Assembly (NCBI RefSeq): GCF_025717005.1
Contig: NZ_JAOVZU010000004.1
Span: 248,001 to 312,000, forward strand
Length of the DNA stretch: 64,000 nucleotides
Direction: 5' to 3'
DNA from: Actinotalea endophytica
Lineage (GTDB): Bacteria > Actinomycetota > Actinomycetes > Actinomycetales > Cellulomonadaceae
The position numbers were made by a program, and so were the translations under genes. Every line of letters begins with the position of its first letter. Position 1 is the stretch's first letter. Below are positions 1 through 64,000 of this stretch, piece after piece. The notes beneath the pieces are model-generated. The model had not been told where the DNA came from and made no database searches. It saw only the letters and a program-made list of their open reading frames with translations.

Positions 1-162
1 GAGCCGGTGCAGCGCGTCCCGCACGGCTGCCCGGCTCGCGCCGAGCTCCTCGCACAGCTCGGACTCGACCAGGCGTTGCCGAGGCGCGAACTGCCCGCGC
101 AGCACCGCCTCGCGCAGGTCCTCCGAGACGTCGTCCCGACGGGACGCCTGCTCGGTGGTCAT
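1..162 (-). CDS. GntR-family regulator, N-terminal part (runs off left edge)
   Basis: The 54 visible residues read as a GntR winged helix-turn-helix start: an N-terminal helix (residues 11-22), then PRQRLVESELCEELGASRAAVRDALHRL, here best described as the recognition helix around residues 40-54. The arrangement closely matches the divergent regulator at 365-1063, so the two are probably paralogues of the FCD subfamily. The ATG at 162 is the first start in frame. The C-terminal effector domain lies outside the window, so subfamily and ligand cannot be told. It faces the second GntR gene across about 200 bp holding a GntR-type operator. Confidence 0.8.
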   Translation of the reverse strand, partial: MTTEQASRRDDVSEDLREAVLRGQFAPRQRLVESELCEELGASRAAVRDALHRL

Positions 163-250
163 GGCTGCGCTCCGAGCAGGGCCGGACCGAGGAGCTCATC
201 GTCGAGCACACGACGATCGTTGTGCCCTCGGGGAACGACTGTCAATCGTT

Positions 251-261
251 TTGTCCGACAA
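251..261. promoter_or_regulatory. Putative GntR/FCD operator TTGTCCGACAA
   Basis: TTGTCCGACAA is a near-perfect palindrome that fits the T-N-GT-N3-AC-N-A pattern known for FadR/VanR-type GntR regulators. It lies between the two divergent GntR genes. A wider inverted pair, GTCCGAC at 253-259 and GTCGGAC at 278-284, spans the same spot. Which of the two regulators binds is an inference. Confidence 0.55.
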
Positions 262-364
262 TTTTGCCGACGTTTTGGTCGGACGTGGCATCACCGTGGG
301 GATGGAAGCGCCACCGCACCACGGGGTGGCCGCCGGGCCCCTCGCGCAGCGGGATGATGGGCCC

Positions 365-1063
365 ATGGAGCGCCGAGGTGACCCGCGCCCGGACCGCGGC
401 CTGGCCGGGGCGCTCCACGACGCGCTGCTCCGCGGCGAGTACGCCCCCGGCCAGCGACTCGTCGAGGCCGACCTCTGCGACCGGTTCGGAGCCAGCCGCG
501 CCGCCGTGCGGGAGAGCCTGCGGCTGCTCGCGGGCGACGGCCTGGTGGTCCTCGAGCCGCATCGCGGGGCGCGCGTACGGCGCATCACGCTCGACGAGGC
601 GATCGAGATCGCCGAGGTCCGGGTGGCGGTCGAGGTCCTGCTCGCGCGCCGCGCGGCCGAGCACATCACACCGCAGACCGCGACCGAGCTCCGCGACATC
701 GCGACCGGGATCCGCGGCGCGATCGAGGGGTTCGACCCCGTCGCGCACTCGGCGCTCAACGAACGCCTGCACCTGCGGATCGCCGAGATCGCCGACCACG
801 AGACCGCCGCGGCCGTGGTCCGCAAGCTCCGGACCCAGCTGGTCTCCTTCCAGGTCCGGCTGTCGACCCTGTCGGGCCGCGCGCAGACCACCCTGGCCGA
901 GCACGAGCAGATCACCGCAGCGATCGCCGACGGCGACCCGGACGCCGCCGTCGCGGCCATGCGTCGCCACCTCGAGGGTGCGGTCGCCGCGCTGCGGGCC
1001 CTTCGCGCCTCGGACGGGTCCGACGCGGCGGGGCGCGCGGCCCACGTGGCGGGCGCCGGATGA
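365..1063 (+). CDS. GntR-family regulator with FCD domain
   Basis: 232 residues from the ATG at 365, the usual size for the FadR/FCD subfamily. Residues about 10-75 form the winged helix-turn-helix (RLVEADLCDRFGASRAAVR, then the wing LVVLEPHRGARVRRI). The remainder is the all-helical FCD ligand-binding domain with characteristic metal-site context (residues near HSALNERLHLRIAEIADH and LAEHEQITAAI). An in-frame ATG at 302 would add 21 residues without homology to the family, so 365 is preferred, though neither start has a clear Shine-Dalgarno sequence. Its last four bases overlap the aminotransferase start (ATGA), so the two are translated together and the regulator may sense a substrate or product of that enzyme. 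Confidence 0.85.
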   Translation: MERRGDPRPDRGLAGALHDALLRGEYAPGQRLVEADLCDRFGASRAAVRESLRLLAGDGLVVLEPHRGARVRRITLDEAIEIAEVRVAVEVLLARRAAEHITPQTATELRDIATGIRGAIEGFDPVAHSALNERLHLRIAEIADHETAAAVVRKLRTQLVSFQVRLSTLSGRAQTTLAEHEQITAAIADGDPDAAVAAMRRHLEGAVAALRALRASDGSDAAGRAAHVAGAG

Positions 1064-2193
1064 ACGACCGCCGCAGCCTGTTCACCCTGGACAGCACGCT
1101 CACCTACCTGAACCACGCCTCGTTCGGCGTGCCGACCCGTACCGCGCTGCGCCGTGCGGACAGCGAGCGACGGCGCCTCGAACAGGACACCGCGACCCAC
1201 CTCGGAGCCGAGCTCGTCCAGCGGCTCGAGACCCAGGCCGCCCACGTCGCCCGCCGGCTCCGGGTTCCGGCGGGCACGCTCGCGCTCACCACGAGCTCGA
1301 CCGAGGGGAACGCCGCCGTCGCGACCTCGTGGCCGCTGTCACCCGGCGACCACGTGCTGCTCCTCGACCTGGAGTACTCCTCGGTCATCCGCGCCTGGCA
1401 GGTCGCAGCCGAACGCGCCGGCGCGGCCGTGGACGTGGCCCACCTCCCGCCGCCTGTGACGCAGGACGGGGTGCTCGCGGCCGTCTCGACGGCGCACCCG
1501 GCGACCACCGTGGTGGTCCTCAGTGCGATCACGTCCTCCACGGCCGTGCGGATGCCGGTCCGCGACGTCGTCGAGGCGTGCCGCCGCCGCGGCATCGACG
1601 TCGTCCTGGACGCGGCGCACGTCGTCGGCCACGTGCCGCTCGACCTGTCGGCTCTCGGCGTCACCGCGGCCTTCGGCTCGTTGCACAAGTGGCTCCCGGT
1701 GCCCCGACCGGTCGGCTTCCTGTGGTTGGCCGACAGGCTGACCGACGTGGTGCGCCCGGCTGCGGTGTCGCTCACCTGGGACGCGACGTCGCTGGTCGAG
1801 AGGTTCAGCTGGCGTGGCACGTGGGACCCGGCGCCTGCCCTCGGCCTGGTCCACGCCTTCGCCGAGCACGACGAGTGGCGCCTGGCCGGCGACCTCGACT
1901 CCGCCGTGGACGTCGCCGACACGCTCGCGACGGGGCTGGTGGACGCCGGGCTGCGCCCGACCGCGGACGGCGCCCTGGTCCCGCCCCGGCTGCGCGGGTT
2001 CGTCGTGGACGGGGTGCCCCTGCAGGGCCTGCGCACGGCGCTGGCGGAGCACCGCGTCCGCGCCTGGACCGGCGCGACGCCGGACGGGACTCCGGACGGC
2101 GCGACCCTCCTGCGGGTCGCGACCCACGTCTACAACGACGCCGCCGACCTCGGCCCGCTGACCGGCGCCCTCACGGCCGCCCGGGACGCCTGA
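1060..2193 (+). CDS. PLP-dependent class V aminotransferase / isopenicillin N epimerase-like
   Basis: 377 residues with the class V fold-type I layout. An N-terminal YLNHASFG is the typical opening of this group, TTSSTEGNAAV is the phosphate-binding stretch, VVLDAAHVVGH holds the PLP-nitrogen Asp184 and ring-stacking His187, and GSLHKWLP holds the Schiff-base lysine Lys210. The family covers aminotransferases, cysteine desulfurases, kynureninases and epimerases, and the sequence alone does not choose among them. It overlaps the upstream FCD regulator by 4 bp, so it is probably the regulated enzyme. The gene ends six bases before the convergent BI-1 gene. Confidence 0.85.
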   Translation: MNDRRSLFTLDSTLTYLNHASFGVPTRTALRRADSERRRLEQDTATHLGAELVQRLETQAAHVARRLRVPAGTLALTTSSTEGNAAVATSWPLSPGDHVLLLDLEYSSVIRAWQVAAERAGAAVDVAHLPPPVTQDGVLAAVSTAHPATTVVVLSAITSSTAVRMPVRDVVEACRRRGIDVVLDAAHVVGHVPLDLSALGVTAAFGSLHKWLPVPRPVGFLWLADRLTDVVRPAAVSLTWDATSLVERFSWRGTWDPAPALGLVHAFAEHDEWRLAGDLDSAVDVADTLATGLVDAGLRPTADGALVPPRLRGFVVDGVPLQGLRTALAEHRVRAWTGATPDGTPDGATLLRVATHVYNDAADLGPLTGALTAARDA

Positions 2194-2199
2194 CCGCGT

Positions 2200-2952
2200 T
2201 CAGCCGTTGCGCGCGGCGGCGACGCGGGCGAGCAGCCGGAGCACCTCGAGGTAGATCCACACGATGCTGGACACGATGCCGAACGCCGCGTACCACTCGG
2301 CGGCCTTCGGGACACCCGCCTTCACACCCTGCTCGACGTACGTGAGGTCGACCAGCAGCGTCGAGGCCGCGATGCCGAGGATCACCAGGCTGACGACGAT
2401 GGCGGTCGGCGAGTAGCCGTAGAGGAAGGTCAGGTTGACGCCGAACAGCGAGAGCAGCCAGCCGGTGAGGTACAGCAGGCTGACCCCGAGGACCAGGACG
2501 GCGATGATCTGGGCGCCGCGCGGCGTGACCCGGAACCCCGCGACCGAGAACAGCAGGAGCACGCCGAGGCACACGGCGAGCGTGCCGAGCAGGGCCAGGC
2601 CGACGATGCCCTCGAAGACCTCCTCGTAGAACCGCGAGATCGCGCCGATCCACAGTCCGTTGAGGACGGCGTAGAGCAGTCCGGCCGCCAGGGCCAGCCG
2701 CGGGTTCTGCACTGCGGCGACGGTCAGCCCGATCAGCACGATGAAGCCGACCAGGTAGACCAGGCCCGAACCCTGACCCGCGACGACGCTCGCGTTGGCC
2801 CAGCCGATCGCGGCCAGCGCCGCGGTCACGGCGAGGAAGAACACCGCCTTGACCGCCACCCCGCCGTACGACATGGTGCGCTGCGCCGGCCGGAAGGCGG
2901 TGCTGACCTCCGACGACGTCCAGGTGCGCTCGTTCAGCATCTCCCGAGACAT
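2200..2952 (-). CDS. Bax inhibitor-1/YccA family integral membrane protein
   Basis: 250 residues with about seven hydrophobic helices after a polar N-terminus of about 30 residues that includes SSEVSTAF. The order of helices, the short loops and the RFYEEVFEGIVGLALLGT and ASTLLVDLTYVEQGV segments match the actinobacterial Bax-inhibitor-1/YccA family (related to TMBIM proteins, thought to affect ion or membrane homeostasis). The start at 2952 is chosen because CCAGGAGGT lies 6-7 bases upstream. A longer in-frame reading to 3117 is not needed. There is no functional link to the neighbouring sugar genes. Confidence 0.88.
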   Translation of the reverse strand: MSREMLNERTWTSSEVSTAFRPAQRTMSYGGVAVKAVFFLAVTAALAAIGWANASVVAGQGSGLVYLVGFIVLIGLTVAAVQNPRLALAAGLLYAVLNGLWIGAISRFYEEVFEGIVGLALLGTLAVCLGVLLLFSVAGFRVTPRGAQIIAVLVLGVSLLYLTGWLLSLFGVNLTFLYGYSPTAIVVSLVILGIAASTLLVDLTYVEQGVKAGVPKAAEWYAAFGIVSSIVWIYLEVLRLLARVAAARNG

Positions 2953-3001
2953 GGCGTGACCTCCTGGGGCTCGAGGGCAGGCTAGCGCGGGTACACTTGC
3001 C

Positions 3002-3013
3002 TGAATCGTTTCA
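3002..3013. promoter_or_regulatory. LacI-type operator before the rhamnosidase
   Basis: TGAATCGTTTCA is a CG-centred palindrome (TGAA-N-CG-N-TTCA) of the kind bound by LacI-family repressors. It ends 36 bp before the GH78 start. Its half-sites differ from every other operator in this window, so its repressor is probably encoded elsewhere. Confidence 0.6.
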
Positions 3014-3049
3014 TGCCGTGCCGACGGCGCCTCGACGGAAGATGGACCC

Positions 3050-5656
3050 GTGACGTTCGACGTACCTGCCCCGATCCTGAGGGTCGAGCACCACGCACCC
3101 CCGTCCGCGCTCGGCACCGGCGAGGCACGGCCACGGCTCTCCTGGCAGATCGCCCGCGCGCCCGGCTCCTACCGGCAGGCTGCGTACGAGGTCTCCTGGC
3201 GCACGACCGCACCGGACGGCACCACCACCGAGGAGTCCTCGAGCGTGACCGCCTCCGCCGACCAGGTGCTCGTCCCCTGGCCCGGCGCGCCGCTCGCACC
3301 GCGCCACCGCGCCGAGGTGCGGGCCCGCACCCAGGACGCCGCGACCGGGCTGTGGGGTCCGTGGAGCGAGCCCGTCGTGGTCGAGCGCGGGCTCGGGCCG
3401 GACGACTGGCGCGCCGAGCTCGTCGGGCCCGGCTACCCCGAGGGGCCGGAGGACGACCGCCGCGCCCCGCTGGTCCGCGGCCGGTTCACCGTGCCGACCG
3501 GGTCCGTCGCCGCGGCCCGCCTGCACGTCACGGCCCACGGCCTCGTCGAGGTCGAGCTGAACGGCACCCGGGTCGGGCAGGACGAGCTCCACCCCGGCTG
3601 GACCCCGTACGCCGAGCGGCTGCGGGTCCGCACGTACGACGTCACCGGCCAGGTCCGGCCCGGCGAGAACGCGATCGGCGCGTGGCTGGCCGACGGCTGG
3701 TTCCGCGGCCGGTTCGGCTTCGAGGGCGGGACCACCGACATCTACGGCGACCACGTCGGCGTGCTCGCCCAGCTCGAGATCACGCTGGACGACGGGAGCA
3801 CCGTCACGATCGGCTCGGACGCCACGTGGCGCAGCGCGCCCGGCCCACTGACCAGGGCCAGCCTGTACGACGGCGAGCGCATCGACCTCCGGCTGCTGCC
3901 CGCAGGCTGGTCCGAGCCCGGCTTCGACGACTCGGCGTGGGCTCCGGTGGCGGTCCTCCCCCTCGACCGGGCGGTCCTCGCCGCACCGGACGCTCCCCCG
4001 GTGCGTTGCACCGAGGTGCTCGAGCCGGTCGAGGTCACCGCGGTCGACGGCGGCTGGCTGCTCGACTACGGGCAGAACCACTCCGGCCGGCCCCGCGTGC
4101 GCCTGCCCGAGGCACCGGCCGGAACCCACGTCACGATCCAGCACGCCGAGGTGCTCCAGGACGGTCGGGTCTACCGTCGGCCGCTGCGGCAGGCTGCGGC
4201 CACCGACGAGATCATCACGGACGGTCGCGCCGTCGAGTGGGAGCCCAGGTTCACGGTGCACGGCTACCGCTACGCGTTCGTCACCGGGTGGCCCGGCACC
4301 GAGCCGCCCGCCCCGGGGGCCGTGGTGTCCCGGGTGCTGCACTCGGACATGGCGCGCACCGGCTGGTTCTCCTCCGACCGGGCGGACCTCGACCGGCTGC
4401 ACGAGAACGTGGTGTGGGGCCTCCGCTCGAACTTCGTCGACATCCCGACCGACTGCCCGCAACGCGACGAGCGGCTCGGCTGGACCGGCGACATCCAGCT
4501 GTTCGCCCCGACCGCCGCCTTCCTCTACGACGTGCACGGCGTGCTGTCGGACTGGCTGCGGTCGGTGAGCATCGAGCAGCAGCGCTACGGCGGGACGGTC
4601 CCGGTCTACGTGCCGTGGGTGCCGGGCGGCCAGTGGTGGCGCCCCGACATGGACGTGGCCGCCTGGGGCGACGCGGCCACGGTCGTGCCCGAGGCCCTGT
4701 TCCGCGCGTTCGACGACCGCGACCTGCTGGTGCGTCAGTACGAGTCGGCCCGGACCTGGGTCGACAAGGTCGCCGGGCTCGCCGGACCGAGCCGGCTGTG
4801 GGACCAGCAGCTCCAGCTCGGCGACTGGCTCGACCCGGCCGCGCCGCCGGACCGGCCGATGCAGGCGATGACCGATCCGCACCTGGTCTCGACCGCGTAC
4901 TTCGCCCGGTCGGCGGACGCCCTCGCCGGCATCGCGGCCGCGCTCGGCCGCGACGACGACGCCGCGCACTACGCCGGGCTCGCGGCCGAGGTCCGCGCCG
5001 CGTTCGTCGGGCGCTACGTCGGCACCGGCGACCCGATGCACGACACGGTCTGCGCGCACGCGGTCGCGATCGCCTTCGACCTGCTGCCGGACGCCGAGCG
5101 CGACCGGGCCGGCGACCGGCTCGACGAGCTGGTCCGGGCCCGCGGCTGCACGGTGTCGACCGGGTTCGTCGGCACACCCGTGGTCACCGACGCCCTGACC
5201 GCGACCGGGCACCTCGACACCGCGTACCGCCTGCTGCTCAGCCACGACGACCCGTCCTGGCTCGCCACGGTCGACCGCGGCGCCACCACGATCTGGGAAC
5301 GCTGGGACTCGATGCTCGCCGACGGGACCGTGAACCCCGGGGACATGACGTCGTTCAACCACTACGCACTCGGGTCGGTGATGGACTGGGTGCACCGCAC
5401 GGTCGGCGGCCTGGCGCCGGCCGCACCCGGCTACCGCGAGCTGCTGGTCGCACCACGGCCCGCCGAGGGCATCACCCGGGCGCGCGTGCGGCACCTGACC
5501 CCCTACGGCGAGGCCGCGGTCGCCTGGGAGCTGCGCGACGGCGAGCTCGTCGTGTCGTTCACCGTGCCGGTCGGGACCACGGCCGTCGTCGACCTGCCCG
5601 GCCAGGAGCCGTTCCGGGTGGGCCACGGCGACCACGAGGCGACCGTCCCGGCCTGA
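3050..5656 (+). CDS. Alpha-L-rhamnosidase, GH78
   Basis: 868 residues, a normal length for bacterial GH78. The N-terminal 330 or so residues are beta-sandwich domains (PRLSWQIA opening, then the conserved LNGTRVGQDELHPGWT region). The catalytic (alpha/alpha)6 barrel follows, with the diagnostic DCPQRDERLGWTGD motif (Asp468, Glu474, Asp481) and the C-terminal TTIWERWDS and SFNHYALGSVMDWV segments. No signal peptide is visible, so it probably acts in the cytoplasm on imported rhamnosides such as rhamnogalacturonan or flavonoid fragments. GTG at 3050 gives the family-typical N-terminus. A LacI-type operator lies just upstream. It converges with the AraC-GH39 gene over a hairpin. Confidence 0.93.
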   Translation: MTFDVPAPILRVEHHAPPSALGTGEARPRLSWQIARAPGSYRQAAYEVSWRTTAPDGTTTEESSSVTASADQVLVPWPGAPLAPRHRAEVRARTQDAATGLWGPWSEPVVVERGLGPDDWRAELVGPGYPEGPEDDRRAPLVRGRFTVPTGSVAAARLHVTAHGLVEVELNGTRVGQDELHPGWTPYAERLRVRTYDVTGQVRPGENAIGAWLADGWFRGRFGFEGGTTDIYGDHVGVLAQLEITLDDGSTVTIGSDATWRSAPGPLTRASLYDGERIDLRLLPAGWSEPGFDDSAWAPVAVLPLDRAVLAAPDAPPVRCTEVLEPVEVTAVDGGWLLDYGQNHSGRPRVRLPEAPAGTHVTIQHAEVLQDGRVYRRPLRQAAATDEIITDGRAVEWEPRFTVHGYRYAFVTGWPGTEPPAPGAVVSRVLHSDMARTGWFSSDRADLDRLHENVVWGLRSNFVDIPTDCPQRDERLGWTGDIQLFAPTAAFLYDVHGVLSDWLRSVSIEQQRYGGTVPVYVPWVPGGQWWRPDMDVAAWGDAATVVPEALFRAFDDRDLLVRQYESARTWVDKVAGLAGPSRLWDQQLQLGDWLDPAAPPDRPMQAMTDPHLVSTAYFARSADALAGIAAALGRDDDAAHYAGLAAEVRAAFVGRYVGTGDPMHDTVCAHAVAIAFDLLPDAERDRAGDRLDELVRARGCTVSTGFVGTPVVTDALTATGHLDTAYRLLLSHDDPSWLATVDRGATTIWERWDSMLADGTVNPGDMTSFNHYALGSVMDWVHRTVGGLAPAAPGYRELLVAPRPAEGITRARVRHLTPYGEAAVAWELRDGELVVSFTVPVGTTAVVDLPGQEPFRVGHGDHEATVPA

Positions 5657-5669
5657 GCGCAGGCGCAGG

Positions 5670-5704
5670 GCGGCGGCCGGCCCGCGCGACGACCAGGCCG
5701 CCGC
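5670..5704. terminator. Hairpin between convergent GH78 and AraC-GH39 genes
   Basis: GCGGCGGCC at 5670-5678 pairs perfectly with GGCCGCCGC at 5696-5704 around a 17-base loop. No T-tract follows on either side. The position, 13 bases after one stop and 9 bases before the other, suggests a bidirectional terminator of the T-less actinobacterial kind. Confidence 0.5.
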
Positions 5705-5713
5705 GCCCGCGAC

Positions 5714-8206
5714 CTACCGCGAGTGCGCGCCGGTCGGCACGATCTCGACGAACCGCACCTCGAGCGGCTCGAGCACCGCCGACACGGTCAGGGCGTCGCC
5801 GTCCACGACCGTGTCGTTCACGATCATCTGCGGGACGGCGACCTGCCGGATGTACTCCACGCACTCCGGGTCGATCGTCGGTGCCCCCATCTGCAGCCAG
5901 GTGTCGAACGCCGAGCCGTGCTCGGCGTTGATGACCCGTTCGCGCAGGCGGTAGGCACCCGGCTCGAGCCCGGTGAGCTCGATCGAGACGTCCATCCGAC
6001 CGACCTCGGAGAACGGTGCGTAGCGCTCGAGGTAGGTCATGTCGTACCGCTCGCCGGAGGCGAACAGGTGGCTGAAGTGCTCGTAGTTGTAGAGCACGAC
6101 CTGCATCGCCGACCCCCGCGCGGTGACCACGTAGCCGTCACCGCGCGAGACGAGCCGGTCACCGAGCCGCGAGAGACCCTCGAGCACGTGGTAGTGCGGC
6201 TTCTTCACGCCGTTGTAGGTGAGCAGCCCGAGCCCGCCGTGGAACATGTCCGCGCTCGGCTGGAGCTCCTCGAGCAGGTCGGTGAGCGTCCAGTACGTGA
6301 AGGCGTCGAGCTCGTCGTAGTTCTCCAGGAGGTTCTTGGCGAGGTAGCAGCTCTTGAAGGTCGTGTCGTTCAGCAGGTCGCGGTGCGAGACCGTGAGGTT
6401 CCACTCGGTGAGGTAGACCGGCACCTTCAGCCCGAGGTCGCGGAGCAGCAGCGTGAGCTGGCCGATCGTCTTGCCGAACGCGTCCTGGTCGCGGTTCAGT
6501 CGCGTCGAGCTCGGGTGCCCGGGCGTGTGCTCGTCGAGCGTCGACCCACTGAAGTCGTTGTCGTAGAAGTGCACGGCCAGGAAGTCGGGCGAGCACCCGC
6601 GCCGACGCACGTCGTCGAGGAACCCGACGAGCCACTCCTTGCCCTGGGTGTAGGAGACCAGCATCGCCGGGCTGCCGAACTGCAGCGACTCCCCGAACCC
6701 CTTCACCGCGCGGTAGGTGGCCTCGTAGAACTCGTAGAACTCCGCGTCGTCCTCCCAGCCGAACAGGGTCGGGCCGGTGTCGGGCTCGTTCCAGACCGTG
6801 AAGAGCCAGGTCCCGACCTCACGCGCCGAGTACCGGTCGATCGCGTGCCGCATGAACGCCTCGACCAGGTCGACCCACCGCTCGGTGCTGCGCGGCGGGC
6901 TGACGTTGAACGGCGCGGAGTACACCGTCCGGTCCGGCACGGAGGCGAGATCCTGCGGCGTGAAGGAGAGCTGGACGAACGGCTTGAGCCCGATCGACAG
7001 GAGGAAGTCCAGGACCTTGTCGACCAGGACGAACGAGTACACCGGGGCGCCGTCGGCGTCCTCGCGGTAGACGTGCATGTCGTCCGCGAACAGGCCGTGG
7101 AACTTCACGTACTCGAACCCGACGTCGCTCTGCCACTGCCGCAGCCAGTCCCGGACCTCCTCGAAGAGCAGCTCCTTCGCGCGCCCGACCGCGGTCATCT
7201 TGCGGTAGCTGTGCCGCAGCGGCCTGCCCGGCGCGGACACGTCGACGCCGTCGACGGCGACCACCTTGGTGGGCGGCTCGACCTCGGCGCGGCGCTCGAC
7301 GGTCGGCTCGGCCGGCAGGTACTGCGCGAGGATCCGCAGCGGCGTGTCCGGCGCGGCCCCGAGCGTCGTCGGCGGGCGAGACTCGCTCGGCTCGGCGGCG
7401 ACGTGGTCCCGGCGGTACTGGCTCGGCAGGACGCCGTACCGGTCCTTGACCTGTTTGACGAATGCCCGCGGGTCGCGGAAGCCGTTCCGCTTGGCGACCA
7501 CCTCGATGCTCTCGTCGGTCGTGACCAGGTCGTCCACCGCGCGGTCGAGCCGCAGCTGGGTGTAGTACGCCGAGAACGTGGTGCCGACGTGCTCCTTGAA
7601 GAACGCCGACAGGTACGGGGCCGAGAGGTGCTCGTGCGCGGCGACCTGGTTGAGCGAGAGCCCCTCGGCGTAGTGCTCGTCGATGTACCGCAGCAGGCCC
7701 CGCAGCCGTGCGCGGTGCTTGTCCGAGGTGGTCTGCTGGCCCGGGCGCGCGACGAACCGGTGCATCAGCTCGTCGAGCAGCGCGTACAGCAAGGCGGTCG
7801 TCTGGAAGCGTCGCTGCTCGTCCTCGGTGCTGTTGACCTTGATGATCGTCGCGAGCAGGTGGACCAGCGGGCGGAACGCGGCCCGGCCCTGGACCGCGGT
7901 GGAGTTGGCCCGGAACTGCACGTCGTCCAGCGACGGTGCGAGGCGGTGCACGTCCACGCGCAGCACGATCAGCTGGCACCGCGCACCGGCCTCGACCTCG
8001 AGCAGGCTGTGGGGGTTGACCCACAGCACGTCCTCGACCCCGAGGGCGACCTCTTCGTCGTCGACGACGAGCAGCGCCTGACCGTGGACCACGAAGACGA
8101 GCTGTGCCTCGTCACGCCGCGACGGGCCGGCCCCGTCGGTCTCGACCATGAGAACCCGAGCCGGGACCGACCGGGACAGCTTCACCAGCTCGGACTCGGT
8201 GTGCAT
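5714..8206 (-). CDS. AraC-type regulator fused to a GH39 glycoside hydrolase
   Basis: 830 residues with three parts. Residues 1-110 are a cupin-like sensor (LVFVVHGQALLVVDDEEVAL). Residues about 165-268 are a complete AraC double helix-turn-helix (LSLNQVAAHEHLSAPYLSAFFKEHVG, then IEVVAKRNGFRDPRAFVKQVKDRYG). After a proline-rich linker, residues about 335-830 are a GH39 beta-xylosidase-like domain. Its acid/base is Glu474 in VWNEPD and its nucleophile Glu601 in YLTEWN, so catalysis looks intact. GH39 members are mostly beta-xylosidases or alpha-L-iduronidases. No signal peptide is seen. One protein could therefore bind sugar, hydrolyse it and regulate transcription. The start at 8206 has GGAG directly against the ATG, which is tight. 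It lies 48 bp after pgmB on the same strand and may be the last gene of that operon. Confidence 0.9.
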   Translation of the reverse strand: MHTESELVKLSRSVPARVLMVETDGAGPSRRDEAQLVFVVHGQALLVVDDEEVALGVEDVLWVNPHSLLEVEAGARCQLIVLRVDVHRLAPSLDDVQFRANSTAVQGRAAFRPLVHLLATIIKVNSTEDEQRRFQTTALLYALLDELMHRFVARPGQQTTSDKHRARLRGLLRYIDEHYAEGLSLNQVAAHEHLSAPYLSAFFKEHVGTTFSAYYTQLRLDRAVDDLVTTDESIEVVAKRNGFRDPRAFVKQVKDRYGVLPSQYRRDHVAAEPSESRPPTTLGAAPDTPLRILAQYLPAEPTVERRAEVEPPTKVVAVDGVDVSAPGRPLRHSYRKMTAVGRAKELLFEEVRDWLRQWQSDVGFEYVKFHGLFADDMHVYREDADGAPVYSFVLVDKVLDFLLSIGLKPFVQLSFTPQDLASVPDRTVYSAPFNVSPPRSTERWVDLVEAFMRHAIDRYSAREVGTWLFTVWNEPDTGPTLFGWEDDAEFYEFYEATYRAVKGFGESLQFGSPAMLVSYTQGKEWLVGFLDDVRRRGCSPDFLAVHFYDNDFSGSTLDEHTPGHPSSTRLNRDQDAFGKTIGQLTLLLRDLGLKVPVYLTEWNLTVSHRDLLNDTTFKSCYLAKNLLENYDELDAFTYWTLTDLLEELQPSADMFHGGLGLLTYNGVKKPHYHVLEGLSRLGDRLVSRGDGYVVTARGSAMQVVLYNYEHFSHLFASGERYDMTYLERYAPFSEVGRMDVSIELTGLEPGAYRLRERVINAEHGSAFDTWLQMGAPTIDPECVEYIRQVAVPQMIVNDTVVDGDALTVSAVLEPLEVRFVEIVPTGAHSR

Positions 8207-8254
8207 CTCCGGGATTATCCCGCACGGGCGCAGGCCAGGCGGCCCGCTCCGGGC

Positions 8255-8959
8255 CTAGCCCGCGACCCGGGCGGGCACCTCGGCCAGCCCGTCGATGCGC
8301 CAGGTCACGTCCGGGTGCGTGGCAGCGGCCCCGATGCCGAAGCAGGCGAAACCACCCGCGAGCGCGGCGTCGACCCCGGCGTGCGCGTCCTCGACCACGG
8401 CGCACTCCCCCGGTGAGAGCGCGAGGAAGTCGGCGGCCCGCAGGAAGACCTCGGGGTCCGGCTTGCTGCGGGTGATGTTCTCCCCGTCGGAGACCGCGTC
8501 GAAGAGGCCGCGCAGACCCACCTTGTCCAGGATCACCTTGGCGTTGCGGCTCGACGAGCCGATCGCCAGCCGCAGGCCCATCGCGCGCAGCGTCCCGAGC
8601 GCCGCCCGCACCTCGGGGCTGACGTCGTCCGGTGTCATGGTCTCCAGGAGCCGGCGGTAGAGCTGGTTCTTCTCGTCGGCCAGCACCTCCTTCTCGGTCT
8701 CGGACACCTCGGCGCCGCCGAGCGAGAGCACGATGTCCAGGCTCTCCGCGCGGGACACCCCGCGCAGCCGGTCGTTGTCCGCCCGGGTGAACGGGATCCC
8801 GAGCCGGTCCGCAGTCGCCGACCACGCCTGGAAGTGCAGCTCGTCGGTGTGCACCAGCACGCCGTCGAGGTCGAAGATCACGCCCCTCAGACGGCGGCGC
8901 GCGCCCCCGCGCGCGCCGTCCTGCGCGGAGTCCTGCTCACCCTCCTGCTCGCCGCTCAC
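8255..8959 (-). CDS. pgmB: Beta-phosphoglucomutase-like HAD hydrolase
   Basis: 234 residues of the HAD superfamily, subclass I. Motif I is GVIFDLDGVLVHTDELHFQAW, with the nucleophile and acid/base aspartates and the tail typical of beta-phosphoglucomutase. Motif II is AIGSSSRNAKVIL, the motif III lysine is in SKPDPEVFL, and motif IV is VVEDAHAGVDAAL. The family interconverts beta-glucose-1-phosphate and glucose-6-phosphate. GTG at 8959 is used because it overlaps the stop of the GH3 gene (GTGA), although the first 20 or so residues are low complexity and the true start could be slightly downstream. Pairing with a GH3 enzyme and an ABC importer suggests it consumes a sugar-1-phosphate made by that enzyme. 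Confidence 0.85.
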   Translation of the reverse strand: MSGEQEGEQDSAQDGARGGARRRLRGVIFDLDGVLVHTDELHFQAWSATADRLGIPFTRADNDRLRGVSRAESLDIVLSLGGAEVSETEKEVLADEKNQLYRRLLETMTPDDVSPEVRAALGTLRAMGLRLAIGSSSRNAKVILDKVGLRGLFDAVSDGENITRSKPDPEVFLRAADFLALSPGECAVVEDAHAGVDAALAGGFACFGIGAAATHPDVTWRIDGLAEVPARVAG

Positions 8960-10650
8960 AGGTGCGTGTCCCACTGCCCGCAGAACGCGTCGACCGGGCT
9001 GGTGCCCGCGAACGGCGCACGGCCCTGGAGCCGCTCGAGCAGCGCATCCAGCACCGCCGGCGAGGAGCCGTAGGTGTTGACGAAGGTCCGGACCCGGGGC
9101 ACGTCGAACAGGTGGTACGGGTTCTCCAGCGAGACGAACACCGTCGGCACGCTGTGCACGTACGCGGGCACGTTGGCGCCCATCGGCTCGGCCCACTCGA
9201 TCCGCACCACGGTCTGGTTGGACCGGGTGGACAGGTTCGCCAGGTAGAGGATCAGGTCGTAGCTGTCCGTCACGTCGGTGGTCGGGCTCGCCATGCCCTC
9301 CCAGCCACCGCCCGGCTTGAACCGGGTGACCTGGTGGCCCGCGGCGGTCAGTCGCTCGATGACCTGTTCCACCGCCCCGGCCCGGGCCCCCTGGCCGATC
9401 GGGCTGCCGCCGTTCTCGAGGTCGTGGACCAGCACTCGGGGGTACCGGTCGGCGGTGAGCGGCAGGACGCCGGGCTCCTGCTTGACGAGCGTGACGGACT
9501 CGCCGGCGATCCGCCGGGCGACCGCGTCGTGCTCGGGGTCGGCGAGGACCTCGGCGGCGTCCGGCCGGGGCAGGTTGTCCCCACGGTGCAGGCCGAGCGA
9601 CGCCTTGAGCGCGAGCACCCGGGTCACCGCCTCGTCGAGCCGCTCGCGGGTGATCACCCCGTCGCGGACGCCGGCCTGCATGAAGGCGACGTCCTCGTCC
9701 AGGTTCTTGGTGAACAGGAACATGTCGCACCCGGCGGCGATCACCCGGGGCACCGCCGCGGACCGCGGCAGCACCGAGGCGAGCCCCGCCATCGTGGTCG
9801 AGTCGGACACGATCAGGCCGTTGAACCCGAGGCGGCCGCGCAGCAGGTCGCCCAGCAGCTCCTCGGCGACGATGCCCGGCATGATCTCCGCGTCGGCGAT
9901 CCCCGGGCGCAGCTCGCGGCTGTAGGCCGGCAGCATGATGTGGCCGACCATCACGCTCTTCACGCCCGCGTCGATCGCGGCGCGGTACACCCGGCCGAAG
10001 GTCTGCTCCCACTCGGGCACCGACAAGGTGTTCACGGATGCGAGCAGGTGCTGGTCGCGCTCGTCGACGCCGTCGCCCGGGAAGTGCTTCACCGACGCGG
10101 CCACGCCCTCGGCCTGGATCGCGGTGACGTACTCGGCGCCCATCGCCGCGACCTTCTCGGCGTCGGAGCCGAAGGTGCGGGTGTTGGTGATCGGGTTGCG
10201 GAAGCTCGCGTCGACGTCGACCACCGGCGTGAACGCCCAGTTGATCCCGACGGCGCGTGCCTCCCGGCCGATCACCCGGGCCGCGTCGTGCGCGGCGTCG
10301 GCGCGACCCGTGGCGGCGATCGCCATGTTCGAGCCGACGTGGGTCGCCTCGGCGATGGTCTGCGACGCGCCGCCCTCGAGGTTGGCCGAGATCAGCAGGG
10401 GCACGGCGGCGGTGCTCTGCAGCGTCGTGACCGTGCTCACGGCCTCGTCGGTGCTCATCGTCCGCAGCAGCACGCCGCCGACGTGCTGGCCACGCGTGAG
10501 GTGCTCGAGGTACCCCGGGTCGCTGGTGTACGTGATGAGGCAGAAGAGCTGGCCGATCTTCTCGGCGTCCCCCATGCCCGCCAAGGTGTCGGTCACCCAG
10601 GCCACGCCGTCGTCGTCGAGGGAGAACGGCGGTGCGGTCAGATCGATCAT
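8956..10650 (-). CDS. GH3 NagZ-type beta-glycosidase or phosphorylase
   Basis: 564 residues. The TIM-barrel domain carries KHFPGDGVDERDQH, the NagZ-subgroup loop with the Asp199-x-His201 catalytic dyad (Gln replaces the usual Ser/Thr between them). The nucleophile is Asp283 in IVSDSTTMAGL. A second alpha/beta domain (about 390-564) follows, ending NTYGSSPAVLDALLERLQG. No signal peptide, so cytoplasmic. NagZ-type GH3 enzymes use the Asp-His dyad rather than a glutamate acid/base, and one from Cellulomonas fimi (Nag3) has been reported to act as a phosphorylase. The overlap with pgmB (GTGA) makes that attractive here. Its own start overlaps the upstream permease stop (ATGA). The sugar could be glucose or N-acetylglucosamine. 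Confidence 0.87.
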   Translation of the reverse strand: MIDLTAPPFSLDDDGVAWVTDTLAGMGDAEKIGQLFCLITYTSDPGYLEHLTRGQHVGGVLLRTMSTDEAVSTVTTLQSTAAVPLLISANLEGGASQTIAEATHVGSNMAIAATGRADAAHDAARVIGREARAVGINWAFTPVVDVDASFRNPITNTRTFGSDAEKVAAMGAEYVTAIQAEGVAASVKHFPGDGVDERDQHLLASVNTLSVPEWEQTFGRVYRAAIDAGVKSVMVGHIMLPAYSRELRPGIADAEIMPGIVAEELLGDLLRGRLGFNGLIVSDSTTMAGLASVLPRSAAVPRVIAAGCDMFLFTKNLDEDVAFMQAGVRDGVITRERLDEAVTRVLALKASLGLHRGDNLPRPDAAEVLADPEHDAVARRIAGESVTLVKQEPGVLPLTADRYPRVLVHDLENGGSPIGQGARAGAVEQVIERLTAAGHQVTRFKPGGGWEGMASPTTDVTDSYDLILYLANLSTRSNQTVVRIEWAEPMGANVPAYVHSVPTVFVSLENPYHLFDVPRVRTFVNTYGSSPAVLDALLERLQGRAPFAGTSPVDAFCGQWDTHL

Positions 10651-11711
10651 GATGCGTTCACTCCGGAGGTCACGGGGGCCTTGTTCGGGGTCGCGGCCGT
10701 GGTGGGCGCTGCCGGTCCGGACGGGCTCGCGCCGCGGCGGTGCGTGACCGAGCGCCATGCCCGCCCGATGCGCTCCTCGTTGCTGAGGAACATCAGGAAC
10801 CCGACGAGCAGCAGTGCGTTGGTGATGGACTGAACCGTGCTGCTCAGGCTCAGCGCGGCGAACGCGAGACCCACGAGCGTCATGGTCAGGGCGCCGAGCA
10901 GGAAGCCCAGCTTGTCGTTGGAGAACCGCCCGATGTAGCCCCCGATGAAAACCGGGAGGAAGGCGGTGAACATGATGCCGATGGACCCGAAGTTCAGCTT
11001 GCCCGCCTCGATGTAGCCCATCTGCGACGCGATGATCAGGCCGACGACGCTCATCAGGGCCCCGCTGACCGCGTAGGTCAGCACGGCGTTCCGCTTCTCC
11101 TTGGTGCCCGAGGCGACCGCGGCGGCCTGCCCGGTGATCAGCGCGCGGTAGTCGAACCCGAACCGCGTGCGGTCGAAGACCGTGTAGACCAGCACCAGGC
11201 CGACGGCGACGACGAGCACCATCGCGAGAGTGCTCTTGGCGAACGACGTGAGGCCGCGGTCGAGCAGGAAGCTGACGTTGGCGCCACCGGTGATCGCGAA
11301 CGAGATCCCCTCGTACAGCAGCGTGATGCCCAGCGAGCACACCATCGGGGAGATCCCGAGCAGCACGTACACCAGGCCCGAGACCACGCCGAGCAGGATC
11401 CCGGTGCCGATCGTGACCAGGGCCATCACGGCGAAGCCGCCGCCGGTCTGGATCGCGACCGTCGCCCCGACCACCGACGACAGCGTGGCCATCGCGCCGA
11501 GCGAGAAGTCGAACCGGCCGCTGTTGAGGTTGATGGCCAGGGCCATCGAGGTCAACATCGTGGTCGCGACCCCACGGGTCAGCAGCAGCAGGCTGTCGTC
11601 GGTGTGGAACAGGGAGACACCGTTGAGCGAGCACAGTGCGGTGAGCACGACGAACGCTCCCACCGGGATGATGAGCGTCCCTGTCGCTCGTCGCATGAGT
11701 CCGGCTCCCAT
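10647..11711 (-). CDS. CUT2-type sugar ABC transporter permease
   Basis: 354 residues, about eight to ten hydrophobic helices, with the RbsC/BPD_transp_2 layout: an early NLNSGRFDFSLGAMATLSSVVGA (the conserved D-x-S-x-G-x-x-x-x-L segment) and a later ASQMGYIEAGKLNFGSIG and PVFIGGYIGRFSN region. Start at 11711 has GGGAGG eight bases upstream. It is the second permease of the operon and probably forms a heterodimer with the one at 13001-14035. The cytoplasmic C-terminal tail of about 40 Ala/Pro/Thr-rich residues is not typical of the core fold. It overlaps the GH3 gene by ATGA. Confidence 0.9.
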   Translation of the reverse strand: MGAGLMRRATGTLIIPVGAFVVLTALCSLNGVSLFHTDDSLLLLTRGVATTMLTSMALAINLNSGRFDFSLGAMATLSSVVGATVAIQTGGGFAVMALVTIGTGILLGVVSGLVYVLLGISPMVCSLGITLLYEGISFAITGGANVSFLLDRGLTSFAKSTLAMVLVVAVGLVLVYTVFDRTRFGFDYRALITGQAAAVASGTKEKRNAVLTYAVSGALMSVVGLIIASQMGYIEAGKLNFGSIGIMFTAFLPVFIGGYIGRFSNDKLGFLLGALTMTLVGLAFAALSLSSTVQSITNALLLVGFLMFLSNEERIGRAWRSVTHRRGASPSGPAAPTTAATPNKAPVTSGVNAS

Positions 11712-11741
11712 CAGCGGTGCCTCCCTGGTCCTCTCGTCGGG

Positions 11742-12941
11742 TCAGTCGGCGACGTAGGTGTAGGCCGCGACGAACGCCTCGAAGGTGTCGTAGCCCTGGT
11801 CACCGTTGGCGAACTGCTCGAGCTCCGCCTTGCCGTAGAACGGGTTCTCGATGGTGTCGCCGGCGAGGAACGCGTCGAACTGCTCCGGCGACGTCGCGAC
11901 CCAGTAGCCCTGCTCCAGCGCGAGCGCCGTGTCGCCCTCGGCACGGATCGGGTGGCCCTCGACCGCTGCGTAGGTGGCGGCGAAGATCGGGCCGATGCTC
12001 GAGGTGAACTTGCCGGCGAGGTAGCCGACCAGCCCTTCCTTCATCGCCTGGCCGTTCTCGTCGGTGTAGGCGTCGATGTCACCGATCGTGATGCCGGTGT
12101 CGGCGACCGCAGCGCCGAAGACCGCGAAGCCGGTTCCGGCCGCGAGGATCACGTCCGGCTTGGACGCGACGACGGCGGCCAGGTTGGCCTGCCACGCGGC
12201 GTCGTCGAAGCTCCACACCTCGTGGTAGCCGGTGAGCTCGTAGACGTCGGACTGGAAGTCGGCGACCTTGACGGTGCCGTCCTGCATGATCTTCCCGAGG
12301 ATCGCGCCGAAGTCCGTCGCGCCGCCGTACGACGTCGAGGGCTCCTCGGCGAGCGCGGCGAGCATGCCCGCGGTCCGGTAGATGTGCATGTCGATGTAGT
12401 AGGGGACGCCGGCGCCGTAGATCGCGAAGCGGGTGTCGCCCTGCTCCACGAAGTACTTCGCCATGTCGTAGCCGGCCTGGTACTCGACGCCGAGGCTCGG
12501 GCCGATCGCACCGACGTAGTACTGGTAGTCCTTGAACTCCTCGTACTGGTCGTCGCTCAGCGTGCCGGTCGCGACCGCGTAGTAGATCCCCGCGTCCTCG
12601 GCCATCTGGATCTGCGTCGGGCGGTCCGCGGAGGCGAACGAGATGATCGCCTCGCAGTTGTTGGCGATGAAGCTCTCCATCGCGCGCTTCTCGGCGTCGG
12701 CGTCGCCGACCTCCTCCGAGTAGACGAACTCGACGGGGAAGTTCTCCTGGATGTACGTCGTGTAGTAGTCCTTGAAGCCCAGGGCCTCGGAGGACGTGGC
12801 GTCCGCGACCAGGACGCACATCTTCACGGGGTCGGAGCCGCCGCCGGCAGCGGAGTCCGAACCGCCGCCGCAGGCCGTCAGGCCGAACGAGAGCCCGAGC
12901 GCTGCCGTCGCGGCGAGCGCGGTGGACCTGCTGATCTTCAT
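11742..12941 (-). CDS. Sugar-binding lipoprotein of CUT2-type ABC importer
   Basis: 399 residues. The N-terminus is a lipoprotein signal with the lipobox LTAC (Cys24), so the mature protein is anchored outside the membrane. The mature part has the two-lobe type 1 periplasmic binding fold of the ribose/xylose group, with acidic, tyrosine-rich stretches. AAGGGAAG lies seven bases before the ATG at 12941. It sits between the two permease genes with 58-bp and 29-bp spacers, and is unusual in order, since the binding protein more often begins such operons. The ligand cannot be read from sequence. The GH3 and PgmB genes downstream suggest a beta-linked glucoside or aminoglucoside. Confidence 0.88.
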   Translation of the reverse strand: MKISRSTALAATAALGLSFGLTACGGGSDSAAGGGSDPVKMCVLVADATSSEALGFKDYYTTYIQENFPVEFVYSEEVGDADAEKRAMESFIANNCEAIISFASADRPTQIQMAEDAGIYYAVATGTLSDDQYEEFKDYQYYVGAIGPSLGVEYQAGYDMAKYFVEQGDTRFAIYGAGVPYYIDMHIYRTAGMLAALAEEPSTSYGGATDFGAILGKIMQDGTVKVADFQSDVYELTGYHEVWSFDDAAWQANLAAVVASKPDVILAAGTGFAVFGAAVADTGITIGDIDAYTDENGQAMKEGLVGYLAGKFTSSIGPIFAATYAAVEGHPIRAEGDTALALEQGYWVATSPEQFDAFLAGDTIENPFYGKAELEQFANGDQGYDTFEAFVAAYTYVAD

Positions 12942-13000
12942 CGATCTTCCCTTCACTTGGTGAGTCGTGCTTCTCAGGGGTTGGAGGTTCGGTCCCGCGC

Positions 13001-14035
13001 CTACCGCGGGAGCAGCTTGCTGCGGTGGCCGCTCGTGGCGACCCACACGACGGCCAGGAAGAACAGGGCGCGGACCACCTGGGAGATGCCGTTGCCGGCC
13101 GAGGACGTGGCGAGCAGGGTCGTCATGGTCTGGTTGAGCACCGCCATCGACAGGCCACCGAGCAGCGCCGCGTAGATCCGGGTGCGCGGGCCGCCGGAGA
13201 TCGGCATACCGCCGAAAACCATCGCGACCAGCACGTTCATCCCGATGTCGGCGGCCGAGCTCGTGGTCATCGTCGGCGTGCGCAGCACCGTGAGGAAGGC
13301 GCCGAGGCCCACGCCGAGCCCGGCGATCGCGAACGCCGCGATCGCGGTCTTCTTCATCGAGACGCCGGTGAGCCGCGCGGTCACCGGGTTCCCGCCGATC
13401 AGCTTCTCGACCCGGCCCAGCCGGGTGTAGGTGAACAGGAACACGCACAGGGCCAGGAAGGCCACGGCCACCGAGAGCTTGACCGGCAGCGTGTCGTACT
13501 GGCGGGCGAAGGAGCTGTCGACCTTGATCTGGGCGCCACCGGTGGTCTGCACGAGCGCGACGGCGACCGCACCGAGCACCGAGAGCATCGCGACGGTGGT
13601 GACGAACACCGGCAGGTTGAAGACCGCGGCGAGCGACGCGCTCACCAGCGACGTCGCGACCGCGGTGAGGATGCAGGCCACGAGCATCGCCACGAGGCTC
13701 TCGGTCGCGTTGTAGGCCAGCCCGCCGACCATCGCCGCGACGAGCGTCGAGGCGCCGAGGCTGATGTCGAACGAGCCCATCGCGAAGATGAAGATCGCGC
13801 CGGTCGCGATGATCACGATCACCACCGACTGGTTGATCAGCGTCTGGACGCTGTAGGACATGTTGACGCCGCTCACGGTGCCGACGACCACGAAGGCCAC
13901 GGTGAGGACGACGAGCCCGAGCAGCGGCGCGAGGGCCGGGACGAGCTCGCGCGGCGACCTGCGCCGGGCAGCCGTGCCGTTCGGTCCGCTCGTGCCGTTC
14001 GCGCCGGGCCGGGTGCGCTGGGTCAGATCATGCAC
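13001..14035 (-). CDS. CUT2-type sugar ABC transporter permease
   Basis: 344 residues. After a polar, Gly/Arg/Pro-rich N-terminus of about 30 residues come eight or more hydrophobic helices with the RbsC-like segments FAMGSFDISLGASTLVAA and MNVLVAMVFGGMPISGG (the conserved G-G-x-x-I/L-S/F-G-G motif). The GTG at 14035 is chosen because it lies inside the end of the ATPase gene (13-bp overlap), which fits translational coupling; a much longer in-frame extension would read through the ATPase gene. Partner of the permease at 10647-11711. Confidence 0.88.
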   Translation of the reverse strand: MHDLTQRTRPGANGTSGPNGTAARRRSPRELVPALAPLLGLVVLTVAFVVVGTVSGVNMSYSVQTLINQSVVIVIIATGAIFIFAMGSFDISLGASTLVAAMVGGLAYNATESLVAMLVACILTAVATSLVSASLAAVFNLPVFVTTVAMLSVLGAVAVALVQTTGGAQIKVDSSFARQYDTLPVKLSVAVAFLALCVFLFTYTRLGRVEKLIGGNPVTARLTGVSMKKTAIAAFAIAGLGVGLGAFLTVLRTPTMTTSSAADIGMNVLVAMVFGGMPISGGPRTRIYAALLGGLSMAVLNQTMTTLLATSSAGNGISQVVRALFFLAVVWVATSGHRSKLLPR

Positions 14036-15522
14036 TGGATGATCTCCATCTCGGTCAGTTCCGGGCCGCGCTGGAACTCGCGCGCCACCGTGCCGTCCTT
14101 CATGATCAGCAGGCGGTCGCACATCCCCATGAGCTCGGTCATCTCCTCCGAGACCATGACGATGGCCTTGCCCTCGCTCTTGAGCTGCACCATCAGCCGG
14201 TACATCGCCTGCTTGACGCCGATGTCGACACCGCGGGTGGGGCAGTCCAGGATCAGGACCTCGCTGCCGCACGCGATCCACTTGCCGAAGACGACCTTCT
14301 GCTTGTTGCCGCCGGACAACGTCCCGACGACCTGCCGGTCGTTCGTGGCCTTGATCGCCAGCTGCCGCATGGGCCCGGCGACGTAGCGCTCCTCGGCGCG
14401 GCGCGTGATCAGGCCCCCTCGGCCCCGGCCCAGCAGCCGCAGGCCGGCGCTCGCGATGTTGTCGCTGATGCTCGCGGTCAGGCTGAGCGACTCGGTGTCG
14501 CGGTCCTTGGACACGTAGCCCATGGCGGCGCGCACGGCGCGCTGCTCGTTGACGATCCGCTTGCCGTTGACCACGACGTTGCCGGCGTCGAGGCGGACGG
14601 CTCCGAACAGCGCCTGGCCGAGCTCGTGCATGCCGCAGTGGCTCAGCCCGCCGATGCCCACGATCTCCCCGGCCCGGACCACGAGGTCGACGCCGCGCAC
14701 CTTGTCACCGACCGTGACGTCGGTCGCGCGGAGCAGGACCTGCGGGAAGGCGGTGGCCGTGGTGTCCGCGCGGTAGTAGTGGCCGTCGAGGTTCCGGCCG
14801 ATCATCGCCGCCCGGATCGCGTCCTCGTCGAACTCGGACTTCTCGAACGTGCGGATCATCTCGCCGTCGCGCAGCACCGTGAGGCGGTCGCAGACCGCGA
14901 GGATCTCCTCGAGGTCGTGCGAGATGAAGATCACCGAGCCGCGGGCGCGCTGCTCGTCGACCAGGCGGTAGAGGGTCTCGCGGCCGTGCTGGGACAGCGC
15001 GGTCGTGGTCTCGTCGACCACGACGACCTTGGGCGCGTGCATCATCACGCGCGCCAGCTCGACGAGCTTGCGGGTCTGGAAGTCGAGGGCGCCGGCCGGC
15101 GTTCGCGGGTCGATCGCGTCGATCCCGATCGCGGCGAGGGCGCGCCCGGCCTCCCGGTTCATCGCTGCGCGGTCCACGAGCCCGAGCCGGACGAACCGGC
15201 CGGCGTCACCGAGGAACAGGTTCTCCGCGACGCTGATCCCCGGGACCGTGCCGCTCTCCTGCACGATCATCCCGATGCCGCCGTCGAGCGCCTCGTTCAC
15301 CGACGCGGGCGACCACGGGCGGCCGAGGAAGTGCACGGTGCCCGCGTCGGCGCGCTGCTGGCCCGCGACGATCGACGTCAAGGTGGACTTGCCCGACCCG
15401 TTCTCGCCGATCAGGCCGTGCACCTCGCCGTCACGGAGCTCGAAGTCCACACCCTTGAGCGCACGGACGACGCCGAAGCTCTTCGACATGTCGGTGACGG
15501 TGAGGACGCTCTCGCTCGTCAT
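14023..15522 (-). CDS. CUT2-type sugar ABC transporter ATPase (duplicated, asymmetric)
   Basis: 499 residues made of two nucleotide-binding domains, as in RbsA. The first has an intact Walker A (GENGSGKST, 39-47) and Walker B (VVVVDET, 166-172), but where LSGGQ is expected it has LDFQTRK (146-152). The second has lost the Walker A lysine (GIGGLSHCGMHE), which is common in this family, and its Walker B reads LILDCPTRG with Cys427 in place of the catalytic Glu, but it keeps a good signature LSGGNKQKV (402-410). Only one composite ATP site can therefore be complete: first-domain Walker motifs with the second-domain signature. AGAGAGGC lies seven bases before the ATG. First gene of the leftward operon. 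Confidence 0.93.
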   Translation of the reverse strand: MTSESVLTVTDMSKSFGVVRALKGVDFELRDGEVHGLIGENGSGKSTLTSIVAGQQRADAGTVHFLGRPWSPASVNEALDGGIGMIVQESGTVPGISVAENLFLGDAGRFVRLGLVDRAAMNREAGRALAAIGIDAIDPRTPAGALDFQTRKLVELARVMMHAPKVVVVDETTTALSQHGRETLYRLVDEQRARGSVIFISHDLEEILAVCDRLTVLRDGEMIRTFEKSEFDEDAIRAAMIGRNLDGHYYRADTTATAFPQVLLRATDVTVGDKVRGVDLVVRAGEIVGIGGLSHCGMHELGQALFGAVRLDAGNVVVNGKRIVNEQRAVRAAMGYVSKDRDTESLSLTASISDNIASAGLRLLGRGRGGLITRRAEERYVAGPMRQLAIKATNDRQVVGTLSGGNKQKVVFGKWIACGSEVLILDCPTRGVDIGVKQAMYRLMVQLKSEGKAIVMVSEEMTELMGMCDRLLIMKDGTVAREFQRGPELTEMEIIQCMI

Positions 15523-15915
15523 GGCACAGCCTCTCTGCTGCCGCGCGGTAGTCCGGCGGTCTGGTGGACGACCTCATGGTTCGTCGCGCGAGGAGAGGCC
15601 GACAACGAGCACTCGTACGGGGTTCGCCGCCCGCTCTTGGGGTCACCCGGGTGAGTGCCGGGGCTCCGCCCGGTGCGGTCGCATTACCGGGACGAGGCTC
15701 GGGAGGACACCCGACCGTAAGGAGTTGCACCTGCGCAGACGCGGCCTCGTTTGCTTCACATCCGGCGGTCGGCACCGTCGCGCGGGCGGTCGGCACGGCC
15801 GCGCGGGCGGTCGATCGGTGCGCCGTCGTGGGTGGCGATCACGAGGGCGGCGCCGCAGGCGGCCACGAGGACGCCTCGGCCGGGCAGGCCGCGGTGGTGG
15901 TGCCCGGCGGGGCTC
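15523..15915. other. Gene-free stretch with operon promoter region and short tandem repeat
   Basis: 393 bp between the ABC ATPase start and the end of the SGNH gene, both leftward. It must hold the promoter of the 15522-8255 operon, but I see no convincing CG-centred operator or -35/-10 pair. A 21-bp unit beginning GCGGTCGGCAC is repeated at 15765-15785 and 15786-15806 (two mismatches), with a partial third copy after it. The rest shows no supportable gene. Confidence 0.6.
15765..15806. repeat. Two tandem 21-bp units plus a partial third
   Basis: Both units start GCGGTCGGCAC and end CGCGCGG; they differ at two bases. A third partial copy starts at 15807. The unit length is a multiple of three, but no gene covers it, so it is noted only as a simple GC repeat. 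Confidence 0.6.
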
Positions 15916-17115
15916 CTACCGGACCGGCGCGTCCGACGTCGACCCGCGGCCGGCGGGCGTCGGCGACACCGAGACGAGGACCTCCGCGAACCTCCGGCCG
16001 ATCTCGCGGTGCGCGGCCGGATCTGGGTGCATCGCGTCGCTCCACGGTGCTGCCGCCTCGTCGGCCTCGCCCCACAGCGCCCGGCCGTCGAGGTGCTGCA
16101 GCGCCGGGTCGTCGCGCACCGCGACCACCTCGTGTACGAGCGCCCGGATCCGGCGCAGGTCGAGCCGGCCGTCGGCGCGATCGTCCGCCCGACCATGGGT
16201 CGCGAACCTGCCCCGGTCGGGATCGAAGTAGGTCGGGCCCGGCACGTCCTCGACCAGCGGGCACAGCAACGGGGAGATCACCACCACCGGGACCGACGGG
16301 AGCCCGGAGCGGATCGTGTCGAGCATCCCGTGCAGCGCGGGCCCGAACGTCCGCTCACGCAGACAGTCCCGGTTGACCACGTTGATGCCGACCTCGAGCG
16401 AGACGACGTCGGCGCCGCTGTCCCGGATCGCGCCCGCGACGTACGGGTCGAGCATCGCGTTGCCGGACATGCCGAGGTTGACCAGGTCCAGGCCGGCGGC
16501 CCGGGCCGCGACCGCCGGCCAGGTCGTGGTCGGCGACGCGGCGCCGGCGCCCTGGCTGATCGACGAGCCGTGGTGCACCCAGCGCGGCGCCGAGACCGGG
16601 CTCGGCGGGTGGATCGGAGCGTCGGCCTCGACGTCCCGCAGCACCACCGCGGCGTCGACCGGGAGCCAGATCTCGACGTCACGCAGCCGGCCGGCCCCGG
16701 GGAGCTGCGCGACCACCTCCACCACCTCGCCGACGGTGCGCCGGACGTCACCCGACGCCGGGTCGAGCAGGTCGGTGCCCGTGCTCGTCGACCGGACCGG
16801 TGCCACGTCCCCGAGCGGTGCGTCCCGCACGACGTCCCACACCAGGTCGCCGGGCGGCGGCCCGCCCACCAGCCGGGTGGCGATCGGCCGGCCACGCACG
16901 ACGACCCGGCCCGCCGCGGTCCGCAGGCGGATCCGCACGGCGGCACCCTGCTCGTCGACCATCCGGGCGAAGCCGTCCGGCATCCGCGTGCGGCACCGGG
17001 CGGGCAACCGGTGCGGCAGCACGCCGCCCGCCACTCGCTCTAGCCACGCACTCCCCCGGATCTCGAGCCGGTCGGCCGGGACCCGCTCACCCGGGCCCGC
17101 GACCGCTCCGCTCAC
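15916..17115 (-). CDS. SGNH/GDSL-family esterase
   Basis: 399 residues. A beta-rich N-terminal domain (about 1-175) is followed by an SGNH hydrolase domain. Block I is HHGSSISQG with nucleophile Ser185, block II NLGMSGNAM supplies the oxyanion Gly, block III EVGINVVNRD supplies the Asn, and block V DAMHPDPAAH supplies Asp360 and His363. This two-domain layout is common among bacterial carbohydrate esterases that remove acetyl or other acyl groups from sugars. No signal peptide. GTG at 17115 overlaps the stop of the upstream oxidoreductase (GTGA); an ATG 24 bp further up is possible but lies inside that gene. Last gene of the operon that begins at 23755. Confidence 0.85.
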   Translation of the reverse strand: MSGAVAGPGERVPADRLEIRGSAWLERVAGGVLPHRLPARCRTRMPDGFARMVDEQGAAVRIRLRTAAGRVVVRGRPIATRLVGGPPPGDLVWDVVRDAPLGDVAPVRSTSTGTDLLDPASGDVRRTVGEVVEVVAQLPGAGRLRDVEIWLPVDAAVVLRDVEADAPIHPPSPVSAPRWVHHGSSISQGAGAASPTTTWPAVAARAAGLDLVNLGMSGNAMLDPYVAGAIRDSGADVVSLEVGINVVNRDCLRERTFGPALHGMLDTIRSGLPSVPVVVISPLLCPLVEDVPGPTYFDPDRGRFATHGRADDRADGRLDLRRIRALVHEVVAVRDDPALQHLDGRALWGEADEAAAPWSDAMHPDPAAHREIGRRFAEVLVSVSPTPAGRGSTSDAPVR

Positions 17116-18215
17116 CGTGGCGCCTTGACCGGCGGCCACGGAGCACCCGGGCCCTGCATCCGCTCGTAGAACGGGTCGCCGGCACCGATCTCTCCCCGCC
17201 GCACCTCACGCCCCGTGAACGCCGAAGCGTAGGTCGCAGCCGCCAGCTCGAGCGTGACGCGGGCCACCTCGACCGGTACCGGCAGCGGAGCGCCGGACAC
17301 GAGGGCGTCGAGCACGGCCGCCCACTGCGCCGCGTGCGAGCTCGGCCGCCCGGGTGCGCCCGGGAAGACAGCGGCGAGGTCGGCGTACCCGGGCGCCGGC
17401 GTGAGCCGCCAGCCGGCGTCGTCGTAGCCGTACAGGTGCTCGAGCTCGAGCGTCGCGCGGTCGGTGTCCACCCGGATCGACGACACCTCGCGCGGGGAGA
17501 GGACCGAGTTCACGATCGTCGCGACCGCACCCGACTCGAACTGCACGACGGCCGCCGACACGTCCTCGGTGTCGGTGTCGCGGGACAGCCGTGCCGCCAT
17601 CGCCCGCACCGCGGACCACGGTCCGAGGAGTGCGAGCAGCAGGTCGAACTGGTGGATGCCGTGGCCCATCGTCGGACCGCCGCCCTCCACCTCCCAGCGT
17701 CCGCGCCACGGGACCTCGAAGTACGCGGGCGCGCGGAACCAGAGGGTGTCGCAGGTCGCGACCAGCGGGCGGCCCAGGGGTCCGGGACTCCCGTCGCCCC
17801 GAGGGGCGAGCAGCTCCGCGGCCCGCAGGCCGGCGCCGCCGAAGCGGTGCTGGAACACGACACCGACCCGCGCCCCGGTCCGGTCCTGCACGGCGATGAG
17901 GCGGTCCATCTCGGCGAGGCTCAGCGCCGGCGGCTTCTCGGTCAGGACCGGGACACCGGCCTCGAGCGCCTCGGTGGCGAGCGGCAGATGGGTGCCCGGG
18001 GGCGTGCCGAGCACCACCAGGTCGGCACCGCCCGCGAGCGCCGCGGCCAGGCTCCCGCCCGAGCGACGGACCCCGTGGCGCGCCGCCACGTCGGCGGCTC
18101 GTGCCTCGTCGACGTCCACCACCCAGGTCACCTCGGCGCGGCCGCTCTCCGCGACCGCGGCGAGGTGCGAGGCGGCGATCGCACCGGCACCGACCAGAAC
18201 CACACGCGTGGTCAT
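17112..18215 (-). CDS. Gfo/Idh/MocA-family oxidoreductase
   Basis: 367 residues. The Rossmann NAD(P)-binding start is VVLVGAGAIAASHLAAVAES, followed by the family motif VPVLTEKPPALSLAEMDRL with the conserved EKP lysine, then the C-terminal beta-sheet domain with GGGPTMGHGIHQFDLLLALLG. Members oxidise or epimerise sugar hydroxyls, often at C3, using NAD(P). GAAGGAGGA sits ideally before the ATG at 18215. It overlaps the cupin gene upstream (ATGA) and the SGNH gene downstream. The operon holds an importer but no glycoside hydrolase, which makes an oxidative role on an imported sugar plausible. Confidence 0.9.
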   Translation of the reverse strand: MTTRVVLVGAGAIAASHLAAVAESGRAEVTWVVDVDEARAADVAARHGVRRSGGSLAAALAGGADLVVLGTPPGTHLPLATEALEAGVPVLTEKPPALSLAEMDRLIAVQDRTGARVGVVFQHRFGGAGLRAAELLAPRGDGSPGPLGRPLVATCDTLWFRAPAYFEVPWRGRWEVEGGGPTMGHGIHQFDLLLALLGPWSAVRAMAARLSRDTDTEDVSAAVVQFESGAVATIVNSVLSPREVSSIRVDTDRATLELEHLYGYDDAGWRLTPAPGYADLAAVFPGAPGRPSSHAAQWAAVLDALVSGAPLPVPVEVARVTLELAAATYASAFTGREVRRGEIGAGDPFYERMQGPGAPWPPVKAPR

Positions 18216-18913
18216 CGTTCCTCCTTCGTGGCGGGCCACGGGCGCAGCCGGCCGCACATCCCGTAGCCCGGCTCACCCGTCCACGCCTCGCCCGCCGCCA
18301 CCCGGGCGGTGCTCATCAGGTCGGCCGGGCTCCGCCCCTCGCCGGCGGCCGGGCGAGCGAGGCGTGCACGCCCCGCCGCGAGCACGGCGGGGCCGACCAG
18401 CCGCTCCGCCGCCGCGTGCAGCCGGGCCATGGCGTCCACCGGGCCGATCCGCTCGACCGCGTCGTACAGCTCGGCGAGCCCCTCGATCGCGAGGTCGCGG
18501 CGGTGTCGCGCGGCTGCCGCCACGTCTCCGTCGCGCGGGAGCGCCGCCTCGGCCCGGTACCGCTCGGGGTCCGCGAGCACCGCGCCGGGGAACGTGAGCA
18601 CGGCATCGCCGGCCTCGGCGAGCCCCGCGTCCGACATCACCACGAGCACATCGAGGTCGCCGTCGTTGACCGCCCGATGCACGGTGCCCGCCGTGAACCA
18701 GACCGCCACGCCGGGCCGCAGCTCGTGCACCGCCGCGCCGGACGGCGTGATCGTGTGCACCGAGCCGTGCCCGCCGAGCACCACGTACGCCTCGGTCGAC
18801 ACCGTGTGCAGGTGCGGGGCGCCACTGCCGACCAGCCCGACGCCGTCGGGCGCCGGCCAGTCGTAGACGGCGAGCCTGGTGAGCTGGGTGCCCCCAGGCA
18901 TCGGAGTGCTCAT
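18212..18913 (-). CDS. Cupin-domain protein
   Basis: 233 residues. Residues about 15-110 form a single cupin: APHLHTVSTEAYVVLGGHG matches the first cupin motif (H-x-H-x4-E-x6-G), and the second motif is represented by PGVAVWFTAGTVHRAVN. The cupin probably binds a metal or a sugar. The C-terminal half is helical and Ala/Arg-rich, without a recognisable domain, ending in a Gly/Tyr/Cys segment near EPGYGMCG. No helix-turn-helix is seen, so it is not an AraC regulator. It overlaps both neighbours by ATGA. Possible roles are a sugar isomerase, a dioxygenase or a sensor; sequence alone does not decide. Confidence 0.8.
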   Translation of the reverse strand: MSTPMPGGTQLTRLAVYDWPAPDGVGLVGSGAPHLHTVSTEAYVVLGGHGSVHTITPSGAAVHELRPGVAVWFTAGTVHRAVNDGDLDVLVVMSDAGLAEAGDAVLTFPGAVLADPERYRAEAALPRDGDVAAAARHRRDLAIEGLAELYDAVERIGPVDAMARLHAAAERLVGPAVLAAGRARLARPAAGEGRSPADLMSTARVAAGEAWTGEPGYGMCGRLRPWPATKEER

Positions 18914-19845
18914 CGCACGGCCTCCGCGGCGAGCGCGGACTCGCCGAGCGCGGCCAACCGGCCCGCCCGCCTCGGGTCCGAGGCGCCGTCGGCGACGACG
19001 GTGGCATAGCGGAACCGCAGCTCCGCGCCCGGGTCGAAGCCGACCTCCGCGGAGAAGGCGGGCGCCGGGCACAGGGCGGCGAAGTTCTCGGACCGCGCGA
19101 ACCACTCGACCGGGTGACCGGGGTTGCCGACCGCGTCGACCATGACGACCGTCGACGAGGCGTCCACCTCGTCGTGCCGTCCGGTGAAGGCCATCCACGC
19201 CGCACGCTGCCCGCGAAGCTCGTCACCGCCGGACGCCGTGGCCGTCAGCAGGGTGCCGCCGGTGAAGGACCGCGGCCCCCGCCAGAACAGCCCGCCGTAG
19301 CCGGCGTTCGGCCGGCCGTTCGTGGTGGGGCTGCGCAGCGGGAGGGGCTCCCCCGACGTGTTCGTCATGGCCGACGACCAGGTGAGCACCCACACCTCCG
19401 GGTCGTCGGTGAGGAGGAACCCGAGGCGCCTCGTCTCCGAGACGACGGCTCGACCGTCCTGGGTACGCCACACCAGCCGGTGCGCCAGTCCCGCGGCGCT
19501 GCCCCCGCTCGACAGGTCGAGCATCTCGAGGTGCTCCATCGAGCCGTCGTTGTCGAGCTGGACGTAGCCCTGACCGGCCACGAACGTCGGGCCGCCCCAG
19601 AAGTTGTGCGGCCCGACGCCGGGCAGCGACCAGGCGATCCCCTTGTGCCACACGTGGTCGTGCGGCCGGTACGCGGTCACCACGTGGCCGGCCAGGGACC
19701 GCACGGGGTGCAGGTACGGCCGCGGGCTCTCCAGCTGCGGCGCGTCGGTGAGGTACACGTACCGGGCCAGGACGACGCCGTCGGCGACGACGTCGACGGC
19801 ACCGCCGGGATCGCGGGCCTCGAGCGTCACGACGCGGTCGCTCAT
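18910..19845 (-). CDS. DUF6807 (PmoA-family) protein
   Basis: 311 residues with the features of the DUF6807 group, often mislabelled methane monooxygenase PmoA: YLHPVRSLAGHVVTAYRPHDHVWHKGIAWSLPGVGPHNFWGG with its cluster of His residues, and the later LRSPTTNGRPNAGYGGLFWRGPRSF. The family is soluble, has no membrane segments here, and is common in operons with Gfo/Idh/MocA oxidoreductases and sugar isomerases in polysaccharide-degrading bacteria; its reaction is not established to my knowledge. The start at 19845 overlaps the upstream stop by one base (TGATG), and its stop overlaps the cupin start. Confidence 0.8.
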   Translation of the reverse strand: MSDRVVTLEARDPGGAVDVVADGVVLARYVYLTDAPQLESPRPYLHPVRSLAGHVVTAYRPHDHVWHKGIAWSLPGVGPHNFWGGPTFVAGQGYVQLDNDGSMEHLEMLDLSSGGSAAGLAHRLVWRTQDGRAVVSETRRLGFLLTDDPEVWVLTWSSAMTNTSGEPLPLRSPTTNGRPNAGYGGLFWRGPRSFTGGTLLTATASGGDELRGQRAAWMAFTGRHDEVDASSTVVMVDAVGNPGHPVEWFARSENFAALCPAPAFSAEVGFDPGAELRFRYATVVADGASDPRRAGRLAALGESALAAEAVR

Positions 19846-20498
19846 CAGGCGGCCGCCCGCGCGGCGCGCCGCTCGACCGAGGTCAGGGCGAGCGCCAGGA
19901 GCCCGGGGACGAGGACGACCATCACCGGCAGCATCCACACCAGGCCGGCGCACACCCCGGCGGCGACCACCACCAGGAGGTCACCGGACACGTCGCCCCC
20001 TGCGCGACGTGCCCCGGTGCGCACCGCTGCGACCCCGGACAGCCCGGGACGCCAGGCGCCCGCGACCCGCAGCCCGACCACGAGCACGGCGGCTGCGAGC
20101 GCCACGCTGATCACGAGCACCGGGCGACCGCCGGGCAGCGAGCCGCCCAGCGCGAGCAGTGCGTCGAGCGTCAGGAGCGCGAGGAGCGCGGTCGCGGCGA
20201 GCCCGACCCACCACAGGTCGCGCACCGCCGCGCGGAACCCCCGCAGCAGCTCGCGCGTCCCGTCCTCGCGCCCCTCGACGTGGCGCCGCAGGTGGTTCGC
20301 ACCGGCAGCGGCGGCGGGAAGCGCGGTGAGCACCGGCAGGCTCAGCAGCCCGACGACCAGGCCGGTCAGCGCCATCCGCGAGAAGAGCCCCAGACCACGT
20401 TCGACGGCCACCCGCCGCTCGGCGCGCCCGGACTGCGCCGGGCGCGCGGCCGGGCCTCGACGGTTCGACCGGTCGGTGCTCACGTCGCTCACGCTCAC
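19845..20498 (-). CDS. DUF624 (YesL-like) membrane protein
   Basis: 217 residues with about five hydrophobic segments after a polar 35-residue N-terminus. The opening ALTGLVVGLLSLPVLTALPAAAAGANHLRRHVEG, with a helix containing a Pro followed by a short charged loop, is the DUF624/YesL pattern. YesL-type genes regularly accompany CUT1 sugar importers of rhamnogalacturonan and other plant glycans, but their function is unknown. GTG at 20498 overlaps the permease stop (GTGA), so it is translated with the transporter. Confidence 0.8.
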   Translation of the reverse strand: MSVSDVSTDRSNRRGPAARPAQSGRAERRVAVERGLGLFSRMALTGLVVGLLSLPVLTALPAAAAGANHLRRHVEGREDGTRELLRGFRAAVRDLWWVGLAATALLALLTLDALLALGGSLPGGRPVLVISVALAAAVLVVGLRVAGAWRPGLSGVAAVRTGARRAGGDVSGDLLVVVAAGVCAGLVWMLPVMVVLVPGLLALALTSVERRAARAAA

Positions 20499-21394
20499 CC
20501 CTTGAGCCCCTGCGTCGCAACACCTTCGACCAGGTACCGCTGGAAGACCAGGAAGAACAGGAGCACCGGCAGCAGGGCGAGGACGGCCATCGCCATCTGG
20601 GCGCCGTAGTCGGACGTCGTGGTCTGGTCGACGTAGAGCCGCAGCGCGATCGGCAGCGTGTACAGGTCGGGCTTCTTCAGGTAGAGCAGCGGTGCGAAGA
20701 AGTCGTTCCAGCTCCAGATGAACGCGAAGATCGACGCGGTCACGAAGGCCGGCTGCATGAGCGGGAGCATGATCGACGTGAAGATCCGCACGTGCCCGGC
20801 GCCGTCGATCCGCGCCGCCTCGTCGAGCTCACGCGGCAGGTTGCGCATGAACTGGACCATGAGGAACACGAAGAAGCCCTCGACCGCGAGGAACTTGCCG
20901 AGCAGCAGCGGCACGAACGTGTTCACCAGGCCGAGCTGGTTGTAGATGATGTACTGCGGGATCACCACGACGTGGAACGGCAGCAGCAGCGTGCCGATCA
21001 TGAGCGTGAAGAAGACGTTGCGCCCGGGGAAGGACACCCGGGACAGCGCGTAGGCGCTCAGCGAGCAGGAGATCAGGATCCCGACCACCGAGCCGACCGC
21101 GAGGATCAGCGAGTTCAGCACGAACGTCCAGAACGAGACGCCGCCGATGCCGTTGAGCGCGGTCTGGATGTTCGCCCAGGACGCGCCCTCCGGCACGAGC
21201 GAGACGTTGCCGATGATCTCGTTGCTGGGCTTGAACGACGAGATCAGCATCCACACCGCCGGGTAGAGCACCACCACGACCAGGGCGAGCACGAGCCCGT
21301 GGTAGATCAGCGCCTGGACGCCGCGGCGGGCGCGGCCCTGGCGGCGCAGTCGCAGGCTCTCCGCGTCGGAGGGCAGGACAGTGGCGGCGGTCAT
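20495..21394 (-). CDS. CUT1-type sugar ABC transporter permease (MalG-like)
   Basis: 299 residues, six hydrophobic helices, with the cytoplasmic EAA loop ELDEAARIDGAGHVRIFTSIMLPLMQPA that docks the ATPase. The N-terminal YPAVWMLISSFKPSNEI and C-terminal QRYLVEGVATQGLKG ends are standard for MalG-like permeases. Start at 21394 overlaps the stop of the partner permease (ATGA). No ATPase gene is present in this operon. Confidence 0.93.
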   Translation of the reverse strand: MTAATVLPSDAESLRLRRQGRARRGVQALIYHGLVLALVVVVLYPAVWMLISSFKPSNEIIGNVSLVPEGASWANIQTALNGIGGVSFWTFVLNSLILAVGSVVGILISCSLSAYALSRVSFPGRNVFFTLMIGTLLLPFHVVVIPQYIIYNQLGLVNTFVPLLLGKFLAVEGFFVFLMVQFMRNLPRELDEAARIDGAGHVRIFTSIMLPLMQPAFVTASIFAFIWSWNDFFAPLLYLKKPDLYTLPIALRLYVDQTTTSDYGAQMAMAVLALLPVLLFFLVFQRYLVEGVATQGLKG

Positions 21395-22341
21395 CGCGCG
21401 TCTCCCGAGTAGTGCACCCACATCCGCGAGCTGCGGAACAGCAGCGCCGTGACGGCTCCGACCACGAGCACCAGGGCCCAGGCCATCGCCGCGGCGTAGC
21501 CCATCTGGAAGTCGACGAAGCCGCGCTGATACAGGTAGAGCGTGTAGAAGAGGGTCGAGCCGGCCGGGCCGCCGGTCCCGTTGGAGATGATGAACGCGGA
21601 CGCGAAGATCTGGAACGCGTGGATCGTCTCGAGCAGCAGGTTGAAGAAGATCACCGGGGACAGCATCGGCAGGGTGATGTTGACGAATCGCCGCACCGGG
21701 CCGGCGCCGTCCATCGACGCGGCCTCGTAGAGCTCGGTCGGGATCTGCTTGAGGCCGGCGAGGAAGATCACCATCGGCGCGCCGAACTGCCAGACGGTCA
21801 GCAGGATCAGCATCGGCAGGGTGCGCGTAGGGTCGCCGACCCAGCCGCCCGGCTCGGCGCCGAAGAACTGGCTGATCCGGTCGACGATGCTGCCGTCGAT
21901 GAACATCGCCTTCCAGACGATGGCGATCGAGACGCTGGCCCCGATCAGGGACGGCGCGTAGAACGCGGAGCGGTAGAACCCGCGGCCCCGGCGCTTGGTG
22001 TTGAGCAGCATCGCCACCGCGAGGGCGGCCGCGAGCTTGAGCGGCGTGCCCAGCAGCACGTAGGAGCCGGTGACCTTCCACGCCTGCAGGTAGTTCGGGT
22101 CGGTGAACAGTCGCTGGAAGTTCTCCAGGCCGGTCCACGTCGGTGCACCGAACAGGTCGTAGTCGGTGAACGCCAGGTAGAGCGAGGCGAGCATCGGGCC
22201 GGCCGTCAGCAGCACGAAGCCGATCAGCCAGGGCGACAGGAAGGCGTAGCCTGCGAGCGCCTCCGAGCGCCGGCGGCGCCTGCGCCCGGCCTCGCGGCTC
22301 GCCTCGTGGACGAGACCGACGGTCTGGATGTACGTGGTCAT
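21391..22341 (-). CDS. CUT1-type sugar ABC transporter permease (MalF-like)
   Basis: 316 residues. An Arg-rich cytoplasmic N-terminus precedes six hydrophobic helices (AGYAFLSPWLIGFVLLTAGP opening) and the EAA loop ELYEAASMDGAGPVRRFVNITLPML. The LYLYQRGFVDFQMGYAAAMAW segment is typical of the MalF-like partner. The ATG at 22341 is preferred over an in-frame GTG at 22398 that lies inside a perfect hairpin. Its Shine-Dalgarno sequence is weak. It follows the binding-protein gene after a 91-bp gap containing that hairpin. Confidence 0.92.
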   Translation of the reverse strand: MTTYIQTVGLVHEASREAGRRRRRRSEALAGYAFLSPWLIGFVLLTAGPMLASLYLAFTDYDLFGAPTWTGLENFQRLFTDPNYLQAWKVTGSYVLLGTPLKLAAALAVAMLLNTKRRGRGFYRSAFYAPSLIGASVSIAIVWKAMFIDGSIVDRISQFFGAEPGGWVGDPTRTLPMLILLTVWQFGAPMVIFLAGLKQIPTELYEAASMDGAGPVRRFVNITLPMLSPVIFFNLLLETIHAFQIFASAFIISNGTGGPAGSTLFYTLYLYQRGFVDFQMGYAAAMAWALVLVVGAVTALLFRSSRMWVHYSGDAR

Positions 22342-22361
22342 TCGTTGATCCGTTCGTCGAG

Positions 22362-22398
22362 GTGCCCGGCCGGCACGGGTGGGGTGCCGGCCGGGCAC
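22362..22398. promoter_or_regulatory. Perfect 15-bp hairpin between binding-protein and permease genes
   Basis: GTGCCCGGCCGGCAC (22362-22376) and its exact reverse complement (22384-22398) flank a 7-base loop. It lies after the binding-protein stop and 20 bp before the permease start. Such intercistronic stem-loops typically stabilise the upstream mRNA and reduce read-through, so that far more binding protein than permease is made. No T-tract follows. Confidence 0.7.
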
Positions 22399-22432
22399 TG
22401 CGCCGGTGCGGCGCGTGAGGCTGTCGTACGGC

Positions 22433-23755
22433 TCAGGACATCGCGAGCTCGGCCTCGTCGAACCACTGCTTCGCGAAGTCCTCGGGCGTGAGGTTGCCGT
22501 ACGCGACCTCTTCGGCGAGGGTCTTCCACTTGGCCTCGATCGTGCCGTAGCCCTTCACCGGGATCGGGACGGTCTCGGTGACGTCCCTCGAGATCGACTC
22601 CTCGTAGGCGATGACCTGGGCGTCGATGCTGCCGGGCGCCGCCTCGACCTTGTCCCGCTGGACGACGTCGGCCGGCACGCCCTTCGAGGTGCCGAAGATG
22701 GCGCCGACCTCAGGCTCGGTCAGGAGGAAGTTGATCAGCGTGGCCGCAGCCGCCGCATGCTCGGTGTTGGCACCGGCCACGAGGAGCATGGACGGCTTGA
22801 GGAACAGGTGCTTCTCGCCCGGCTCGATCGACGGGATCTGGTGCAGGGCGAGCTCGCTGCCCGAGTCGGCCGAGTCGGACGCCAGGAAGTTGTCCCAGTT
22901 CATCTGGGCGGCCGCCTCGTTGGAGGCGAAGCCGCTGACGGGCGTCAGCGCCACGGTGCGGTCCTGCGGGTAGGTCTGGCCGGCCGCACGCAGGTCGGCG
23001 GTGAGGTTCAGGAACTCGACCACGTCGTCCTGGGTGAACCCGAGCGAACCGTCCTCGGCGAAGGGCTGGACACCCTTCTGCAGCAGCCACTGCATGAAGA
23101 ACCAGAAGGTGCCGGTGTAGTCGGGGCTGCCGTAGATGGCGTAGCCGTCGTCCGTCGTCGCCCCGGCTGCGGTCGTGTCCGCGATGAACTGGTTGAAGTC
23201 CTGCCAGGTGTAGGTCGCGTCGTCCGGGAACGCAACCCCCGTCTGGTCGAGGATCGCCGGGTTGGTGAACATCGAGAACGTGTTGGTCGAGGTCGGGATC
23301 GCGACCTGCTTCTCGTCGAGCACACCGGCGGAGACGAGGCTCGGGTCGAACCCGGACAGGTCGATGGTGCCGTTGTCCAGGTAGGGCTGCAGGTTCAGCA
23401 GCATGTCGTTGTCGGCGTACTCACGCATGTACGACAGGTCGAACTGCATGACGTCCGGCAGGCTGCGGCTCGCAGCCTCGGTGGACCGCGCGGTCCAGTA
23501 GTCGTCCCACGGTGAGAACGTCGGCTGCACCGTGATGTTCGGGTAGGCCTCCTCGAACAGCGCGATCGCTTCCTGGTAGCGCGACGCACGGTCGTCGTTG
23601 CCCCACCAGGTCAGCGTCAGGGTCACCTGCTCGTTGGGGTTGAACGTCTCGGCGGAAGACGGGTCGGCCGTCGTTCCCCCCGCACTGCTGCAGGCGGAGA
23701 GGGCAAGGGCCCCCGCCGCGACCACGCTGGCAAGGGCCAGCTTGTTGTGCCTCAT
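22433..23755 (-). CDS. Extracellular sugar-binding lipoprotein (CUT1 importer)
   Basis: 440 residues. Lipoprotein signal with lipobox LSAC (Cys22), then the type 2 (MalE-like, SBP_bac_1) binding fold: VTLTLTWWGNDDRASRYQEAIALFEEAYPNI opening and the PSMLLVAGANTEHAAAAATLINFLL helical segment near the end. AAGGAGGC lies six bases before the ATG at 23755. First gene of an eight-gene leftward operon ending at 15916, with two copies of a LacI-type operator (23777-23790 and 23799-23812) directly upstream. The ligand is unknown. Confidence 0.93.
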   Translation of the reverse strand: MRHNKLALASVVAAGALALSACSSAGGTTADPSSAETFNPNEQVTLTLTWWGNDDRASRYQEAIALFEEAYPNITVQPTFSPWDDYWTARSTEAASRSLPDVMQFDLSYMREYADNDMLLNLQPYLDNGTIDLSGFDPSLVSAGVLDEKQVAIPTSTNTFSMFTNPAILDQTGVAFPDDATYTWQDFNQFIADTTAAGATTDDGYAIYGSPDYTGTFWFFMQWLLQKGVQPFAEDGSLGFTQDDVVEFLNLTADLRAAGQTYPQDRTVALTPVSGFASNEAAAQMNWDNFLASDSADSGSELALHQIPSIEPGEKHLFLKPSMLLVAGANTEHAAAAATLINFLLTEPEVGAIFGTSKGVPADVVQRDKVEAAPGSIDAQVIAYEESISRDVTETVPIPVKGYGTIEAKWKTLAEEVAYGNLTPEDFAKQWFDEAELAMS

Positions 23756-23776
23756 GTAGAGCCTCCTTGCTCGATG

Positions 23777-23790
23777 TGAAAGCGCATTCC
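23777..23790. promoter_or_regulatory. LacI-type operator, GAAAGCG class, site 1
   Basis: TGAAAGCGCATTCC lies 21 bp upstream of the binding-protein start codon, placed to block its promoter. It shares GAAAGCGCATTCC with the site at 23946-23959. Site 2 is centred 22 bp away, about two helical turns. Confidence 0.65.
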
Positions 23791-23798
23791 GCAAGGTA

Positions 23799-23812
23799 GG
23801 AGACCGCTTTCC
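23799..23812. promoter_or_regulatory. LacI-type operator, GAAAGCG class, site 2
   Basis: Read on the minus strand it is GGAAAGCGGTCTCC, matching the shared pattern GGAAAGCGSNTKCC except at one base. It is weaker as a palindrome than the other copies. Confidence 0.5.
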
Positions 23813-23945
23813 CGGTGTCAATAGGACCTATGAATCGTTGCAAGATCGACACCCCTGAGGTACGCGCAGGCGCGCGCCCGCATCGGCCCCGGGTCGAACC
23901 TCCCGCGTCGGGCGGCTTGACCCGGGACCGACCGGTCGGTACGTT

Positions 23946-23959
23946 GGAAAGCGCATTCC
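23946..23959. promoter_or_regulatory. LacI-type operator, GAAAGCG class, site 3
   Basis: GGAAAGCGCATTCC lies 20 bp before the start codon of the rightward oxidoreductase gene. With sites 1 and 2 it brackets the divergent promoter region, about 147 bp from site 2 centre to centre, close to a whole number of helical turns. Confidence 0.65.
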
Positions 23960-23979
23960 TGCTAGTCATAGGAGACTTC

Positions 23980-25143
23980 ATGAGCATGTCGCCGCTGCGT
24001 ATCGCGATGAACGGCGTCACCGGGCGGATGGGCTACCGCCAGCACCTCGTGCGTTCGATCCTGGCCATCCGCGACGACGGCGGGCTGCTCATGCCCGACG
24101 GCTCCCGCGTCCAGGTCGAGCCGGTCCTGCTCGGGCGCAACGAAGCCCGGCTGCGCGAGCTCGCCGAGCGCCACGACGTCGCCCACTGGTCCACCGACGT
24201 GGACGCCGCGATCGCCGACCCGGACCTGCCGATCTACTTCGACGCGCAGGTCACCTCGCGCCGGGTCGAGGCCCTCACCGCCGCGATGAAGGCGGGCAAG
24301 CACGTGTACACCGAGAAGCCCACCGCCGAGACGCTCGGCGAGGCGGTCGAGCTGGCCCGCCTCGGCGCCGACAGCGGCGTCACGGCCGGCGTCGTGCACG
24401 ACAAGCTGTACCTGCCCGGGCTGGTCAAGCTCCGCCGGCTCGTCGACGAGGGCTTCTTCGGGCGGATCCTGTCGCTGCGGGGCGAGTTCGGGTACTGGGT
24501 GTTCGAGGGCGACCACCAGACCGCGCAGCGTCCGTCGTGGAACTACCGCAAGCAGGACGGCGGCGGCATGACGGTCGACATGTACTGCCACTGGAACTAC
24601 GTGCTCGAAGGCGTGATCGGCCGGGTCGAGACGGTCACCTCCGAGGTCGCGACCCACATCCCGACCCGCTGGGACGAGTCCGGCGCCGCCTACCAGGCGA
24701 CCGCGGACGACGCCGCCTACGGCATCTTCGGGCTGCGCACGCCGGCCGGGGACCCGGTGATCGCCCAGATCAACTCCTCGTGGGCGGTCCGGGTGCACCG
24801 CGACGAGCTCGTCGAGTTCCAGGTCGACGGCACGCACGGCTCGGCGGTCGCCGGCCTGTTCGGCTGCGTCGCCCAGCAACGCGCGCACACCCCGCGACCC
24901 GTGTGGGACCCCGACGTGCCCACCTCGGAGCGGTTCCGGGAGCAGTGGCTCGAGGTGCCCGACAACGGCGTACCGGCCAACGGCTTCCGGGCGCAGTGGG
25001 AGGAGTACCTGCGCGACGTGCTCGCCGGTCGCCCGCACCGGTTCGGGTTGCTCTCCGCAGCGCGTGGCGTCCAGCTCGCCGAGCTGGGCCTGCGGTCCGC
25101 GGCCGAGGGCCGCCGGCTCGAGGTCCCGGAGATCACGCTGTGA
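23980..25143 (+). CDS. Gfo/Idh/MocA-family oxidoreductase
   Basis: 387 residues. The start IAMNGVTGRMGYRQHLVRSIL is an atypical but recognisable nucleotide-binding segment, AGKHVYTEKPTAETLGEAVEL carries the EKP lysine, and GGGMTVDMYCHWNYVLEGVIG is the catalytic-region helix where a His is expected. The ATG at 23980 has GGAG six bases upstream; an upstream in-frame GTG would run through operator site 3. The gene is divergent from the CUT1 operon, shares its operator region and overlaps the next gene by GTGA. Probably acts on the same imported sugar as the oxidoreductase at 17112-18215. Confidence 0.9.
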   Translation: MSMSPLRIAMNGVTGRMGYRQHLVRSILAIRDDGGLLMPDGSRVQVEPVLLGRNEARLRELAERHDVAHWSTDVDAAIADPDLPIYFDAQVTSRRVEALTAAMKAGKHVYTEKPTAETLGEAVELARLGADSGVTAGVVHDKLYLPGLVKLRRLVDEGFFGRILSLRGEFGYWVFEGDHQTAQRPSWNYRKQDGGGMTVDMYCHWNYVLEGVIGRVETVTSEVATHIPTRWDESGAAYQATADDAAYGIFGLRTPAGDPVIAQINSSWAVRVHRDELVEFQVDGTHGSAVAGLFGCVAQQRAHTPRPVWDPDVPTSERFREQWLEVPDNGVPANGFRAQWEEYLRDVLAGRPHRFGLLSAARGVQLAELGLRSAAEGRRLEVPEITL

Positions 25144-26042
25144 CCGACCCCGCCGACCACTCCCGGCTCTCGCTCAACACCGAGACCACGCACGGCTGGT
25201 CGCTGCTCGACGCGGCGGCCGGAGCGGCCGCCGCGGGGCTGTCCGCGATCGGACCGTGGCGTCACCTCGTGCAGGAGACCGGCCTCGCGGTGGCGTCCCG
25301 GATCCTCGCGGACCACGGCCTGCGCGCGTCGTCGCTGTGCCGCGGCGGGTTCCTCACGGCGAACGACGAGGCCGCCGTCAAGGCGTCCCTGGAGGACAAC
25401 CGCGCGGCGATCCGGGAGGCCGCCGGCATCGGTGCCCCGGAGCTCATCATGGTGGTCGGCGGCCTGCCCGCCGCGAGCGCGCCCGGCGGCCCGGCGCGAC
25501 CCTACCCGGCCGCCGCCGCCAGCGACCCGGCCCGCGACCTGGTCGCAGCCCGGTCCCGGGTCGCCGACCGCATCGCCGAGCTCGTGCCGTACGCCGCCGA
25601 GCACCGGGTCCGCCTGGTCCTCGAGCCGTTGCACCCGTTGTTCGCCGCGGACCGGGCGGTGATCTCGACGCTCGGCCAGGCGCTCGACCTCGCCGACCCG
25701 TTCCCGGCCGAGACCGTCGGCGTCGTGGTGGACACGTACCACGTGTGGTGGGACCCGCAGCTGCGCGAGCAGATCGCGCGGGCCGGGGCCACCGGTCGGC
25801 TGGCGGCGTACCAGGTGTGCGACTGGCTGCTCCCGCTGGCGCCGGAACCGCTGCACTCCCGCGGGCACGTCGGCGACGGCTACGTCGACTTCGCCCGGAT
25901 CACCACGTGGGTGCGCGACGCCGGGTACACCGGCGACGTCGAGGTGGAGATCTTCAACCAGCAGGTGTGGGACACCCCGCCCGAGCAGACCCTCGCCACG
26001 ATGAGCGAGCGCTACACCCGCTACGTGCTGCCGTACCTGTGA
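25140..26042 (+). CDS. Xylose-isomerase-like TIM-barrel protein (sugar phosphate isomerase/epimerase family)
   Basis: 300 residues of the AP-endonuclease-2/xylose-isomerase-like barrel fold. Candidate divalent-metal ligands occur in the usual order: Glu162 (VLEPLHP), Asp198 (VVDTYHVWWD), His243 (RGHVGDG) and Glu270 (VEIFN). Members are isomerases, epimerases, dehydratases and, in known C-glycoside systems, the lyase subunit that cleaves a 3-keto-glycoside. The GTG start overlaps the oxidoreductase stop (GTGA), so the two products are made together and probably act in sequence. Strong hairpin terminator follows. Confidence 0.87.
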   Translation: MTDPADHSRLSLNTETTHGWSLLDAAAGAAAAGLSAIGPWRHLVQETGLAVASRILADHGLRASSLCRGGFLTANDEAAVKASLEDNRAAIREAAGIGAPELIMVVGGLPAASAPGGPARPYPAAAASDPARDLVAARSRVADRIAELVPYAAEHRVRLVLEPLHPLFAADRAVISTLGQALDLADPFPAETVGVVVDTYHVWWDPQLREQIARAGATGRLAAYQVCDWLLPLAPEPLHSRGHVGDGYVDFARITTWVRDAGYTGDVEVEIFNQQVWDTPPEQTLATMSERYTRYVLPYL

Positions 26043-26053
26043 CCGCCTGACCG

Positions 26054-26099
26054 CGCGGCCCCGGGAGCCGGACCTCCTCGACCGGCACCCGGGGCCGCG
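26054..26099. terminator. Strong hairpin after the TIM-barrel gene
   Basis: CGCGGCCCCGGG (26054-26065) pairs perfectly with CCCGGGGCCGCG (26088-26099); an inner GCCGG/CCGGC stem continues it after one unpaired A on each side. It begins 12 bases after the stop. No T-tract. Likely serves both the rightward pair and the convergent flavoprotein gene. Confidence 0.75.
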
Positions 26100-26107
26100 T
26101 CGCGTCG

Positions 26108-26160
26108 CCTCCGCAGCCGCGTCACGTCACGTCGCGTCCCCTCCGCAGCCGCGTCACGTC
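26108..26160. repeat. Two 21-bp direct repeats with 32-bp period
   Basis: The unit starting CCTCCGCAGCCGCG occurs at 26108-26128 and again at 26140-26160, with GTCGCGTC-rich filler between. It occupies the rest of the gap between the terminator and the flavoprotein stop; no gene is evident. Confidence 0.65.
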
Positions 26161-26168
26161 GCGTCGCC

Positions 26169-28295
26169 TCAGGGCACGTTGCCGTGCTCGCGGAACTCCC
26201 GCCAGACGTTCTCGAAGAAGTCGTCGTCCGCCGGGATCGGGCGCCGCGGGCGCCAGCGGAACACCGGCGTCCCCGCCGGGTCGTCGAGGTCGGCGTCGGC
26301 ACCCGCCCGCCACGCGTGCTCGTCCGGCGCCTCGGGCAGGGTGGCCCCCGGGGCCACCCAGCCGACCTCCTGGATCTCCTCGTCGAGCGCACCGCCGTCC
26401 AGCGCGAACCGGAACTCCTCGGGCAGCTCGAGCTCGGTGTCGGCCAGCGGCCCGTGGCCCACGTGCGGCAGCTCACCGGCTCGGTCGGTGTACAGCACCG
26501 ACCCCCGCGACCGTCCGCCGTGCGCGACGTAGTCGGCCATGGCCGAGAGGTAGACGTAGGCGCTGGTCAGGATGTCCCGGACCAGGAAGACCCGGTTCAC
26601 CGCACGGCGCGAGCCCGGGTCCGCCACGACGTCCTGCGGGTAACGGGCCAGCAGCGAGCGCACCGCGGCGAGCGCCTCGGCGATCGACTCCGCCGAGCGC
26701 ACCGGTCCCGCCTTGGCGCTCATCAGCTCCTGGACGCCGGTCAGCAGGTCGGCGGTGTTGTCCGCCGCCCCGGCCGAGTGCCGCCCGGTGGCGGCCTCGG
26801 TGAGCCCGACCGCGGCCTGCAGCACCGGCGCCGCCGCCGCCGCGAAGGTCGCGTCGTCAGGCGGTGCGTCTCCCCGCCGGGCGGCGATGTAGATCGCGGC
26901 CCGCGTCGCACCCACCTGGCCGCTGTTCAGCGCCGCGCCGCCGGGGCGGTACACGCCGTGCGCCCCGCCGGCCTCCCCCACCGGGAAGAACCCGGGGAGG
27001 TTCGCCTGCCACCAGGCGTCCACGAGCAACCCGCCGTTGTTGTGCTGCGCGCACACGTCGACCTCGAGCAGGTCGGTCTCGAGGTCCACGTAGGGGTTCT
27101 TGTCCAGGTAGAACTGGTAGGCAGGTTCGTTCAGGTGCCGCAGCCGCTGGATCGGCGTGCCGAACAGGCAACCGGCCCGGTCCAGGTACTCACGCGCCTC
27201 GTCGGACAGCGCCGAGGGGTCGAGCTGCTCGCGCACCGGGTTGCGACGGAAGTCGAGGAAGACCCGCCTGCCGCGGAGCACGGTCTCGCGGTAGACCAGC
27301 AGGTCGATCAGCGAGGACCCGTCTCGCGCCTTGCGGATGTCGAACGGCCACTGGTAGCCCTTCAGGAACACCATCGACAGCAGTCGCCCGTAGTCGTCGA
27401 TCGCCTCGGTGAGGAACTCCCGCTCGTCGCCGCCCTCGGCGTCGGTCGAGACGAACCGCGGGAGCACCTGCATGTACGAGCCGGACACGTTCCACCGCGG
27501 CTTGGTCGACGCCAGGCCGAACTGCCACTCGGTGAGGTTCTTGCCCTGCACGCCGGCGCGGTAGGCGGCGCCCGAGGCGCCCCACTGCCCGTTCGGGAAC
27601 ACCCGGGTCGCATACATCCCGGCCGGCCCACCGGTCGCGTAGACCAGGTTCGTGCACCGGAACAGCAGCCAGGGCGACCGTTCGCCGTCGTGCGGGACGT
27701 CGGTGCGCAGCGCGAGCAGGCCGGCCACCTCGCCGTCGCGGGTGATCACGTCCACCACGCGGCACTCCCCGAACACCCTGGTGCCGTTGCGCGCCACCTT
27801 GGCCTCGAGCTTCTCGACCATCGTGCGACTCGTGTACGGACCGACCGAGGTCGCCCGGCGGCGGGGGTCGTGGTCGGTCTTGTAGCCGATGAACTCGCCC
27901 CACCGGTTCTGCGGGAACGGCACGCCGAGGTCGCACAGCCGCAGGAACGCCCGCGCGGACAGCGCCGCCTCGGCGAGCGCGTTGTCCCCGTCCATCGCGC
28001 CACCGGCGAACAGGGTCGTGGCCATCTCGTGCACCGAGTCCCCGTCACCACCGGACAGCGTGAGCTTGTAGTAGGTCTGCTTGTCCGAGCCGGCGTTGCG
28101 CGAGGCGCCCGCGTGCACCTTGTCGGCGAGCATCACCACGTCCGTCTGGCCGAGCTCCCAGAGCCGGTCGGCGGCGCAGAAGCCCGCGGAGCCGGTGCCG
28201 ACAACGACGGTCGTCGCGGTGACCACCGGTACCTCGAGACCCGCGACCGTCACCGTCCCGGGCGCCTCGGACGAGCGCTCCTCGTGCCTGCCCAC
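26169..28295 (-). CDS. FAD-binding oxidoreductase (fumarate reductase/SDH flavoprotein-like)
   Basis: 708 residues. The dinucleotide-binding start is TTVVVGTGSAGFCAADRLWELG (about residues 20-45). Later come NLVYATGGPAGMYATRVFPNG, the usual FAD-adjacent T-G-G segment, and GFFPVGEAGGAHGVYRPGGAALNSGQVGATRAA, the C-terminal FAD clamp of the succinate dehydrogenase/fumarate reductase flavoprotein superfamily. No iron-sulfur or membrane subunit is nearby, so it is not a respiratory complex; the physiological electron acceptor is unknown. GTG at 28295 is chosen because AGGGGAGA lies five bases upstream. It follows the SDR gene by 11 bp and belongs to its operon. Confidence 0.85.
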   Translation of the reverse strand: MGRHEERSSEAPGTVTVAGLEVPVVTATTVVVGTGSAGFCAADRLWELGQTDVVMLADKVHAGASRNAGSDKQTYYKLTLSGGDGDSVHEMATTLFAGGAMDGDNALAEAALSARAFLRLCDLGVPFPQNRWGEFIGYKTDHDPRRRATSVGPYTSRTMVEKLEAKVARNGTRVFGECRVVDVITRDGEVAGLLALRTDVPHDGERSPWLLFRCTNLVYATGGPAGMYATRVFPNGQWGASGAAYRAGVQGKNLTEWQFGLASTKPRWNVSGSYMQVLPRFVSTDAEGGDEREFLTEAIDDYGRLLSMVFLKGYQWPFDIRKARDGSSLIDLLVYRETVLRGRRVFLDFRRNPVREQLDPSALSDEAREYLDRAGCLFGTPIQRLRHLNEPAYQFYLDKNPYVDLETDLLEVDVCAQHNNGGLLVDAWWQANLPGFFPVGEAGGAHGVYRPGGAALNSGQVGATRAAIYIAARRGDAPPDDATFAAAAAPVLQAAVGLTEAATGRHSAGAADNTADLLTGVQELMSAKAGPVRSAESIAEALAAVRSLLARYPQDVVADPGSRRAVNRVFLVRDILTSAYVYLSAMADYVAHGGRSRGSVLYTDRAGELPHVGHGPLADTELELPEEFRFALDGGALDEEIQEVGWVAPGATLPEAPDEHAWRAGADADLDDPAGTPVFRWRPRRPIPADDDFFENVWREFREHGNVP

Positions 28296-28306
28296 CGTCT
28301 CTCCCC

Positions 28307-29092
28307 TCACAGCCGCGCGATGTGCATGCCGCCGTCGACGTGGAACACCTCGCCGGTCGAGTACGGGGTCTGCCCCGACGCGAGGATCGCGACCGCGCCG
28401 GCCACGTCGGCCGGGCGACCCCAGCGCCGGATCGGCGCGAGCCCGTCGGCCAGCAGGGCGTCGTACCTCGCGGTCACGCCTGCGGTCATGTCGGTGGCGA
28501 TCACGCCGGGGCGCACCTCGTAGACGACGATCCCCTCCTCGGCCAGGCGCGCGGCCCACAGCTGCGTGGCCATCGCGACCCCGGCCTTCGACACGCAGTA
28601 CTCGCCACGGTTCGTCGACACCGTGGTCGCCGAGATCGACGAGACGTTGACGACCGTCGCGACGGGCCCGGCCGGTGGCTCCGGCAGCGCAGCCAGCGGC
28701 CCTCGGAGCGCCACGACCCGGCGCGCGAACGCCTGGGTGAGGAAGTACGGCCCGCGCAGGTTGACGTCCAGCACCCGGTCGAAGCTCTCCGGCGTCGCGT
28801 CGAGCAGGTCCGCGCGCACGTCGGGCGCGACCCCCGCGTTGTTCACCAGCAGGTCGAGCCGGCCCCAGGCGCCGACGACCGCGTCGAGCACCCGGGCGTG
28901 GTCCTCGAGCTCGGCCACCGACCCGACCAGGTAGCGCAGTCGCTCGGGGTGCTCGCTGAGCAGGGCCGCCATCGCGTCCGGGGGCTGCGGCCTGGTGGCG
29001 AGCACCGCGACCGCGAAGCCGTCCTCGAGCAGTCGCCGCGTGATCCCGAGCCCGATGCCGCGGCTGCCTCCAGTGACGATGGCGACCCGCAT
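28307..29092 (-). CDS. Short-chain dehydrogenase/reductase (SDR)
   Basis: 261 residues of the classical SDR family: cofactor motif TGGSRGIGLG (8-17), structural NNAG, catalytic Ser in NVSSISA, and the Tyr-x-x-x-Lys pair in EYCVSKAG. The Arg-rich context after the glycine motif leaves NAD versus NADP open. GAAGGAGC is well placed before the ATG at 29092. It leads an operon with the flavoprotein. A GAAAGCG-class operator lies 68 bp upstream. Likely oxidises or reduces a sugar or sugar acid. Confidence 0.9.
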   Translation of the reverse strand: MRVAIVTGGSRGIGLGITRRLLEDGFAVAVLATRPQPPDAMAALLSEHPERLRYLVGSVAELEDHARVLDAVVGAWGRLDLLVNNAGVAPDVRADLLDATPESFDRVLDVNLRGPYFLTQAFARRVVALRGPLAALPEPPAGPVATVVNVSSISATTVSTNRGEYCVSKAGVAMATQLWAARLAEEGIVVYEVRPGVIATDMTAGVTARYDALLADGLAPIRRWGRPADVAGAVAILASGQTPYSTGEVFHVDGGMHIARL

Positions 29093-29159
29093 CCGCGCTC
29101 CTTCGACGTGGCGGCCGGGCGATCCGGCTCCCCTGATCGTGGCACGTCTCGGCGTGCCG

Positions 29160-29173
29160 GGCAAGCGCTTTCC
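29160..29173. promoter_or_regulatory. LacI-type operator, GAAAGCG class, before the SDR-flavoprotein operon
   Basis: On the minus strand GGAAAGCGCTTGCC, an almost perfect palindrome around GC, matching the sites at 23777-23959. It lies between the LacI gene and the SDR gene. Confidence 0.65.
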
Positions 29174-29236
29174 AAAAGTCGGGCACGCACGGTCGGATCG
29201 CGCCGTGGTGGGATCGGGGAGGAGCGCCGCGGCAGG

Positions 29237-30250
29237 TCAGCGGGCGGGGGTGGACTCCCTGACGACGACCTCGCCACGGACGGGCTCGAGGGCGTCGGCC
29301 CCACCGGGGATCAGCGCCAGGGCGGTCAGCCGCTGCCCGATCTCGCGCAACGGCAGCCGCACGGTCGTCAGTGCGGGGGTCACGTCGCTGGCGATCTCGA
29401 TGTCGTCGAAGCCGGTCACGGCGACGTCCTCGGGCGCGCGCAGCCCCGCGTCGCGGATCCCGCCCAGCACGCCGACGGCCATCAGGTCGGTGACCGCCAT
29501 GATGACCTCCGGGCGCTCCGCGAGCGCGAGCAGGGCGGCCGCGGCCGCGCGTCCCCCGGTCCGGGTGAGATCGGTGTGCACCACGCGGTCGTCGGGCACC
29601 GGCAGCCCCCGGGCGGCGAGCTCCGAGCGGATCGCCGCCACGCGGGCCGCAGCGGTGCGGTGCCGGGGCCGGCCGGCCGCGATGGCGAACCGCCGATAGC
29701 CCAGGTCGACCAGGGCTCCGGCGAGCTCGGCGGCGCCGCCGCGATGGTCGACCGCGAGCACGGGGAGGTCGCCGAGGCGCTGTCCGACGAGTGCCACCTG
29801 GCCGCCGCGCCCGCGGTACGCCTCGAGCGCCGCGAGCAGAGCGGCGTCGTCGGCGTCGTCACCGAGCCTGGTGCCGGCCAGGACGATCGCCATCGCGCGC
29901 TGCCGGTCGAGCAGCGAGACGATCTCGACCTCGCGCCTCGGGTCGCCCTGCGTCTCGGTCAGGGAGACGATCAGCCCGGCCTCCTCGGCGGCCTGGCTGA
30001 CGCCTGCGGCGATGGTGGAGAAGAAGGGGTCGGCGATGTCGTGCACGACCAGTCCGAGCGACGTGGTGCGGCCCCGCGCCATCGCCTGCGCGTTCGCATC
30101 CGGTGTGTAGCCGAGCGCGGAGGCCGCCGCGAGCACCCGCTCCCTCAGGTCCGGCCGGACCGTGCGGTTGCTGCCGTTGACCGCCCGGGAGGCGGTCGCC
30201 TGGGACACGCCGGCGGCATGGGCGACATCCGCGAGCGTGACCCTGGCCAT
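29237..30250 (-). CDS. LacI-family transcriptional repressor
   Basis: 337 residues. N-terminal helix-turn-helix VTLADVAHAAGVSQATASRAVNG, hinge ALGYTPDANAQAM, then the periplasmic-binding-like effector domain (GLVVHDIADPFFSTIAAGV; VTGFDDIEIASDVTPALTTVRLPL). The start at 30250 gives the family-standard MARVTLADVA; an ATG nine bases upstream is possible. It sits between two GAAAGCG-class operators (30270-30283 and 29160-29173). Three more copies lie at 23777-23959, so it is the best candidate to control its own gene, the SDR-flavoprotein pair and the CUT1/oxidoreductase block. Confidence 0.93.
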   Translation of the reverse strand: MARVTLADVAHAAGVSQATASRAVNGSNRTVRPDLRERVLAAASALGYTPDANAQAMARGRTTSLGLVVHDIADPFFSTIAAGVSQAAEEAGLIVSLTETQGDPRREVEIVSLLDRQRAMAIVLAGTRLGDDADDAALLAALEAYRGRGGQVALVGQRLGDLPVLAVDHRGGAAELAGALVDLGYRRFAIAAGRPRHRTAAARVAAIRSELAARGLPVPDDRVVHTDLTRTGGRAAAAALLALAERPEVIMAVTDLMAVGVLGGIRDAGLRAPEDVAVTGFDDIEIASDVTPALTTVRLPLREIGQRLTALALIPGGADALEPVRGEVVVRESTPAR

Positions 30251-30269
30251 GGGCCGCATGCTACGCCGC

Positions 30270-30283
30270 GGAACCCGCTTTCC
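30270..30283. promoter_or_regulatory. LacI-type operator, GAAAGCG class, before the LacI gene
   Basis: On the minus strand GGAAAGCGGGTTCC, 20 bp before the repressor start codon. Fits autoregulation. Confidence 0.55.
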
Positions 30284-30328
30284 CTGAACGCTGGCCCGAC
30301 ACGCGCCCGGACGGGTCGGCGAGCGACC

Positions 30329-31846
30329 TCAGCCGAGCTCGACCGAGGCAACCGCCACGGACGCCGGTGGCAAGGTGACCGCGAGCGGCCCTCCGGCGCC
30401 GAGCACGGCGAGCTCGCGTGGCCGCACGAGGTCCGGCCGCGCAGCGGTGTTGTGGTCCGCGAGGTCGTCCGAGGCCAGCACCCGGGCTGCCGCCGTGCGG
30501 GGCGAGCCGCCCCGTAGGTCGAGCACGACCTCGACCCGCTCCTGCGGGTGCAGGTTCGCCAGCGAGACGTGCACGGCACCGTCCCGCGTGCTCGCCGAGG
30601 CCGAGACCACGGGGATCTGGACACCGCCGCCCGACCCGATGAGGTCGCCGCGCAGGTGGACGGCGAGCGACGCCGCGTCCTGGTGGACCCGCGCCATCTC
30701 GAAGACGTGGAACGTCGGGGTGCGGACGACGGCGCCGGTCTCCAGGTCCACCAGCAGCATCGCCTGGAGCACGTTCACCGCCTGCGCGACGTTCGCCATG
30801 ACGAGGCGCTCAGCCGTGCGGTGGAAGACGTCGAGGTGGACGGCCGCGACCACGGCGTCGCGCATCGTGCCCTGCTGGTGCAGGAACCCCGGGTTCGTGC
30901 CGGGCTCGACGTCCCACCAGGTACCCCACTCGTCGAGCACCAGGCCGATCCGGCGCTCCGGGTCGTAGCGGTCCATCACGGCCACGTGCCGGCGGACGAT
31001 CGACTCCACCCGGCGCGCCTCGGCGACCGTGCGCCACCAGTCCTCGACCGAGAACCGGGTCGCCGAACCCTTCGCGTGCCACGGACCGGCGAGCGTGTAG
31101 TGGTGCAGCGACAACCCCTGGAAGGCCGGCCGCTCGCCGACCGTGCCGGTCGGCGCGACCGCCCGCATCAGGGCCTCGGTCCACGCGTAGTCCTCCGAGT
31201 CGGCGCCCGCGGCGATCCGGTACAGCCGCGAGTCCCCGTGGTCGCGGCAGTAGGTCGCGTACTGCAGCGCGAGGTCGGCGTAGGCGTCGGCGCGCAGCTG
31301 CCCGCCGCAGCCCCAGGGCTCGTTGCCCAGGCCCCAGAACCGGATGCGCCATGGCTCGTCACGGCCGTGGGCACGACGAAGGTCGGCCATCGGCGAGCGT
31401 CCGTCGCGGGTGAGGTAGTCCACCCACTCGCTCATCTCCCGCACCGAGCCGGACCCGACGTTGCCGCAGATGTACGGCTCGGCGTCGAGCAGCTCGCACA
31501 GCCGCAGGAACTCGGCGGTGCCGACGTGGTTGGTCTCCTCGACGTCGCCCCAGTGGGTGTTGACCATCCGGGGCCGCTGCTCGCGCGGTCCGACGCCGTC
31601 GCGCCAGTGGTACTCGTCGGCGAAGCAGCCGCCCGGCCACCGCACGTTCGGCACCCCGAGCTCGCGCAGCGCCGCGACGGCCTCGGCACGGAAGCCGTCG
31701 ACGTGGTCGACGCCGGAGTCCGTGCCGACCCAGAGCCCGCCGTACACCCCGGTGCCGAGGTGCTCGGCGAACTGGCCGTGCAGGTGTCGGCTGATCGTCG
31801 CGCCCGGCACGTCGACGTCGATGACGGCCTCGACCCGCCGCGTCAT
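30329..31846 (-). CDS. Alpha-L-arabinofuranosidase, GH51
   Basis: 505 residues, the normal length for GH51. GVPNVRWPGGCFADEYHWRDGVGP is the conserved barrel entrance. The acid/base is Glu176 in GLGNEPWG and the nucleophile Glu306 in VLDEWGTWWD. The C-terminal beta-sandwich (about 385-505) is complete. No signal peptide, so it probably trims arabinose from imported arabinoxylan or arabinogalactan oligosaccharides in the cytoplasm. It follows uxuA after 57 bp on the same strand and may end the uronate operon. Confidence 0.94.
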   Translation of the reverse strand: MTRRVEAVIDVDVPGATISRHLHGQFAEHLGTGVYGGLWVGTDSGVDHVDGFRAEAVAALRELGVPNVRWPGGCFADEYHWRDGVGPREQRPRMVNTHWGDVEETNHVGTAEFLRLCELLDAEPYICGNVGSGSVREMSEWVDYLTRDGRSPMADLRRAHGRDEPWRIRFWGLGNEPWGCGGQLRADAYADLALQYATYCRDHGDSRLYRIAAGADSEDYAWTEALMRAVAPTGTVGERPAFQGLSLHHYTLAGPWHAKGSATRFSVEDWWRTVAEARRVESIVRRHVAVMDRYDPERRIGLVLDEWGTWWDVEPGTNPGFLHQQGTMRDAVVAAVHLDVFHRTAERLVMANVAQAVNVLQAMLLVDLETGAVVRTPTFHVFEMARVHQDAASLAVHLRGDLIGSGGGVQIPVVSASASTRDGAVHVSLANLHPQERVEVVLDLRGGSPRTAAARVLASDDLADHNTAARPDLVRPRELAVLGAGGPLAVTLPPASVAVASVELG

Positions 31847-31903
31847 GTCGCCGGCTCTTCCGCGCCCGTGCTCACCCGCATCGAGCTCCCCCCTCGTCGT
31901 CGG

Positions 31904-33019
31904 TCAGGACCGGAAGGCGTCCCACAGGCCCAGCAGGTACTGCACCCCGAGCGCGCGGTCGTACAGCCCGTAGCCGGGGCGGGGTCGGTTGGTCGTGTTC
32001 TCGTCCCACAGGTGACGGCCGTGGTCGGGCCGGACGTACCCGGTGAACCCGGCCTCGGCGTAGGCCTTCATGATCCCGACCGTGTCCACCGAGCCCTCGC
32101 TCGCGCGGTGGCCGACCTCGGTGAAGCTGCCCCCGGGCAGGTGCTTGATGTTGCGCACGTGGGTGAAGTGGATGCGGTCCACGAAGGCGCGCACCGCGGC
32201 CACCGCGTCCGCCTCGGGGTTCGAGGAGAAGCTGCCCAGGCACAGCGTGAGCCCGTGGTGGGCGCTCGGGTTGAGCGACAGCACGGTGGCCAGGTCCTCG
32301 TGCGTCGAGACCACGCGCGGCCAGCCGAACAGGTCGAAGGCCGGGTCGTCCGGGTGAACCGCGAGCTTGACGTCGTACTCCTCGCAGGTGGGGATGACGG
32401 CGTCGAGGAAGTACCGGTAGTTGCGGTACATGTCCTCGTGGGTGACGCCCCGGTAGGCGGCGTCGAGCTCGGCGACGTGCGCCAGGCGCTCGGGCTCCCA
32501 GCCGGGCAGGGTCAGCCCCCCGGAGCCCTTGGCCATGTCGTCGATGAGCACCTGCGGCGAGAGGCCGTCGACGATCGCCTGGTCGTAGGCGAGCGCGGTC
32601 GACCCGTCCGGCAGCGGGTGCCACAGGTCGGTGCGCAGCCAGTCGAAGACCGGCATGAAGTTGTAGCAGACGACCTTCACGCCGGCTCGGCCGAGCCGCT
32701 CGATCGTGGTGACGTAGTTGGCGATGGCCTCGTCCCGGTCGAGACCGAGCACGGTCCTGCCGACCTTGATCGACTCGTGCACGTTGACCGACTCGACCAC
32801 CTCGGCGTCGAACGTCCGGGTGATCCCGGCCGCCCGGTGGTCCGGCGTGAGCTGGGTGATCGTCGCGATCTCCGCGGCGATCTCGTCCTCCGCCCAGGCC
32901 TCGCCCGCCTGCTTGTGGTGCAGCGACCAGACGATCGTCTCGACCCCCGGGATCTGGCGGATCTGGTCGAGGCTCACGGTGTCGTTGCCCTCGCCGTACC
33001 AGCGGAAGCCCATCTTCAC
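31904..33019 (-). CDS. uxuA: D-mannonate dehydratase
   Basis: 371 residues of the UxuA family: MGFRWYGEGNDTVSLDQIRQIPGV opening, KVVCYNFMPVFDWLRTDL, the metal-site KLAVHPDDPAFDLFGWPRVV, and NIKHLPGGSFTEVGHRASEGSVD. It converts mannonate to 2-keto-3-deoxygluconate in glucuronate breakdown. The GTG at 33019 is preferred (AGGGG eight bases upstream); an ATG two codons later is equally compatible with homology. It follows the KDG kinase gene by 43 bp. Slightly shorter than the E. coli protein, as is common in actinobacteria. Confidence 0.93.
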   Translation of the reverse strand: MKMGFRWYGEGNDTVSLDQIRQIPGVETIVWSLHHKQAGEAWAEDEIAAEIATITQLTPDHRAAGITRTFDAEVVESVNVHESIKVGRTVLGLDRDEAIANYVTTIERLGRAGVKVVCYNFMPVFDWLRTDLWHPLPDGSTALAYDQAIVDGLSPQVLIDDMAKGSGGLTLPGWEPERLAHVAELDAAYRGVTHEDMYRNYRYFLDAVIPTCEEYDVKLAVHPDDPAFDLFGWPRVVSTHEDLATVLSLNPSAHHGLTLCLGSFSSNPEADAVAAVRAFVDRIHFTHVRNIKHLPGGSFTEVGHRASEGSVDTVGIMKAYAEAGFTGYVRPDHGRHLWDENTTNRPRPGYGLYDRALGVQYLLGLWDAFRS

Positions 33020-33062
33020 GGCGTTCGCCCCTCGGGATCCCGGGTGCTCGGCGTCCGCGGGG

Positions 33063-34178
33063 TCATCGGTCGACCCGCGCACCGCCGCCGCCGGCGAGCT
33101 TGAGGATCTCGGCCCGGGTGGCCATCGACGTGTCCCCGGGGGTCGTCATGGCGAGCGCACCGTGCGCGGCGCCCCAGTTCACGGCCTCGCCGAGCGACCG
33201 GCCCTCGAGCAGCCCGGCGACCAGCCCGGACGCGAACGAGTCCCCGCCGCCGACCCGGTCGAGGATCTCCAGGCCATCGCGCTGCGTGGCGCGCACCAGG
33301 CCCGTGCCGCGCGACCACGCCAGGGCGCCCCAGTCGTTGACCGTGGCGCTGCGCACCGTTCGCAGCGTCGTGGCGATCACCCCGAAGTTCGGGTAGGCCG
33401 CGGCGACCGAGTCGATCATCGACGCGAAGCCCGCGACGTCGAGCTCGGCGAGCGACTCGTCCACGCCGGGGACCTCGAAGCCGAGCGCGGCGGTGAAGTC
33501 CTCCTCGTTGCCGATCATCACGTCCACGAACGGCGCGATCTCCCGGTTGACCTGCTGCGCACGCGCCTGCCCACCGACCGCCTTCCACAGCGACGGCCGG
33601 TAGTTGAGGTCGTAGGACACGACGGTCCCGTGCCGGCGGGCCGCCTGGACAGCGGCGAGCGTGGTGGCCGCCGCGGTGTCGGAGAGCGCCGCGTAGATCC
33701 CGCCGGTGTGCAGCCAGCGCACGCCGAGCTCGCCGAACAGGTGGTCGAAGTCGACGTCGTCCGCGCGCAGCTGGGCGGCCGCGGTGTGGCCCCGGTCGGA
33801 GACCCCGACGGCGCCGCGGACGCCGAACCCGCGCTCGGTGAAGTTCAACCCGTTGCGCACCGCGCGCCCGACGCCGTCGTAGTCGAACCAGCGGATGAAC
33901 GAGGTGTCCACACCGCCGGCCAGGATCAACCCCTCCACCAGGCGGCCGACCTCGTTGTCCGCGAGCGCCGTGACCACGGCGGTGCGCAGACCGAAGGCAC
34001 GGCGCAGGCCGCGGGTCACGTTGTACTCCCCGCCACCTTCCCAGGCCCGGAACTCCCGGGCGGTGCGGATCCGCCCCTCACCCGGGTCGAGGCGCAGCAT
34101 CACCTCGCCGAGCGAGACCGCGTCGAACCGGCACTCGGACGCCGGTCGAACCTGCACCGGGGCCGCGTCCTGCGTCAT
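33063..34178 (-). CDS. kdgK: 2-keto-3-deoxygluconate kinase (PfkB family)
   Basis: 371 residues of the ribokinase/PfkB fold. AVSLGEVMLRLDPGEGRI opening, WEGGGEYNVTRGLRRAFG (first signature region), VSYDLNYRPSLWK, and DRVGGGDSFASGLVAGLL, the second signature with the catalytic Asp. It makes 2-keto-3-deoxy-6-phosphogluconate for the adjacent aldolase. ATG at 34178 has GGAG five bases upstream; an in-frame GTG at 34184 overlapping the aldolase stop is the alternative. Function is supported by eda on one side and uxuA on the other. Confidence 0.92.
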   Translation of the reverse strand: MTQDAAPVQVRPASECRFDAVSLGEVMLRLDPGEGRIRTAREFRAWEGGGEYNVTRGLRRAFGLRTAVVTALADNEVGRLVEGLILAGGVDTSFIRWFDYDGVGRAVRNGLNFTERGFGVRGAVGVSDRGHTAAAQLRADDVDFDHLFGELGVRWLHTGGIYAALSDTAAATTLAAVQAARRHGTVVSYDLNYRPSLWKAVGGQARAQQVNREIAPFVDVMIGNEEDFTAALGFEVPGVDESLAELDVAGFASMIDSVAAAYPNFGVIATTLRTVRSATVNDWGALAWSRGTGLVRATQRDGLEILDRVGGGDSFASGLVAGLLEGRSLGEAVNWGAAHGALAMTTPGDTSMATRAEILKLAGGGGARVDR

Positions 34179-34180
34179 CG

Positions 34181-34828
34181 TCACTCCGTCCCGGCCGCGA
34201 GCGCGACCGCATCTGCCACCAGGGTCCGCACCGCCGCCCAGTCACCGCTCGCGACCAGGTCACGCGGGACCATCCAGGAGCCGCCGACCGCGTGCACGCT
34301 CGGCACGGCGAGGTACTCGGCGAGGTTGGCCGGCCCCACCCCGCCGGTCGGCACGAAGCGCACGCCGCCGAACGGCGCGGAGAGCGCCGCGATCGCCTTC
34401 GCGCCGCCGGACGTACCGGCCGGGAAGAACTTGATGGTCGTGATCCCGAGCTCGAGCGCCTGCTGCACCTCGGTCGCGGTGACCGCGCCCGGCAGCGCGG
34501 GCACGCCGTGCTCGTGGCACCGCTCGACGACCGCGCGCGACAGGCCCGGTGACACGACGTAGGCGGCGCCCGCGGCGACCGCACGATCCACCTGATCGGG
34601 CGTCAGCACCGTCCCGGCGCCGACGAGCACGTCGCCACGCTCGGCCATGACCCGGATCGACTCCTCCGCCGCGGCGGTGCGGAAGGTGACCTCCGCGACC
34701 GGGAGCCCTCCGTCCACCAGCGCACCGGCCAGCCCGGCGGCCCGGGCCGGGTCGTCCAGCACCACCACGGGCACCAGCCGCCGCGCGCCCAGCGCCTCGA
34801 TCACGTCGGGCGACGTCGCCTCGCTCAC
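34181..34828 (-). CDS. eda: KDPG/KHG aldolase
   Basis: 215 residues, standard for this class I aldolase. RLVPVVVLDD opening, the catalytic Glu in GGLPVAEVTFRTAAA, GAGTVLTPDQVDRAVAAGA, and the Schiff-base Lys in TTIKFFPAG, followed by PTGGVGPANLAEYLAVPSV and the GGSWMV phosphate loop. It splits KDPG into pyruvate and glyceraldehyde-3-phosphate. GTG at 34828 overlaps the upstream stop (GTGA) and has GGGGGAGG upstream. Confidence 0.94.
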   Translation of the reverse strand: MSEATSPDVIEALGARRLVPVVVLDDPARAAGLAGALVDGGLPVAEVTFRTAAAEESIRVMAERGDVLVGAGTVLTPDQVDRAVAAGAAYVVSPGLSRAVVERCHEHGVPALPGAVTATEVQQALELGITTIKFFPAGTSGGAKAIAALSAPFGGVRFVPTGGVGPANLAEYLAVPSVHAVGGSWMVPRDLVASGDWAAVRTLVADAVALAAGTE

Positions 34829-36267
34829 AGGTCCTCCCCCAGGTCCAGATCCACGATGTCCACGGCCTGGCCGGTCGCCAGGGAACGGTTGGCGGCGATG
34901 CCCACGGCGACCGCGCGCAGCCCGTCGCGGTAGCCCGCGGCCCGGGCGAGCGGGTCGTCCTCGACCCGCAGGTCCCGCCGGAAGACGTCCATCAGCAGGA
35001 TCGCGTCGCCGCCACCGTGCCCGCCGATGCCGGCCGGGATCGGGACCTCCTCGGCGCGCGCCCAGTGCTGCTGCACGAGCAGTCGCTCGCCCTCGGGGCG
35101 CAGGTCGGGACCGGTGCGCGTCTCGGGCGTGGCCGACGGGTCGAGGGTCACCTTGCCGTGCTCGTCCACGACGACCGCGCCCCGCTCCACCACCTCGAGC
35201 TCGGCCCGGCCGCGCGTGCCGTTGACGGTGACCCGGTAGCCCTCCCAGGGGCTGTGCGCATTGAGCGAGTAGGTCAGCAGCGCCCCGCCGCGGTAGTCCA
35301 CGACGAGCGCGAGGTTGTCCTCGATGGTGATGCCCTCGGCGAACGGGTCGCCGTCGCGCCGGTAGCCGTCGTGGTGCTCGGCGTCGAGGTAGAGCGCCTG
35401 CAGCCGCGGGTCGTCCCGCAGGTCCAGCGAGAACGGGTCGTCCTCGGCGCCAGTGCCACGCTCGGGCCTGGGCCACAGCCCGCGGGCGCGGGCGTTCTCG
35501 GCGCCGTAGAACTTCAGGCCGCCGCGCGCGTAGACCCGCTCGGGCACGTCGTCGAGCCACCAGTTCACCAGGTCGAAGTGGTGGCTCGACTTGTGGATCC
35601 CGAGACCGCCCGAGTTCTCCTTGTTGCGGTGCCAGCGACGGAAGTAGTCCGCCCCGTGCACGGTGTCGAGCGCCCACTCGAAGTGCACGCTCGTCACGTC
35701 CCCGATCGCTCCGGACGCGATGACCTGGCGCAGCGTGGAGTTCCGCGGCGCGTAGCGGTAGTTGAAGGTCATCACGAGGTCGCGTCCGGTGTCGGCGAGG
35801 GCGCCGACGATGCGCCGGCAGCCGGCCGCGTCGATGGTCAGCGGCTTCTCGACCACGACGTCGGCGCCGGCCCGCATCACACGGTCGACCATCTCGGCGT
35901 GCGCGTGGTCCGGCGTCGTGACGATCACGACGTCCACGTCCTGCTCGGCCACCATCGCCTCGAGCCGGTCCGGCGTGTACCGCGGCAGGCCGGCCGGACC
36001 GGCCAGGCCGCGAGCCTGGCCGAGCTCGGCGTCGTAGACGTCGATCCGGCCGGGGTTCGGGTCGCACCAGGCCACGAGCTCGCCGACGTCGGCGTGCTCG
36101 CCACCCAGGGCCGCGACGTACATCCCGGCCCGGTGCCCGGTGCCGACCACCGCATAGCGGCGGCGCGGTCGGGTGGGGTCCGGGTCGGCGAACTGCGGCA
36201 CCACCCCGGCGCCGGGTGCGGTGTGCCGGGAGGGCGGCGCGGTCGGGTTCTGGTCGACGACGCTCAT
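34825..36267 (-). CDS. Gfo/Idh/MocA-family oxidoreductase in the uronate operon
   Basis: 480 residues, longer than the two other members in this window. After a 35-residue Pro/Thr-rich N-terminus comes YAVVGTGHRAGMYVAALG, then ADVVVEKPLTIDAAGCRRIV with the EKP lysine, and GGLGIHKSSHHFDLVNWWLDD, with the catalytic His region. The extra length is an insertion around residues 245-310 (YLDAEHHDGYRRDGDPF). GGAGGTG lies before the ATG at 36267. It overlaps uxaC (ATGA) and eda (GTGA), so it must act with uronates or the sugars released alongside them, for example an oxidised or methylated uronide. The substrate is not recognisable. Confidence 0.88.
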   Translation of the reverse strand: MSVVDQNPTAPPSRHTAPGAGVVPQFADPDPTRPRRRYAVVGTGHRAGMYVAALGGEHADVGELVAWCDPNPGRIDVYDAELGQARGLAGPAGLPRYTPDRLEAMVAEQDVDVVIVTTPDHAHAEMVDRVMRAGADVVVEKPLTIDAAGCRRIVGALADTGRDLVMTFNYRYAPRNSTLRQVIASGAIGDVTSVHFEWALDTVHGADYFRRWHRNKENSGGLGIHKSSHHFDLVNWWLDDVPERVYARGGLKFYGAENARARGLWPRPERGTGAEDDPFSLDLRDDPRLQALYLDAEHHDGYRRDGDPFAEGITIEDNLALVVDYRGGALLTYSLNAHSPWEGYRVTVNGTRGRAELEVVERGAVVVDEHGKVTLDPSATPETRTGPDLRPEGERLLVQQHWARAEEVPIPAGIGGHGGGDAILLMDVFRRDLRVEDDPLARAAGYRDGLRAVAVGIAANRSLATGQAVDIVDLDLGEDL

Positions 36268-37694
36268 GCCGACGCACCTCCGAGCGGCGGGTAGGTCCGT
36301 CGCGGCAGGTCGTAGGCCAGCGCCCGCGCGACCTCGTGCGCCTCGTCGAGGTCCAGCCGGTGCTCGGCGACCAGCCGCGCGAGGTGCCCCGCGTCGATCC
36401 GCCGGGCGAGGTTGTGCCGGGCCGGGATCGAGAAGAACGCGCGGGTGTCGTCGACGAACCCGGTCATGTTGTAGAACCCCGCGGTGTCCGTGGCGGCCTC
36501 CCGGAACCGTCGCATCGCCTCGGGGGTGTCCAGGAACCACCAGGGGGCGCCGAGCCGGACCGCCGGGTACACGCCGGCCAGCGGCGCGAGCTCGCGCGAG
36601 TAGACGTCCTCGTCGACCGTGAACAGCACGAGGGTGAGGCGCGGGTGGTGCCCGTACCGCTCCAGCAGGGGCCGCAGCGCCCGGGTGTACTCCGCGGCGA
36701 CCGGGATGTCGTAGCCGACGTCGTTCCCGCGGGCCGCATGCACCGCCGGGTCGTGGTCGCGCAGCACGCCGGAGTGCAGCTGCATCACCAGGCCGTCCTC
36801 GCAGGACATCCGGGCCATCTCCAGGAGCATGTGGCCGGAGAACGCCGCCGCCTGGGCGGGCGTGGCCCGGCCACGCAGGGCCGCGGCGAGGATCTCCTCG
36901 GCCTGGGCGGGCTCCAGCGGCGTGGTGTCCGCCGTGACGTGCCCGTGGTCGGTCGCCCGGGCGCCGGCCGCGACGAACGCCGCGCGGCGCTGCTCGAGCG
37001 CCGCGACGAAGCTCGCGTAGGACGTGACCTCGATGCCCGACCGCTCCCCCAGGAGCGCGACCTCGTCCCGCCAGGTCGGACGGTCGACGTGGACCAGACC
37101 GTCGGGACGGAACGTCGGCACGACCCGCTCACCCCAGCCCCGAGCGGCGAGCGACGCGTGGTGCCGCAGGTCCGCCTCCGCCGAGTCGGTCGTCGCGATC
37201 AGCTCGATCCCGAACCGGTCGAGCAGCGCCAGCGGGCGGTACTCCGGCGTCGCGAGCCGGGCCGCGATCGCGTCGTACGCGGCGTCGGCCGTCTCGGCGG
37301 ACAGCCGCTCCTCGACGCCGAACACCTCGACCAGGACGTGCTCGAGCCAGAACCGGCTCGGCGTGCCGCGGAACAGGTGCCAGTTCGACGCGAAGGTCCG
37401 CCAGATCTCGCGCGGGTCGGTCTGCACCGGGCGACCGTCGCGCCGCGGCACACCGAGCGAGTCGTGCGGGACGCCCTGGGAGACCAGCATCCGGACGACG
37501 TAGTGGTCGGGCACGACCAGCAGCCGCGCCGGGTCGTCGAACGCCCCGTCGCGATCCAGCATCTCGGCCTCGACGTGCCCGTGCATCGAGACGATCGGCA
37601 GCGCTGCCGTGGCGTCCAGGATCGCGCGGGCGATGTCCCGGACCTGGCCCTCGACCGGCAGCGCACGATCCGGGTGCAGTTCCCACCGGCGCAT
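36264..37694 (-). CDS. uxaC: Glucuronate/galacturonate isomerase
   Basis: 476 residues, standard for UxaC. The amidohydrolase-like metal motif is MHGHVEAEML near the N-terminus. Further family segments are WRTFASNWHLFRGTPSRFWLEHVL, the MLLEMARMSCEDGLVMQLHSGVLRDH helix-strand, and AGFYNMTGFVDDTRAFFSIPARH. It isomerises glucuronate to fructuronate and galacturonate to tagaturonate. ATG at 37694 has AAGGAGG ten bases upstream. First gene of the leftward uronate operon; two LacI operators lie in the 196-bp gap to the divergent repressor. Confidence 0.95.
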   Translation of the reverse strand: MRRWELHPDRALPVEGQVRDIARAILDATAALPIVSMHGHVEAEMLDRDGAFDDPARLLVVPDHYVVRMLVSQGVPHDSLGVPRRDGRPVQTDPREIWRTFASNWHLFRGTPSRFWLEHVLVEVFGVEERLSAETADAAYDAIAARLATPEYRPLALLDRFGIELIATTDSAEADLRHHASLAARGWGERVVPTFRPDGLVHVDRPTWRDEVALLGERSGIEVTSYASFVAALEQRRAAFVAAGARATDHGHVTADTTPLEPAQAEEILAAALRGRATPAQAAAFSGHMLLEMARMSCEDGLVMQLHSGVLRDHDPAVHAARGNDVGYDIPVAAEYTRALRPLLERYGHHPRLTLVLFTVDEDVYSRELAPLAGVYPAVRLGAPWWFLDTPEAMRRFREAATDTAGFYNMTGFVDDTRAFFSIPARHNLARRIDAGHLARLVAEHRLDLDEAHEVARALAYDLPRRTYPPLGGASA

Positions 37695-37728
37695 GTGGAC
37701 CCGTCCTCCTTGATCGGTCGGCCACTGG

Positions 37729-37742
37729 TGCATTCGATTTCA
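37729..37742. promoter_or_regulatory. LacI-type operator, uronate regulon, uxaC side
   Basis: TGCATTCGATTTCA, centred on CG, lies 34 bp before the uxaC start codon. It shares TGCA-N-TCGAT-Y-TCA with the site at 37843-37856. Confidence 0.65.
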
Positions 37743-37842
37743 CCGTTTCACCGACCGGGGCATCTTGCCACGACTTGACCTCTCTGCGCAAAGGTCTTCC
37801 GACGTGCGGATCCTTCGCAGACCCAGGCGACCGAACGAATGG

Positions 37843-37856
37843 TGCAATCGATCTCA
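37843..37856. promoter_or_regulatory. LacI-type operator, uronate regulon, repressor side
   Basis: TGCAATCGATCTCA, a better palindrome around ATCGAT, 34 bp before the repressor start. The two sites are centred 114 bp apart, close to eleven helical turns, so looping is possible. Confidence 0.7.
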
Positions 37857-37890
37857 GATGCTCTAGACTCACGGAACGGAAGGAGGGACG

Positions 37891-38892
37891 ATGGCCACCC
37901 TCAAGGACGTCGCAGCGGCCGCCGGCGTGTCTCCGGCGACCGCCTCGCGCGCGCTGTCCGAGCCCGGCTCGGTCGCCACGGCGGGTCGCGAACGCGTGCT
38001 GCGCGCGGCCGCCCAGCTCGGCTACCGCGTCAACCCGGCGGCCCGGGCGCTGCGCAGCGGACGCTCGGGGCACCTCGGTCTGGTGCTGCCCGATCTCGCC
38101 AACCCGTTCTTCGCCTCCGTCGCCAAGGGCGTCCAGGCGCGCGCCCGGGAGCTCGGCCGGACCGTCCTGGTCGCGGACACCGAGGAGGACCCGGCGCTCG
38201 AGCTCGACCTGGTCGCCCGGCTGCGCGAGCAGGTCGACGGCGTGATCCTGTGCAGCTCCCGGATGCCCGAGAGCCAGCTGCGCAGCCACGCCGACGCCGG
38301 TCGCGTCGTCCTGGTCAACCGGGAGCTCGACGGCGTGCCGTCGGTGAGCGTGGACAACGCCGACGGCGTGCGCCAGGGGCTCGAGCACCTCCGCGCGCTC
38401 GGCCACCGCACCGTCGCCTACGCCGGCGGCCCCGCGTCGTCGTGGTCGGACCAGCGCCGGCGGGAGGCGTTCGCGGCCGTCGAGGGCATCACGGTCGTGG
38501 ATCTCGGGCCCGGCCGGCCGGTCGCGGCACGCGGCGTCGCGGCGGCCGACCTCGCCCTCGGCTCGGCGGCGACGGCGGTGGTCGCCTACAACGACCTCGT
38601 CGCGCTCGGTGTGCTCGACCAGCTCCGCACCCGAGGCGTGCGCGTACCCGAGGAGATGTCCGTGATCGGCTTCGACGACATACCTGCCGCGGCGCTGGTC
38701 CATCCCCCGCTGACCACCGTGACCCTGCCGCTGCGCGAGGTGGGCCGCCGGGCCGTCGAGCTCGTCGTGGCCACCGCGGACGCCGACCCGTCCGACCCGC
38801 CCGCGGTCGTCCGCGAGTTGCTCGGCGTCGAGCTCGTCGTGCGCGGTTCCACCGCCCCGGCGGCGGCCGGCGCGGCGCGGAGCCAGGCATGA
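37891..38892 (+). CDS. LacI-family repressor of the uronate genes
   Basis: 333 residues. Helix-turn-helix LKDVAAAAGVSPATASRALSE, hinge QLGYRVNPAARALRSG, effector domain with GLVLPDLANPFFASVAKGV and IGFDDIPAAALVHPPLTTVTLPL. GGAAGGAGGG lies upstream of the ATG. Its stop overlaps the reductase start (ATGA), so regulator and enzyme are made together. Position between two matching operators and divergent from uxaC make a uronate or a pathway intermediate the likely inducer. Confidence 0.93.
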   Translation: MATLKDVAAAAGVSPATASRALSEPGSVATAGRERVLRAAAQLGYRVNPAARALRSGRSGHLGLVLPDLANPFFASVAKGVQARARELGRTVLVADTEEDPALELDLVARLREQVDGVILCSSRMPESQLRSHADAGRVVLVNRELDGVPSVSVDNADGVRQGLEHLRALGHRTVAYAGGPASSWSDQRRREAFAAVEGITVVDLGPGRPVAARGVAAADLALGSAATAVVAYNDLVALGVLDQLRTRGVRVPEEMSVIGFDDIPAAALVHPPLTTVTLPLREVGRRAVELVVATADADPSDPPAVVRELLGVELVVRGSTAPAAAGAARSQA

Positions 38893-40394
38893 CCGCCGAC
38901 CGGCTGAGCGCCCGGACGCTCGCCGCCCTCGCCCCGGTGCCACGGGGTGTCCGGCTGCCCGGCCCACGGCCTGCGTCGACCGGCATCGTCCACCTCGGGC
39001 TCGGCGCGTTCCACCGCGCCCACCAGGCGGTGCTCACCGAGGACGCCGCGGCTGAGACCGGGGACGACCGGTGGGGCATCCACGGCGTGACCCAACGGTC
39101 CGCGCGGGTCGTCGACCAGCTGGCGCCGCAGGACGGCCTCTACGGCGTACTGTCGCTCGGCCTGGACGCCGAGGGCGCGGAGACCGCCGCGTTGCGCGTC
39201 GTGGGTTCCGTGCGCGAGGCGTCCTACCCCGGCCGCGACACGGCCCGCGTGCTGTCGACCCTCGCGGCACCCAGCACGCACGTCGTGACCCTGACCGTGA
39301 CCGAGAAGGGCTACCGCAGGGCGGCCGACGGGCATCCCGACCTGAACGACCCCGACCTCGCCTCGGACCTCGCGGCCCTCGCCGACGAGCTCGGGCACAC
39401 CCCCGAGCGCCCCACCGAGGCACGCTCGCCGATCGGCCTCCTGGTGCGCGGGCTGGCCCACCGGCGCCGTGCGGGTTCGGGGCCGCTGACCGTCGTCTGC
39501 TGCGACAACCTGGTCGACAACGGGCCGGCGCTCGCGACCCTGGTGACCGAGGTGCTCGCCGCCACCCCCGGCTCCCGCTCGCTGCAGGACTGGGTGGCCG
39601 AGCACGTCCGGTTCCCGGCGACCATGGTCGACCGCATCGTGCCCGCCACGGCACCGCAGCACCGGGAGCTGGCGCAGGCGATGCTCGGCCTGGCCGACGA
39701 GGGGCTCGTGGTCGCCGAACCGTTCATCCAATGGGTGATCCAGGACGACTTCGCCGGGCCGCGGCCCGCGTGGGAACGCGCCGGCGCCACCCTCACCGAC
39801 GACGTCGCGCCGTACGAGCGCGCCAAGCTGCGCGTGCTCAACGCGACCCACTCGACCCTCGCCTACGCCGGCGCCCTGCGCGGCCACGCGACGATCGCCG
39901 AGGCGATGGTGGACCCGGTCCTCGCGTCGCTCGCGCGCACCCTCGTCGACCAGGACGTCCTGCCGACCCTCGTCGCGCCGGACGGCTTCGACCTCGCCGC
40001 CTACCGCGACCAGGTGCTGACCCGCTTCGCCAACCCCGCCACGGGGCACACCACCGTCCAGGTCGCGATGGACGGGTCGCAGAAGCTGCCGATCCGCCTG
40101 CTCGGGACGGTGCGGGACCGGCTGGCCGCCGGGGTCGTGCCGACGGCCTCGGCCCAGGCCGTCGCGGCGTGGATCGCCTACGTCACCGCCGCGGCGCGGG
40201 GCACGCTCGAGGTGAACGGCCGGCGGGTGCCGCTCGACGACCCCGCGGCCGGTGCGCTCGCCGCCGCGGTCGACGGGCCCGCGCACGGGCTCGCCGACCG
40301 GTTCCTCGACCTGCGGGACGTGTTCGGCGACCTGAGCGACCACGACGGGTGGCGCGCCGCCGTCCGCGACGCGCTCGAAGGACGGCCGGCGTGA
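38889..40394 (+). CDS. uxuB: Fructuronate/tagaturonate reductase (mannitol dehydrogenase family)
   Basis: 501 residues of the polyol-specific long-chain dehydrogenase family. GIVHLGLGAFHRAHQAVLTEDA is the N-terminal nucleotide-binding motif, VVCCDNLVDNGPAL follows, and the catalytic signature K-x5-N-x2-H is KLRVLNATH. The family includes UxuB, UxaB and mannitol dehydrogenase. Placement between the uronate repressor and UxaA fits a uronate reductase; UxaA beside it would favour tagaturonate, uxuA in the divergent operon would favour fructuronate. The symbol is therefore a best guess. Overlaps both neighbours by four bases. Confidence 0.85.
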   Translation: MTADRLSARTLAALAPVPRGVRLPGPRPASTGIVHLGLGAFHRAHQAVLTEDAAAETGDDRWGIHGVTQRSARVVDQLAPQDGLYGVLSLGLDAEGAETAALRVVGSVREASYPGRDTARVLSTLAAPSTHVVTLTVTEKGYRRAADGHPDLNDPDLASDLAALADELGHTPERPTEARSPIGLLVRGLAHRRRAGSGPLTVVCCDNLVDNGPALATLVTEVLAATPGSRSLQDWVAEHVRFPATMVDRIVPATAPQHRELAQAMLGLADEGLVVAEPFIQWVIQDDFAGPRPAWERAGATLTDDVAPYERAKLRVLNATHSTLAYAGALRGHATIAEAMVDPVLASLARTLVDQDVLPTLVAPDGFDLAAYRDQVLTRFANPATGHTTVQVAMDGSQKLPIRLLGTVRDRLAAGVVPTASAQAVAAWIAYVTAAARGTLEVNGRRVPLDDPAAGALAAAVDGPAHGLADRFLDLRDVFGDLSDHDGWRAAVRDALEGRPA

Positions 40395-41944
40395 GCCCGG
40401 CGGTGGCCGGGCCGATCGACCTCGCCGAGGTCGCTCTGCTCCTGCGCCCCGGGGACGACGTCGCCGTCGCGACCCGCGACCTGGTGGCGGGGACCCGGCT
40501 GCGGCTCCCGGACGGCGACGTGGCGGACGTCCCCACGACGATCCCGCGAGGCCACAAGGTCGCGACGCGCGGCGTCGCCGCGGGCGACCCGGTGCACAAG
40601 TACGGCCAGTCGATCGGGCTGGCGACGGCCCCGATCCGGGCCGGCGAGCACGTGCACACCCACAACCTGGGCATGGACGACGCGGACCGCGAGCACGAGT
40701 TCGGCACCGACCGCCGGGAGCTCCCCCCGCCGTCGGCCGCCCGGACGTTCGACGGGTACCGCCGCTCGGACGGGCGCTGGGCGACCCGGAACTACGTCGG
40801 CATCGTCACCTCGGTCAACTGCTCGGCCTCCACCGCGCGGCTGATCGCCGACCAGTTCCGCGGCCGGGTGCTCGACGCCTACCCGAACGTCGACGGGGTC
40901 GTCGCCCTCACGCACGACACCGGGTGCGGCCTGGTCCCCACGTCGGAGGGCGCGCAGATCACCCTGCGCACGCTGCGCGGCTACGCCACGCACCCCAACA
41001 TGGCCGGTCTGCTCGTCCTGGGTCTCGGCTGCGAGATGCTGCCGGCCGCCGGCCTGCTCGACGGCCTGGCGCTGCGCGACGACCTCGCGGTGCGGACCCT
41101 GACGATCCAGGAGACCGGCGGCATCCGCGCCACCGTGCGGGCCGGCGTCGCCGCGATCGAGGAGATGCTGCCGGGGATCGACGCGCTGCGGCGCGAGCCG
41201 GCGCCCGCCTCGGCCCTCGTCCTCGGGCTCAACTGCGGCGGCTCGGACGGGTACTCCGGGATCACCGCGAACCCCGCCCTCGGGCGTGCGTCCGACCTGC
41301 TGATCGCGCAGGGCGGCGCCTCGATCCTCGCCGAGACGCCCGAGGTCTTCGGGGCCGAGCACCTGCTGCTGCGACGCGCGGTCTCCCCCGAGGTCGGCCG
41401 GCGCCTGCTGGACCGCCTCGAGTGGTGGAAGAGCTACACGGCGTCCGGCGGCGGGACCATGGACAACAACCCTTCCCCGGGCAACAAGGCCGGCGGCCTC
41501 ACCACGATCCTCGAGAAGTCACTCGGGGCCGTGGCCAAGGCGGGCTCGGCCGACCTGGTGGCGGTCCACGAGTACGCCGAGCCGGTCACCGAGCACGGTC
41601 TGGTGTTCATGGACACCCCGGGGTACGACCCGGTCTCGGTCACCGGCATCGTGGCCGGCGGCGCCACGGTCGTGGTCTTCACCACCGGCCGAGGCTCCGT
41701 GCTCGGGTGCAAGCCCGCTCCGTCGATCAAGGTCGCGACGAACAGCGAGACGTTCCTGAGGATGCGCGAGGACATGGACCTCGACGCCGGCCGCATCGTG
41801 GCCGGGACGGCGACGCTCGACGAGGTCGGCGAAGAGATCTTCGACCTGATCCTCGACGTCGCCTCGGGTCGGCAGACGGTCTCCGAGGAGCTCGACCTGG
41901 GCGCCGACGAGTTCGTCCCCTGGCAGCTCGGCGTCGTGACCTGA
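40391..41944 (+). CDS. uxaA: Altronate dehydratase
   Basis: 517 residues, close to the E. coli length. The N-terminal SAF domain (about 1-95) includes TTIPRGHKVATRGVAAGDPVHKYGQSIG; the C-terminal dehydratase domain includes RNYVGIVTSVNCSAS, LTHDTGCGL, VLGLNCGGSDGYSGITANPA, and the GGTMDNNPSPGNKAGGLTTILEKSLGA stretch. Conserved Cys residues are present. It dehydrates altronate to 2-keto-3-deoxygluconate in galacturonate breakdown. GTG start overlaps the reductase stop (GTGA). Confidence 0.95.
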   Translation: MSPAVAGPIDLAEVALLLRPGDDVAVATRDLVAGTRLRLPDGDVADVPTTIPRGHKVATRGVAAGDPVHKYGQSIGLATAPIRAGEHVHTHNLGMDDADREHEFGTDRRELPPPSAARTFDGYRRSDGRWATRNYVGIVTSVNCSASTARLIADQFRGRVLDAYPNVDGVVALTHDTGCGLVPTSEGAQITLRTLRGYATHPNMAGLLVLGLGCEMLPAAGLLDGLALRDDLAVRTLTIQETGGIRATVRAGVAAIEEMLPGIDALRREPAPASALVLGLNCGGSDGYSGITANPALGRASDLLIAQGGASILAETPEVFGAEHLLLRRAVSPEVGRRLLDRLEWWKSYTASGGGTMDNNPSPGNKAGGLTTILEKSLGAVAKAGSADLVAVHEYAEPVTEHGLVFMDTPGYDPVSVTGIVAGGATVVVFTTGRGSVLGCKPAPSIKVATNSETFLRMREDMDLDAGRIVAGTATLDEVGEEIFDLILDVASGRQTVSEELDLGADEFVPWQLGVVT

Positions 41945-42000
41945 CCGGACTGCCTCTCGCACTGCGTTCCTGCTCAGCTCCTGCTCACCTGGAGGACCCC

Positions 42001-44025
42001 GTGACCGACCCCGCCCGCTGGCCGCTCGGCGTCACCGGCCTCGCCTACGGAGGGGACTACAACCCCGACCAGTGGCCGGACGACGTCCAGATCGAGGACG
42101 TCGCCCTCATGCAGGAGGCCGGCGTGAACCTCGTCTCGGTCGCGATCTTCTCGTGGGCGAGGATCGAGCCGGCCCCCGGCGTCCTGGACTGGCAGTGGCT
42201 GGACGACACGATGGATCGTCTGCACGACGCCGGGGTGAAGGTCGCCCTCGCGACCGCCACGGCGAGCCCGCCGCCGTGGCTGGTCCACGCGCACCCCGAG
42301 ATCCTGCCGGTCGCCCAGGACGGCACCGTGCTCGGGCCCGGCAGCCGCCAGCACTACCGGATCGCCTCGCCGGTCTGGCGTCAGCACGTGCTGCGCCTGA
42401 CCAGGCTGGTCGCCGAGCGCTACGCCACGCACCCTGCGCTCGCCCTGTGGCATGTCGACAACGAGCTCGGCTGCCACGTGCCGCACGACTACTCCGACGA
42501 CGCCGCCGCGGGCTTCCGCCGGTGGCTCAAGAGCCGCTACGGCGGCATCGACGCGCTGAACACCGCATGGGGCACGAGCTTCTGGTCCCAGCGCTACTCG
42601 ACGTTCGACGAGGTGCTGCCGCCGCGGTCGGCCCCGACCTCGCTCAACCCGGCCCAGCAGCTCGACTTCGCCCGGTACTCCTCGGACGCCTGGCTCGAGC
42701 ACTACCGGGCGATCCGCGACGTGCTCCGGGACGTCACGCCGCACGTGCCCGCCACGACGAACTTCATGGTCACCACCCGGAACAAGTGGATGGACTACGT
42801 CGCCTGGGCCGAGGACATGGACGTCGTCGCGAACGACCACTACCTGATCGGCGACGACCCGGAGGCCCACGTCGAGCTGGCGTTCAGCGCCGACCTGACC
42901 CGCGGGGTCGCCGGTGGGAAGCCGTGGATCCTCATGGAGCACTCCTCCTCCGCGGTCAACTGGCAGCCGCACAACCGTGCGAAGCGCCCCGGCGAGATGC
43001 TGCGGAACTCGTTCCAGCACGTCGCGCACGGTGCCGACGCGGTGATGTTCTTCCAGTGGCGAGCCTCGGCCTCGGGCGCGGAGAAGTACCACTCCGCGCT
43101 CGTGCCGCACGCCGGGACCGACTCTCGCGTGTGGCGGCGCACGGTCGAGCTGGGCAGTGCGCTGCGGTCCGTGGCCGAGCTGCGTGGCTCGCGCGTCAGG
43201 TCCCGGGTGGCCCTGGTCTTCTCCTACCCCGCCTGGTGGGGCGCCGAGCTCGACTCGCACCCCTCGGTCGACATCAGCTACCCGGGCACGCTCCTGGCGC
43301 ACTACCGCGCACTGTGGCGGCGGAACGTCACGGTCGACGTCGTGCCGCCGGGCGCGGACCTGACCGGCTACGACCTGGTGGTCGTGCCGACCCTGTACCT
43401 GCTCACCGCCGACGAGGCGGCCAACGTCGCGGGTGCCGCCGAGCACGGCGCGACGGTGCTGGTCACCTACTTCTCCGGGATCGTCGACGAGCACGACCGG
43501 GTTCACCTCGGGGGCTACCCCGGCGCGTTCCGCGACCTGCTCGGCGTCCGCACCGAGGAGTTCTGGCCGTTGCTGCCCGGCGAGGTCCACACCCTCGACG
43601 ACGGCACCCGCGCCGACCTGTGGAGCGAGGACCTGCACCTCGAGCCGGGCACCGTCGCGATGCGCACGTTCTCCGACGGTGATCTGGCCGGTGTCCCGGC
43701 GCTGACCCGGCGGACCGTGCCCGGCGTGGCCGGCTCGCCCGACGGTTCGGCCTGGTACCTGGCGACCCGTCCCGACGCCGAGGGCCTGCAGCGACTCACC
43801 GACCTGCTGCTCGCCGAGGCCGGGATCGAGCCGGACGTGGTCACCCCCGCAGGGGTCGAGGTCGTCCGCCGGCACGATGGCGCAACCACGTGGCTCGTCG
43901 CCGTGAACCACACCAGCACCGACGCGACCCTCCGGGCCGCCGGGCACGAGCTGCTCACGGGCACCGACGTGACCGGCCGATGGACGGTCCCGGCGGGTGC
44001 GGTGCGCGTGCTCCGCGAGGGCTGA
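42001..44025 (+). CDS. Beta-galactosidase, GH42
   Basis: 674 residues, standard for GH42. LAYGGDYNPDQWPDDVQIEDVALMQEAGVNLVSVAIFSWA is the barrel start. The acid/base is Glu155 in VDNELGC and the nucleophile Glu313 in ILMEHSSSAVNW. The trimerisation (about 395-600) and C-terminal beta domains are complete. No signal peptide. It would release galactose from short beta-galactosides, such as those made by the GH53 galactanase at 54508-60213. GTG at 42001 has GGAGG six bases upstream. It follows uxaA by 56 bp; bidirectional terminator after it. Confidence 0.94.
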   Translation: MTDPARWPLGVTGLAYGGDYNPDQWPDDVQIEDVALMQEAGVNLVSVAIFSWARIEPAPGVLDWQWLDDTMDRLHDAGVKVALATATASPPPWLVHAHPEILPVAQDGTVLGPGSRQHYRIASPVWRQHVLRLTRLVAERYATHPALALWHVDNELGCHVPHDYSDDAAAGFRRWLKSRYGGIDALNTAWGTSFWSQRYSTFDEVLPPRSAPTSLNPAQQLDFARYSSDAWLEHYRAIRDVLRDVTPHVPATTNFMVTTRNKWMDYVAWAEDMDVVANDHYLIGDDPEAHVELAFSADLTRGVAGGKPWILMEHSSSAVNWQPHNRAKRPGEMLRNSFQHVAHGADAVMFFQWRASASGAEKYHSALVPHAGTDSRVWRRTVELGSALRSVAELRGSRVRSRVALVFSYPAWWGAELDSHPSVDISYPGTLLAHYRALWRRNVTVDVVPPGADLTGYDLVVVPTLYLLTADEAANVAGAAEHGATVLVTYFSGIVDEHDRVHLGGYPGAFRDLLGVRTEEFWPLLPGEVHTLDDGTRADLWSEDLHLEPGTVAMRTFSDGDLAGVPALTRRTVPGVAGSPDGSAWYLATRPDAEGLQRLTDLLLAEAGIEPDVVTPAGVEVVRRHDGATTWLVAVNHTSTDATLRAAGHELLTGTDVTGRWTVPAGAVRVLREG

Positions 44026-44202
44026 GCCGCTCGGCACTGCCCGCTCCACGCTCGCGTCCCCGGCCACCCCGCGCGACGCCGCCCGCTCCGGGCTCGCACG
44101 CGGGTCCCGGTCCGTTCGTCGCCGCCCACCCCGGCCCCGCACGCGCGCGGCGGTCCGTTCGTCGGATCGGCGCGCCGCCGCCGGTGAGCCCCGGGCACAC
44201 GA

Positions 44203-44238
44203 GAGCCGGGGTGGTGGCTCGCGCCACCACCCCGGCTC
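44203..44238. terminator. Perfect 16-bp hairpin between convergent GH42 and binding-protein genes
   Basis: GAGCCGGGGTGGTGGC pairs exactly with its reverse complement around the tetraloop TCGC. It lies 12 bp beyond the binding-protein stop and 178 bp beyond the GH42 stop. The rest of the 224-bp gap is GC-rich filler with a 14-bp direct repeat (44108-44121 and 44151-44164) and no gene. Confidence 0.85.
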
Positions 44239-44249
44239 GTCGGTTCAGC

Positions 44250-45581
44250 TCAGTTGGCCTCGTCGATCGACTGCTGGAGCTCGTCGATCATGGCCGTCGC
44301 GGCATCCGCCGGCGTCTCCTTCTCGAACTCCACGTCCTGCAGGTACCGCGCGATCACGGAGTCCAGCTGGCTCGCGCCGTTCGGCGTGATGTTCGGCGCG
44401 GTCCCGAGGTTCTGGGAGAAGATCGCGTCGAAGTCCACGGCCTTGGTCTGCCCCGACGACAGCGTGTCGGCGATCGCGGAGCGCACGTCCGGGTTGGCCG
44501 GGATGCCGCGGTCGGTGCCGAGGATCTTGCCGGCCTCGACGCTGTTGACCATGAAGTTCACGAACGCGGCGGCCTCGGCCGGGTGCGCGCTCTGCGACGA
44601 GACCGACCAGTACATGCCCGGCTTGACGTACGCCCACGGGGTCTTGTTCGCGTCCATGCTCGGGATCTGCACCAGCTGGATGTTCGCGCCGGTGGAGGCC
44701 TCGTAGACCGGGACCTGGGTGGACTGCGAGAACGCGAGCGCCTGCTTCTGCGTCGAGAAGTCGGACTGGTCGATCGAGCCCGAGGCGGACTGCGCCTGCT
44801 GCGAGGCGGACGCGGCCGCGCCGGACTTCGTCCAGTCGAGCGCCATCTGGAAGTAGCCGGCCAGGGTGTCCGCCGAGATGGACACCGCGTTGTCGGTGAA
44901 GAGCTCCTCACCGTTCTGGCGGGCCCACAGGCGCAGCGAGTACCCGTTGTTCATCGGCCCGATGCCGACGATCGAGCCGCCGCTCGCCTCGGTGACGGAC
45001 TCCGCGAAGGCCTGCAGGTCGTCCCAGGTCCAGGTCGTGGTGTCCGGCAGGGTCAGCCCCAGCTCGTCGAGGACGTCCTGGTTGACCAGGATCGCGAACC
45101 CGGTGGTGCTGATCGGCATGCCGTAGAGGCCGTTGTCGGTCTGGCCGAGCGCGACGACGTTGGGGTCGAGCGCGGAGGTGTCCAGCTGCGGGTACTGCGA
45201 CAGGTCGACCAGGGTGCCGCGCTGGGCGTAGGACGCCAGGTACAGCTCGTCCATCTGGAACACGTCCGGGGCGTTGTTGCCGGCGGTCTCGGTGGCGAGC
45301 TTGTCCCAGTAGCCGCCCCAGTCGGAGTACTCACCGGTGACGTGGATGTTCGGGTACTCGGCCTCGAACGCCTTGATCGCGTCCTGGGTGATCGGCACCC
45401 GGGAGTCACCGCCCCACCACGCGACCCGGAGGTCGACGTCCTCCGTGCTGAGCGTGGGGGTACCGGACCCGCCGGCGTCGGTGTTCCCGGTGGCGGTGCC
45501 GCACGCGGCCATCACCAAGGTGCTCGCCACAGCGAGCGCGGCCACGCCCAGTCGGCGTCGGGACAACACTGTCGAACGCAT
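44250..45581 (-). CDS. Extracellular sugar-binding lipoprotein (CUT1 importer)
   Basis: 443 residues. Lipoprotein signal with lipobox MAAC (Cys27), then the SBP_bac_1 fold: DVDLRVAWWGGDSRVPITQDAIKAFEAEYPNI opening, WDKLATETAGNNAPDVFQMD, and the C-terminal AAAFVNFMVNSVEAGKILGTDRGIPANP. AAAGGA is five bases before the ATG. It is the last, not the first, gene of its transporter operon. Proximity to CE7 and GH115 and the operators of their LacI suggests (acidic) xylo-oligosaccharides as ligand; this is inference. Confidence 0.92.
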   Translation of the reverse strand: MRSTVLSRRRLGVAALAVASTLVMAACGTATGNTDAGGSGTPTLSTEDVDLRVAWWGGDSRVPITQDAIKAFEAEYPNIHVTGEYSDWGGYWDKLATETAGNNAPDVFQMDELYLASYAQRGTLVDLSQYPQLDTSALDPNVVALGQTDNGLYGMPISTTGFAILVNQDVLDELGLTLPDTTTWTWDDLQAFAESVTEASGGSIVGIGPMNNGYSLRLWARQNGEELFTDNAVSISADTLAGYFQMALDWTKSGAAASASQQAQSASGSIDQSDFSTQKQALAFSQSTQVPVYEASTGANIQLVQIPSMDANKTPWAYVKPGMYWSVSSQSAHPAEAAAFVNFMVNSVEAGKILGTDRGIPANPDVRSAIADTLSSGQTKAVDFDAIFSQNLGTAPNITPNGASQLDSVIARYLQDVEFEKETPADAATAMIDELQQSIDEAN

Positions 45582-45613
45582 TGATGATCCTTTCGTAGGG
45601 GTGGAGCTTGCAG

Positions 45614-45628
45614 CGGCGGAACCCGCCG
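45614..45628. promoter_or_regulatory. Small hairpin between permease and binding-protein genes
   Basis: CGGCGG and CCGCCG flank a three-base loop, 19 bp after the permease stop. Short, so it may be chance in such GC-rich DNA, but the position parallels the strong hairpin at 22362-22398. Confidence 0.3.
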
Positions 45629-45647
45629 GGTGAACCTCGGCCGAGGG

Positions 45648-46553
45648 CTACTTGCCTCCGGTCGTCGCGATCCCTCGGATCAGGTACTTCTGACCGAAGG
45701 TGAAGATCAGGAGCATCGGCAGGATGGACACGACGCTCATCGCGAACATGCCGCCGTACGAGGACTGGCCCTGGACGTCGATGAACGCGCGCAGCGCGAC
45801 CGGGACCGTGTACTTGGTGGGGTCGGTCAGGTAGATCAGCTGGCCGAAGAAGTCGTTCCAGGTCCACAGGAACGTGAAGATCGCCGTGGTGGCCAGGGCC
45901 GGGGTCATCAGCGGCAGCAGGATCTGGCCGAAGATCCGCCAGTGACCGGCACCGTCCAGCCGCGCCGCCTCGTCGAGCTCCTTGGGCAGCCCGCGCAGGA
46001 ACTGGACCATCAGGAAGACGAAGAACGCGTCCGTGGCGAGGAACTTCGGCAGGATCAGCGGCACGAAGGTGTTGATCAGACCGAGCTGGGCCCACACCAC
46101 GTACTGAGGCACGATCACCACCGGCAGCGGCAGCATGATCGTCAGCAGCATGACCGCGAACGCGGGGCGCTGGAAGCGGAACTTCAGCCGGGCGAACGCG
46201 TACGCCGCCATCGAGCAGGCGATCAGGTTCCCGATCACCGCGCCGGCGACGATGATCGTCGAGTTGACCAGGTAGACGCCGAACGGCTGACCCAGCGCGT
46301 TCCACCCGTGCACGTAGTTCGACACGTCGAACGAGTCCGGGATGAACGACGTGTTCGTGAAGATCGTGCTCTCGGGCCGCAGCGAGCTCGCGACCATCCA
46401 GAGCACCGGGTACAGCGAGAACAGCACCGCGGTGAGCATCAGGATGTGCTTGACGACCGTCCAGATGCGGGTGCGCAGCGGCGGGCCGGACCAGGTGGGG
46501 GTGGGGCGCTCGTTCTGGCGCTCCGAGCTGTCCATCGTCAGGGTGTCAGTCAT
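45648..46553 (-). CDS. CUT1-type sugar ABC transporter permease (MalG-like)
   Basis: 301 residues with six hydrophobic helices and the EAA loop ELDEAARLDGAGHWRIFGQILLPLMTPA. N-terminal YPVLWMVASSLRPESTIF and C-terminal GQKYLIRGIATTGGK ends are typical of MalG-like proteins. Start at 46553 lies eight bases inside the end of the partner permease. No ATPase in the operon. Confidence 0.93.
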   Translation of the reverse strand: MTDTLTMDSSERQNERPTPTWSGPPLRTRIWTVVKHILMLTAVLFSLYPVLWMVASSLRPESTIFTNTSFIPDSFDVSNYVHGWNALGQPFGVYLVNSTIIVAGAVIGNLIACSMAAYAFARLKFRFQRPAFAVMLLTIMLPLPVVIVPQYVVWAQLGLINTFVPLILPKFLATDAFFVFLMVQFLRGLPKELDEAARLDGAGHWRIFGQILLPLMTPALATTAIFTFLWTWNDFFGQLIYLTDPTKYTVPVALRAFIDVQGQSSYGGMFAMSVVSILPMLLIFTFGQKYLIRGIATTGGK

Positions 46554-47487
46554 CGTAGTGAACCCAATACTTGGAGACCCAGAAGTTGATCGCGGTGAGG
46601 ACACCGACGATGAGGACCAGCAGCCACGCCATCGCCGACGCGTAGCCCATCCGGAACGAGCCGAAGCCCTGCTGGTAGAGGTAGAGCGTGTAGAAGAGCG
46701 TCGAGTCGGAGGGACCGCCGGTCCCGCCCGAGACCACGAACGCCTGGGTGAAGGTCTGGAACGAGTTGATCACCGCGAGGACCAGGTTGAAGAAGATGAT
46801 CGGGGTCAGCAGCGGCAGCGTGATGTGCCGGAACTGGCGCAGCGGGCCGGCCCCGTCGGTCGAGGCGGCCTCGTAGAGCTCGCGGGGGATCTGCCGGAGG
46901 CCGGCGAGGAAGATGATCATCGGCGACCCGAAGGTCCAGATGTGCAGCAGGATGATCGTCCACAGCGCGGTCGAGGGGTCGGCGATCCAGCTGTGCGTCG
47001 TGTCGATGCCGAAGATCCCGAGGAACGCGTTGAACAGGCCGTCCGCGCCGAACACGAGGCGCCACAGCACGGCGATCGCGACGCTCGAGCCGAGCAGCGA
47101 CGGCAGGTAGAACGCCGAGCGGTAGAACGCCAGGCCCCGCATCCCGCGGTCGAGCACCAGGGCGAGGAAGAGCGCGACCGCGAGCTGGCCCGGGACGCCG
47201 ACCAGCACGTAGGTGAAGGTGACGCGGATCGACTCGTGCAGCCGCTCGTCGTGGAACATCCGCACGAAGTTGTCGAAGCCGACGAAGTTCGCGTTCTGGA
47301 GCAGGTTGTAGTCGGTGAAGGACAGCACCAACGACGCGATCATCGGCCCGAGGGTGAGCCCGAGGAACCCGAGGATCCACGGACCGAGGAAGGCCAGGGC
47401 GGCCTTGTTGTCCGGCGTGTCCGCCTGGCCGGCGCCCTTCGCCGCACCCTTGCGCTTCGTGACGCGCTGCAGCTCTGCGAGGCTCAT
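46546..47487 (-). CDS. CUT1-type sugar ABC transporter permease (MalF-like)
   Basis: 313 residues. A basic N-terminus (VTKRKGAAKG) precedes six helices starting ALAFLGPWILGFLGLTLGP, and the EAA loop is ELYEAASTDGAGPLRQFRHITLPLL. The chosen ATG at 47487 has no good Shine-Dalgarno sequence of its own but overlaps the stop of a 25-codon upstream reading frame (ATGA) that does. An upstream in-frame extension would cross the LacI operator. Close in sequence to the permease at 21391-22341. Confidence 0.9.
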   Translation of the reverse strand: MSLAELQRVTKRKGAAKGAGQADTPDNKAALAFLGPWILGFLGLTLGPMIASLVLSFTDYNLLQNANFVGFDNFVRMFHDERLHESIRVTFTYVLVGVPGQLAVALFLALVLDRGMRGLAFYRSAFYLPSLLGSSVAIAVLWRLVFGADGLFNAFLGIFGIDTTHSWIADPSTALWTIILLHIWTFGSPMIIFLAGLRQIPRELYEAASTDGAGPLRQFRHITLPLLTPIIFFNLVLAVINSFQTFTQAFVVSGGTGGPSDSTLFYTLYLYQQGFGSFRMGYASAMAWLLVLIVGVLTAINFWVSKYWVHYDD

Positions 47488-47561
47488 GGCCGGGCCGCCC
47501 GGGGCGTCCGCGACGTGGCCGAGGGCCGGAGGGCCGACGCGCACACTCGCTCGTTCATCAT
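47484..47561 (-). CDS. Possible 25-residue leader peptide coupled to the permease
   Basis: A short frame starts with two consecutive ATGs, is preceded by GGGAGAGG at a good distance, and ends with a TGA that overlaps the permease ATG by four bases. The peptide (MMNERVCASALRPSATSRTP, then five residues) is Arg/Ala/Pro-rich and resembles nothing I know. It offers the ribosome entry that the permease gene itself lacks, so translation may be coupled. It could instead be chance. Confidence 0.45.
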   Translation of the reverse strand: MMNERVCASALRPSATSRTPRAARP

Positions 47562-47618
47562 CCGTACCTCTCCCTTGAGGGGGCCGTGCGCCGCTGCTGT
47601 GCGGCGGTGACGGCAACT

Positions 47619-47634
47619 TTGGCACCGGTTGCAA
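47619..47634. promoter_or_regulatory. LacI-type operator before the transporter operon
   Basis: TTGGCACCGGTTGCAA, a 16-bp near-palindrome around ACCGGT, lies 58 bp before the leader and 132 bp before the permease start. Shares TGCAACCG with the site at 47741-47754. Confidence 0.65.
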
Positions 47635-47740
47635 CATCTGTCAACCATTTGCATCCCACGGATCGGGACCGTGGGACGCGCCATGCCATGGCATGCCTCT
47701 GACCTGCAACTTTGAGAGAATCTTCTGAGGACTTGCCGAA

Positions 47741-47754
47741 TGCAACCGATTCCA
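47741..47754. promoter_or_regulatory. LacI-type operator before the LacI-CE7-GH115 genes
   Basis: TGCAACCGATTCCA lies 35 bp before the repressor start. With the site at 47619-47634 it brackets the divergent promoter region, centred about 121 bp apart. Confidence 0.65.
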
Positions 47755-47789
47755 CGCTATGCTCACTCCGTGCCACCAAGGGAGGTGCC

Positions 47790-48827
47790 GTGAGCCCGAC
47801 GATCCACGAGGTAGCGAAGGCTGCCGGTGTGTCGGCGTCGACCGTGTCGCGAGCCATGTCCGGGGGGAGCGTCCACCCGAGCACGCGCCGCGCGATCCTC
47901 GAGGTCGCGAACCGGCTCGGCTACACGCCGAACCGTTCGGCCCGAGGCCTGACGACCGGCCTGACCGGCAACCTCGGCATCCTCGTCCCGGATCTCTCCA
48001 ACCCGTTCTTCGCCAAAGTGATCAAGGGTGTGGCCGCGCGGATCCGCACCCCTGACAACGCGCTGTTCGTCAGCGAGACCGACGAGGACGTCACCCGCGA
48101 GCGCGAGACCATCGAGTCCCTCGTCCGCAACACCGACGGGCTGCTGCTCTGCTCGCCGCGGTCGAGCGACGAGCAGATCCGCGAGGCCATCGGCGACGCG
48201 TCGGTCGTGCTGCTCAACCGGCGCATCCCCGGTCTGCCCTCGGTGACCTACGACCTCGGCGCCGCAGCGATGCAGGGCGTCCAGCACCTCATCGCGCTGG
48301 GTCACCGGAAGATCGCCTACGTCACCGGGCCCGAGGGCTCCTGGAGCAACGACATCCGCCGAGCGGCCGTGCTGTCGGCGCAGGACTCTGGCGTGGAGGT
48401 GATCGTGGTGCCGACGCCGGCGCCCACCTTCGCCAGCGGGGTCCTGGCCGGCGACCTCGTGCTCACCACGGGCGCGACCGCCGTCATCGCGTTCAACGAC
48501 CTGCTCGCGATCGGCGTGCTCAACCGCCTGGTCACCCGAGGTGTCCGGGTGCCCGAGGAGTTCAGCGTGGTCGGCCACGACGACATCGACATGGCCAGCA
48601 TGTGCACGCCGCCGCTGACCACCGTCGCCGCCCAGACCGAGCGCATCGGCTCGATGGGCGCCGACCTCCTGCTCCGGTCGCTGCACGGCCGCCGCGGGCG
48701 CGGCGGACGCGACGGCAACGGCGCATCGACCGACGCGCATGAGCAGGAGATCCTGACCCCGAGCGAGATCGTGCTGCAGGGCTCGCTGACCGTCCGCGGG
48801 TCGACCGCGGTCGTGCCGCCGCAGTGA
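47790..48827 (+). CDS. LacI-family repressor of the transporter/xylan-side-chain genes
   Basis: 345 residues. Helix-turn-helix TIHEVAKAAGVSASTVSRAMSG, hinge RLGYTPNRSARGLTTG, effector domain with GILVPDLSNPFFAKVIKGV and VVGHDDIDMASMCTPPLTTV. The GTG at 47790 is preferred: GGGAGG lies six bases upstream and it gives the normal N-terminus, whereas an upstream TTG would include the operator. It is divergent from the CUT1 operon and followed after 36 bp by CE7 and GH115. A Gly/Arg-rich insertion near residues 295-315 is unusual. Confidence 0.92.
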   Translation: MSPTIHEVAKAAGVSASTVSRAMSGGSVHPSTRRAILEVANRLGYTPNRSARGLTTGLTGNLGILVPDLSNPFFAKVIKGVAARIRTPDNALFVSETDEDVTRERETIESLVRNTDGLLLCSPRSSDEQIREAIGDASVVLLNRRIPGLPSVTYDLGAAAMQGVQHLIALGHRKIAYVTGPEGSWSNDIRRAAVLSAQDSGVEVIVVPTPAPTFASGVLAGDLVLTTGATAVIAFNDLLAIGVLNRLVTRGVRVPEEFSVVGHDDIDMASMCTPPLTTVAAQTERIGSMGADLLLRSLHGRRGRGGRDGNGASTDAHEQEILTPSEIVLQGSLTVRGSTAVVPPQ

Positions 48828-48863
48828 CCGGATCCGCCGACTCCACCGGCCGGTGAGGAGACC

Positions 48864-49850
48864 ATGCCCCTGTTCGACCTCGAGCTCGACGAGCTGAGGA
48901 CCTACCTGCCCCGCGTCGACGAGCCCACCGACTTCGACGACTTCTGGGACGGCACCCTCGGCGAGGCCCGCGAGCACGACCTCGGCCTGACCGTGACCCC
49001 GGTCGACACCGGGCTCGCGCTCGTGGAGGTCGACGACATCTCGTTCGCCGGCTTCGGCGGCCACCCGGTGCGCGCCTGGGCGATCCGGCCGGCGGGCTCG
49101 GCGGGGACGCCACTGCCCGCGGTCGTGGAGCTGCTCGGCTACGGCGGGGGTCGCGGCCTGCCGATCGAACGGCTCACCTGGGCGTCGGCCGGGTACCTGC
49201 ACGTGGTGATGGACACCCGCGGCCAGGGCTCGGGCTGGGGCGGCGGCGCCACCGCGGACCCGGTGGGCAGCGACCCGGCGGTCTCCGGCGTGATGACCCG
49301 CGGGATCCTCGACCCCGAGACCTACTACTACCGGAGGCTGATCACCGACGCGGTCCGCGCCGTGGACGCCACCCGTGCCCTGCCGGGGGTCGACCCGAAC
49401 CGGATCGCGGTCACCGGGGTCAGCCAGGGCGGCGGGCTGGCCATCGCCGTGGCGGGCCTGGTGGACGGGCTCGTGGCCGCGATGCCCGACGTGCCGTTCC
49501 TCTGCCACTACCGCCGCGCGGTGGACATCACCGACCGGCAGCCGTACTACGAGATCGTCAGCTACCTGCAGGTGCACCGGGACCGGGAGGCCGCGGTGTT
49601 CCGCACGCTCGGCTACCACGACGGGGTGTCGTTCGCCCGCAGGGCGACCGCGCCCGCGCTGTTCTCGGTCGCGCTCCGGGACATGACCTGCCCGCCCTCG
49701 ACCGTGTTCGCCGCGCGCAACCAGTGGGGTCACGACCGTGAGCGGCCGCCCGCGGAGATCGAGGTCTACCCCTACAACCTGCACGAGGGCGGCCAGGCGC
49801 ACCAGGTCACCCGCCAGCTCGCCTGGCTCGGCTCCCGGATCGCCCGGTGA
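48864..49850 (+). CDS. Acetylxylan esterase / cephalosporin-C deacetylase, CE7
   Basis: 328 residues of the alpha/beta-hydrolase CE7 family. The family signature RGQGSGW is at the usual place (MDTRGQGSGWGGG), the nucleophile Ser187 lies in GVSQGGG, and Asp273 (ALRDMTCPPSTVFAARN) and His307 (NLHEGGQ) complete the triad. No signal peptide, so it acts on imported acetylated oligosaccharides. GAGGAG precedes the ATG. Its stop overlaps the GH115 start (GTGA). Confidence 0.94.
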   Translation: MPLFDLELDELRTYLPRVDEPTDFDDFWDGTLGEAREHDLGLTVTPVDTGLALVEVDDISFAGFGGHPVRAWAIRPAGSAGTPLPAVVELLGYGGGRGLPIERLTWASAGYLHVVMDTRGQGSGWGGGATADPVGSDPAVSGVMTRGILDPETYYYRRLITDAVRAVDATRALPGVDPNRIAVTGVSQGGGLAIAVAGLVDGLVAAMPDVPFLCHYRRAVDITDRQPYYEIVSYLQVHRDREAAVFRTLGYHDGVSFARRATAPALFSVALRDMTCPPSTVFAARNQWGHDRERPPAEIEVYPYNLHEGGQAHQVTRQLAWLGSRIAR

Positions 49851-52800
49851 GGACGAACCTGCTGGCCCCGGAGCGCACCGGGCTCACGATCGCAGCGCGC
49901 GGCGCGACCACCGTCGTCGCCGTCGATCCCGCGGAGTCGCCCGCCGTGCGACGCGCGGCGGAGGACCTGGCACGCGACCTCGGCAAGGTCTGCGGTGCGG
50001 TGGTCGAGGAAGGACCGTCCAGCGCCGCGCACGTCGTGCTCGGCACGATCGGGACGTCGCCCGCGATCGACGCGGCCATCGGCGCGGGCGTGCTCGACAT
50101 CGCTCCGCTACGCCAGGACGGCACCCTGCGCTGGGAGGGGTACGTGCTGCAGGTCGTGGGCGAGACGCTCTACGTCGCCGGCACCGACCGGCGCGGCACC
50201 ATCTACGGCATCTACGAGCTGTGCGAGCAGGCGGGTGTCTCACCCTGGTGGTGGTGGGGCGACGTCCCGGTCAAGGCCCGCGAGCACGTGACCCTGCGCC
50301 CCGACGCGGTGGTCCACGACTGGCCGTCGGTCCGCTACCGCGGCGTCTTCCTCAACGACGAGGAAGAGCTCGACGCCTGGGCCGCGGCGCACACCGCCGA
50401 CGGCACGATCGGCCCCGAGACCTACCGCCGCGTCTTCGAGCTGCTGCTCCGCCTCAAGGCCAACTACCTGTGGCCCGCGATGCACGTCAACGCGTTCAAC
50501 CACGACCCGGAGAACGGCCGCCTGGCCGACGAGATGGGCATCGTGGTCGGGTCCAGCCACTGCGACATGCTGCTCCGCTCCAACGAGCACGAGTTCCGGC
50601 CGTGGTGCGCCGCCCAGGGCGAGCAGGTCGAGTACGACTACTCGGTCCCCGGGCACAACCAGGACATGCTGCGCGAGTACTGGCGCGGCTCCGTCCGGCA
50701 GAACGGCGCGTACGAGGTCAGCTGGACCGTCGGGATGCGCGCGATCCACGACTCGGGCTTCACCACGCGGACGATCGACGCCGACGAGTCGCTGTCGCCC
50801 GAGCAGAAGCACCGGGCCAAGGTCGACATGTTGGGCGAGGTCATCGCCGACCAGCGCCGGCTGCTCACCGAGGGCCTCGGCGACCGCGCCGCCACCGCCC
50901 TGCAGCTGTTCATCCCGTACAAAGAGGTGCTGCCGCTGTACGACTCGGGCCTCGACCTGCCCGACGACGTGACCGTGGTCTGGGCGAACGACAACTTCGG
51001 CCACGTGCGGCGCCTGCCCTCCGAGGCCGAGCGCGCCCGGTCCGGCGGCCACGGCCTGTACTACCACTCCTCCTACTGGTCTCCCCCGCCGCGCAGCTAC
51101 CTCGCGACGTCGTCTACACCGCTCGCGCTCATGCGCCACGAGCTCGAGAAGTCGTGGCGGCACGGGATCCGCACGCTGTGGGTCGACAACGTCGGCGGGT
51201 TGAAGCCGCTCGAACTCGAGACCGAGTACTTCCTGCGGTACGCGTGGGACGTCGAGCGCGCGCCCGACGCGCCGCCGCACGACTTCGTCCGCGCCTGGGC
51301 GGACCGCACCTTCTCGGGCGGGCACGGCGAGCGGATCGCCTCGATGCTGTCCACGTACTACCGGGTGAACCAGCAACGGAAGATCGAGCACCTCGCGGCC
51401 GACGTCTTCCCGCAGACCGGGTACGGCGACGAGGCCGGCCGCCGGCTCGCGGTCCTCCGCGACCTCGTCGACGAGTCGCTCGACCTGCTGGCCGCGCTGC
51501 CGGACGCCGAGCGGGACGCCTTCGCGCAGCTCGTCGCGGTCAAGGTGCACCTCGCCTACCTGGTCAACGGCGAGTTCGTGCACGCCGACCGCAGCACGCT
51601 CGCGCACGAGCAGGGCAAGCTCGCCGCGGCCGACCACCACCTGGCCGTCTCGCGGGCCTTCGCGGACGCGGCCGGTGCCCTGATCGACTTCTACAACGGC
51701 ACGATGTCCGACGGCCGGTGGGAGCACATCTTCACCCCGAAGGACTTCCCGCCGCCGACCATGGCGCTCTTCCCGCCCGGACGCCCGGCGCTGCAGATCC
51801 CCGCCGAGAGTGAGCTCGGAGTCGTGGTGCGGGGCGACGACGCACCGGTCGCCTCGCCCGAGCTCGTGCTCGGGCCGGACGGGCCGTCCTCGAGCTGGCT
51901 CGAGCTCTTCCCCACCGGTGCACGCCCGGTCCGCTACGCGATCACTGCGGACGACTGGATCACGGTGTCCGAGCCGGTCGGCGAGGTCGCCACCGAGGCC
52001 AGGCTGGGCGTCACGCTCGCGGGCACCGCCGGCCCCACCGGCACCGCTGCCGGGCGGCGCGGATCGATCCGGATCCGCGACCTGGGCACGGGCGCCGAGA
52101 CCACGGTCGCGGTGCGCGTCGCAGCGGCGGCACCGACGGGCGTCCCCGGATACGTCGAGGCGGACGGCGTCGTCGCCATCGACGCCGCGCGACCCGACCG
52201 CCCGGCCGCCGGCGCGGATGCGTCGTGGCGCGTCGTCCCGGACCTCGGCCGCGACACCACCGGCCTGCTGGAGTCGACCGGCGCCGCGAGGTCCGAGTCC
52301 GAAGCCGTCGAGTACGACGTCCATCTGCTGACCCCCGGCGCGCACGTGCTCGAGCTGCACCGCCTGCCGACCCTCACGTCGACCGGCCGCATCCGGGTCG
52401 GGGTGAGCGTCGACGAGCACGCGACCGTGACCGTCGAGTCCCCCACGACCGACGAGCACCGCGGGGTGTGGGACCAGGCGGTCCTCGACGGCGTCGAGCG
52501 GCTCCGGCTGCGCCTGCCGTACCTGGTGGCCGGGCCGCACACCGTCCGCCTGCACGCCCTGGACCCGGACGTCGGGCTGTCCAAGCTCGTGCTGTACACC
52601 GCGGCCGAGCGGCCGACGAACCTCGGCCCGCCGGTGAGCCGGCACGACGGCCGGCCGTGGACCGGCACCACCGACCCGGACCCGGCTCAGGACCCGCGCC
52701 CGTTCCTCGACCGGCTCGCACGGGCGGTGTACCGGACCGATCCGGCGACCGTCCCGCTGCCCGACGTGCGGTACGCGGACTCGACGTTCTGGGCGACCGA

Positions 52801-53449
52801 GACCACCTTCAAGCGGCCGACCGAGCGACCGCAGGCGAACCTCGGGCCCGCGACACACACGGCACGACCTGACGGCACCAAGGACCTCCTGGCCGCGCTC
52901 GACACCGGCATCCACCGTGAGGTCGGCGGCACCATCGCGATCGAGGCCGAGGCCGCCTTGGTCGAGGGCCCCACCGCGTGGACGACCCCGTCCCTCGCCG
53001 GGCCGCCCGCCCGGTGGCGGCACACCCAGGCCGAGACCGACGGGCGCACCGGCCTGGCCATGCACGTACCGCAGCGCGGACTGGTCTGGGACGACCCGGC
53101 GACGGCCCCCGGTCTGCACTACCGCCTCGACGTCACCTCGCCCGGCACCTGGCACGTGTGGCTGCTGGTGAAGTTCGACGACAAGACCGACGACTCGTGC
53201 GTGCTCGCGCTGGACGGCACGCCGCAGCCGGTCACCGAGCAGTTCTGCGGCGGCGACCTCTACACCTTCGGCACGCAGCAGGTGTGGATGTGGGTCCACC
53301 TCGCCGACCTGGCGATCACCGCCGGCCCGCACACGCTCTCGGTGCTCGCCGGCGAGTCCGGCCTGCGCGTCGACCGCATCCACCTCACGACGCACGACGA
53401 CCTGCCGCCCGCGGACGCCGCCTGGCCGCGGGGTCAGCAGCGTCCGTGA
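49847..53449 (+). CDS. Xylan alpha-1,2-glucuronidase, GH115
   Basis: 1200 residues, at the long end for GH115. An N-terminal alpha/beta domain (about 1-160, with GTDRRGTIYGIYELCEQAGVSPWWWWGDVP) precedes the catalytic barrel (SVRYRGVFLNDEEE; KANYLWPAMHVNAFNHDPENGRLADEMGIVVGSSHCDMLLR; VVWANDNFGHVRRLP; LWVDNVGGLKPLE). After that come helical and beta-sandwich domains; residues about 960-1190 match the GH115 C-terminal domain. It removes (4-O-methyl)glucuronic acid from xylan or xylo-oligosaccharides, including internal residues. No signal peptide, implying import of the decorated oligosaccharide. The released glucuronate would feed uxaC and uxuA in this window. GTG start overlaps CE7. Confidence 0.94.
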   Translation: MRTNLLAPERTGLTIAARGATTVVAVDPAESPAVRRAAEDLARDLGKVCGAVVEEGPSSAAHVVLGTIGTSPAIDAAIGAGVLDIAPLRQDGTLRWEGYVLQVVGETLYVAGTDRRGTIYGIYELCEQAGVSPWWWWGDVPVKAREHVTLRPDAVVHDWPSVRYRGVFLNDEEELDAWAAAHTADGTIGPETYRRVFELLLRLKANYLWPAMHVNAFNHDPENGRLADEMGIVVGSSHCDMLLRSNEHEFRPWCAAQGEQVEYDYSVPGHNQDMLREYWRGSVRQNGAYEVSWTVGMRAIHDSGFTTRTIDADESLSPEQKHRAKVDMLGEVIADQRRLLTEGLGDRAATALQLFIPYKEVLPLYDSGLDLPDDVTVVWANDNFGHVRRLPSEAERARSGGHGLYYHSSYWSPPPRSYLATSSTPLALMRHELEKSWRHGIRTLWVDNVGGLKPLELETEYFLRYAWDVERAPDAPPHDFVRAWADRTFSGGHGERIASMLSTYYRVNQQRKIEHLAADVFPQTGYGDEAGRRLAVLRDLVDESLDLLAALPDAERDAFAQLVAVKVHLAYLVNGEFVHADRSTLAHEQGKLAAADHHLAVSRAFADAAGALIDFYNGTMSDGRWEHIFTPKDFPPPTMALFPPGRPALQIPAESELGVVVRGDDAPVASPELVLGPDGPSSSWLELFPTGARPVRYAITADDWITVSEPVGEVATEARLGVTLAGTAGPTGTAAGRRGSIRIRDLGTGAETTVAVRVAAAAPTGVPGYVEADGVVAIDAARPDRPAAGADASWRVVPDLGRDTTGLLESTGAARSESEAVEYDVHLLTPGAHVLELHRLPTLTSTGRIRVGVSVDEHATVTVESPTTDEHRGVWDQAVLDGVERLRLRLPYLVAGPHTVRLHALDPDVGLSKLVLYTAAERPTNLGPPVSRHDGRPWTGTTDPDPAQDPRPFLDRLARAVYRTDPATVPLPDVRYADSTFWATETTFKRPTERPQANLGPATHTARPDGTKDLLAALDTGIHREVGGTIAIEAEAALVEGPTAWTTPSLAGPPARWRHTQAETDGRTGLAMHVPQRGLVWDDPATAPGLHYRLDVTSPGTWHVWLLVKFDDKTDDSCVLALDGTPQPVTEQFCGGDLYTFGTQQVWMWVHLADLAITAGPHTLSVLAGESGLRVDRIHLTTHDDLPPADAAWPRGQQRP

Positions 53450-53464
53450 GGGGCGCCCCGGGGA

Positions 53465-54388
53465 TCAGCTCTCCGGTGCGAGCGGTAGCGAGCGGGCGCT
53501 GGTGAACCGTCGGGGTCGCCCGTCGACCGGGTCGGCGAACGCGATCTCGGCTGCGAGCAGCTGCAAGGGATGGCGGAAGTCGTCGATCGCGACGTCGAGC
53601 ACCTGCGGGTACAGCGGGTCGTTCACGATCGGGATGCCGAGCTCGAGCAGGTGCAGGCGAAGCTGGTGGGTGCGGCCCGTGCGCGGCGTGAGCCGGTAGA
53701 CCCCGAGACCGTCGACCTCACGCTCGAGCTCGACCAGGGTCTCGGCGTTGGCCGGCGCATCCGGGACCACCTCGGCGCACCAGCTGCCTCGCTGCTTGCG
53801 GATGTGGTTGCGCACCACACGCGGGAGCTCCAGGTCGGCGCGCAGCGGCGCGAGCGCCCGGTACGTCTTGTGCACCGCGCGCCGCTCGAAGGCGCTCTGG
53901 TAGGCGCCGCGCCACCGGGCCTCGGTCGCCAGCATCAGCAGGCCGGAGGTGACCCGGTCCAACCGGTGCGCCGGCGACAGCTCCGGCAGCCGGAGCTCCT
54001 CACGCAGCCGCACGACGACGCTCTCGCGCACGTGGCCGCCACGCGGGATCGTGGCCAGGAACGGCGGCTTGTCGACGACGACCAGGCGCTCGTCCCGGTG
54101 CAGCACGTGGATCCGGCCGGGCACCGGCGGCTCGTCGCGCAGCTCCCGGTGGAACCACACCCATCGCATCGGCGCGTAGGGGTCCGCGTCGCGCACGGCG
54201 CGGCCGGTCTCGTCGACGAACCGCTCCTGCGCCAGCATCCCCGGCACGTCGACGTGCTCCGGCAGGCGGTGCCGGAGCCACGCGCCCATCGTCGGCCACC
54301 GGTCGACCGGCTCGCGGTCGGCCGCGGGAGTGTGGATCCGGGCGGCGTCGAGGCCGTGGCGCGCCGGGAGCGGGGAGCGGGGCGGCAC
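53465..54388 (-). CDS. RluA-family pseudouridine synthase
   Basis: 307 residues. HRLDRVTSGLLMLA is the RluA signature with catalytic Asp144; TPRTGRTHQLRLHLLELGIPIVNDPLYP is the second conserved block. The first 80 or so residues, before the catalytic domain starts at RIHVLHRDERLVVVDKPPF, lack an S4 domain and contain WPTMGAWLRHRLPEHVDVPGMLAQERFVDETG, typical of the actinobacterial RluA/C-like subgroup. It modifies uridine in rRNA or tRNA; the exact target is unclear. GTG at 54388 is the likely start. A housekeeping gene sitting among sugar genes. Confidence 0.9.
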   Translation of the reverse strand: MPPRSPLPARHGLDAARIHTPAADREPVDRWPTMGAWLRHRLPEHVDVPGMLAQERFVDETGRAVRDADPYAPMRWVWFHRELRDEPPVPGRIHVLHRDERLVVVDKPPFLATIPRGGHVRESVVVRLREELRLPELSPAHRLDRVTSGLLMLATEARWRGAYQSAFERRAVHKTYRALAPLRADLELPRVVRNHIRKQRGSWCAEVVPDAPANAETLVELEREVDGLGVYRLTPRTGRTHQLRLHLLELGIPIVNDPLYPQVLDVAIDDFRHPLQLLAAEIAFADPVDGRPRRFTSARSLPLAPES

Positions 54389-54461
54389 GGGTCGATCGTA
54401 CGAGGGCGTGCTCCCGGACCGCGCCGCGTCGTCGGCGGCGTGCCTGCACCCCGGACGCCCA

Positions 54462-54497
54462 CGGTCGGTCGGGAAGACGTTCCTTCCCGACCGACCG
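54462..54497. terminator. Perfect 14-bp hairpin after the galactanase gene
   Basis: CGGTCGGTCGGGAA (54462-54475) pairs exactly with TTCCCGACCGACCG (54484-54497), loop of eight bases. It lies 10 bp beyond the GH53 stop on the minus strand. Confidence 0.8.
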
Positions 54498-54507
54498 AGG
54501 GTCCGCG

Positions 54508-57500
54508 CTACTTCACCGTGACCGTGAGCGGCTTGGACCGGGTCGCGCCGGCGTCGTTCACGAGCTCGCTGACGACGGTGTGCTTGCCGACGCCCAGCCC
54601 CGCGAGGGACGTCTCGACGTGCTGGGCCGCCGGGGTGGCCGCCACGAGGTCGCCGCTCGCGAACAGCTCGCCGTCGACGTAGACCCGGTACCCGGTGCCG
54701 TTGGTGCCCCACCACAGGTCGGTGAGCAGGGTCAGGGTGTCGCCGCTGCCCTCGACCCGCACGGACGGCGTACCCGGCGCGGCGTCGGTGACCTTGACGG
54801 TCGTGCTCGTCGTTGCGGTGCTGCCGGCGCCGTTGACCAGCTCCCCGGTGTAGACGTACGTGCCGTCGGGCCGGCCCGCGATCGGCACCGAGGCGTGCTG
54901 GGCGTTGAGCCCGTCCGGCTCCAGCGGGATCGTCGCGATCAGCTCGCCATTCTCGTAGAGCTTGAACAGGCGCGCGTTGACGCCCCACCACAGGTTCATG
55001 GTGACGTCGTAGTTGCCGTCGTGCAGGCCGTAGGCCCAGCCCGCCGTGTTCGACAGGACCGCACGCCCGGGCGCAAGGGTGTCCTCCGACCAGGGATCGC
55101 CCTCCACCGAGACCGGGATCTCGGCGACCAGCGGCGTCGAGGTGGTGTAGAGCCACACCGTCACCGTGACCGTCGCGGACCCGCCCCGCACGGCGTGCAC
55201 CTCGACGCTCGCCGGGCCCGCGTCGGACGGCTCGAGCGCCACGCTGGTCGGGTTCGACGACGTCCACTCGATGTTCGCGATGTCCGTCGCACCGTCACCG
55301 CCCGTCGGGTTGGCGGTCAGGGTCCGGACGTCGTCGAGCATCAGGACGAGCGGGTCGTCGCTCGGGTAGACCGCGCGGCCGTCCTCGTCGAGCACGTTGA
55401 ACTGCTCCGAGGCGTGCGGCGTCGCGGTGACCTCGACCCGCACGGTCGCGTCGACCGACGGTTCGGAGGCCGACGCGACGGTCACGACCGCGGTGCCCGG
55501 GACGACGCCGTCGAGCGAGTCGGCGACGTGCGTCGCGGTCACGAGACCCGTGTCGCTCACCGTCACCACGTCCGGGTCGGACGACGTCCAGGTCAGGTCC
55601 TGCGGCGCCGTCGACGGCGACACCGTCGCGCTGAGCTGCTGGCTGACCCCGAGCGTCCCGGAGACCGGGATGAGCCGGACCGACGTCGGGGTGACCGACA
55701 CCTGCTTGGCGACCGGCGCGAGGGCGTAGACGTTCACCTCGTCCAGGCACGGCCACCAGACCCCGCTGCTGCTGCTCGGGGTCCACAGCTGGATCCGTGC
55801 CAGGTCGCCGCCGAACTCGGTGGCCTCGTCGAGGGCCATGGTGTGCTCGGCCGTGAGCGCGGCGTCGTCACGTGCGGTGACCGTGAACGCCAGGGTCTGC
55901 GCCTCGTTGTCGACCTCGACGTGCACCTTGTACCAGCGGTTGTTGACGTTGAACCCGGTGCCCACCGCGGTGAGCCCGTCGATCGCCTGGCCGGCATTCG
56001 TGGCGTCGAGCACGCCACCGCTGCCGTAGGCGAGCTCGCCGCCCTTGTCGGTGCGCAGCACCAGGTAGCGGTGACCCGCGCTGTCGGTCAGCGCGAAGTA
56101 CGCCCCGGCCGTCGAGCCGGGCGTGCCGACGTTGATCACGAAGTCCGCGACGACCTGGCTGTTGGCGACCGGCTCGGCGAGCACCTTCTGCCGGGCGCTG
56201 GCGCCCGAACCGCTCGCCGAGTTGAGCACCAGGGCCTTGCCGGCGCTGCCGGACGAGACCTTGGCTCCCATCGAGGCGATGTCGGTGACGGCGGTCAGGC
56301 CCCACGTGTAGCTGCTCGCCCGGGACTCGAACGACTCGCTGATCGCGGGGACGTGCACGCGTGCCTCGGTCGAGACGCTGCCGTCGCGCGTCGTCGCGGT
56401 GATCACCGCCACACCGGGGCTGACGAACCTGACCACGCCGAACTGGTCGACGGTGGCGACCTGCGGGGTGTCCGACGCCCAGACGATGTCGGCGTTGGTC
56501 GCGTCGCTCGGCGTGACGGTGACCGCGAGCGTCCTGGTCGGGGCGTCCCCGGCGGGGTCGTCGCTGAACCAGTCCGACCTGACGAACAGCGTGTCGACGT
56601 CGAGTGCGAGCGCCGTGACGTCGACGGCGTCGGCCACGACGGTCACGTGGACCGTGGCGGTCAGGTCGGTCCCGTCGTTCGTCGTCGCGGTGACGTCGAC
56701 CTCACCCGGGGTGACCGCCGTGATCACCCCGGTGGCGTCGACGGTCGCGACCGCGTCGTCCGTGGAGGTCCAGGTCAGCGAGGGGTCGGCCGCGTCGGTG
56801 GGCAGCACCTCGGCCTCGACGGCACGCGACGCGCCGGCCTGGAGGGTGATCGACGAGGCGTTCAGCGTGACGCTGCTCACCTGCACCCCGACCACCTGGA
56901 CGGTCGCGCTCGCGACCGCGTCGGGGTTGTCGACCGACGTGACCGTGACCGTGGCCGCACCCTCGCCCACCCCGGTGACCAGACCGCTGGCATCGACCGT
57001 GACCACGTCGGGCGCGCTCGACGCCCAGGTCACCTGGTCGAGCGACGCGTCGGCCGGCTCGACCGTGGCGGTGAGCTGTGCGGTCGCGCCGATGCCGACC
57101 GTGAGCGACTCCTGGTCCAGCCGTACTCCGGTCACGGCCACCTTGGTGCTCTGCAGGTGGAACGTCAGGGCGGCGCCGCCGTCGGCGGTCGCGACCGTGA
57201 CGTCGGTCGTGCCGCTGTCGTCCACGTCGAGCTGGACCACGTGACCGTCGCCGGCGAACGCGCGCAGCGTCCCGGGCGGCGTCTGCCAGGTCTCGCCGAG
57301 GAAGTGTGCGACGCCCGGGTCCGAGGAGGTCAGGACGAGGGTCGGGTCGGTGATGCCGGCACCGAGGGTCGTCGTGAGCTGGAGCCTCGTGAGCACGCCG
57401 ACGGGCAGCGTCTGACCGTCGGTGACCGGGGTGCCGTCGACGCTCACCGTCAGGTCGGCGCCCGTCGCGACCTGCGCACCGGAGACCGTGACCGTCGCGA

Positions 57501-60213
57501 CGGCGGTGTGACCGGCCGCATCCGCGGCGGAGACGGTGGTCTGGCCGGGGGCGGTCGCGACCACGAAGCCGTCGGCGGTCACCGAGGCGACGCCCGGGTC
57601 GGCCGAGGTGTAGGTGATCCGGCTGTCGGTGAGCACCTGGTCGGCCGGGCTGAGGACCGGCTCGAGCCGTTCGGTGTCGCCCACCGCGAGCGCGAGGTCA
57701 CCGTCGGTCAGCGCGATGCCCTGCGGCGCGGTCGCCTCGACGGCATAAGCCGCGTGCACGCCGGGCTCGTCGAGCGGGGTGTGCATCTCGGCGGTCTTGT
57801 CCTTCACGACGCCGCGCATCAGGTACGCGTCGAGACTGTCGAGCGCGTCGCCGGCCTTACCCGGTTCCGCGCTGCCCATCTCCCGGATCGACGTGTCGCC
57901 GTTGTTGAACATCGTGCGACTGCTGATGTCGATCGGCACGTACTGCTTGGAACCGATGCCGTCGACCGGGATCCAGTCGATCTCCCAGTAGTAGAACCCA
58001 CGGGTCCGGCCGTACGGGTTCGGCACGTCGAACGGTGCCTGCATGTAGTCGAGCAGCCAGTTGTACTGGCCGTTGACGCTGCCCCGGTAGTACTGGGCCT
58101 CCGGGTTGATGAAGTTCTCGGTGGCCCAGGTCGCGCGGTGCTTCGTGAAGGACATCGCCGTCTCGACGTTGACGTAGTCGAGGTACCGCAGCGAGGGATC
58201 GGCGTTGAGGGTTTCCGCCATGGTGAGGATGTTGGCGCTCGACCGGCCGCCGTACAGCGAGAAGGCGGCGCCGTCGAACGTCGCGCCGTTGGCGAGCAGC
58301 CCGCCGAAGAACGACGTGGCAGCACTCGTGCTGTAGCCGTTGTTGGTGTGCACGTAGCCGGACAGGCCGGGCCACGCGGCCTCGATCGCGTCGTGGCTCG
58401 CGGCGATCAGCGCGGCATGGCCGAGCGACGTCGCGCCCTTGCCGATCGGCCAGACGATCCCGTTGTTCTGCTCGTTGCCCTGCTTGACGCCGATCACGTC
58501 GACGTCGGCCTGCTTGAGCGCGGTCATGACGTCGTAGACGTAGTTGTAGACGATCGACCGCATGTGGGCGAGGTCGGAGTTGGCCAGGGTCCCGTCGTAG
58601 GACCGGTCGAGCCACTCGTAGGGCGTCGAGGCCTTGCCGGACGACATGAACGCGTCGCTGTAGTGGAAGCTCGGCAGGAAGGACATGCCGAGCGCGTCGG
58701 CACGCTCGGCGAGCGCGACGGTGTGGACCTTGTCGAAGTACCCGTCGTGGGAGACCTTCGGGGTGTCGGGGTAGACGCTGCCGTCGGGCAGCTTGTCGCC
58801 GATCAGGATCAGGTTGAGGTAGTCGTCGTACAGCTGCTCACCGGCGTGCACGAAGATCATCCCGGTCACCGAGCTGACCCCGCGGTTGGCGAGGATGCGC
58901 AGCGCGTCCTGCTGGACGCCGTTGGCGTAGTAGGCCGCGCCGTGGTCCTCGAGGACCTGCAGGTTGGACACGTCCGCTCCGCGGATCGAGTCGTCGGTGA
59001 GGGTGAACATGTCGATGTTGTCGACCCACGCGTGGTCCGTGCCGTTGCCCGCCCAGTCGTCGGCCGGCGCGGCGACGGAGTCGTCGCCGGTGTAGATGCC
59101 GACCGAGTCCAGGTACGCCTGGTCGCGGATGGTGTTGGCGTAGACGGTGACCTGGTGGTCGTCGGGGCCGGTGGTGAACGTGACCGGCACGAGCGAGTAG
59201 CCGGTCGTCCCGGCGGGCGCCTGGCGCAGCACCTGCCCGCTCGCGGTGCGCACGCCGACGTTGACGCGGTCACCGGTGCCGGTCCGGGTCGAGGTGTAGC
59301 CGATCGGCCCGTACTGGTCGGTCTGCTGGGTCGTGTCGTAGGTGTCCTGGCGGTCGACCCTCGTCCGGGCGGTCAGCACGTACTTGGTGTTCGGCTCGAC
59401 GTCGACGGTCTGGGACACCTCACCGCCGGCGGCGAGCTGCACGGCTCCTGAACCGGCGTCGGCGCCGGTCGTGACCGCCACCGCCTTCGTGGCGTCGTTC
59501 GCCTGCCAGCCGTCCAGGCCGCTCTCGAACCCCCAGTTCTGCACGGGGTTCGCGTCCGCGGCGTCGAGCGTGAGCGCGATCGAGTCGACGTCAAGCGCGG
59601 CGCTGCCCGAGGTGACCGTGACGGTCAGCTGGCCGTTGTAGACGAGGACGTTGCGGTGGGCGGCCTGGGACCACGTGCCGTCGCCGGTCAGGTAGACGTC
59701 GAGCAGCGCGGTCGCGTCCGGTGCGCCGGTGTCGGTCGCGGTCAGCGTCGCGGTGTTGTTGCTCGCGGTCCCGTCGAGCCAGACCGACAGCGTGTAGCTG
59801 CCCTGCGGGATGCCCGTGAGGGTGCGCGACACCGACGACCCGGCTGCGAGCCGCGCGTACCCGGATCCGCTCTGGGGCGCGTCGGTGCCGGCGGTGACCG
59901 TGCCGGACGTGGTCCAGCCGTCGAGGCCGGCCTCGAAGTCGAGGTTCGCCCCGGTGAGATCCGGCGCTGCGCTGGTCGCCGCGCTGGTCGCCAGGGTGCT
60001 CGCGACGGTGCTCGCGATGCCGGCCGCCGACGCGGTCGAGGTCATGACGCCCTGCGCGACTCGGGGCGCGGCGACCGCCGGCGCGGACGGGACCGCGAGG
60101 GCGAGGGCCGCGGTCGCGACGACCGCTGCCCGGCGGGCTCGGGACCCCAGGCGGGCCCGTGCGTGGCTGTCCTGCTCGGCCGCGTGGCGCGACCCTGACC
60201 GGCTGACGTGCAT
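54508..60213 (-). CDS. Secreted multidomain arabinogalactan endo-beta-1,4-galactanase, GH53
   Basis: 1901 residues. A long Arg-rich signal peptide ends near residue 58 (ALALAVPSAPAVAA). Two jelly-roll carbohydrate-binding-like domains follow (about 85-225, NLDFEAGLDGWT; about 228-400, NWGFESGLDGWQ). The GH53 barrel covers about 410-775: IRGADVSNLQVLEDHGAAYY, acid/base Glu581 in KQGNEQNNGIVWP, nucleophile Glu684 in VNVETAMSFT. Then come about five BIG2-like immunoglobulin domains (for example TWTSTDDAVATVDATGVITA), a laminin-G-like domain (FESRASSYTWGL), two more BIG2-like domains, and two C-terminal repeats with NLWWGVNARLFKLYENGEL and DLWWGTNGTGYRVYVDGEL. No LPXTG or membrane anchor, so it is released or held through its domains. 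AGGGGAGC precedes the ATG. Two LacI-type operators lie upstream. Confidence 0.92.
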   Translation of the reverse strand: MHVSRSGSRHAAEQDSHARARLGSRARRAAVVATAALALAVPSAPAVAAPRVAQGVMTSTASAAGIASTVASTLATSAATSAAPDLTGANLDFEAGLDGWTTSGTVTAGTDAPQSGSGYARLAAGSSVSRTLTGIPQGSYTLSVWLDGTASNNTATLTATDTGAPDATALLDVYLTGDGTWSQAAHRNVLVYNGQLTVTVTSGSAALDVDSIALTLDAADANPVQNWGFESGLDGWQANDATKAVAVTTGADAGSGAVQLAAGGEVSQTVDVEPNTKYVLTARTRVDRQDTYDTTQQTDQYGPIGYTSTRTGTGDRVNVGVRTASGQVLRQAPAGTTGYSLVPVTFTTGPDDHQVTVYANTIRDQAYLDSVGIYTGDDSVAAPADDWAGNGTDHAWVDNIDMFTLTDDSIRGADVSNLQVLEDHGAAYYANGVQQDALRILANRGVSSVTGMIFVHAGEQLYDDYLNLILIGDKLPDGSVYPDTPKVSHDGYFDKVHTVALAERADALGMSFLPSFHYSDAFMSSGKASTPYEWLDRSYDGTLANSDLAHMRSIVYNYVYDVMTALKQADVDVIGVKQGNEQNNGIVWPIGKGATSLGHAALIAASHDAIEAAWPGLSGYVHTNNGYSTSAATSFFGGLLANGATFDGAAFSLYGGRSSANILTMAETLNADPSLRYLDYVNVETAMSFTKHRATWATENFINPEAQYYRGSVNGQYNWLLDYMQAPFDVPNPYGRTRGFYYWEIDWIPVDGIGSKQYVPIDISSRTMFNNGDTSIREMGSAEPGKAGDALDSLDAYLMRGVVKDKTAEMHTPLDEPGVHAAYAVEATAPQGIALTDGDLALAVGDTERLEPVLSPADQVLTDSRITYTSADPGVASVTADGFVVATAPGQTTVSAADAAGHTAVATVTVSGAQVATGADLTVSVDGTPVTDGQTLPVGVLTRLQLTTTLGAGITDPTLVLTSSDPGVAHFLGETWQTPPGTLRAFAGDGHVVQLDVDDSGTTDVTVATADGGAALTFHLQSTKVAVTGVRLDQESLTVGIGATAQLTATVEPADASLDQVTWASSAPDVVTVDASGLVTGVGEGAATVTVTSVDNPDAVASATVQVVGVQVSSVTLNASSITLQAGASRAVEAEVLPTDAADPSLTWTSTDDAVATVDATGVITAVTPGEVDVTATTNDGTDLTATVHVTVVADAVDVTALALDVDTLFVRSDWFSDDPAGDAPTRTLAVTVTPSDATNADIVWASDTPQVATVDQFGVVRFVSPGVAVITATTRDGSVSTEARVHVPAISESFESRASSYTWGLTAVTDIASMGAKVSSGSAGKALVLNSASGSGASARQKVLAEPVANSQVVADFVINVGTPGSTAGAYFALTDSAGHRYLVLRTDKGGELAYGSGGVLDATNAGQAIDGLTAVGTGFNVNNRWYKVHVEVDNEAQTLAFTVTARDDAALTAEHTMALDEATEFGGDLARIQLWTPSSSSGVWWPCLDEVNVYALAPVAKQVSVTPTSVRLIPVSGTLGVSQQLSATVSPSTAPQDLTWTSSDPDVVTVSDTGLVTATHVADSLDGVVPGTAVVTVASASEPSVDATVRVEVTATPHASEQFNVLDEDGRAVYPSDDPLVLMLDDVRTLTANPTGGDGATDIANIEWTSSNPTSVALEPSDAGPASVEVHAVRGGSATVTVTVWLYTTSTPLVAEIPVSVEGDPWSEDTLAPGRAVLSNTAGWAYGLHDGNYDVTMNLWWGVNARLFKLYENGELIATIPLEPDGLNAQHASVPIAGRPDGTYVYTGELVNGAGSTATTSTTVKVTDAAPGTPSVRVEGSGDTLTLLTDLWWGTNGTGYRVYVDGELFASGDLVAATPAAQHVETSLAGLGVGKHTVVSELVNDAGATRSKPLTVTVK

Positions 60214-60278
60214 CGTTGCTCCCCTGCGGGTCTGGCGGCGCCGGTGCCGAAGCGAACCGGCGAACGGACACCCTCCTT

Positions 60279-60292
60279 GGTGAACGTTCACC
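60279..60292. promoter_or_regulatory. LacI-type operator, galactanase side
   Basis: GGTGAACGTTCACC is an exact 14-bp palindrome 65 bp before the GH53 start codon. Shares GTGAACG with the larger site at 60344-60365. Confidence 0.75.
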
Positions 60293-60343
60293 TTCCGTGT
60301 TCGCCATCGACGGGGTCGTCGCCCTCGTCGTGGATCGTCAGAA

Positions 60344-60365
60344 AAATAGTGAACGATCACTATTT
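60344..60365. promoter_or_regulatory. LacI-type operator, 22-bp palindrome, repressor side
   Basis: Arms AAATAGTGA and TCACTATTT flank a central ACGA, giving a 22-bp near-perfect palindrome 49 bp before the repressor start. It is the only AT-rich island in the region, so it may overlap a promoter. Confidence 0.75.
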
Positions 60366-60414
60366 CCGTCAAGACCCCCGGCACCGGAGCTCCGACCAGG
60401 GCTAGAGTGCGGCG

Positions 60415-61549
60415 ATGGCCACGACCCGCCCGCGTCGCGCGACGATCATGGAGGTCGCCCGGGCTGCCGGAGTCTCGCACCAGACGGTCTCCCGCTACCT
60501 GCGGTACCAGGGCGCCGGCATGAAGACCCCGACGCGGGAACGGATCCGGGCGGCGATCGACGAGCTCGGCTATCGCCCGAACCTCGCGGCCCGGGCGATG
60601 CGCACCCGGCGCACCGGCCGCGTCGCCGTCGTGCTCCCGGAGGGGTCGGCCCACAGCAGCGTCGAGGTGCTCGAAGGCGTGCGCGTCGGAGCGCACACCC
60701 CGGGGTACGACACCGAGGTCGACACCGGCGCGCCGGGGGGGCCCCCCACCCCCCGGGGGCGGGGGGCCCGGGGGGGCCCCCCCCCCCCCCCCCACCGCGG
60801 GGTACGACACCGAGGTCCTCACCGTGGGCGGATCGCTCACGACCAGGGACGAGCGCGTGCTCGAGCTGGTCGGCTCCGGCCTGTTCGAGGGGTTGCTGTC
60901 GCTGACACCGCTCACGCTCGACGACACGGTCCTCGCAGCACCGCTGCCCGTCGAGGTGTTCGGCATCTACGACGAGCACCTGCGCGGCATCGGCCCGCTC
61001 GCCGACGGCTCGCCGGTCGGCGAGCTCGTCCGGGGGCTGGCCGCCCAGGGGCACCGGACGTTCCTGCACGTCGCGGGCGACCTCGGCCACGAGTCGGCTC
61101 GCCTGCGCCGGGACGCCTACCTCGACGCGGTCCGCGACCTCGGGCTGCGGTCCTACGGCGTCGTGGAGTCCGAGTGGCGGCCCGAGAGCGCGGTGCAGGC
61201 GATCCTCGAGCTGCCCGCGGACAGCGGGGTGACGGCGGTCGTCGCGGCGAACGACCTCCTCGCGGCCGGCGTCGTGCACGGAGCGACGGCGCGCGGCTGG
61301 CAGATCCCGCGGGACCTCTCGGTGACCGGCTACGACTCGAACGTCCTCGGCGCGTGGCTGAGTCCCGCACTCACCACCGTCCAGGTCGACCACGCGGGAC
61401 TCGGCCGCTCGGCGATGCGACGGCTCGTCGCCCGGCTGCGCGACGAGCCTCTGCGGGAGGACCCGACGCCGCGCACGACGGTGGTCTGGCGAGACTCGGT
61501 CGGCCCGGCGCCTGCGGCACACGACGCCGAACCTCACGGCCACGACTGA
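60415..61549 (+). pseudogene. LacI-family repressor interrupted by a 97-bp insertion
   Basis: The N-terminal part (helix-turn-helix IMEVARAAGVSHQTVSRYLR, hinge ELGYRPNLAARAMRTRR, up to AHTPGYDTEV near 60720) is in one frame. The effector domain (LTVGGSLTTRDERVLELV through VTGYDSNVLGAWLSPALTTVQ to the stop at 61549) is in another. The break coincides with a run of G and C homopolymers. CGGGGTACGACACCGAGGTC occurs at 60701-60720 and again at 60798-60817; deleting the 97 bp between the copies restores one frame of exactly 345 codons, a normal LacI length. Either the gene is truly broken and the galactanase deregulated, or the tract is a sequencing/assembly error. No strong Shine-Dalgarno sequence is seen before the ATG at 60415. 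Confidence 0.85.
60704..60800. repeat. 97-bp duplication plus G/C homopolymer tract inside the LacI gene
   Basis: It consists of one extra copy of a 20-bp target (25 bp with one mismatch) and about 70 bp dominated by runs of 6-17 G or C between 60734 and 60793. Nothing else in the window has such homopolymers. It encodes no plausible protein, and 97 is not a multiple of three. Confidence 0.85.
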
Positions 61550-61565
61550 GACCCGGCTCGCGATC

Positions 61566-61581
61566 ACTAAACCGATTTAGT
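61566..61581. promoter_or_regulatory. LacI-type operator before the SDR gene
   Basis: ACTAAACCGATTTAGT is a 16-bp near-palindrome centred on CG, 40 bp before the SDR start codon. Its half-site (ACTAAA) differs from the GTGAAC sites of the adjacent LacI gene. Confidence 0.7.
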
Positions 61582-61621
61582 AGAGTTTCCCTCACACCAG
61601 CTCGACGGACGAGGGAGTCTG

Positions 61622-62392
61622 ATGCAGCTCGAGGGAAAGCGGATCATCGTCACCGGCGGCGCCCAGGGCATGGGCGAGGCCACCGTCCGGGCCTATCTGG
61701 CCGAAGGCGCCAGGGTCGCCGCGATGGACGTCCAGGACGAGGCCGGGCACGCGGTGGTCGAGTCCGCGGCGGCCGACGGGGCCGGTGCCTACTTCCACGT
61801 CGACGTCGCCGACCGGGGCGCCGTCGAGGACGGGTTCGCCGAGGCCGTCTCCTGGCTCGGCGGCCTCGACGTCCTGGCGCACGTGGCCGGAGTGATCCGG
61901 ACCCAGCGACCGGAGGAGATCGACGATGCGAGCTGGGACCTCGTGATGAACGTCAACGTCAAGGGCACGATGCTGACCAACCAGGCGGCGTTCCGGGCCA
62001 TGCAGGAGCAGGGCAGCGGCGCGATCATCAACTTCGGCTCGGTCTCGGGCCTGCGCGCCGAACCGCGCGGAGCGATCTACTCGGCGTCGAAGGGTGCCGT
62101 GCACTCCTGGACGCGCACCGTCGCGGCCGCCTGGGGCCGCTCCGGCATCCGCGTCAACGCGATCCTGCCGATCATCGCGACCCCGATGTACGAGAAGAAC
62201 CGTGCGTCGATGACACCCGCCCAGCTCGAACGCTTCACCCGGGAGACCGAGCAGGCCATCCCGCTCGGCGGGAGGTACGGCGACGCGGACCGCGATCTCG
62301 CGCCGGTGATGGTGTTCTTCGCCTCCGAGGCGTCGCGCTTCATCACGGGCCAGCTGATCCCGGTGGACGGCGGGCTGGCGAGCGTTCGCTGA
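61622..62392 (+). CDS. Short-chain dehydrogenase/reductase (SDR)
   Basis: 256 residues, classical SDR: cofactor motif TGGAQGMGEA, acidic AMDVQDE after strand 2 (favours NAD over NADP), HVAG in place of NNAG, catalytic Ser in NFGSVSG, and YSASK with Tyr and Lys. Ends with the usual GQLIPVDGGLA. GAGGGAG is well placed before the ATG. Its own LacI-type operator lies just upstream, so it is inducible, probably by a sugar. Substrate unknown; sugar, sugar acid or polyol dehydrogenase is likely. Confidence 0.91.
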   Translation: MQLEGKRIIVTGGAQGMGEATVRAYLAEGARVAAMDVQDEAGHAVVESAAADGAGAYFHVDVADRGAVEDGFAEAVSWLGGLDVLAHVAGVIRTQRPEEIDDASWDLVMNVNVKGTMLTNQAAFRAMQEQGSGAIINFGSVSGLRAEPRGAIYSASKGAVHSWTRTVAAAWGRSGIRVNAILPIIATPMYEKNRASMTPAQLERFTRETEQAIPLGGRYGDADRDLAPVMVFFASEASRFITGQLIPVDGGLASVR

Positions 62393-62410
62393 CGCCGCCG
62401 GCCCGACGGC

Positions 62411-63343
62411 TCAGGATCCCGCGTGCGCGGCCAGCTTGGCCACCAGGTCGCCGAACATCAGCCGCACGTCCAGGTCGGTGTAGACGCGGATCGGCCGCCC
62501 GGACGGCTCGGCCCGGTAGGACCCGTCGTCGGCGATCCGCGGCGCCGGCATGGTCACGTAGCGGCTCGACGACGGGTCGGCCTCGAACGACGACTGCAGC
62601 GCGGTCAGCAGCACCAGCGGGCTGTCGCCCAGGATGTAGGTCTCGCCGATGTCCAACCCGGCCGCGCCGGCCATGGTCCGCACCTGCTCGAGCGCGTCGA
62701 CGAGGTGCGCACCGAGCGCACCCGCGGGCCGCACCAGGGCGTCGAGCTCGGCGAACGACATCAGGGCCTGCCGGTAGGCGTCACGCGGCACCTGCCACAG
62801 CGGCAGCGTCGAGCCGAACACGACCCGGCTGGCCGCGAGGTCGATCCGCTGGTTGTACTCGGAGACCTCGGGGCCGTCGGGCCGGGGTGGTGGCACGGCC
62901 AGCCCGGGATGCTCGGGCCCGCCGATCCAGACCACGGTCAGCCGCGTCGCGATCGTCGGGTCGAGCAGGAACGCCGACGCGATCTCCGTCAGCCCCGCGC
63001 CGCAGACCACGAACAGCGGTCGATCGTCGTCGCGCCGCGCCTCGGCGAGGATGAGGTCGACCGCCGCCGACGGCCGTGGCGTGGCCGCGTCCGCAAGAGC
63101 GCGCTCGCCGCCCGCGACCACCGGGACGTCGCCGCGCCCGGCCAGCTCCAGCACGCGACGGGCCGCGTCGGCGCCCCGCTCGGCGGACCTGCCGTCGGGG
63201 TTCCACGGGTCGCCCACCGCCAGGTGCGAGCCGATCACGCCGACCAGCTCGACCGAGCCGGACAGCGCGTGGTGGGCGAGCTGGACCAGGCCGTCCGGGT
63301 CGCCGGCGTAGTCGTTGTCGCTGATCACACGGATCCGGGACAT
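62411..63343 (-). CDS. Nucleoside-hydrolase-like protein
   Basis: 310 residues. The N-terminal ISDNDYAGDPDGLVQLAHHAL resembles the inosine-uridine nucleoside hydrolase motif D-x-D-x-x-x-D-D that binds calcium and ribose, but reads D9-N-D11-x3-D15-P-D17, as in the DUF1593-like branch. LFVVCGAGLTEIASAFLLDP and TVVWIGGPEHPG are further matches to the fold; YILGDSPLVLLTAL follows. In carbohydrate loci such proteins are thought to act on glycosides rather than nucleosides, but this is not established. Starts with a one-base overlap with the upstream GH3 stop (TGATG), so both are translated together. Converges on the SDR gene. Confidence 0.78.
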   Translation of the reverse strand: MSRIRVISDNDYAGDPDGLVQLAHHALSGSVELVGVIGSHLAVGDPWNPDGRSAERGADAARRVLELAGRGDVPVVAGGERALADAATPRPSAAVDLILAEARRDDDRPLFVVCGAGLTEIASAFLLDPTIATRLTVVWIGGPEHPGLAVPPPRPDGPEVSEYNQRIDLAASRVVFGSTLPLWQVPRDAYRQALMSFAELDALVRPAGALGAHLVDALEQVRTMAGAAGLDIGETYILGDSPLVLLTALQSSFEADPSSSRYVTMPAPRIADDGSYRAEPSGRPIRVYTDLDVRLMFGDLVAKLAAHAGS

Positions 63344-64000
63344 CAGACGGTGACCTCCCCGACCACCGGGAGGTCGGTCGCCGACGCGCCGGCCGCGACC
63401 ACGAACGTGCCCGGTTCGGTGACCCAGGCGTGCGCGGCGACGTCCCAGTGCTGGAACGCGCGCGGCGCGAAGGCGACCGGCACGCTCCGCTGCTCGCCCG
63501 GCTCGGCGACCACGGCCGCGAACCCGACGAGCCACCGGTGCGGTCGCTCGACCGCGGAGTCCGGGCGGGAGGCGTACACCTGCACCACCTGGCGGCCCGG
63601 GCGCGCGCCGGTGTTGGTGACCGTCACCTCGACGCCGCCGCCGGTCACCGCGAGCTCGTCGACCGACCACGTCGTGTAGCCGAGGCCGTGACCGAACGGG
63701 AACTGCATCGCCCGGTCCGGGTTCCGGTAGCCGATGCGCAGACCCTCGTCGTAGCGCAGCACGCCGTCGACCGGCGTGGCTGAGGGCAGGTTCGCCTCGT
63801 TCGCGGGCCAGCTGACCGGCAGCCGCCCGCCCGGCTCGACCGTCCCGAGCAGCACGTCGGCGAGCGCGTCGCCGAACTCCTGCCCCGGGAACCAGGCGAG
63901 CACCACGGCCGCCACCTCGTCGACCCAGGGGGTCAGGACCGGAGCGCCGGAGTTGACCACGACCACGGTGCGGGGGTTGGCCGCCGCGACGCGCGAGACC
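63343..64000 (-). CDS. GH3 beta-glucosidase, C-terminal part (runs off right edge)
   Basis: The 218 visible residues are the C-terminal end of a long-form (BglX-like) GH3 enzyme. TVVVVNSGAPVLTPWVDEVAAVVLAWFPGQEFGDALADVLLG is the end of the alpha/beta sandwich domain, GRLPVSWP follows, FPFGHGLGYTTW is the characteristic linker, and a fibronectin-III-like domain (VTVTNTGARPGRQVVQVYAS) closes the protein. The nucleophile-bearing domain lies outside the window. This GH3 belongs to a different branch from the NagZ-type gene at 8956-10650. Confidence 0.92.
   Translation of the reverse strand, partial: VSRVAAANPRTVVVVNSGAPVLTPWVDEVAAVVLAWFPGQEFGDALADVLLGTVEPGGRLPVSWPANEANLPSATPVDGVLRYDEGLRIGYRNPDRAMQFPFGHGLGYTTWSVDELAVTGGGVEVTVTNTGARPGRQVVQVYASRPDSAVERPHRWLVGFAAVVAEPGEQRSVPVAFAPRAFQHWDVAAHAWVTEPGTFVVAAGASATDLPVVGEVTV

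Follow-up and report, generated by a model that had tools for sequence, protein, structure and literature searches.

The window analyzed here, a 64,000-nt stretch of the Actinotalea endophytica genome, carries at positions 5714–8206 of the minus strand a gene for an AraC-GH39 fusion of 830 aa, which starts with ATG and runs as a single frame without internal stop. Its first domain, at residues 24–144 (7775–8137, minus strand), is an AraC-type cupin of the ligand-binding and dimerization kind (Pfam PF02311 AraC_binding, E = 1.9e-8), and it is followed at residues 175–266 (7409–7684, minus strand) by the AraC double helix-turn-helix (HTH). The latter matched PF12833 (3.1e-20) and PF00165 (2.4e-10), both above cut-off, with Pfam submatches HTH_AraC at 175–214 and HTH_18 at 189–266, giving the roughly 100-aa domain with a pair of HTH motifs that defines the AraC/XylS family. 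Residues 321–796 (5819–7246, minus strand) form a GH39 domain (PF01229 Glyco_hydro_39, 4e-73; 247 bits against a Pfam cut-off of 26), and the closest solved structures to the protein are GH39 beta-xylosidases (2bs9, 5e-72). The first-pass annotation had described a sensor domain, both HTH units and GH39 in one 830-residue frame, and the Pfam matches bore this out with the coordinates right. Its second claim, that Glu474 and Glu601 are both in place, agreed with the alignment to 2bs9 and 2bfg. The Glu474 codon (6785–6787, minus strand) encodes the putative general acid/base within VWNEP, in a column where 2bs9 reads WNEP and the closely matching 2bfg chain has Ala, reading WNAP; the Glu601 codon (6404–6406, minus strand) encodes the putative nucleophile within TEWN, aligning with the TEYN nucleophile motif of 2bs9. 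The remaining active-site residues H370, F415, N473, H546, Y548, W639 and E647 are also present. The fusion is the sole GH39 in its genome, and by eye we saw no signal peptide at its N terminus. The AlphaFold model of the window protein, built with five homologues, was poor (pLDDT 47, pTM 0.37).

The fusion is the last gene of a minus-strand operon with intergenic gaps of at most 65 bp and several overlapping genes. The first is a sugar ABC ATPase of AraG/RbsA type (14023–15522; PF00005, with a match to PRK11288 at 5e-119 that falls under the cut-off), followed by sugar ABC permease 1 (13001–14035; PF02653), a substrate-binding lipoprotein that is conserved in the locus and matched no Pfam or NCBIfam family (11742–12941), sugar ABC permease 2 (10647–11711; PF02653), a GH3 enzyme (8956–10650) and a beta-phosphoglucomutase (bPGM; 8255–8974). 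The bPGM has an intact DLD motif and scored above the cut-off of the equivalog TIGR01990 (4e-66); its start is uncertain, as the GTG lies at 8974 and homology begins near 8887. Enzymes of this kind convert beta-glucose 1-phosphate to glucose 6-phosphate. The GH3, a putative retaining beta-glucoside phosphorylase, matched 5vqd/5vqe at 8e-130, aligning with 5vqd over its full length with 437 bits and having KHFPGDGVDxRDQH in common with it. In its motif KHFPGDGVDERDQH, as in 5vqd, a His/Asp dyad replaces the Glu acid/base, and GH3 enzymes with this dyad are retaining phosphorylases that yield beta-sugar 1-phosphates (PMC8950772). With a phosphorylase relative next to a bPGM, the operon reads as one for beta-glucoside import and phosphorolysis: the two enzymes likely suffice to take a beta-glucoside all the way to glucose 6-phosphate, and on account of this pair a beta-glucoside is a likelier operon substrate than a xyloside. 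A GH78 alpha-L-rhamnosidase gene on the plus strand converges on the operon (3050–5656; PF17389, 1.6e-111). Upstream, a second carbohydrate-type cluster occupies 15916–25000 of the minus strand and contains a GDSL hydrolase, a Gfo/Idh/MocA oxidoreductase, a cupin protein, a DUF6807 protein, two ABC permeases and a binding protein.

We found the fusion in six Actinobacterial genomes at 68–77% identity to the window protein. Two full-length orthologues come from the same family as the window genome (G159, 77%; G164, 76%) and three from Demequina species (68–70%). Clostridia fusions showed 37–45% identity (two Clostridia metagenome-assembled genomes [MAGs], 41–44%) and those of Paenibacillus about 38% (Paenibacillus phocaensis, 38%). 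The architecture is rare in Actinomycetota: it occurred in 2 of about 200 genomes of the window genome's own family, and among 395 further genomes sampled from the whole phylum no match reached 1e-76. Our full sample, including the draws from Bacilli, Clostridia and Paenibacillaceae, comprised 77 distinct fusion proteins. The identical fusion, uninterrupted, in a single frame and with conserved boundaries, in independent assemblies from several phyla rules out an assembly chimera, and the related idea of a chance open frame joining two genes has a negligible probability; the assembly error that the first-pass annotation had named as potentially fatal to its proposal can be set aside. In one Clostridia MAG, the fusion is split into two frames of 495 and 335 aa (L039, 8001–10414), and the break, between query residues 476 and 490, is a frameshift or an assembly error. 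On the GH39 tree, three stand-alone GH39 frames whose site is intact (L233, L244 and L196) lie beside or inside fused clades, so fusion or fission has happened more than once.

The company of the fusion is conserved across phyla. The six-gene linkage of a sugar ABC importer, GH3, bPGM and AraC-GH39 recurs in Actinobacteria, Clostridia and Paenibacillus, the neighborhoods of high-GC genomes being determined with tblastn. In the Actinobacterial loci, the genes lie on one strand with the fusion last; the arrangement is divergent in Clostridia (L039, L170, L171, L177 and L178) and Paenibacillus (L161, L206–L209 and L211). The neighboring GH3s throughout carry KHFPGDG-x-D-x-RD(Q/H)H. Within the flanks retrieved, a phosphorylase-type GH3 accompanied 19 of 50 fusions with an intact GH39 site and 0 of 10 with a degenerate one (Fisher P = 0.02, with rows that are not independent and phylogeny uncorrected). 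Exceptions to the full set are found in Demequina, where none of the three loci retains the nucleophile Asp of bPGM (L034, FGLDG; L035, FALDG; L036, FGVDE), and two of them (L034 and L035) have an operon without GH3 that keeps the ABC genes and the fusion. A relative of the GH78 rhamnosidase lies near the locus in the window and in L159, L160, L034, L036 and L173, including four of the five other Actinobacterial loci, and in L161 and L171 an alpha/beta-hydrolase separates GH3 from bPGM. This company makes decorated plant glycosides a plausible substrate class, though such an assignment is a guess.

Both glutamates are kept in 65 of the 77 sampled fusions, contrary to the loss in most homologues that the first-pass annotation had set as the mark of a pure sensor. 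Each of H370, F415, N473, E474, H546, Y548, E601, W639 and E647 is present in all 65 intact fusions, and most of these invariant −1 subsite residues correspond to catalytic or recognition residues given for GH39 in PMC8543862. The mean identity to the query in the same 65 proteins was 21% for the cupin, 42% for the HTH and 40% for GH39. PMC8543862 lists Phe328 of XylP81 as a residue of substrate recognition; at the equivalent position, 31 of 34 stand-alone GH39s have F, and the fusions vary among F, I, L, H, M and Y.

The other 12 fusions have lost the pocket largely en bloc: H370 and F415 are left in two of them each, and N473 and H546 in one each. They keep the HTH signature residues, the barrel framework and W444, W467, G657 and G658, and a GH39 domain can therefore be retained for a noncatalytic use. 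At least two changes are needed to place the degenerate fusions on the GH39 tree, four being the simplest account. Since an intact query was used to collect the fusions, the figure of 12 under-counts the degenerate members; several of the Paenibacillus rows are also closely related to one another.

Decay of this type extends to staphylococcal regulators. The AryK equivalog NF047455 matched the window protein with 177.8 bits, below its cut-off of 850, over residues 31–407 only, a match that extends into the start of GH39. Conversely, a GH39 profile derived from the fusions matched four AryK equivalogs (L246–L249, all above the NF047455 cut-off) after the HTH; these have LNWN or LKWN as the nucleophile motif and lack the WNEP segment. 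In profile comparisons with hhalign, the AryK C-terminal region matched GH39 with a probability of 99.9 (E = 3.6e-33, 437 columns) and the region of Rsp and its paralogues with a probability of 92.3 (E = 5.6e-7, 275 columns), where pairwise E-values are uncalibrated for database search and the best value among controls, consisting of reversed profiles and four unrelated families, was 0.15. Pfam reported no GH39 in the AryK- and Rsp-type proteins (L246–L249 and L250–L258). On the strength of these profile matches, we identify the AryK C-terminal region as a decayed GH39 domain, and that of Rsp is probably another. The AryK paper names no domain for its region, and the Rsp paper describes a divergent C-terminal region seemingly involved in signal recognition (PMC7241556); the comparison supplies an identity for the former and probably for the latter.

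A shared promoter element accompanies the linkage in Bacillota. The 26-bp motif TTAA-N5-YGC-N10-WTAA recurs in the divergent fusion/ABC promoters of nine loci (L161, L206–L209, L211, L039, L177 and L178). Across 1.25 Mb from 64 loci we counted 12 occurrences, 11 of them in a fusion/ABC promoter, against a random expectation of 4.3 over all bases; the count alone is circular since the pattern was read off these same promoters. A matrix built from Paenibacillus only outperformed 300 of 300 shuffles in finding the Clostridia sites; run in reverse, with a Clostridia matrix on Paenibacillus, the test gave 0–1 of 300 shuffles. The half-site step is 22 bp, which is of the order of AraC-type tandem sites, and in L161 and L206 two copies of the motif lie about 208 bp apart. 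The motif was absent from the held-out loci L170, L171 and L173 and was not found in the six Actinobacterial promoters. We consider it a candidate operator. The six Actinobacterial upstream regions have in common a conserved block of their own, GTA-N4-NNCTCGTTG, at 15597–15620 of the minus strand in the window, a candidate regulatory site.

The sugar import and breakdown locus around the fusion supports a regulatory reading by context. We infer that the protein probably controls the transcription of beta-glucoside import and phosphorolysis, with the GH39 pocket sensing the ligand and possibly acting as a catalytic off-switch. In such a scheme, the fusion would be a cytoplasmic regulator of the AraC family, in control of the operon whose last gene encodes it. 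The importer would take up a beta-glucoside, GH3 would phosphorolyse it to beta-glucose 1-phosphate and bPGM would pass this on as glucose 6-phosphate; the complete −1 subsite of GH39 would bind the glycoside once imported, or a closely related compound, and signal its occupancy to the HTH. Most likely the fusion would activate its own operon upon beta-glycoside import. GH39 is probably still a hydrolase, and slow destruction of its own inducer would let expression fall as the substrate is depleted. To the reading as a whole, a regulator of this operon with the GH39 pocket as the sensor and a still-active hydrolase eroding the inducer, we give an even chance. Besides the pocket and the linkage, it draws on the promoter motif shared by the Bacillota relatives; the lack of that motif in L170, L171, L173 and the Actinobacterial promoters weighs against it, as do the two Demequina operons that keep the fusion with GH3 missing and the bPGM nucleophile lost.

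In AraC regulators, the cupin is the usual sugar sensor, and it is a second candidate sensor here. The invariance of the pocket, the looser cupin and the retention of dead domains favor GH39 as the sensor, or one of them. The earlier proposal that the hydrolase could serve as the sugar sensor is thus partly supported, the dead domains being those of the 12 degenerate fusions, which retain the HTH and the barrel framework; its companion, turnover as the off-switch, is an attractive but speculative hypothesis. Real turnover is favored by the joint invariance of the acid/base and the nucleophile.

The main competing explanation is that GH39 serves metabolism and is only attached to a regulator: it would be a working beta-glycosidase of the pathway, tethered for coexpression, and the cupin alone would sense the sugar. 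The complete and invariant catalytic residues are equally expected from a metabolic role, and the intact stand-alone GH39s next to or inside fused clades fit it too, as does XylP81, an active GH39 beta-xylosidase that shares 80% identity with a protein carrying an AraC-family regulator annotation (PMC8543862). In the two Demequina operons without GH3, moreover, GH39 could be the cleaving enzyme. In most loci of the clade, however, cleavage of the substrate is already the task of a dedicated GH3, and a domain kept for catalysis only should vanish once inactive, whereas a dead GH39 is kept in 12 of 77 fusions and likewise in staphylococcal AryK. We regard the tethered enzyme as rather unlikely. 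If GH39 instead bound the glycoside without physiologically relevant turnover, the glutamates would be kept for hydrogen bonds to the ligand. The degenerate members, in which regulation would persist without catalytic residues, agree with such a pure sensor, and the variable Phe328-equivalent fits an altered ligand specificity. A pure sensor should nevertheless relax the acid/base in some lineages with the remaining pocket kept, and E474 and E601 are both present in 65 of 65 proteins together with H546; the only partial cases seen (S/E and A/E rows) have lost the pocket too. This makes binding without turnover improbable in our judgment.

Returning to the sensor that also hydrolyses, we put forward only tentatively, as a possibility well short of even, that a live-glycosidase sensor reset by turnover is a design ancestral to, or shared with, a repeatedly decayed family that includes AryK and Rsp. 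If true, an intact glycosidase would be wired to a DNA-binding domain and the lifetime of the signal would be a catalytic parameter. Because live and naturally dead forms occur within one family, what binding and turnover each contribute can be compared directly.

Our literature search found no functional or regulatory study of the AraC-GH39 architecture, and PMC5320581 and PMC10755729 held nothing relevant to such fusions. We rejected 10BT gene 29 (PMC4730625, PMC5457731) as evidence for an active fusion: it is a 192-aa AraC protein labeled GH39 and was insoluble when expressed. The architecture itself has already been noted, as the first-pass annotation had surmised in expecting database fusions of no established function. 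PMC8543862 mentions an AraC-like domain at the N terminus of some GH39 xylosidases, among them the relative of XylP81, in the same domain order as in the window. There the AraC annotation was regarded as erroneous and that portion was trimmed ahead of the alignment; the regulation and genomic context of the fusions and the conservation of their active site, considered here, lie outside that paper.

The GH39 beta-xylosidases of Geobacillus (2bs9/1w91) and Thermoanaerobacterium (1px8/1uhv) show full-length homology and a common −1 subsite. These free enzymes lack a DNA-binding domain and read TE(F/Y)N, whereas the window protein reads TEWN and lies in a locus for glucoside phosphorolysis. The window GH3 has the same KHFPGDGVDxRDQH as BglP/BglX (5vqd; PMC8950772), although its phosphorylase activity is putative. 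A 2022 review lists only two characterized GH3 beta-glucoside phosphorylases (PMC8950772), and the coupling of such an enzyme to a bPGM, an ABC importer and a dedicated AraC-GH39 regulator is reported here from sequence. Staphylococcal AryK and Rsp resemble the window fusion in having a large C-terminal region behind an AraC HTH but control virulence and metabolism rather than an adjoining sugar operon. Escherichia coli AraC and XylR are like it in their AraC-type HTH and sugar-responsive control of an adjoining catabolic operon; their sensors are a cupin (AraC) and a periplasmic-binding-protein fold (XylR), whereas the window protein has an enzyme fold with intact catalytic residues and would be an AraC regulator whose sensor domain is of enzyme type and apparently live.

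Follow-up and report, generated by a model that had tools for sequence, protein, structure and literature searches.

A BglX-clade GH3 enzyme encoded beside beta-phosphoglucomutase in Actinotalea endophytica and its predicted role in beta-glucoside phosphorolysis

Background

According to the review PMC8950772, BglP, the name it uses for BglX (5VQD), was one of only two GH3 phosphorylases that had been characterised by November 2021. The same review states that the His/Asp dyad lets anionic phosphate in, and it gives Cellulomonas fimi Nag3 as a phosphorylase with a reported glycon of GlcNAc/Glc, in agreement with what the first-pass annotation of the DNA analysed here had said of Nag3. That annotation used the dyad and Nag3 to propose that a GH3 enzyme coupled to beta-phosphoglucomutase acts by phosphorolysis. 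The conclusion is retained below but the argument alone is insufficient, because dyad enzymes such as RmNag3 show no phosphorylase activity; PMC6987092 reports this for RmNag3 and cites the same for a Herbaspirillum dyad enzyme. Which Asp-His GH3 enzymes are phosphorylases is in dispute, and the locus described here bears on that question. The enzyme class itself is known (Macdonald 2018), and the window, the whole 64,000-nucleotide stretch of Actinotalea endophytica DNA that was analysed, adds a well-documented member. The case for phosphorolysis is carried by membership of the BglX/BglP clade, by the Gln200 signature and by the genomic partition of beta-phosphoglucomutase (beta-PGM) genes.

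Gene organization and the importer

The window contains a compact minus-strand operon that encodes, in order, an ABC ATPase, a first permease, a lipoprotein, a second permease, the GH3 enzyme, PgmB and an AraC-GH39 regulator (Table 1). Open reading frames were predicted by a simple script instead of an established gene finder, and the gene names in the operon are backed by Pfam and NCBIfam, with the exception of the lipoprotein. Permease 2 and GH3 overlap by four bases (ATGA, 10647-10650), and the GTGA overlap of GH3 with pgmB that had been described before, also of four bases, can be read in the sequence at 8956-8959. The ABC importer expected upstream of GH3 is likewise present, with a CUT2-type ATPase, two permeases and a lipoprotein. 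This lipoprotein matched no Pfam or NCBIfam family and gave only a weak match to a solved structure (4yo7), so that the predicted sugar-binding component is silent on the substrate.

A second run of sugar-related genes lies upstream of the operon on the same strand (15916-23755). It encodes an SGNH esterase and a Gfo/Idh/MocA dehydrogenase, both recognised by Pfam, together with a cupin-like protein, a PmoA-like protein and a CUT1-type importer that were named by reading alone.

Table 1. Features of the GH3-pgmB locus (window coordinates) and related loci with an esterase gene
Feature	Position or loci	Strand	Remarks
GH78 alpha-L-rhamnosidase	3050..5656	+	convergent with the operon
AraC-type regulator fused to GH39 domain	5714..8206	-	catalytic E474 and E601 both kept
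pgmB, beta-phosphoglucomutase	8255..8959	-	234 aa; TIGR01990
GH3 enzyme, BglX/BglP clade	8956..10650	-	564 aa; PF00933; D199-Q200-H201; D283
CUT2-type ABC permease 2	10647..11711	-	PF02653; ATGA overlap with GH3 start
Predicted sugar-binding lipoprotein of importer	11742..12941	-	lipobox by inspection
CUT2-type ABC permease 1	13001..14035	-	PF02653
CUT2-type ABC ATPase	14023..15522	-	nearest models AraG/RbsA, below their cut-offs
BD-FAE esterase loci	L043, L049, L053, L054, L058, L063, L074, L078, L079

The GH3 enzyme

The protein possesses the GH3 N-terminal domain (PF00933, 217.8 bits against a cut-off of 27) and, by inspection, no signal peptide. Its dyad loop reads KHFPGDGVDERD199-Q200-H201, which confirms the Asp-x-His dyad; D199, H201 and D283, the last at the GH3 nucleophile position, are invariant across the BglX clade and the NagZ-type controls. 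General family models point to a beta-glucosidase or a beta-N-acetylhexosaminidase at best, every one of them below its cut-off. The best match to a solved structure, which spans the full length, is the beta-glucoside phosphorylase BglX (5VQD; 437 bits, the runner-up reaching 175), and 5VQD has the same RDQH motif.

The earlier description of the enzyme as NagZ-type does not hold. Its score against NF003740 is 117.3 bits, below the cut-off of 207, and its closest solved relative is BglX/BglP. The NagZ loop, KHFPGHGDTxxD-S/T-H, does not occur in the window GH3 (KHFPGDGVDERDQH), which has KHFPGDG..RDQH where NagZ-type enzymes have KHFPGHGDT..DSH. The clade and the NagZ-type controls differ consistently at 13 positions, among them R63/F, N90/D, D193/H and D196/T, and the window protein agrees with BglX at 12. 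In a quick tree with long branches, it falls with 5VQD in one clade apart from the NagZ types (support 100). The true NagZ-type sequences in that tree number 20; the tree label "NagZtype" also took in nine classical GH3s and two divergent BglX-clade rows. An AF2 model of the protein (pLDDT 86.5) gave a TM score of at most 0.80 to NagZ structures and 0.92 to 5VQD, a structure that was public before AF2 and may have been learned, so that this match is not independent proof.

Gln200, previously regarded as a small deviation from the usual Ser/Thr, is a hallmark of the clade. The motif is D-Q-H in 83 of 84 clade members and D-H-H in one, these being the proteins of 80 loci, the window GH3, its paralog from the same genome, one protein from genome G281 and BglX; the loci belong to the 80 best from a set of 542 or more relatives, found with search patterns that partly select the motif, the first of them not including Gln. 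All 20 NagZ-type controls have Ser or Thr at this position (D-S-H or, in one case, D-T-H). The single D-H-H belongs to locus L090, and a divergent relative, at L139, has D-P-H. In the 2018 Macdonald study, exchange of an active-site glutamine for serine reportedly turns glucoside into N-acetylglucosaminide specificity. We take this glutamine, as a lead, to be Gln200; if that is right, the supposed small deviation marks the enzyme as glucoside-acting. The glycon is likely to be glucose rather than GlcNAc.

PgmB and the nature of its substrate

PgmB scores 222.7 bits against the TIGR01990 beta-PGM equivalog model, whose cut-off is 189.4. It keeps the positions that we take to be catalytic in L. 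lactis numbering, D8, D10, H20, R49, S114, N118, K145, E169 and D170. At the K45 position the window protein has Arg (R66), as do 55 of 65 GH3-partnered PgmBs, whereas 14 of 17 GH65-partnered ones have Lys. This split may reflect shared descent only, but it is one point in favour of an alternative reading: the GH3 enzyme could be a phosphorylase with a donor other than plain glucose, and PgmB could act on the corresponding beta-sugar 1-phosphate. Divergent members of the clade do occur in other contexts: one, at L023, is fused to GntK and belongs to a glucuronate operon, and another is found at a sulfatase locus (L022). Against such a donor stand the score of PgmB above the curated beta-PGM cut-off, the retention of its listed catalytic positions and the naming of the solved relative, BglX, as a beta-glucoside phosphorylase; we consider this reading improbable, although it survives better than the other alternatives.

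The fusion in L023 (13834-16113) joins a GntK-type gluconokinase to a BglX-clade GH3, and its operon contains genes for glucuronate isomerase, a fructuronate reductase-like protein and mannonate dehydratase. It is possibly a uronide phosphorylase.

Pairing of GH3 and pgmB across genomes

Of at least 542 relatives the 80 best were taken, and among their loci 65 have a PgmB relative on the same strand as GH3 and none has a GH65 gene; Pfam and NCBIfam likewise found no GH65 among the operon genes of the window. The pairing was also examined in 39 whole genomes, which derive from 40 of the 80 loci, hand-chosen for named organisms and long contigs, and which were selected for carrying the BglX-type GH3 and not for pgmB. 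Beta-PGM exceeds its curated cut-off in 38 of these genomes and GH65 in 14; 24 possess beta-PGM without any GH65 over its cut-off. Within 10 kb, 42 of the 59 beta-PGM genes lie near a BglX-type GH3 and 17 near a GH65, with none near both and none near neither (two of 61 beta-PGM rows, under the cut-off, were excluded). In the 24 GH65-free genomes, all 27 beta-PGMs adjoin a BglX-type GH3. Conversely, pgmB is found within 5 kb of 39 of 52 BglX-type GH3s and of one of 98 other GH3s among those listed, after exclusion of 10 of 62 BglX-type rows below 200 bits, two of which are fragments of one split gene in G414. This greatly exceeds the pairing that chance would give. Nine of the 52 have no pgmB over the cut-off within 10 kb, and six of these nine are divergent (38-43% identity).

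These counts bear on a second alternative, in which the GH3 protein would be a plain hydrolase, a retaining beta-glucosidase, and PgmB would receive its beta-glucose 1-phosphate from elsewhere, for example from a GH65 phosphorylase. Several Asp-His GH3 enzymes lack phosphorylase activity according to PMC6987092, and this genome does carry a GH65. However, the named exceptions are N-acetylglucosaminidases, NagZ-type enzymes have Ser/Thr where the BglX clade has Gln, and the genomic GH65 lies elsewhere, adjoining its own HAD partner, while related loci and most of the sampled genomes are free of GH65, as given above. We judge this reading slightly less probable still than that of a different donor. 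A GH65 enzyme as the partner of PgmB at the window locus was rejected on these GH65 counts and on the HAD partner of the genomic copy.

By far the least probable reading assigns the enzyme to the recycling of the cell wall, as an N-acetylglucosaminidase or GlcNAc phosphorylase of the NagZ type. In its favour are the common dyad and a distant similarity (24-38% identity to the NagZ-type controls); against it stand the NF003740 score, the loop, the long and fully supported branch that splits NagZ-type rows from the window GH3, and an operon in which no GlcNAc or MurNAc genes were recognised, where the NagZ-type loci L024-L026 carry, by inspection, an apparent set of such genes.

Putative decapping enzymes, likely regulator and probable substrate

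In the sister clade of the window GH3, a GH78 gene directly follows GH3 and precedes pgmB at 11 of 11 loci. We regard the window GH78, which is on the opposite strand and is only 30-51% identical to the GH78s in the loci where it was the matching query, as the counterpart of this gene. Overall, GH78 is found in only 20 of the 80 loci (the 80 best from 542 or more relatives), so that rhamnose is a feature of the subclade and not of the family. Genes for RhaA, RhaB or RhaD lie close to the operon in four loci (L029, L036, L046 and L070), and the A. endophytica genome encodes an L-rhamnose isomerase over its cut-off and four GH78-type genes. In a separate clade of nine rows, the gene that separates GH3 from pgmB encodes a BD-FAE-type esterase instead of GH78 in all nine, and sulfatases are encoded nearby in eight of the best 80 loci. 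We infer that the accessory enzyme would strip a rhamnosyl, acyl or sulfate cap off the imported beta-glucoside so that the exo-acting GH3 could reach the glucosyl end.

The AraC-GH39 protein is likely the regulator of the operon. Both catalytic Glu residues are kept in 26 of 29 proteins (that of the window and 28 related ones). In the other three, both are replaced together by Gln, as if the domain had turned into a pure sensor.

Origin and distribution

In the quick tree, the window GH3 branches within a clostridial group, its neighbours being 11 genomes of Clostridia (support 98). Among 394 genomes of the class to which the window belongs, this genome alone encodes a beta-PGM over the family cut-off, and a protein search of the same genomes at E 1e-60 passed five: three with NagZ-type proteins, G281 with a divergent relative, and this genome with two copies. 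Because of this tree position and this rarity, GH3 and pgmB very probably arrived together by transfer, and the gene set was apparently acquired from gut-type Clostridia. Base composition gives no sign of a foreign origin of the operon, whose GC3 of 0.95-0.98 resembles that of the surrounding genes.

The second BglX-clade GH3 of this genome (C18:12730-14469; L022 8647-10476; 45% identity) has no pgmB nearby. Its gene adjoins a sulfatase-like one and that of an anaerobic sulfatase maturase, and in the tree it groups with BglX 5VQD.

Proposed pathway

Phosphorolysis to a beta-sugar 1-phosphate that serves PgmB, as first proposed, is the best explanation for the clade, Gln200 and the beta-PGM partition taken together, and on these sequence-based grounds the GH3 enzyme is very likely a phosphorylase. 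In the pathway that we propose, the CUT2-type ABC system would import a small decorated beta-glucoside of plant type, probably rhamnosylated, and intracellular GH78 would strip the rhamnose. GH3 would then cleave the exposed beta-glucosyl bond in two steps. In the first, D283 would form the covalent glycosyl-enzyme while H201/D199 acted as general acid. In the second, phosphate would gain entry, since the acid/base is a histidine instead of a carboxylate, and would attack this intermediate with retention to give beta-glucose 1-phosphate; PgmB would convert the latter to glucose 6-phosphate, sparing the ATP of glucokinase. We put the probability of this scheme as a whole at about 0.87.

A wider generalisation is more tentative, and we hold it at somewhat less than even odds: that in bacteria, besides GH65, BglX-type GH3s are the second main natural source of beta-glucose 1-phosphate, and work in a module, widespread in Bacillota, that would decap and then phosphorolyse, in which the decapping enzyme (GH78 rhamnosidase, BD-FAE esterase or sulfatase) is exchanged by subclade, induction is by an AraC protein whose competent GH39 domain may process its own inducer, and which has here moved into an actinobacterium. 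If the phosphorolytic reading holds, many gut and soil genomes would break down beta-glucosides by phosphorolysis, with a saving of ATP that annotation by the general family models overlooks, the occurrence of beta-PGM without GH65 would be explained, and RDQH with an adjacent pgmB would be a simple rule for finding beta-glycoside phosphorylases for synthesis.

The genomes clearly show GH3 coupled to PgmB and decapping enzymes, and we claim no priority for this coupling. A literature search of titles and abstract openings, in which Macdonald 2018 and Franceus 2021 were not included, found no described link to pgmB or GH78; such a link may have been published nevertheless.

Comparison with known systems

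BglX/BglP (5VQD, 5VQE; Macdonald et al. 2018) is about 40% identical to the window GH3 over the full length and has the D-Q-H motif, the nucleophile and the fold in common with it. It differs in that it groups with the second copy in the A. endophytica genome, at the base of the clade on long branches and outside the pgmB-linked group (quick tree). Nag3 of Cellulomonas fimi (Macdonald et al. 2015) has the Asp-His dyad in common with the window enzyme. The NagZ-type hydrolases (YbbD, 6K5J, RmNag3) have both this dyad and the K-H-F-P-G loop, but with Ser/Thr in place of Gln200, His in place of Asp193 and Asp in place of Asn90. Operons of a GH65 phosphorylase with PgmB employ the same mutase and have the same predicted product, beta-glucose 1-phosphate; whereas GH65 enzymes are inverting and have alpha-glucosides as substrates, in the window a retaining GH3 is predicted to act on beta-glucosides in its place.
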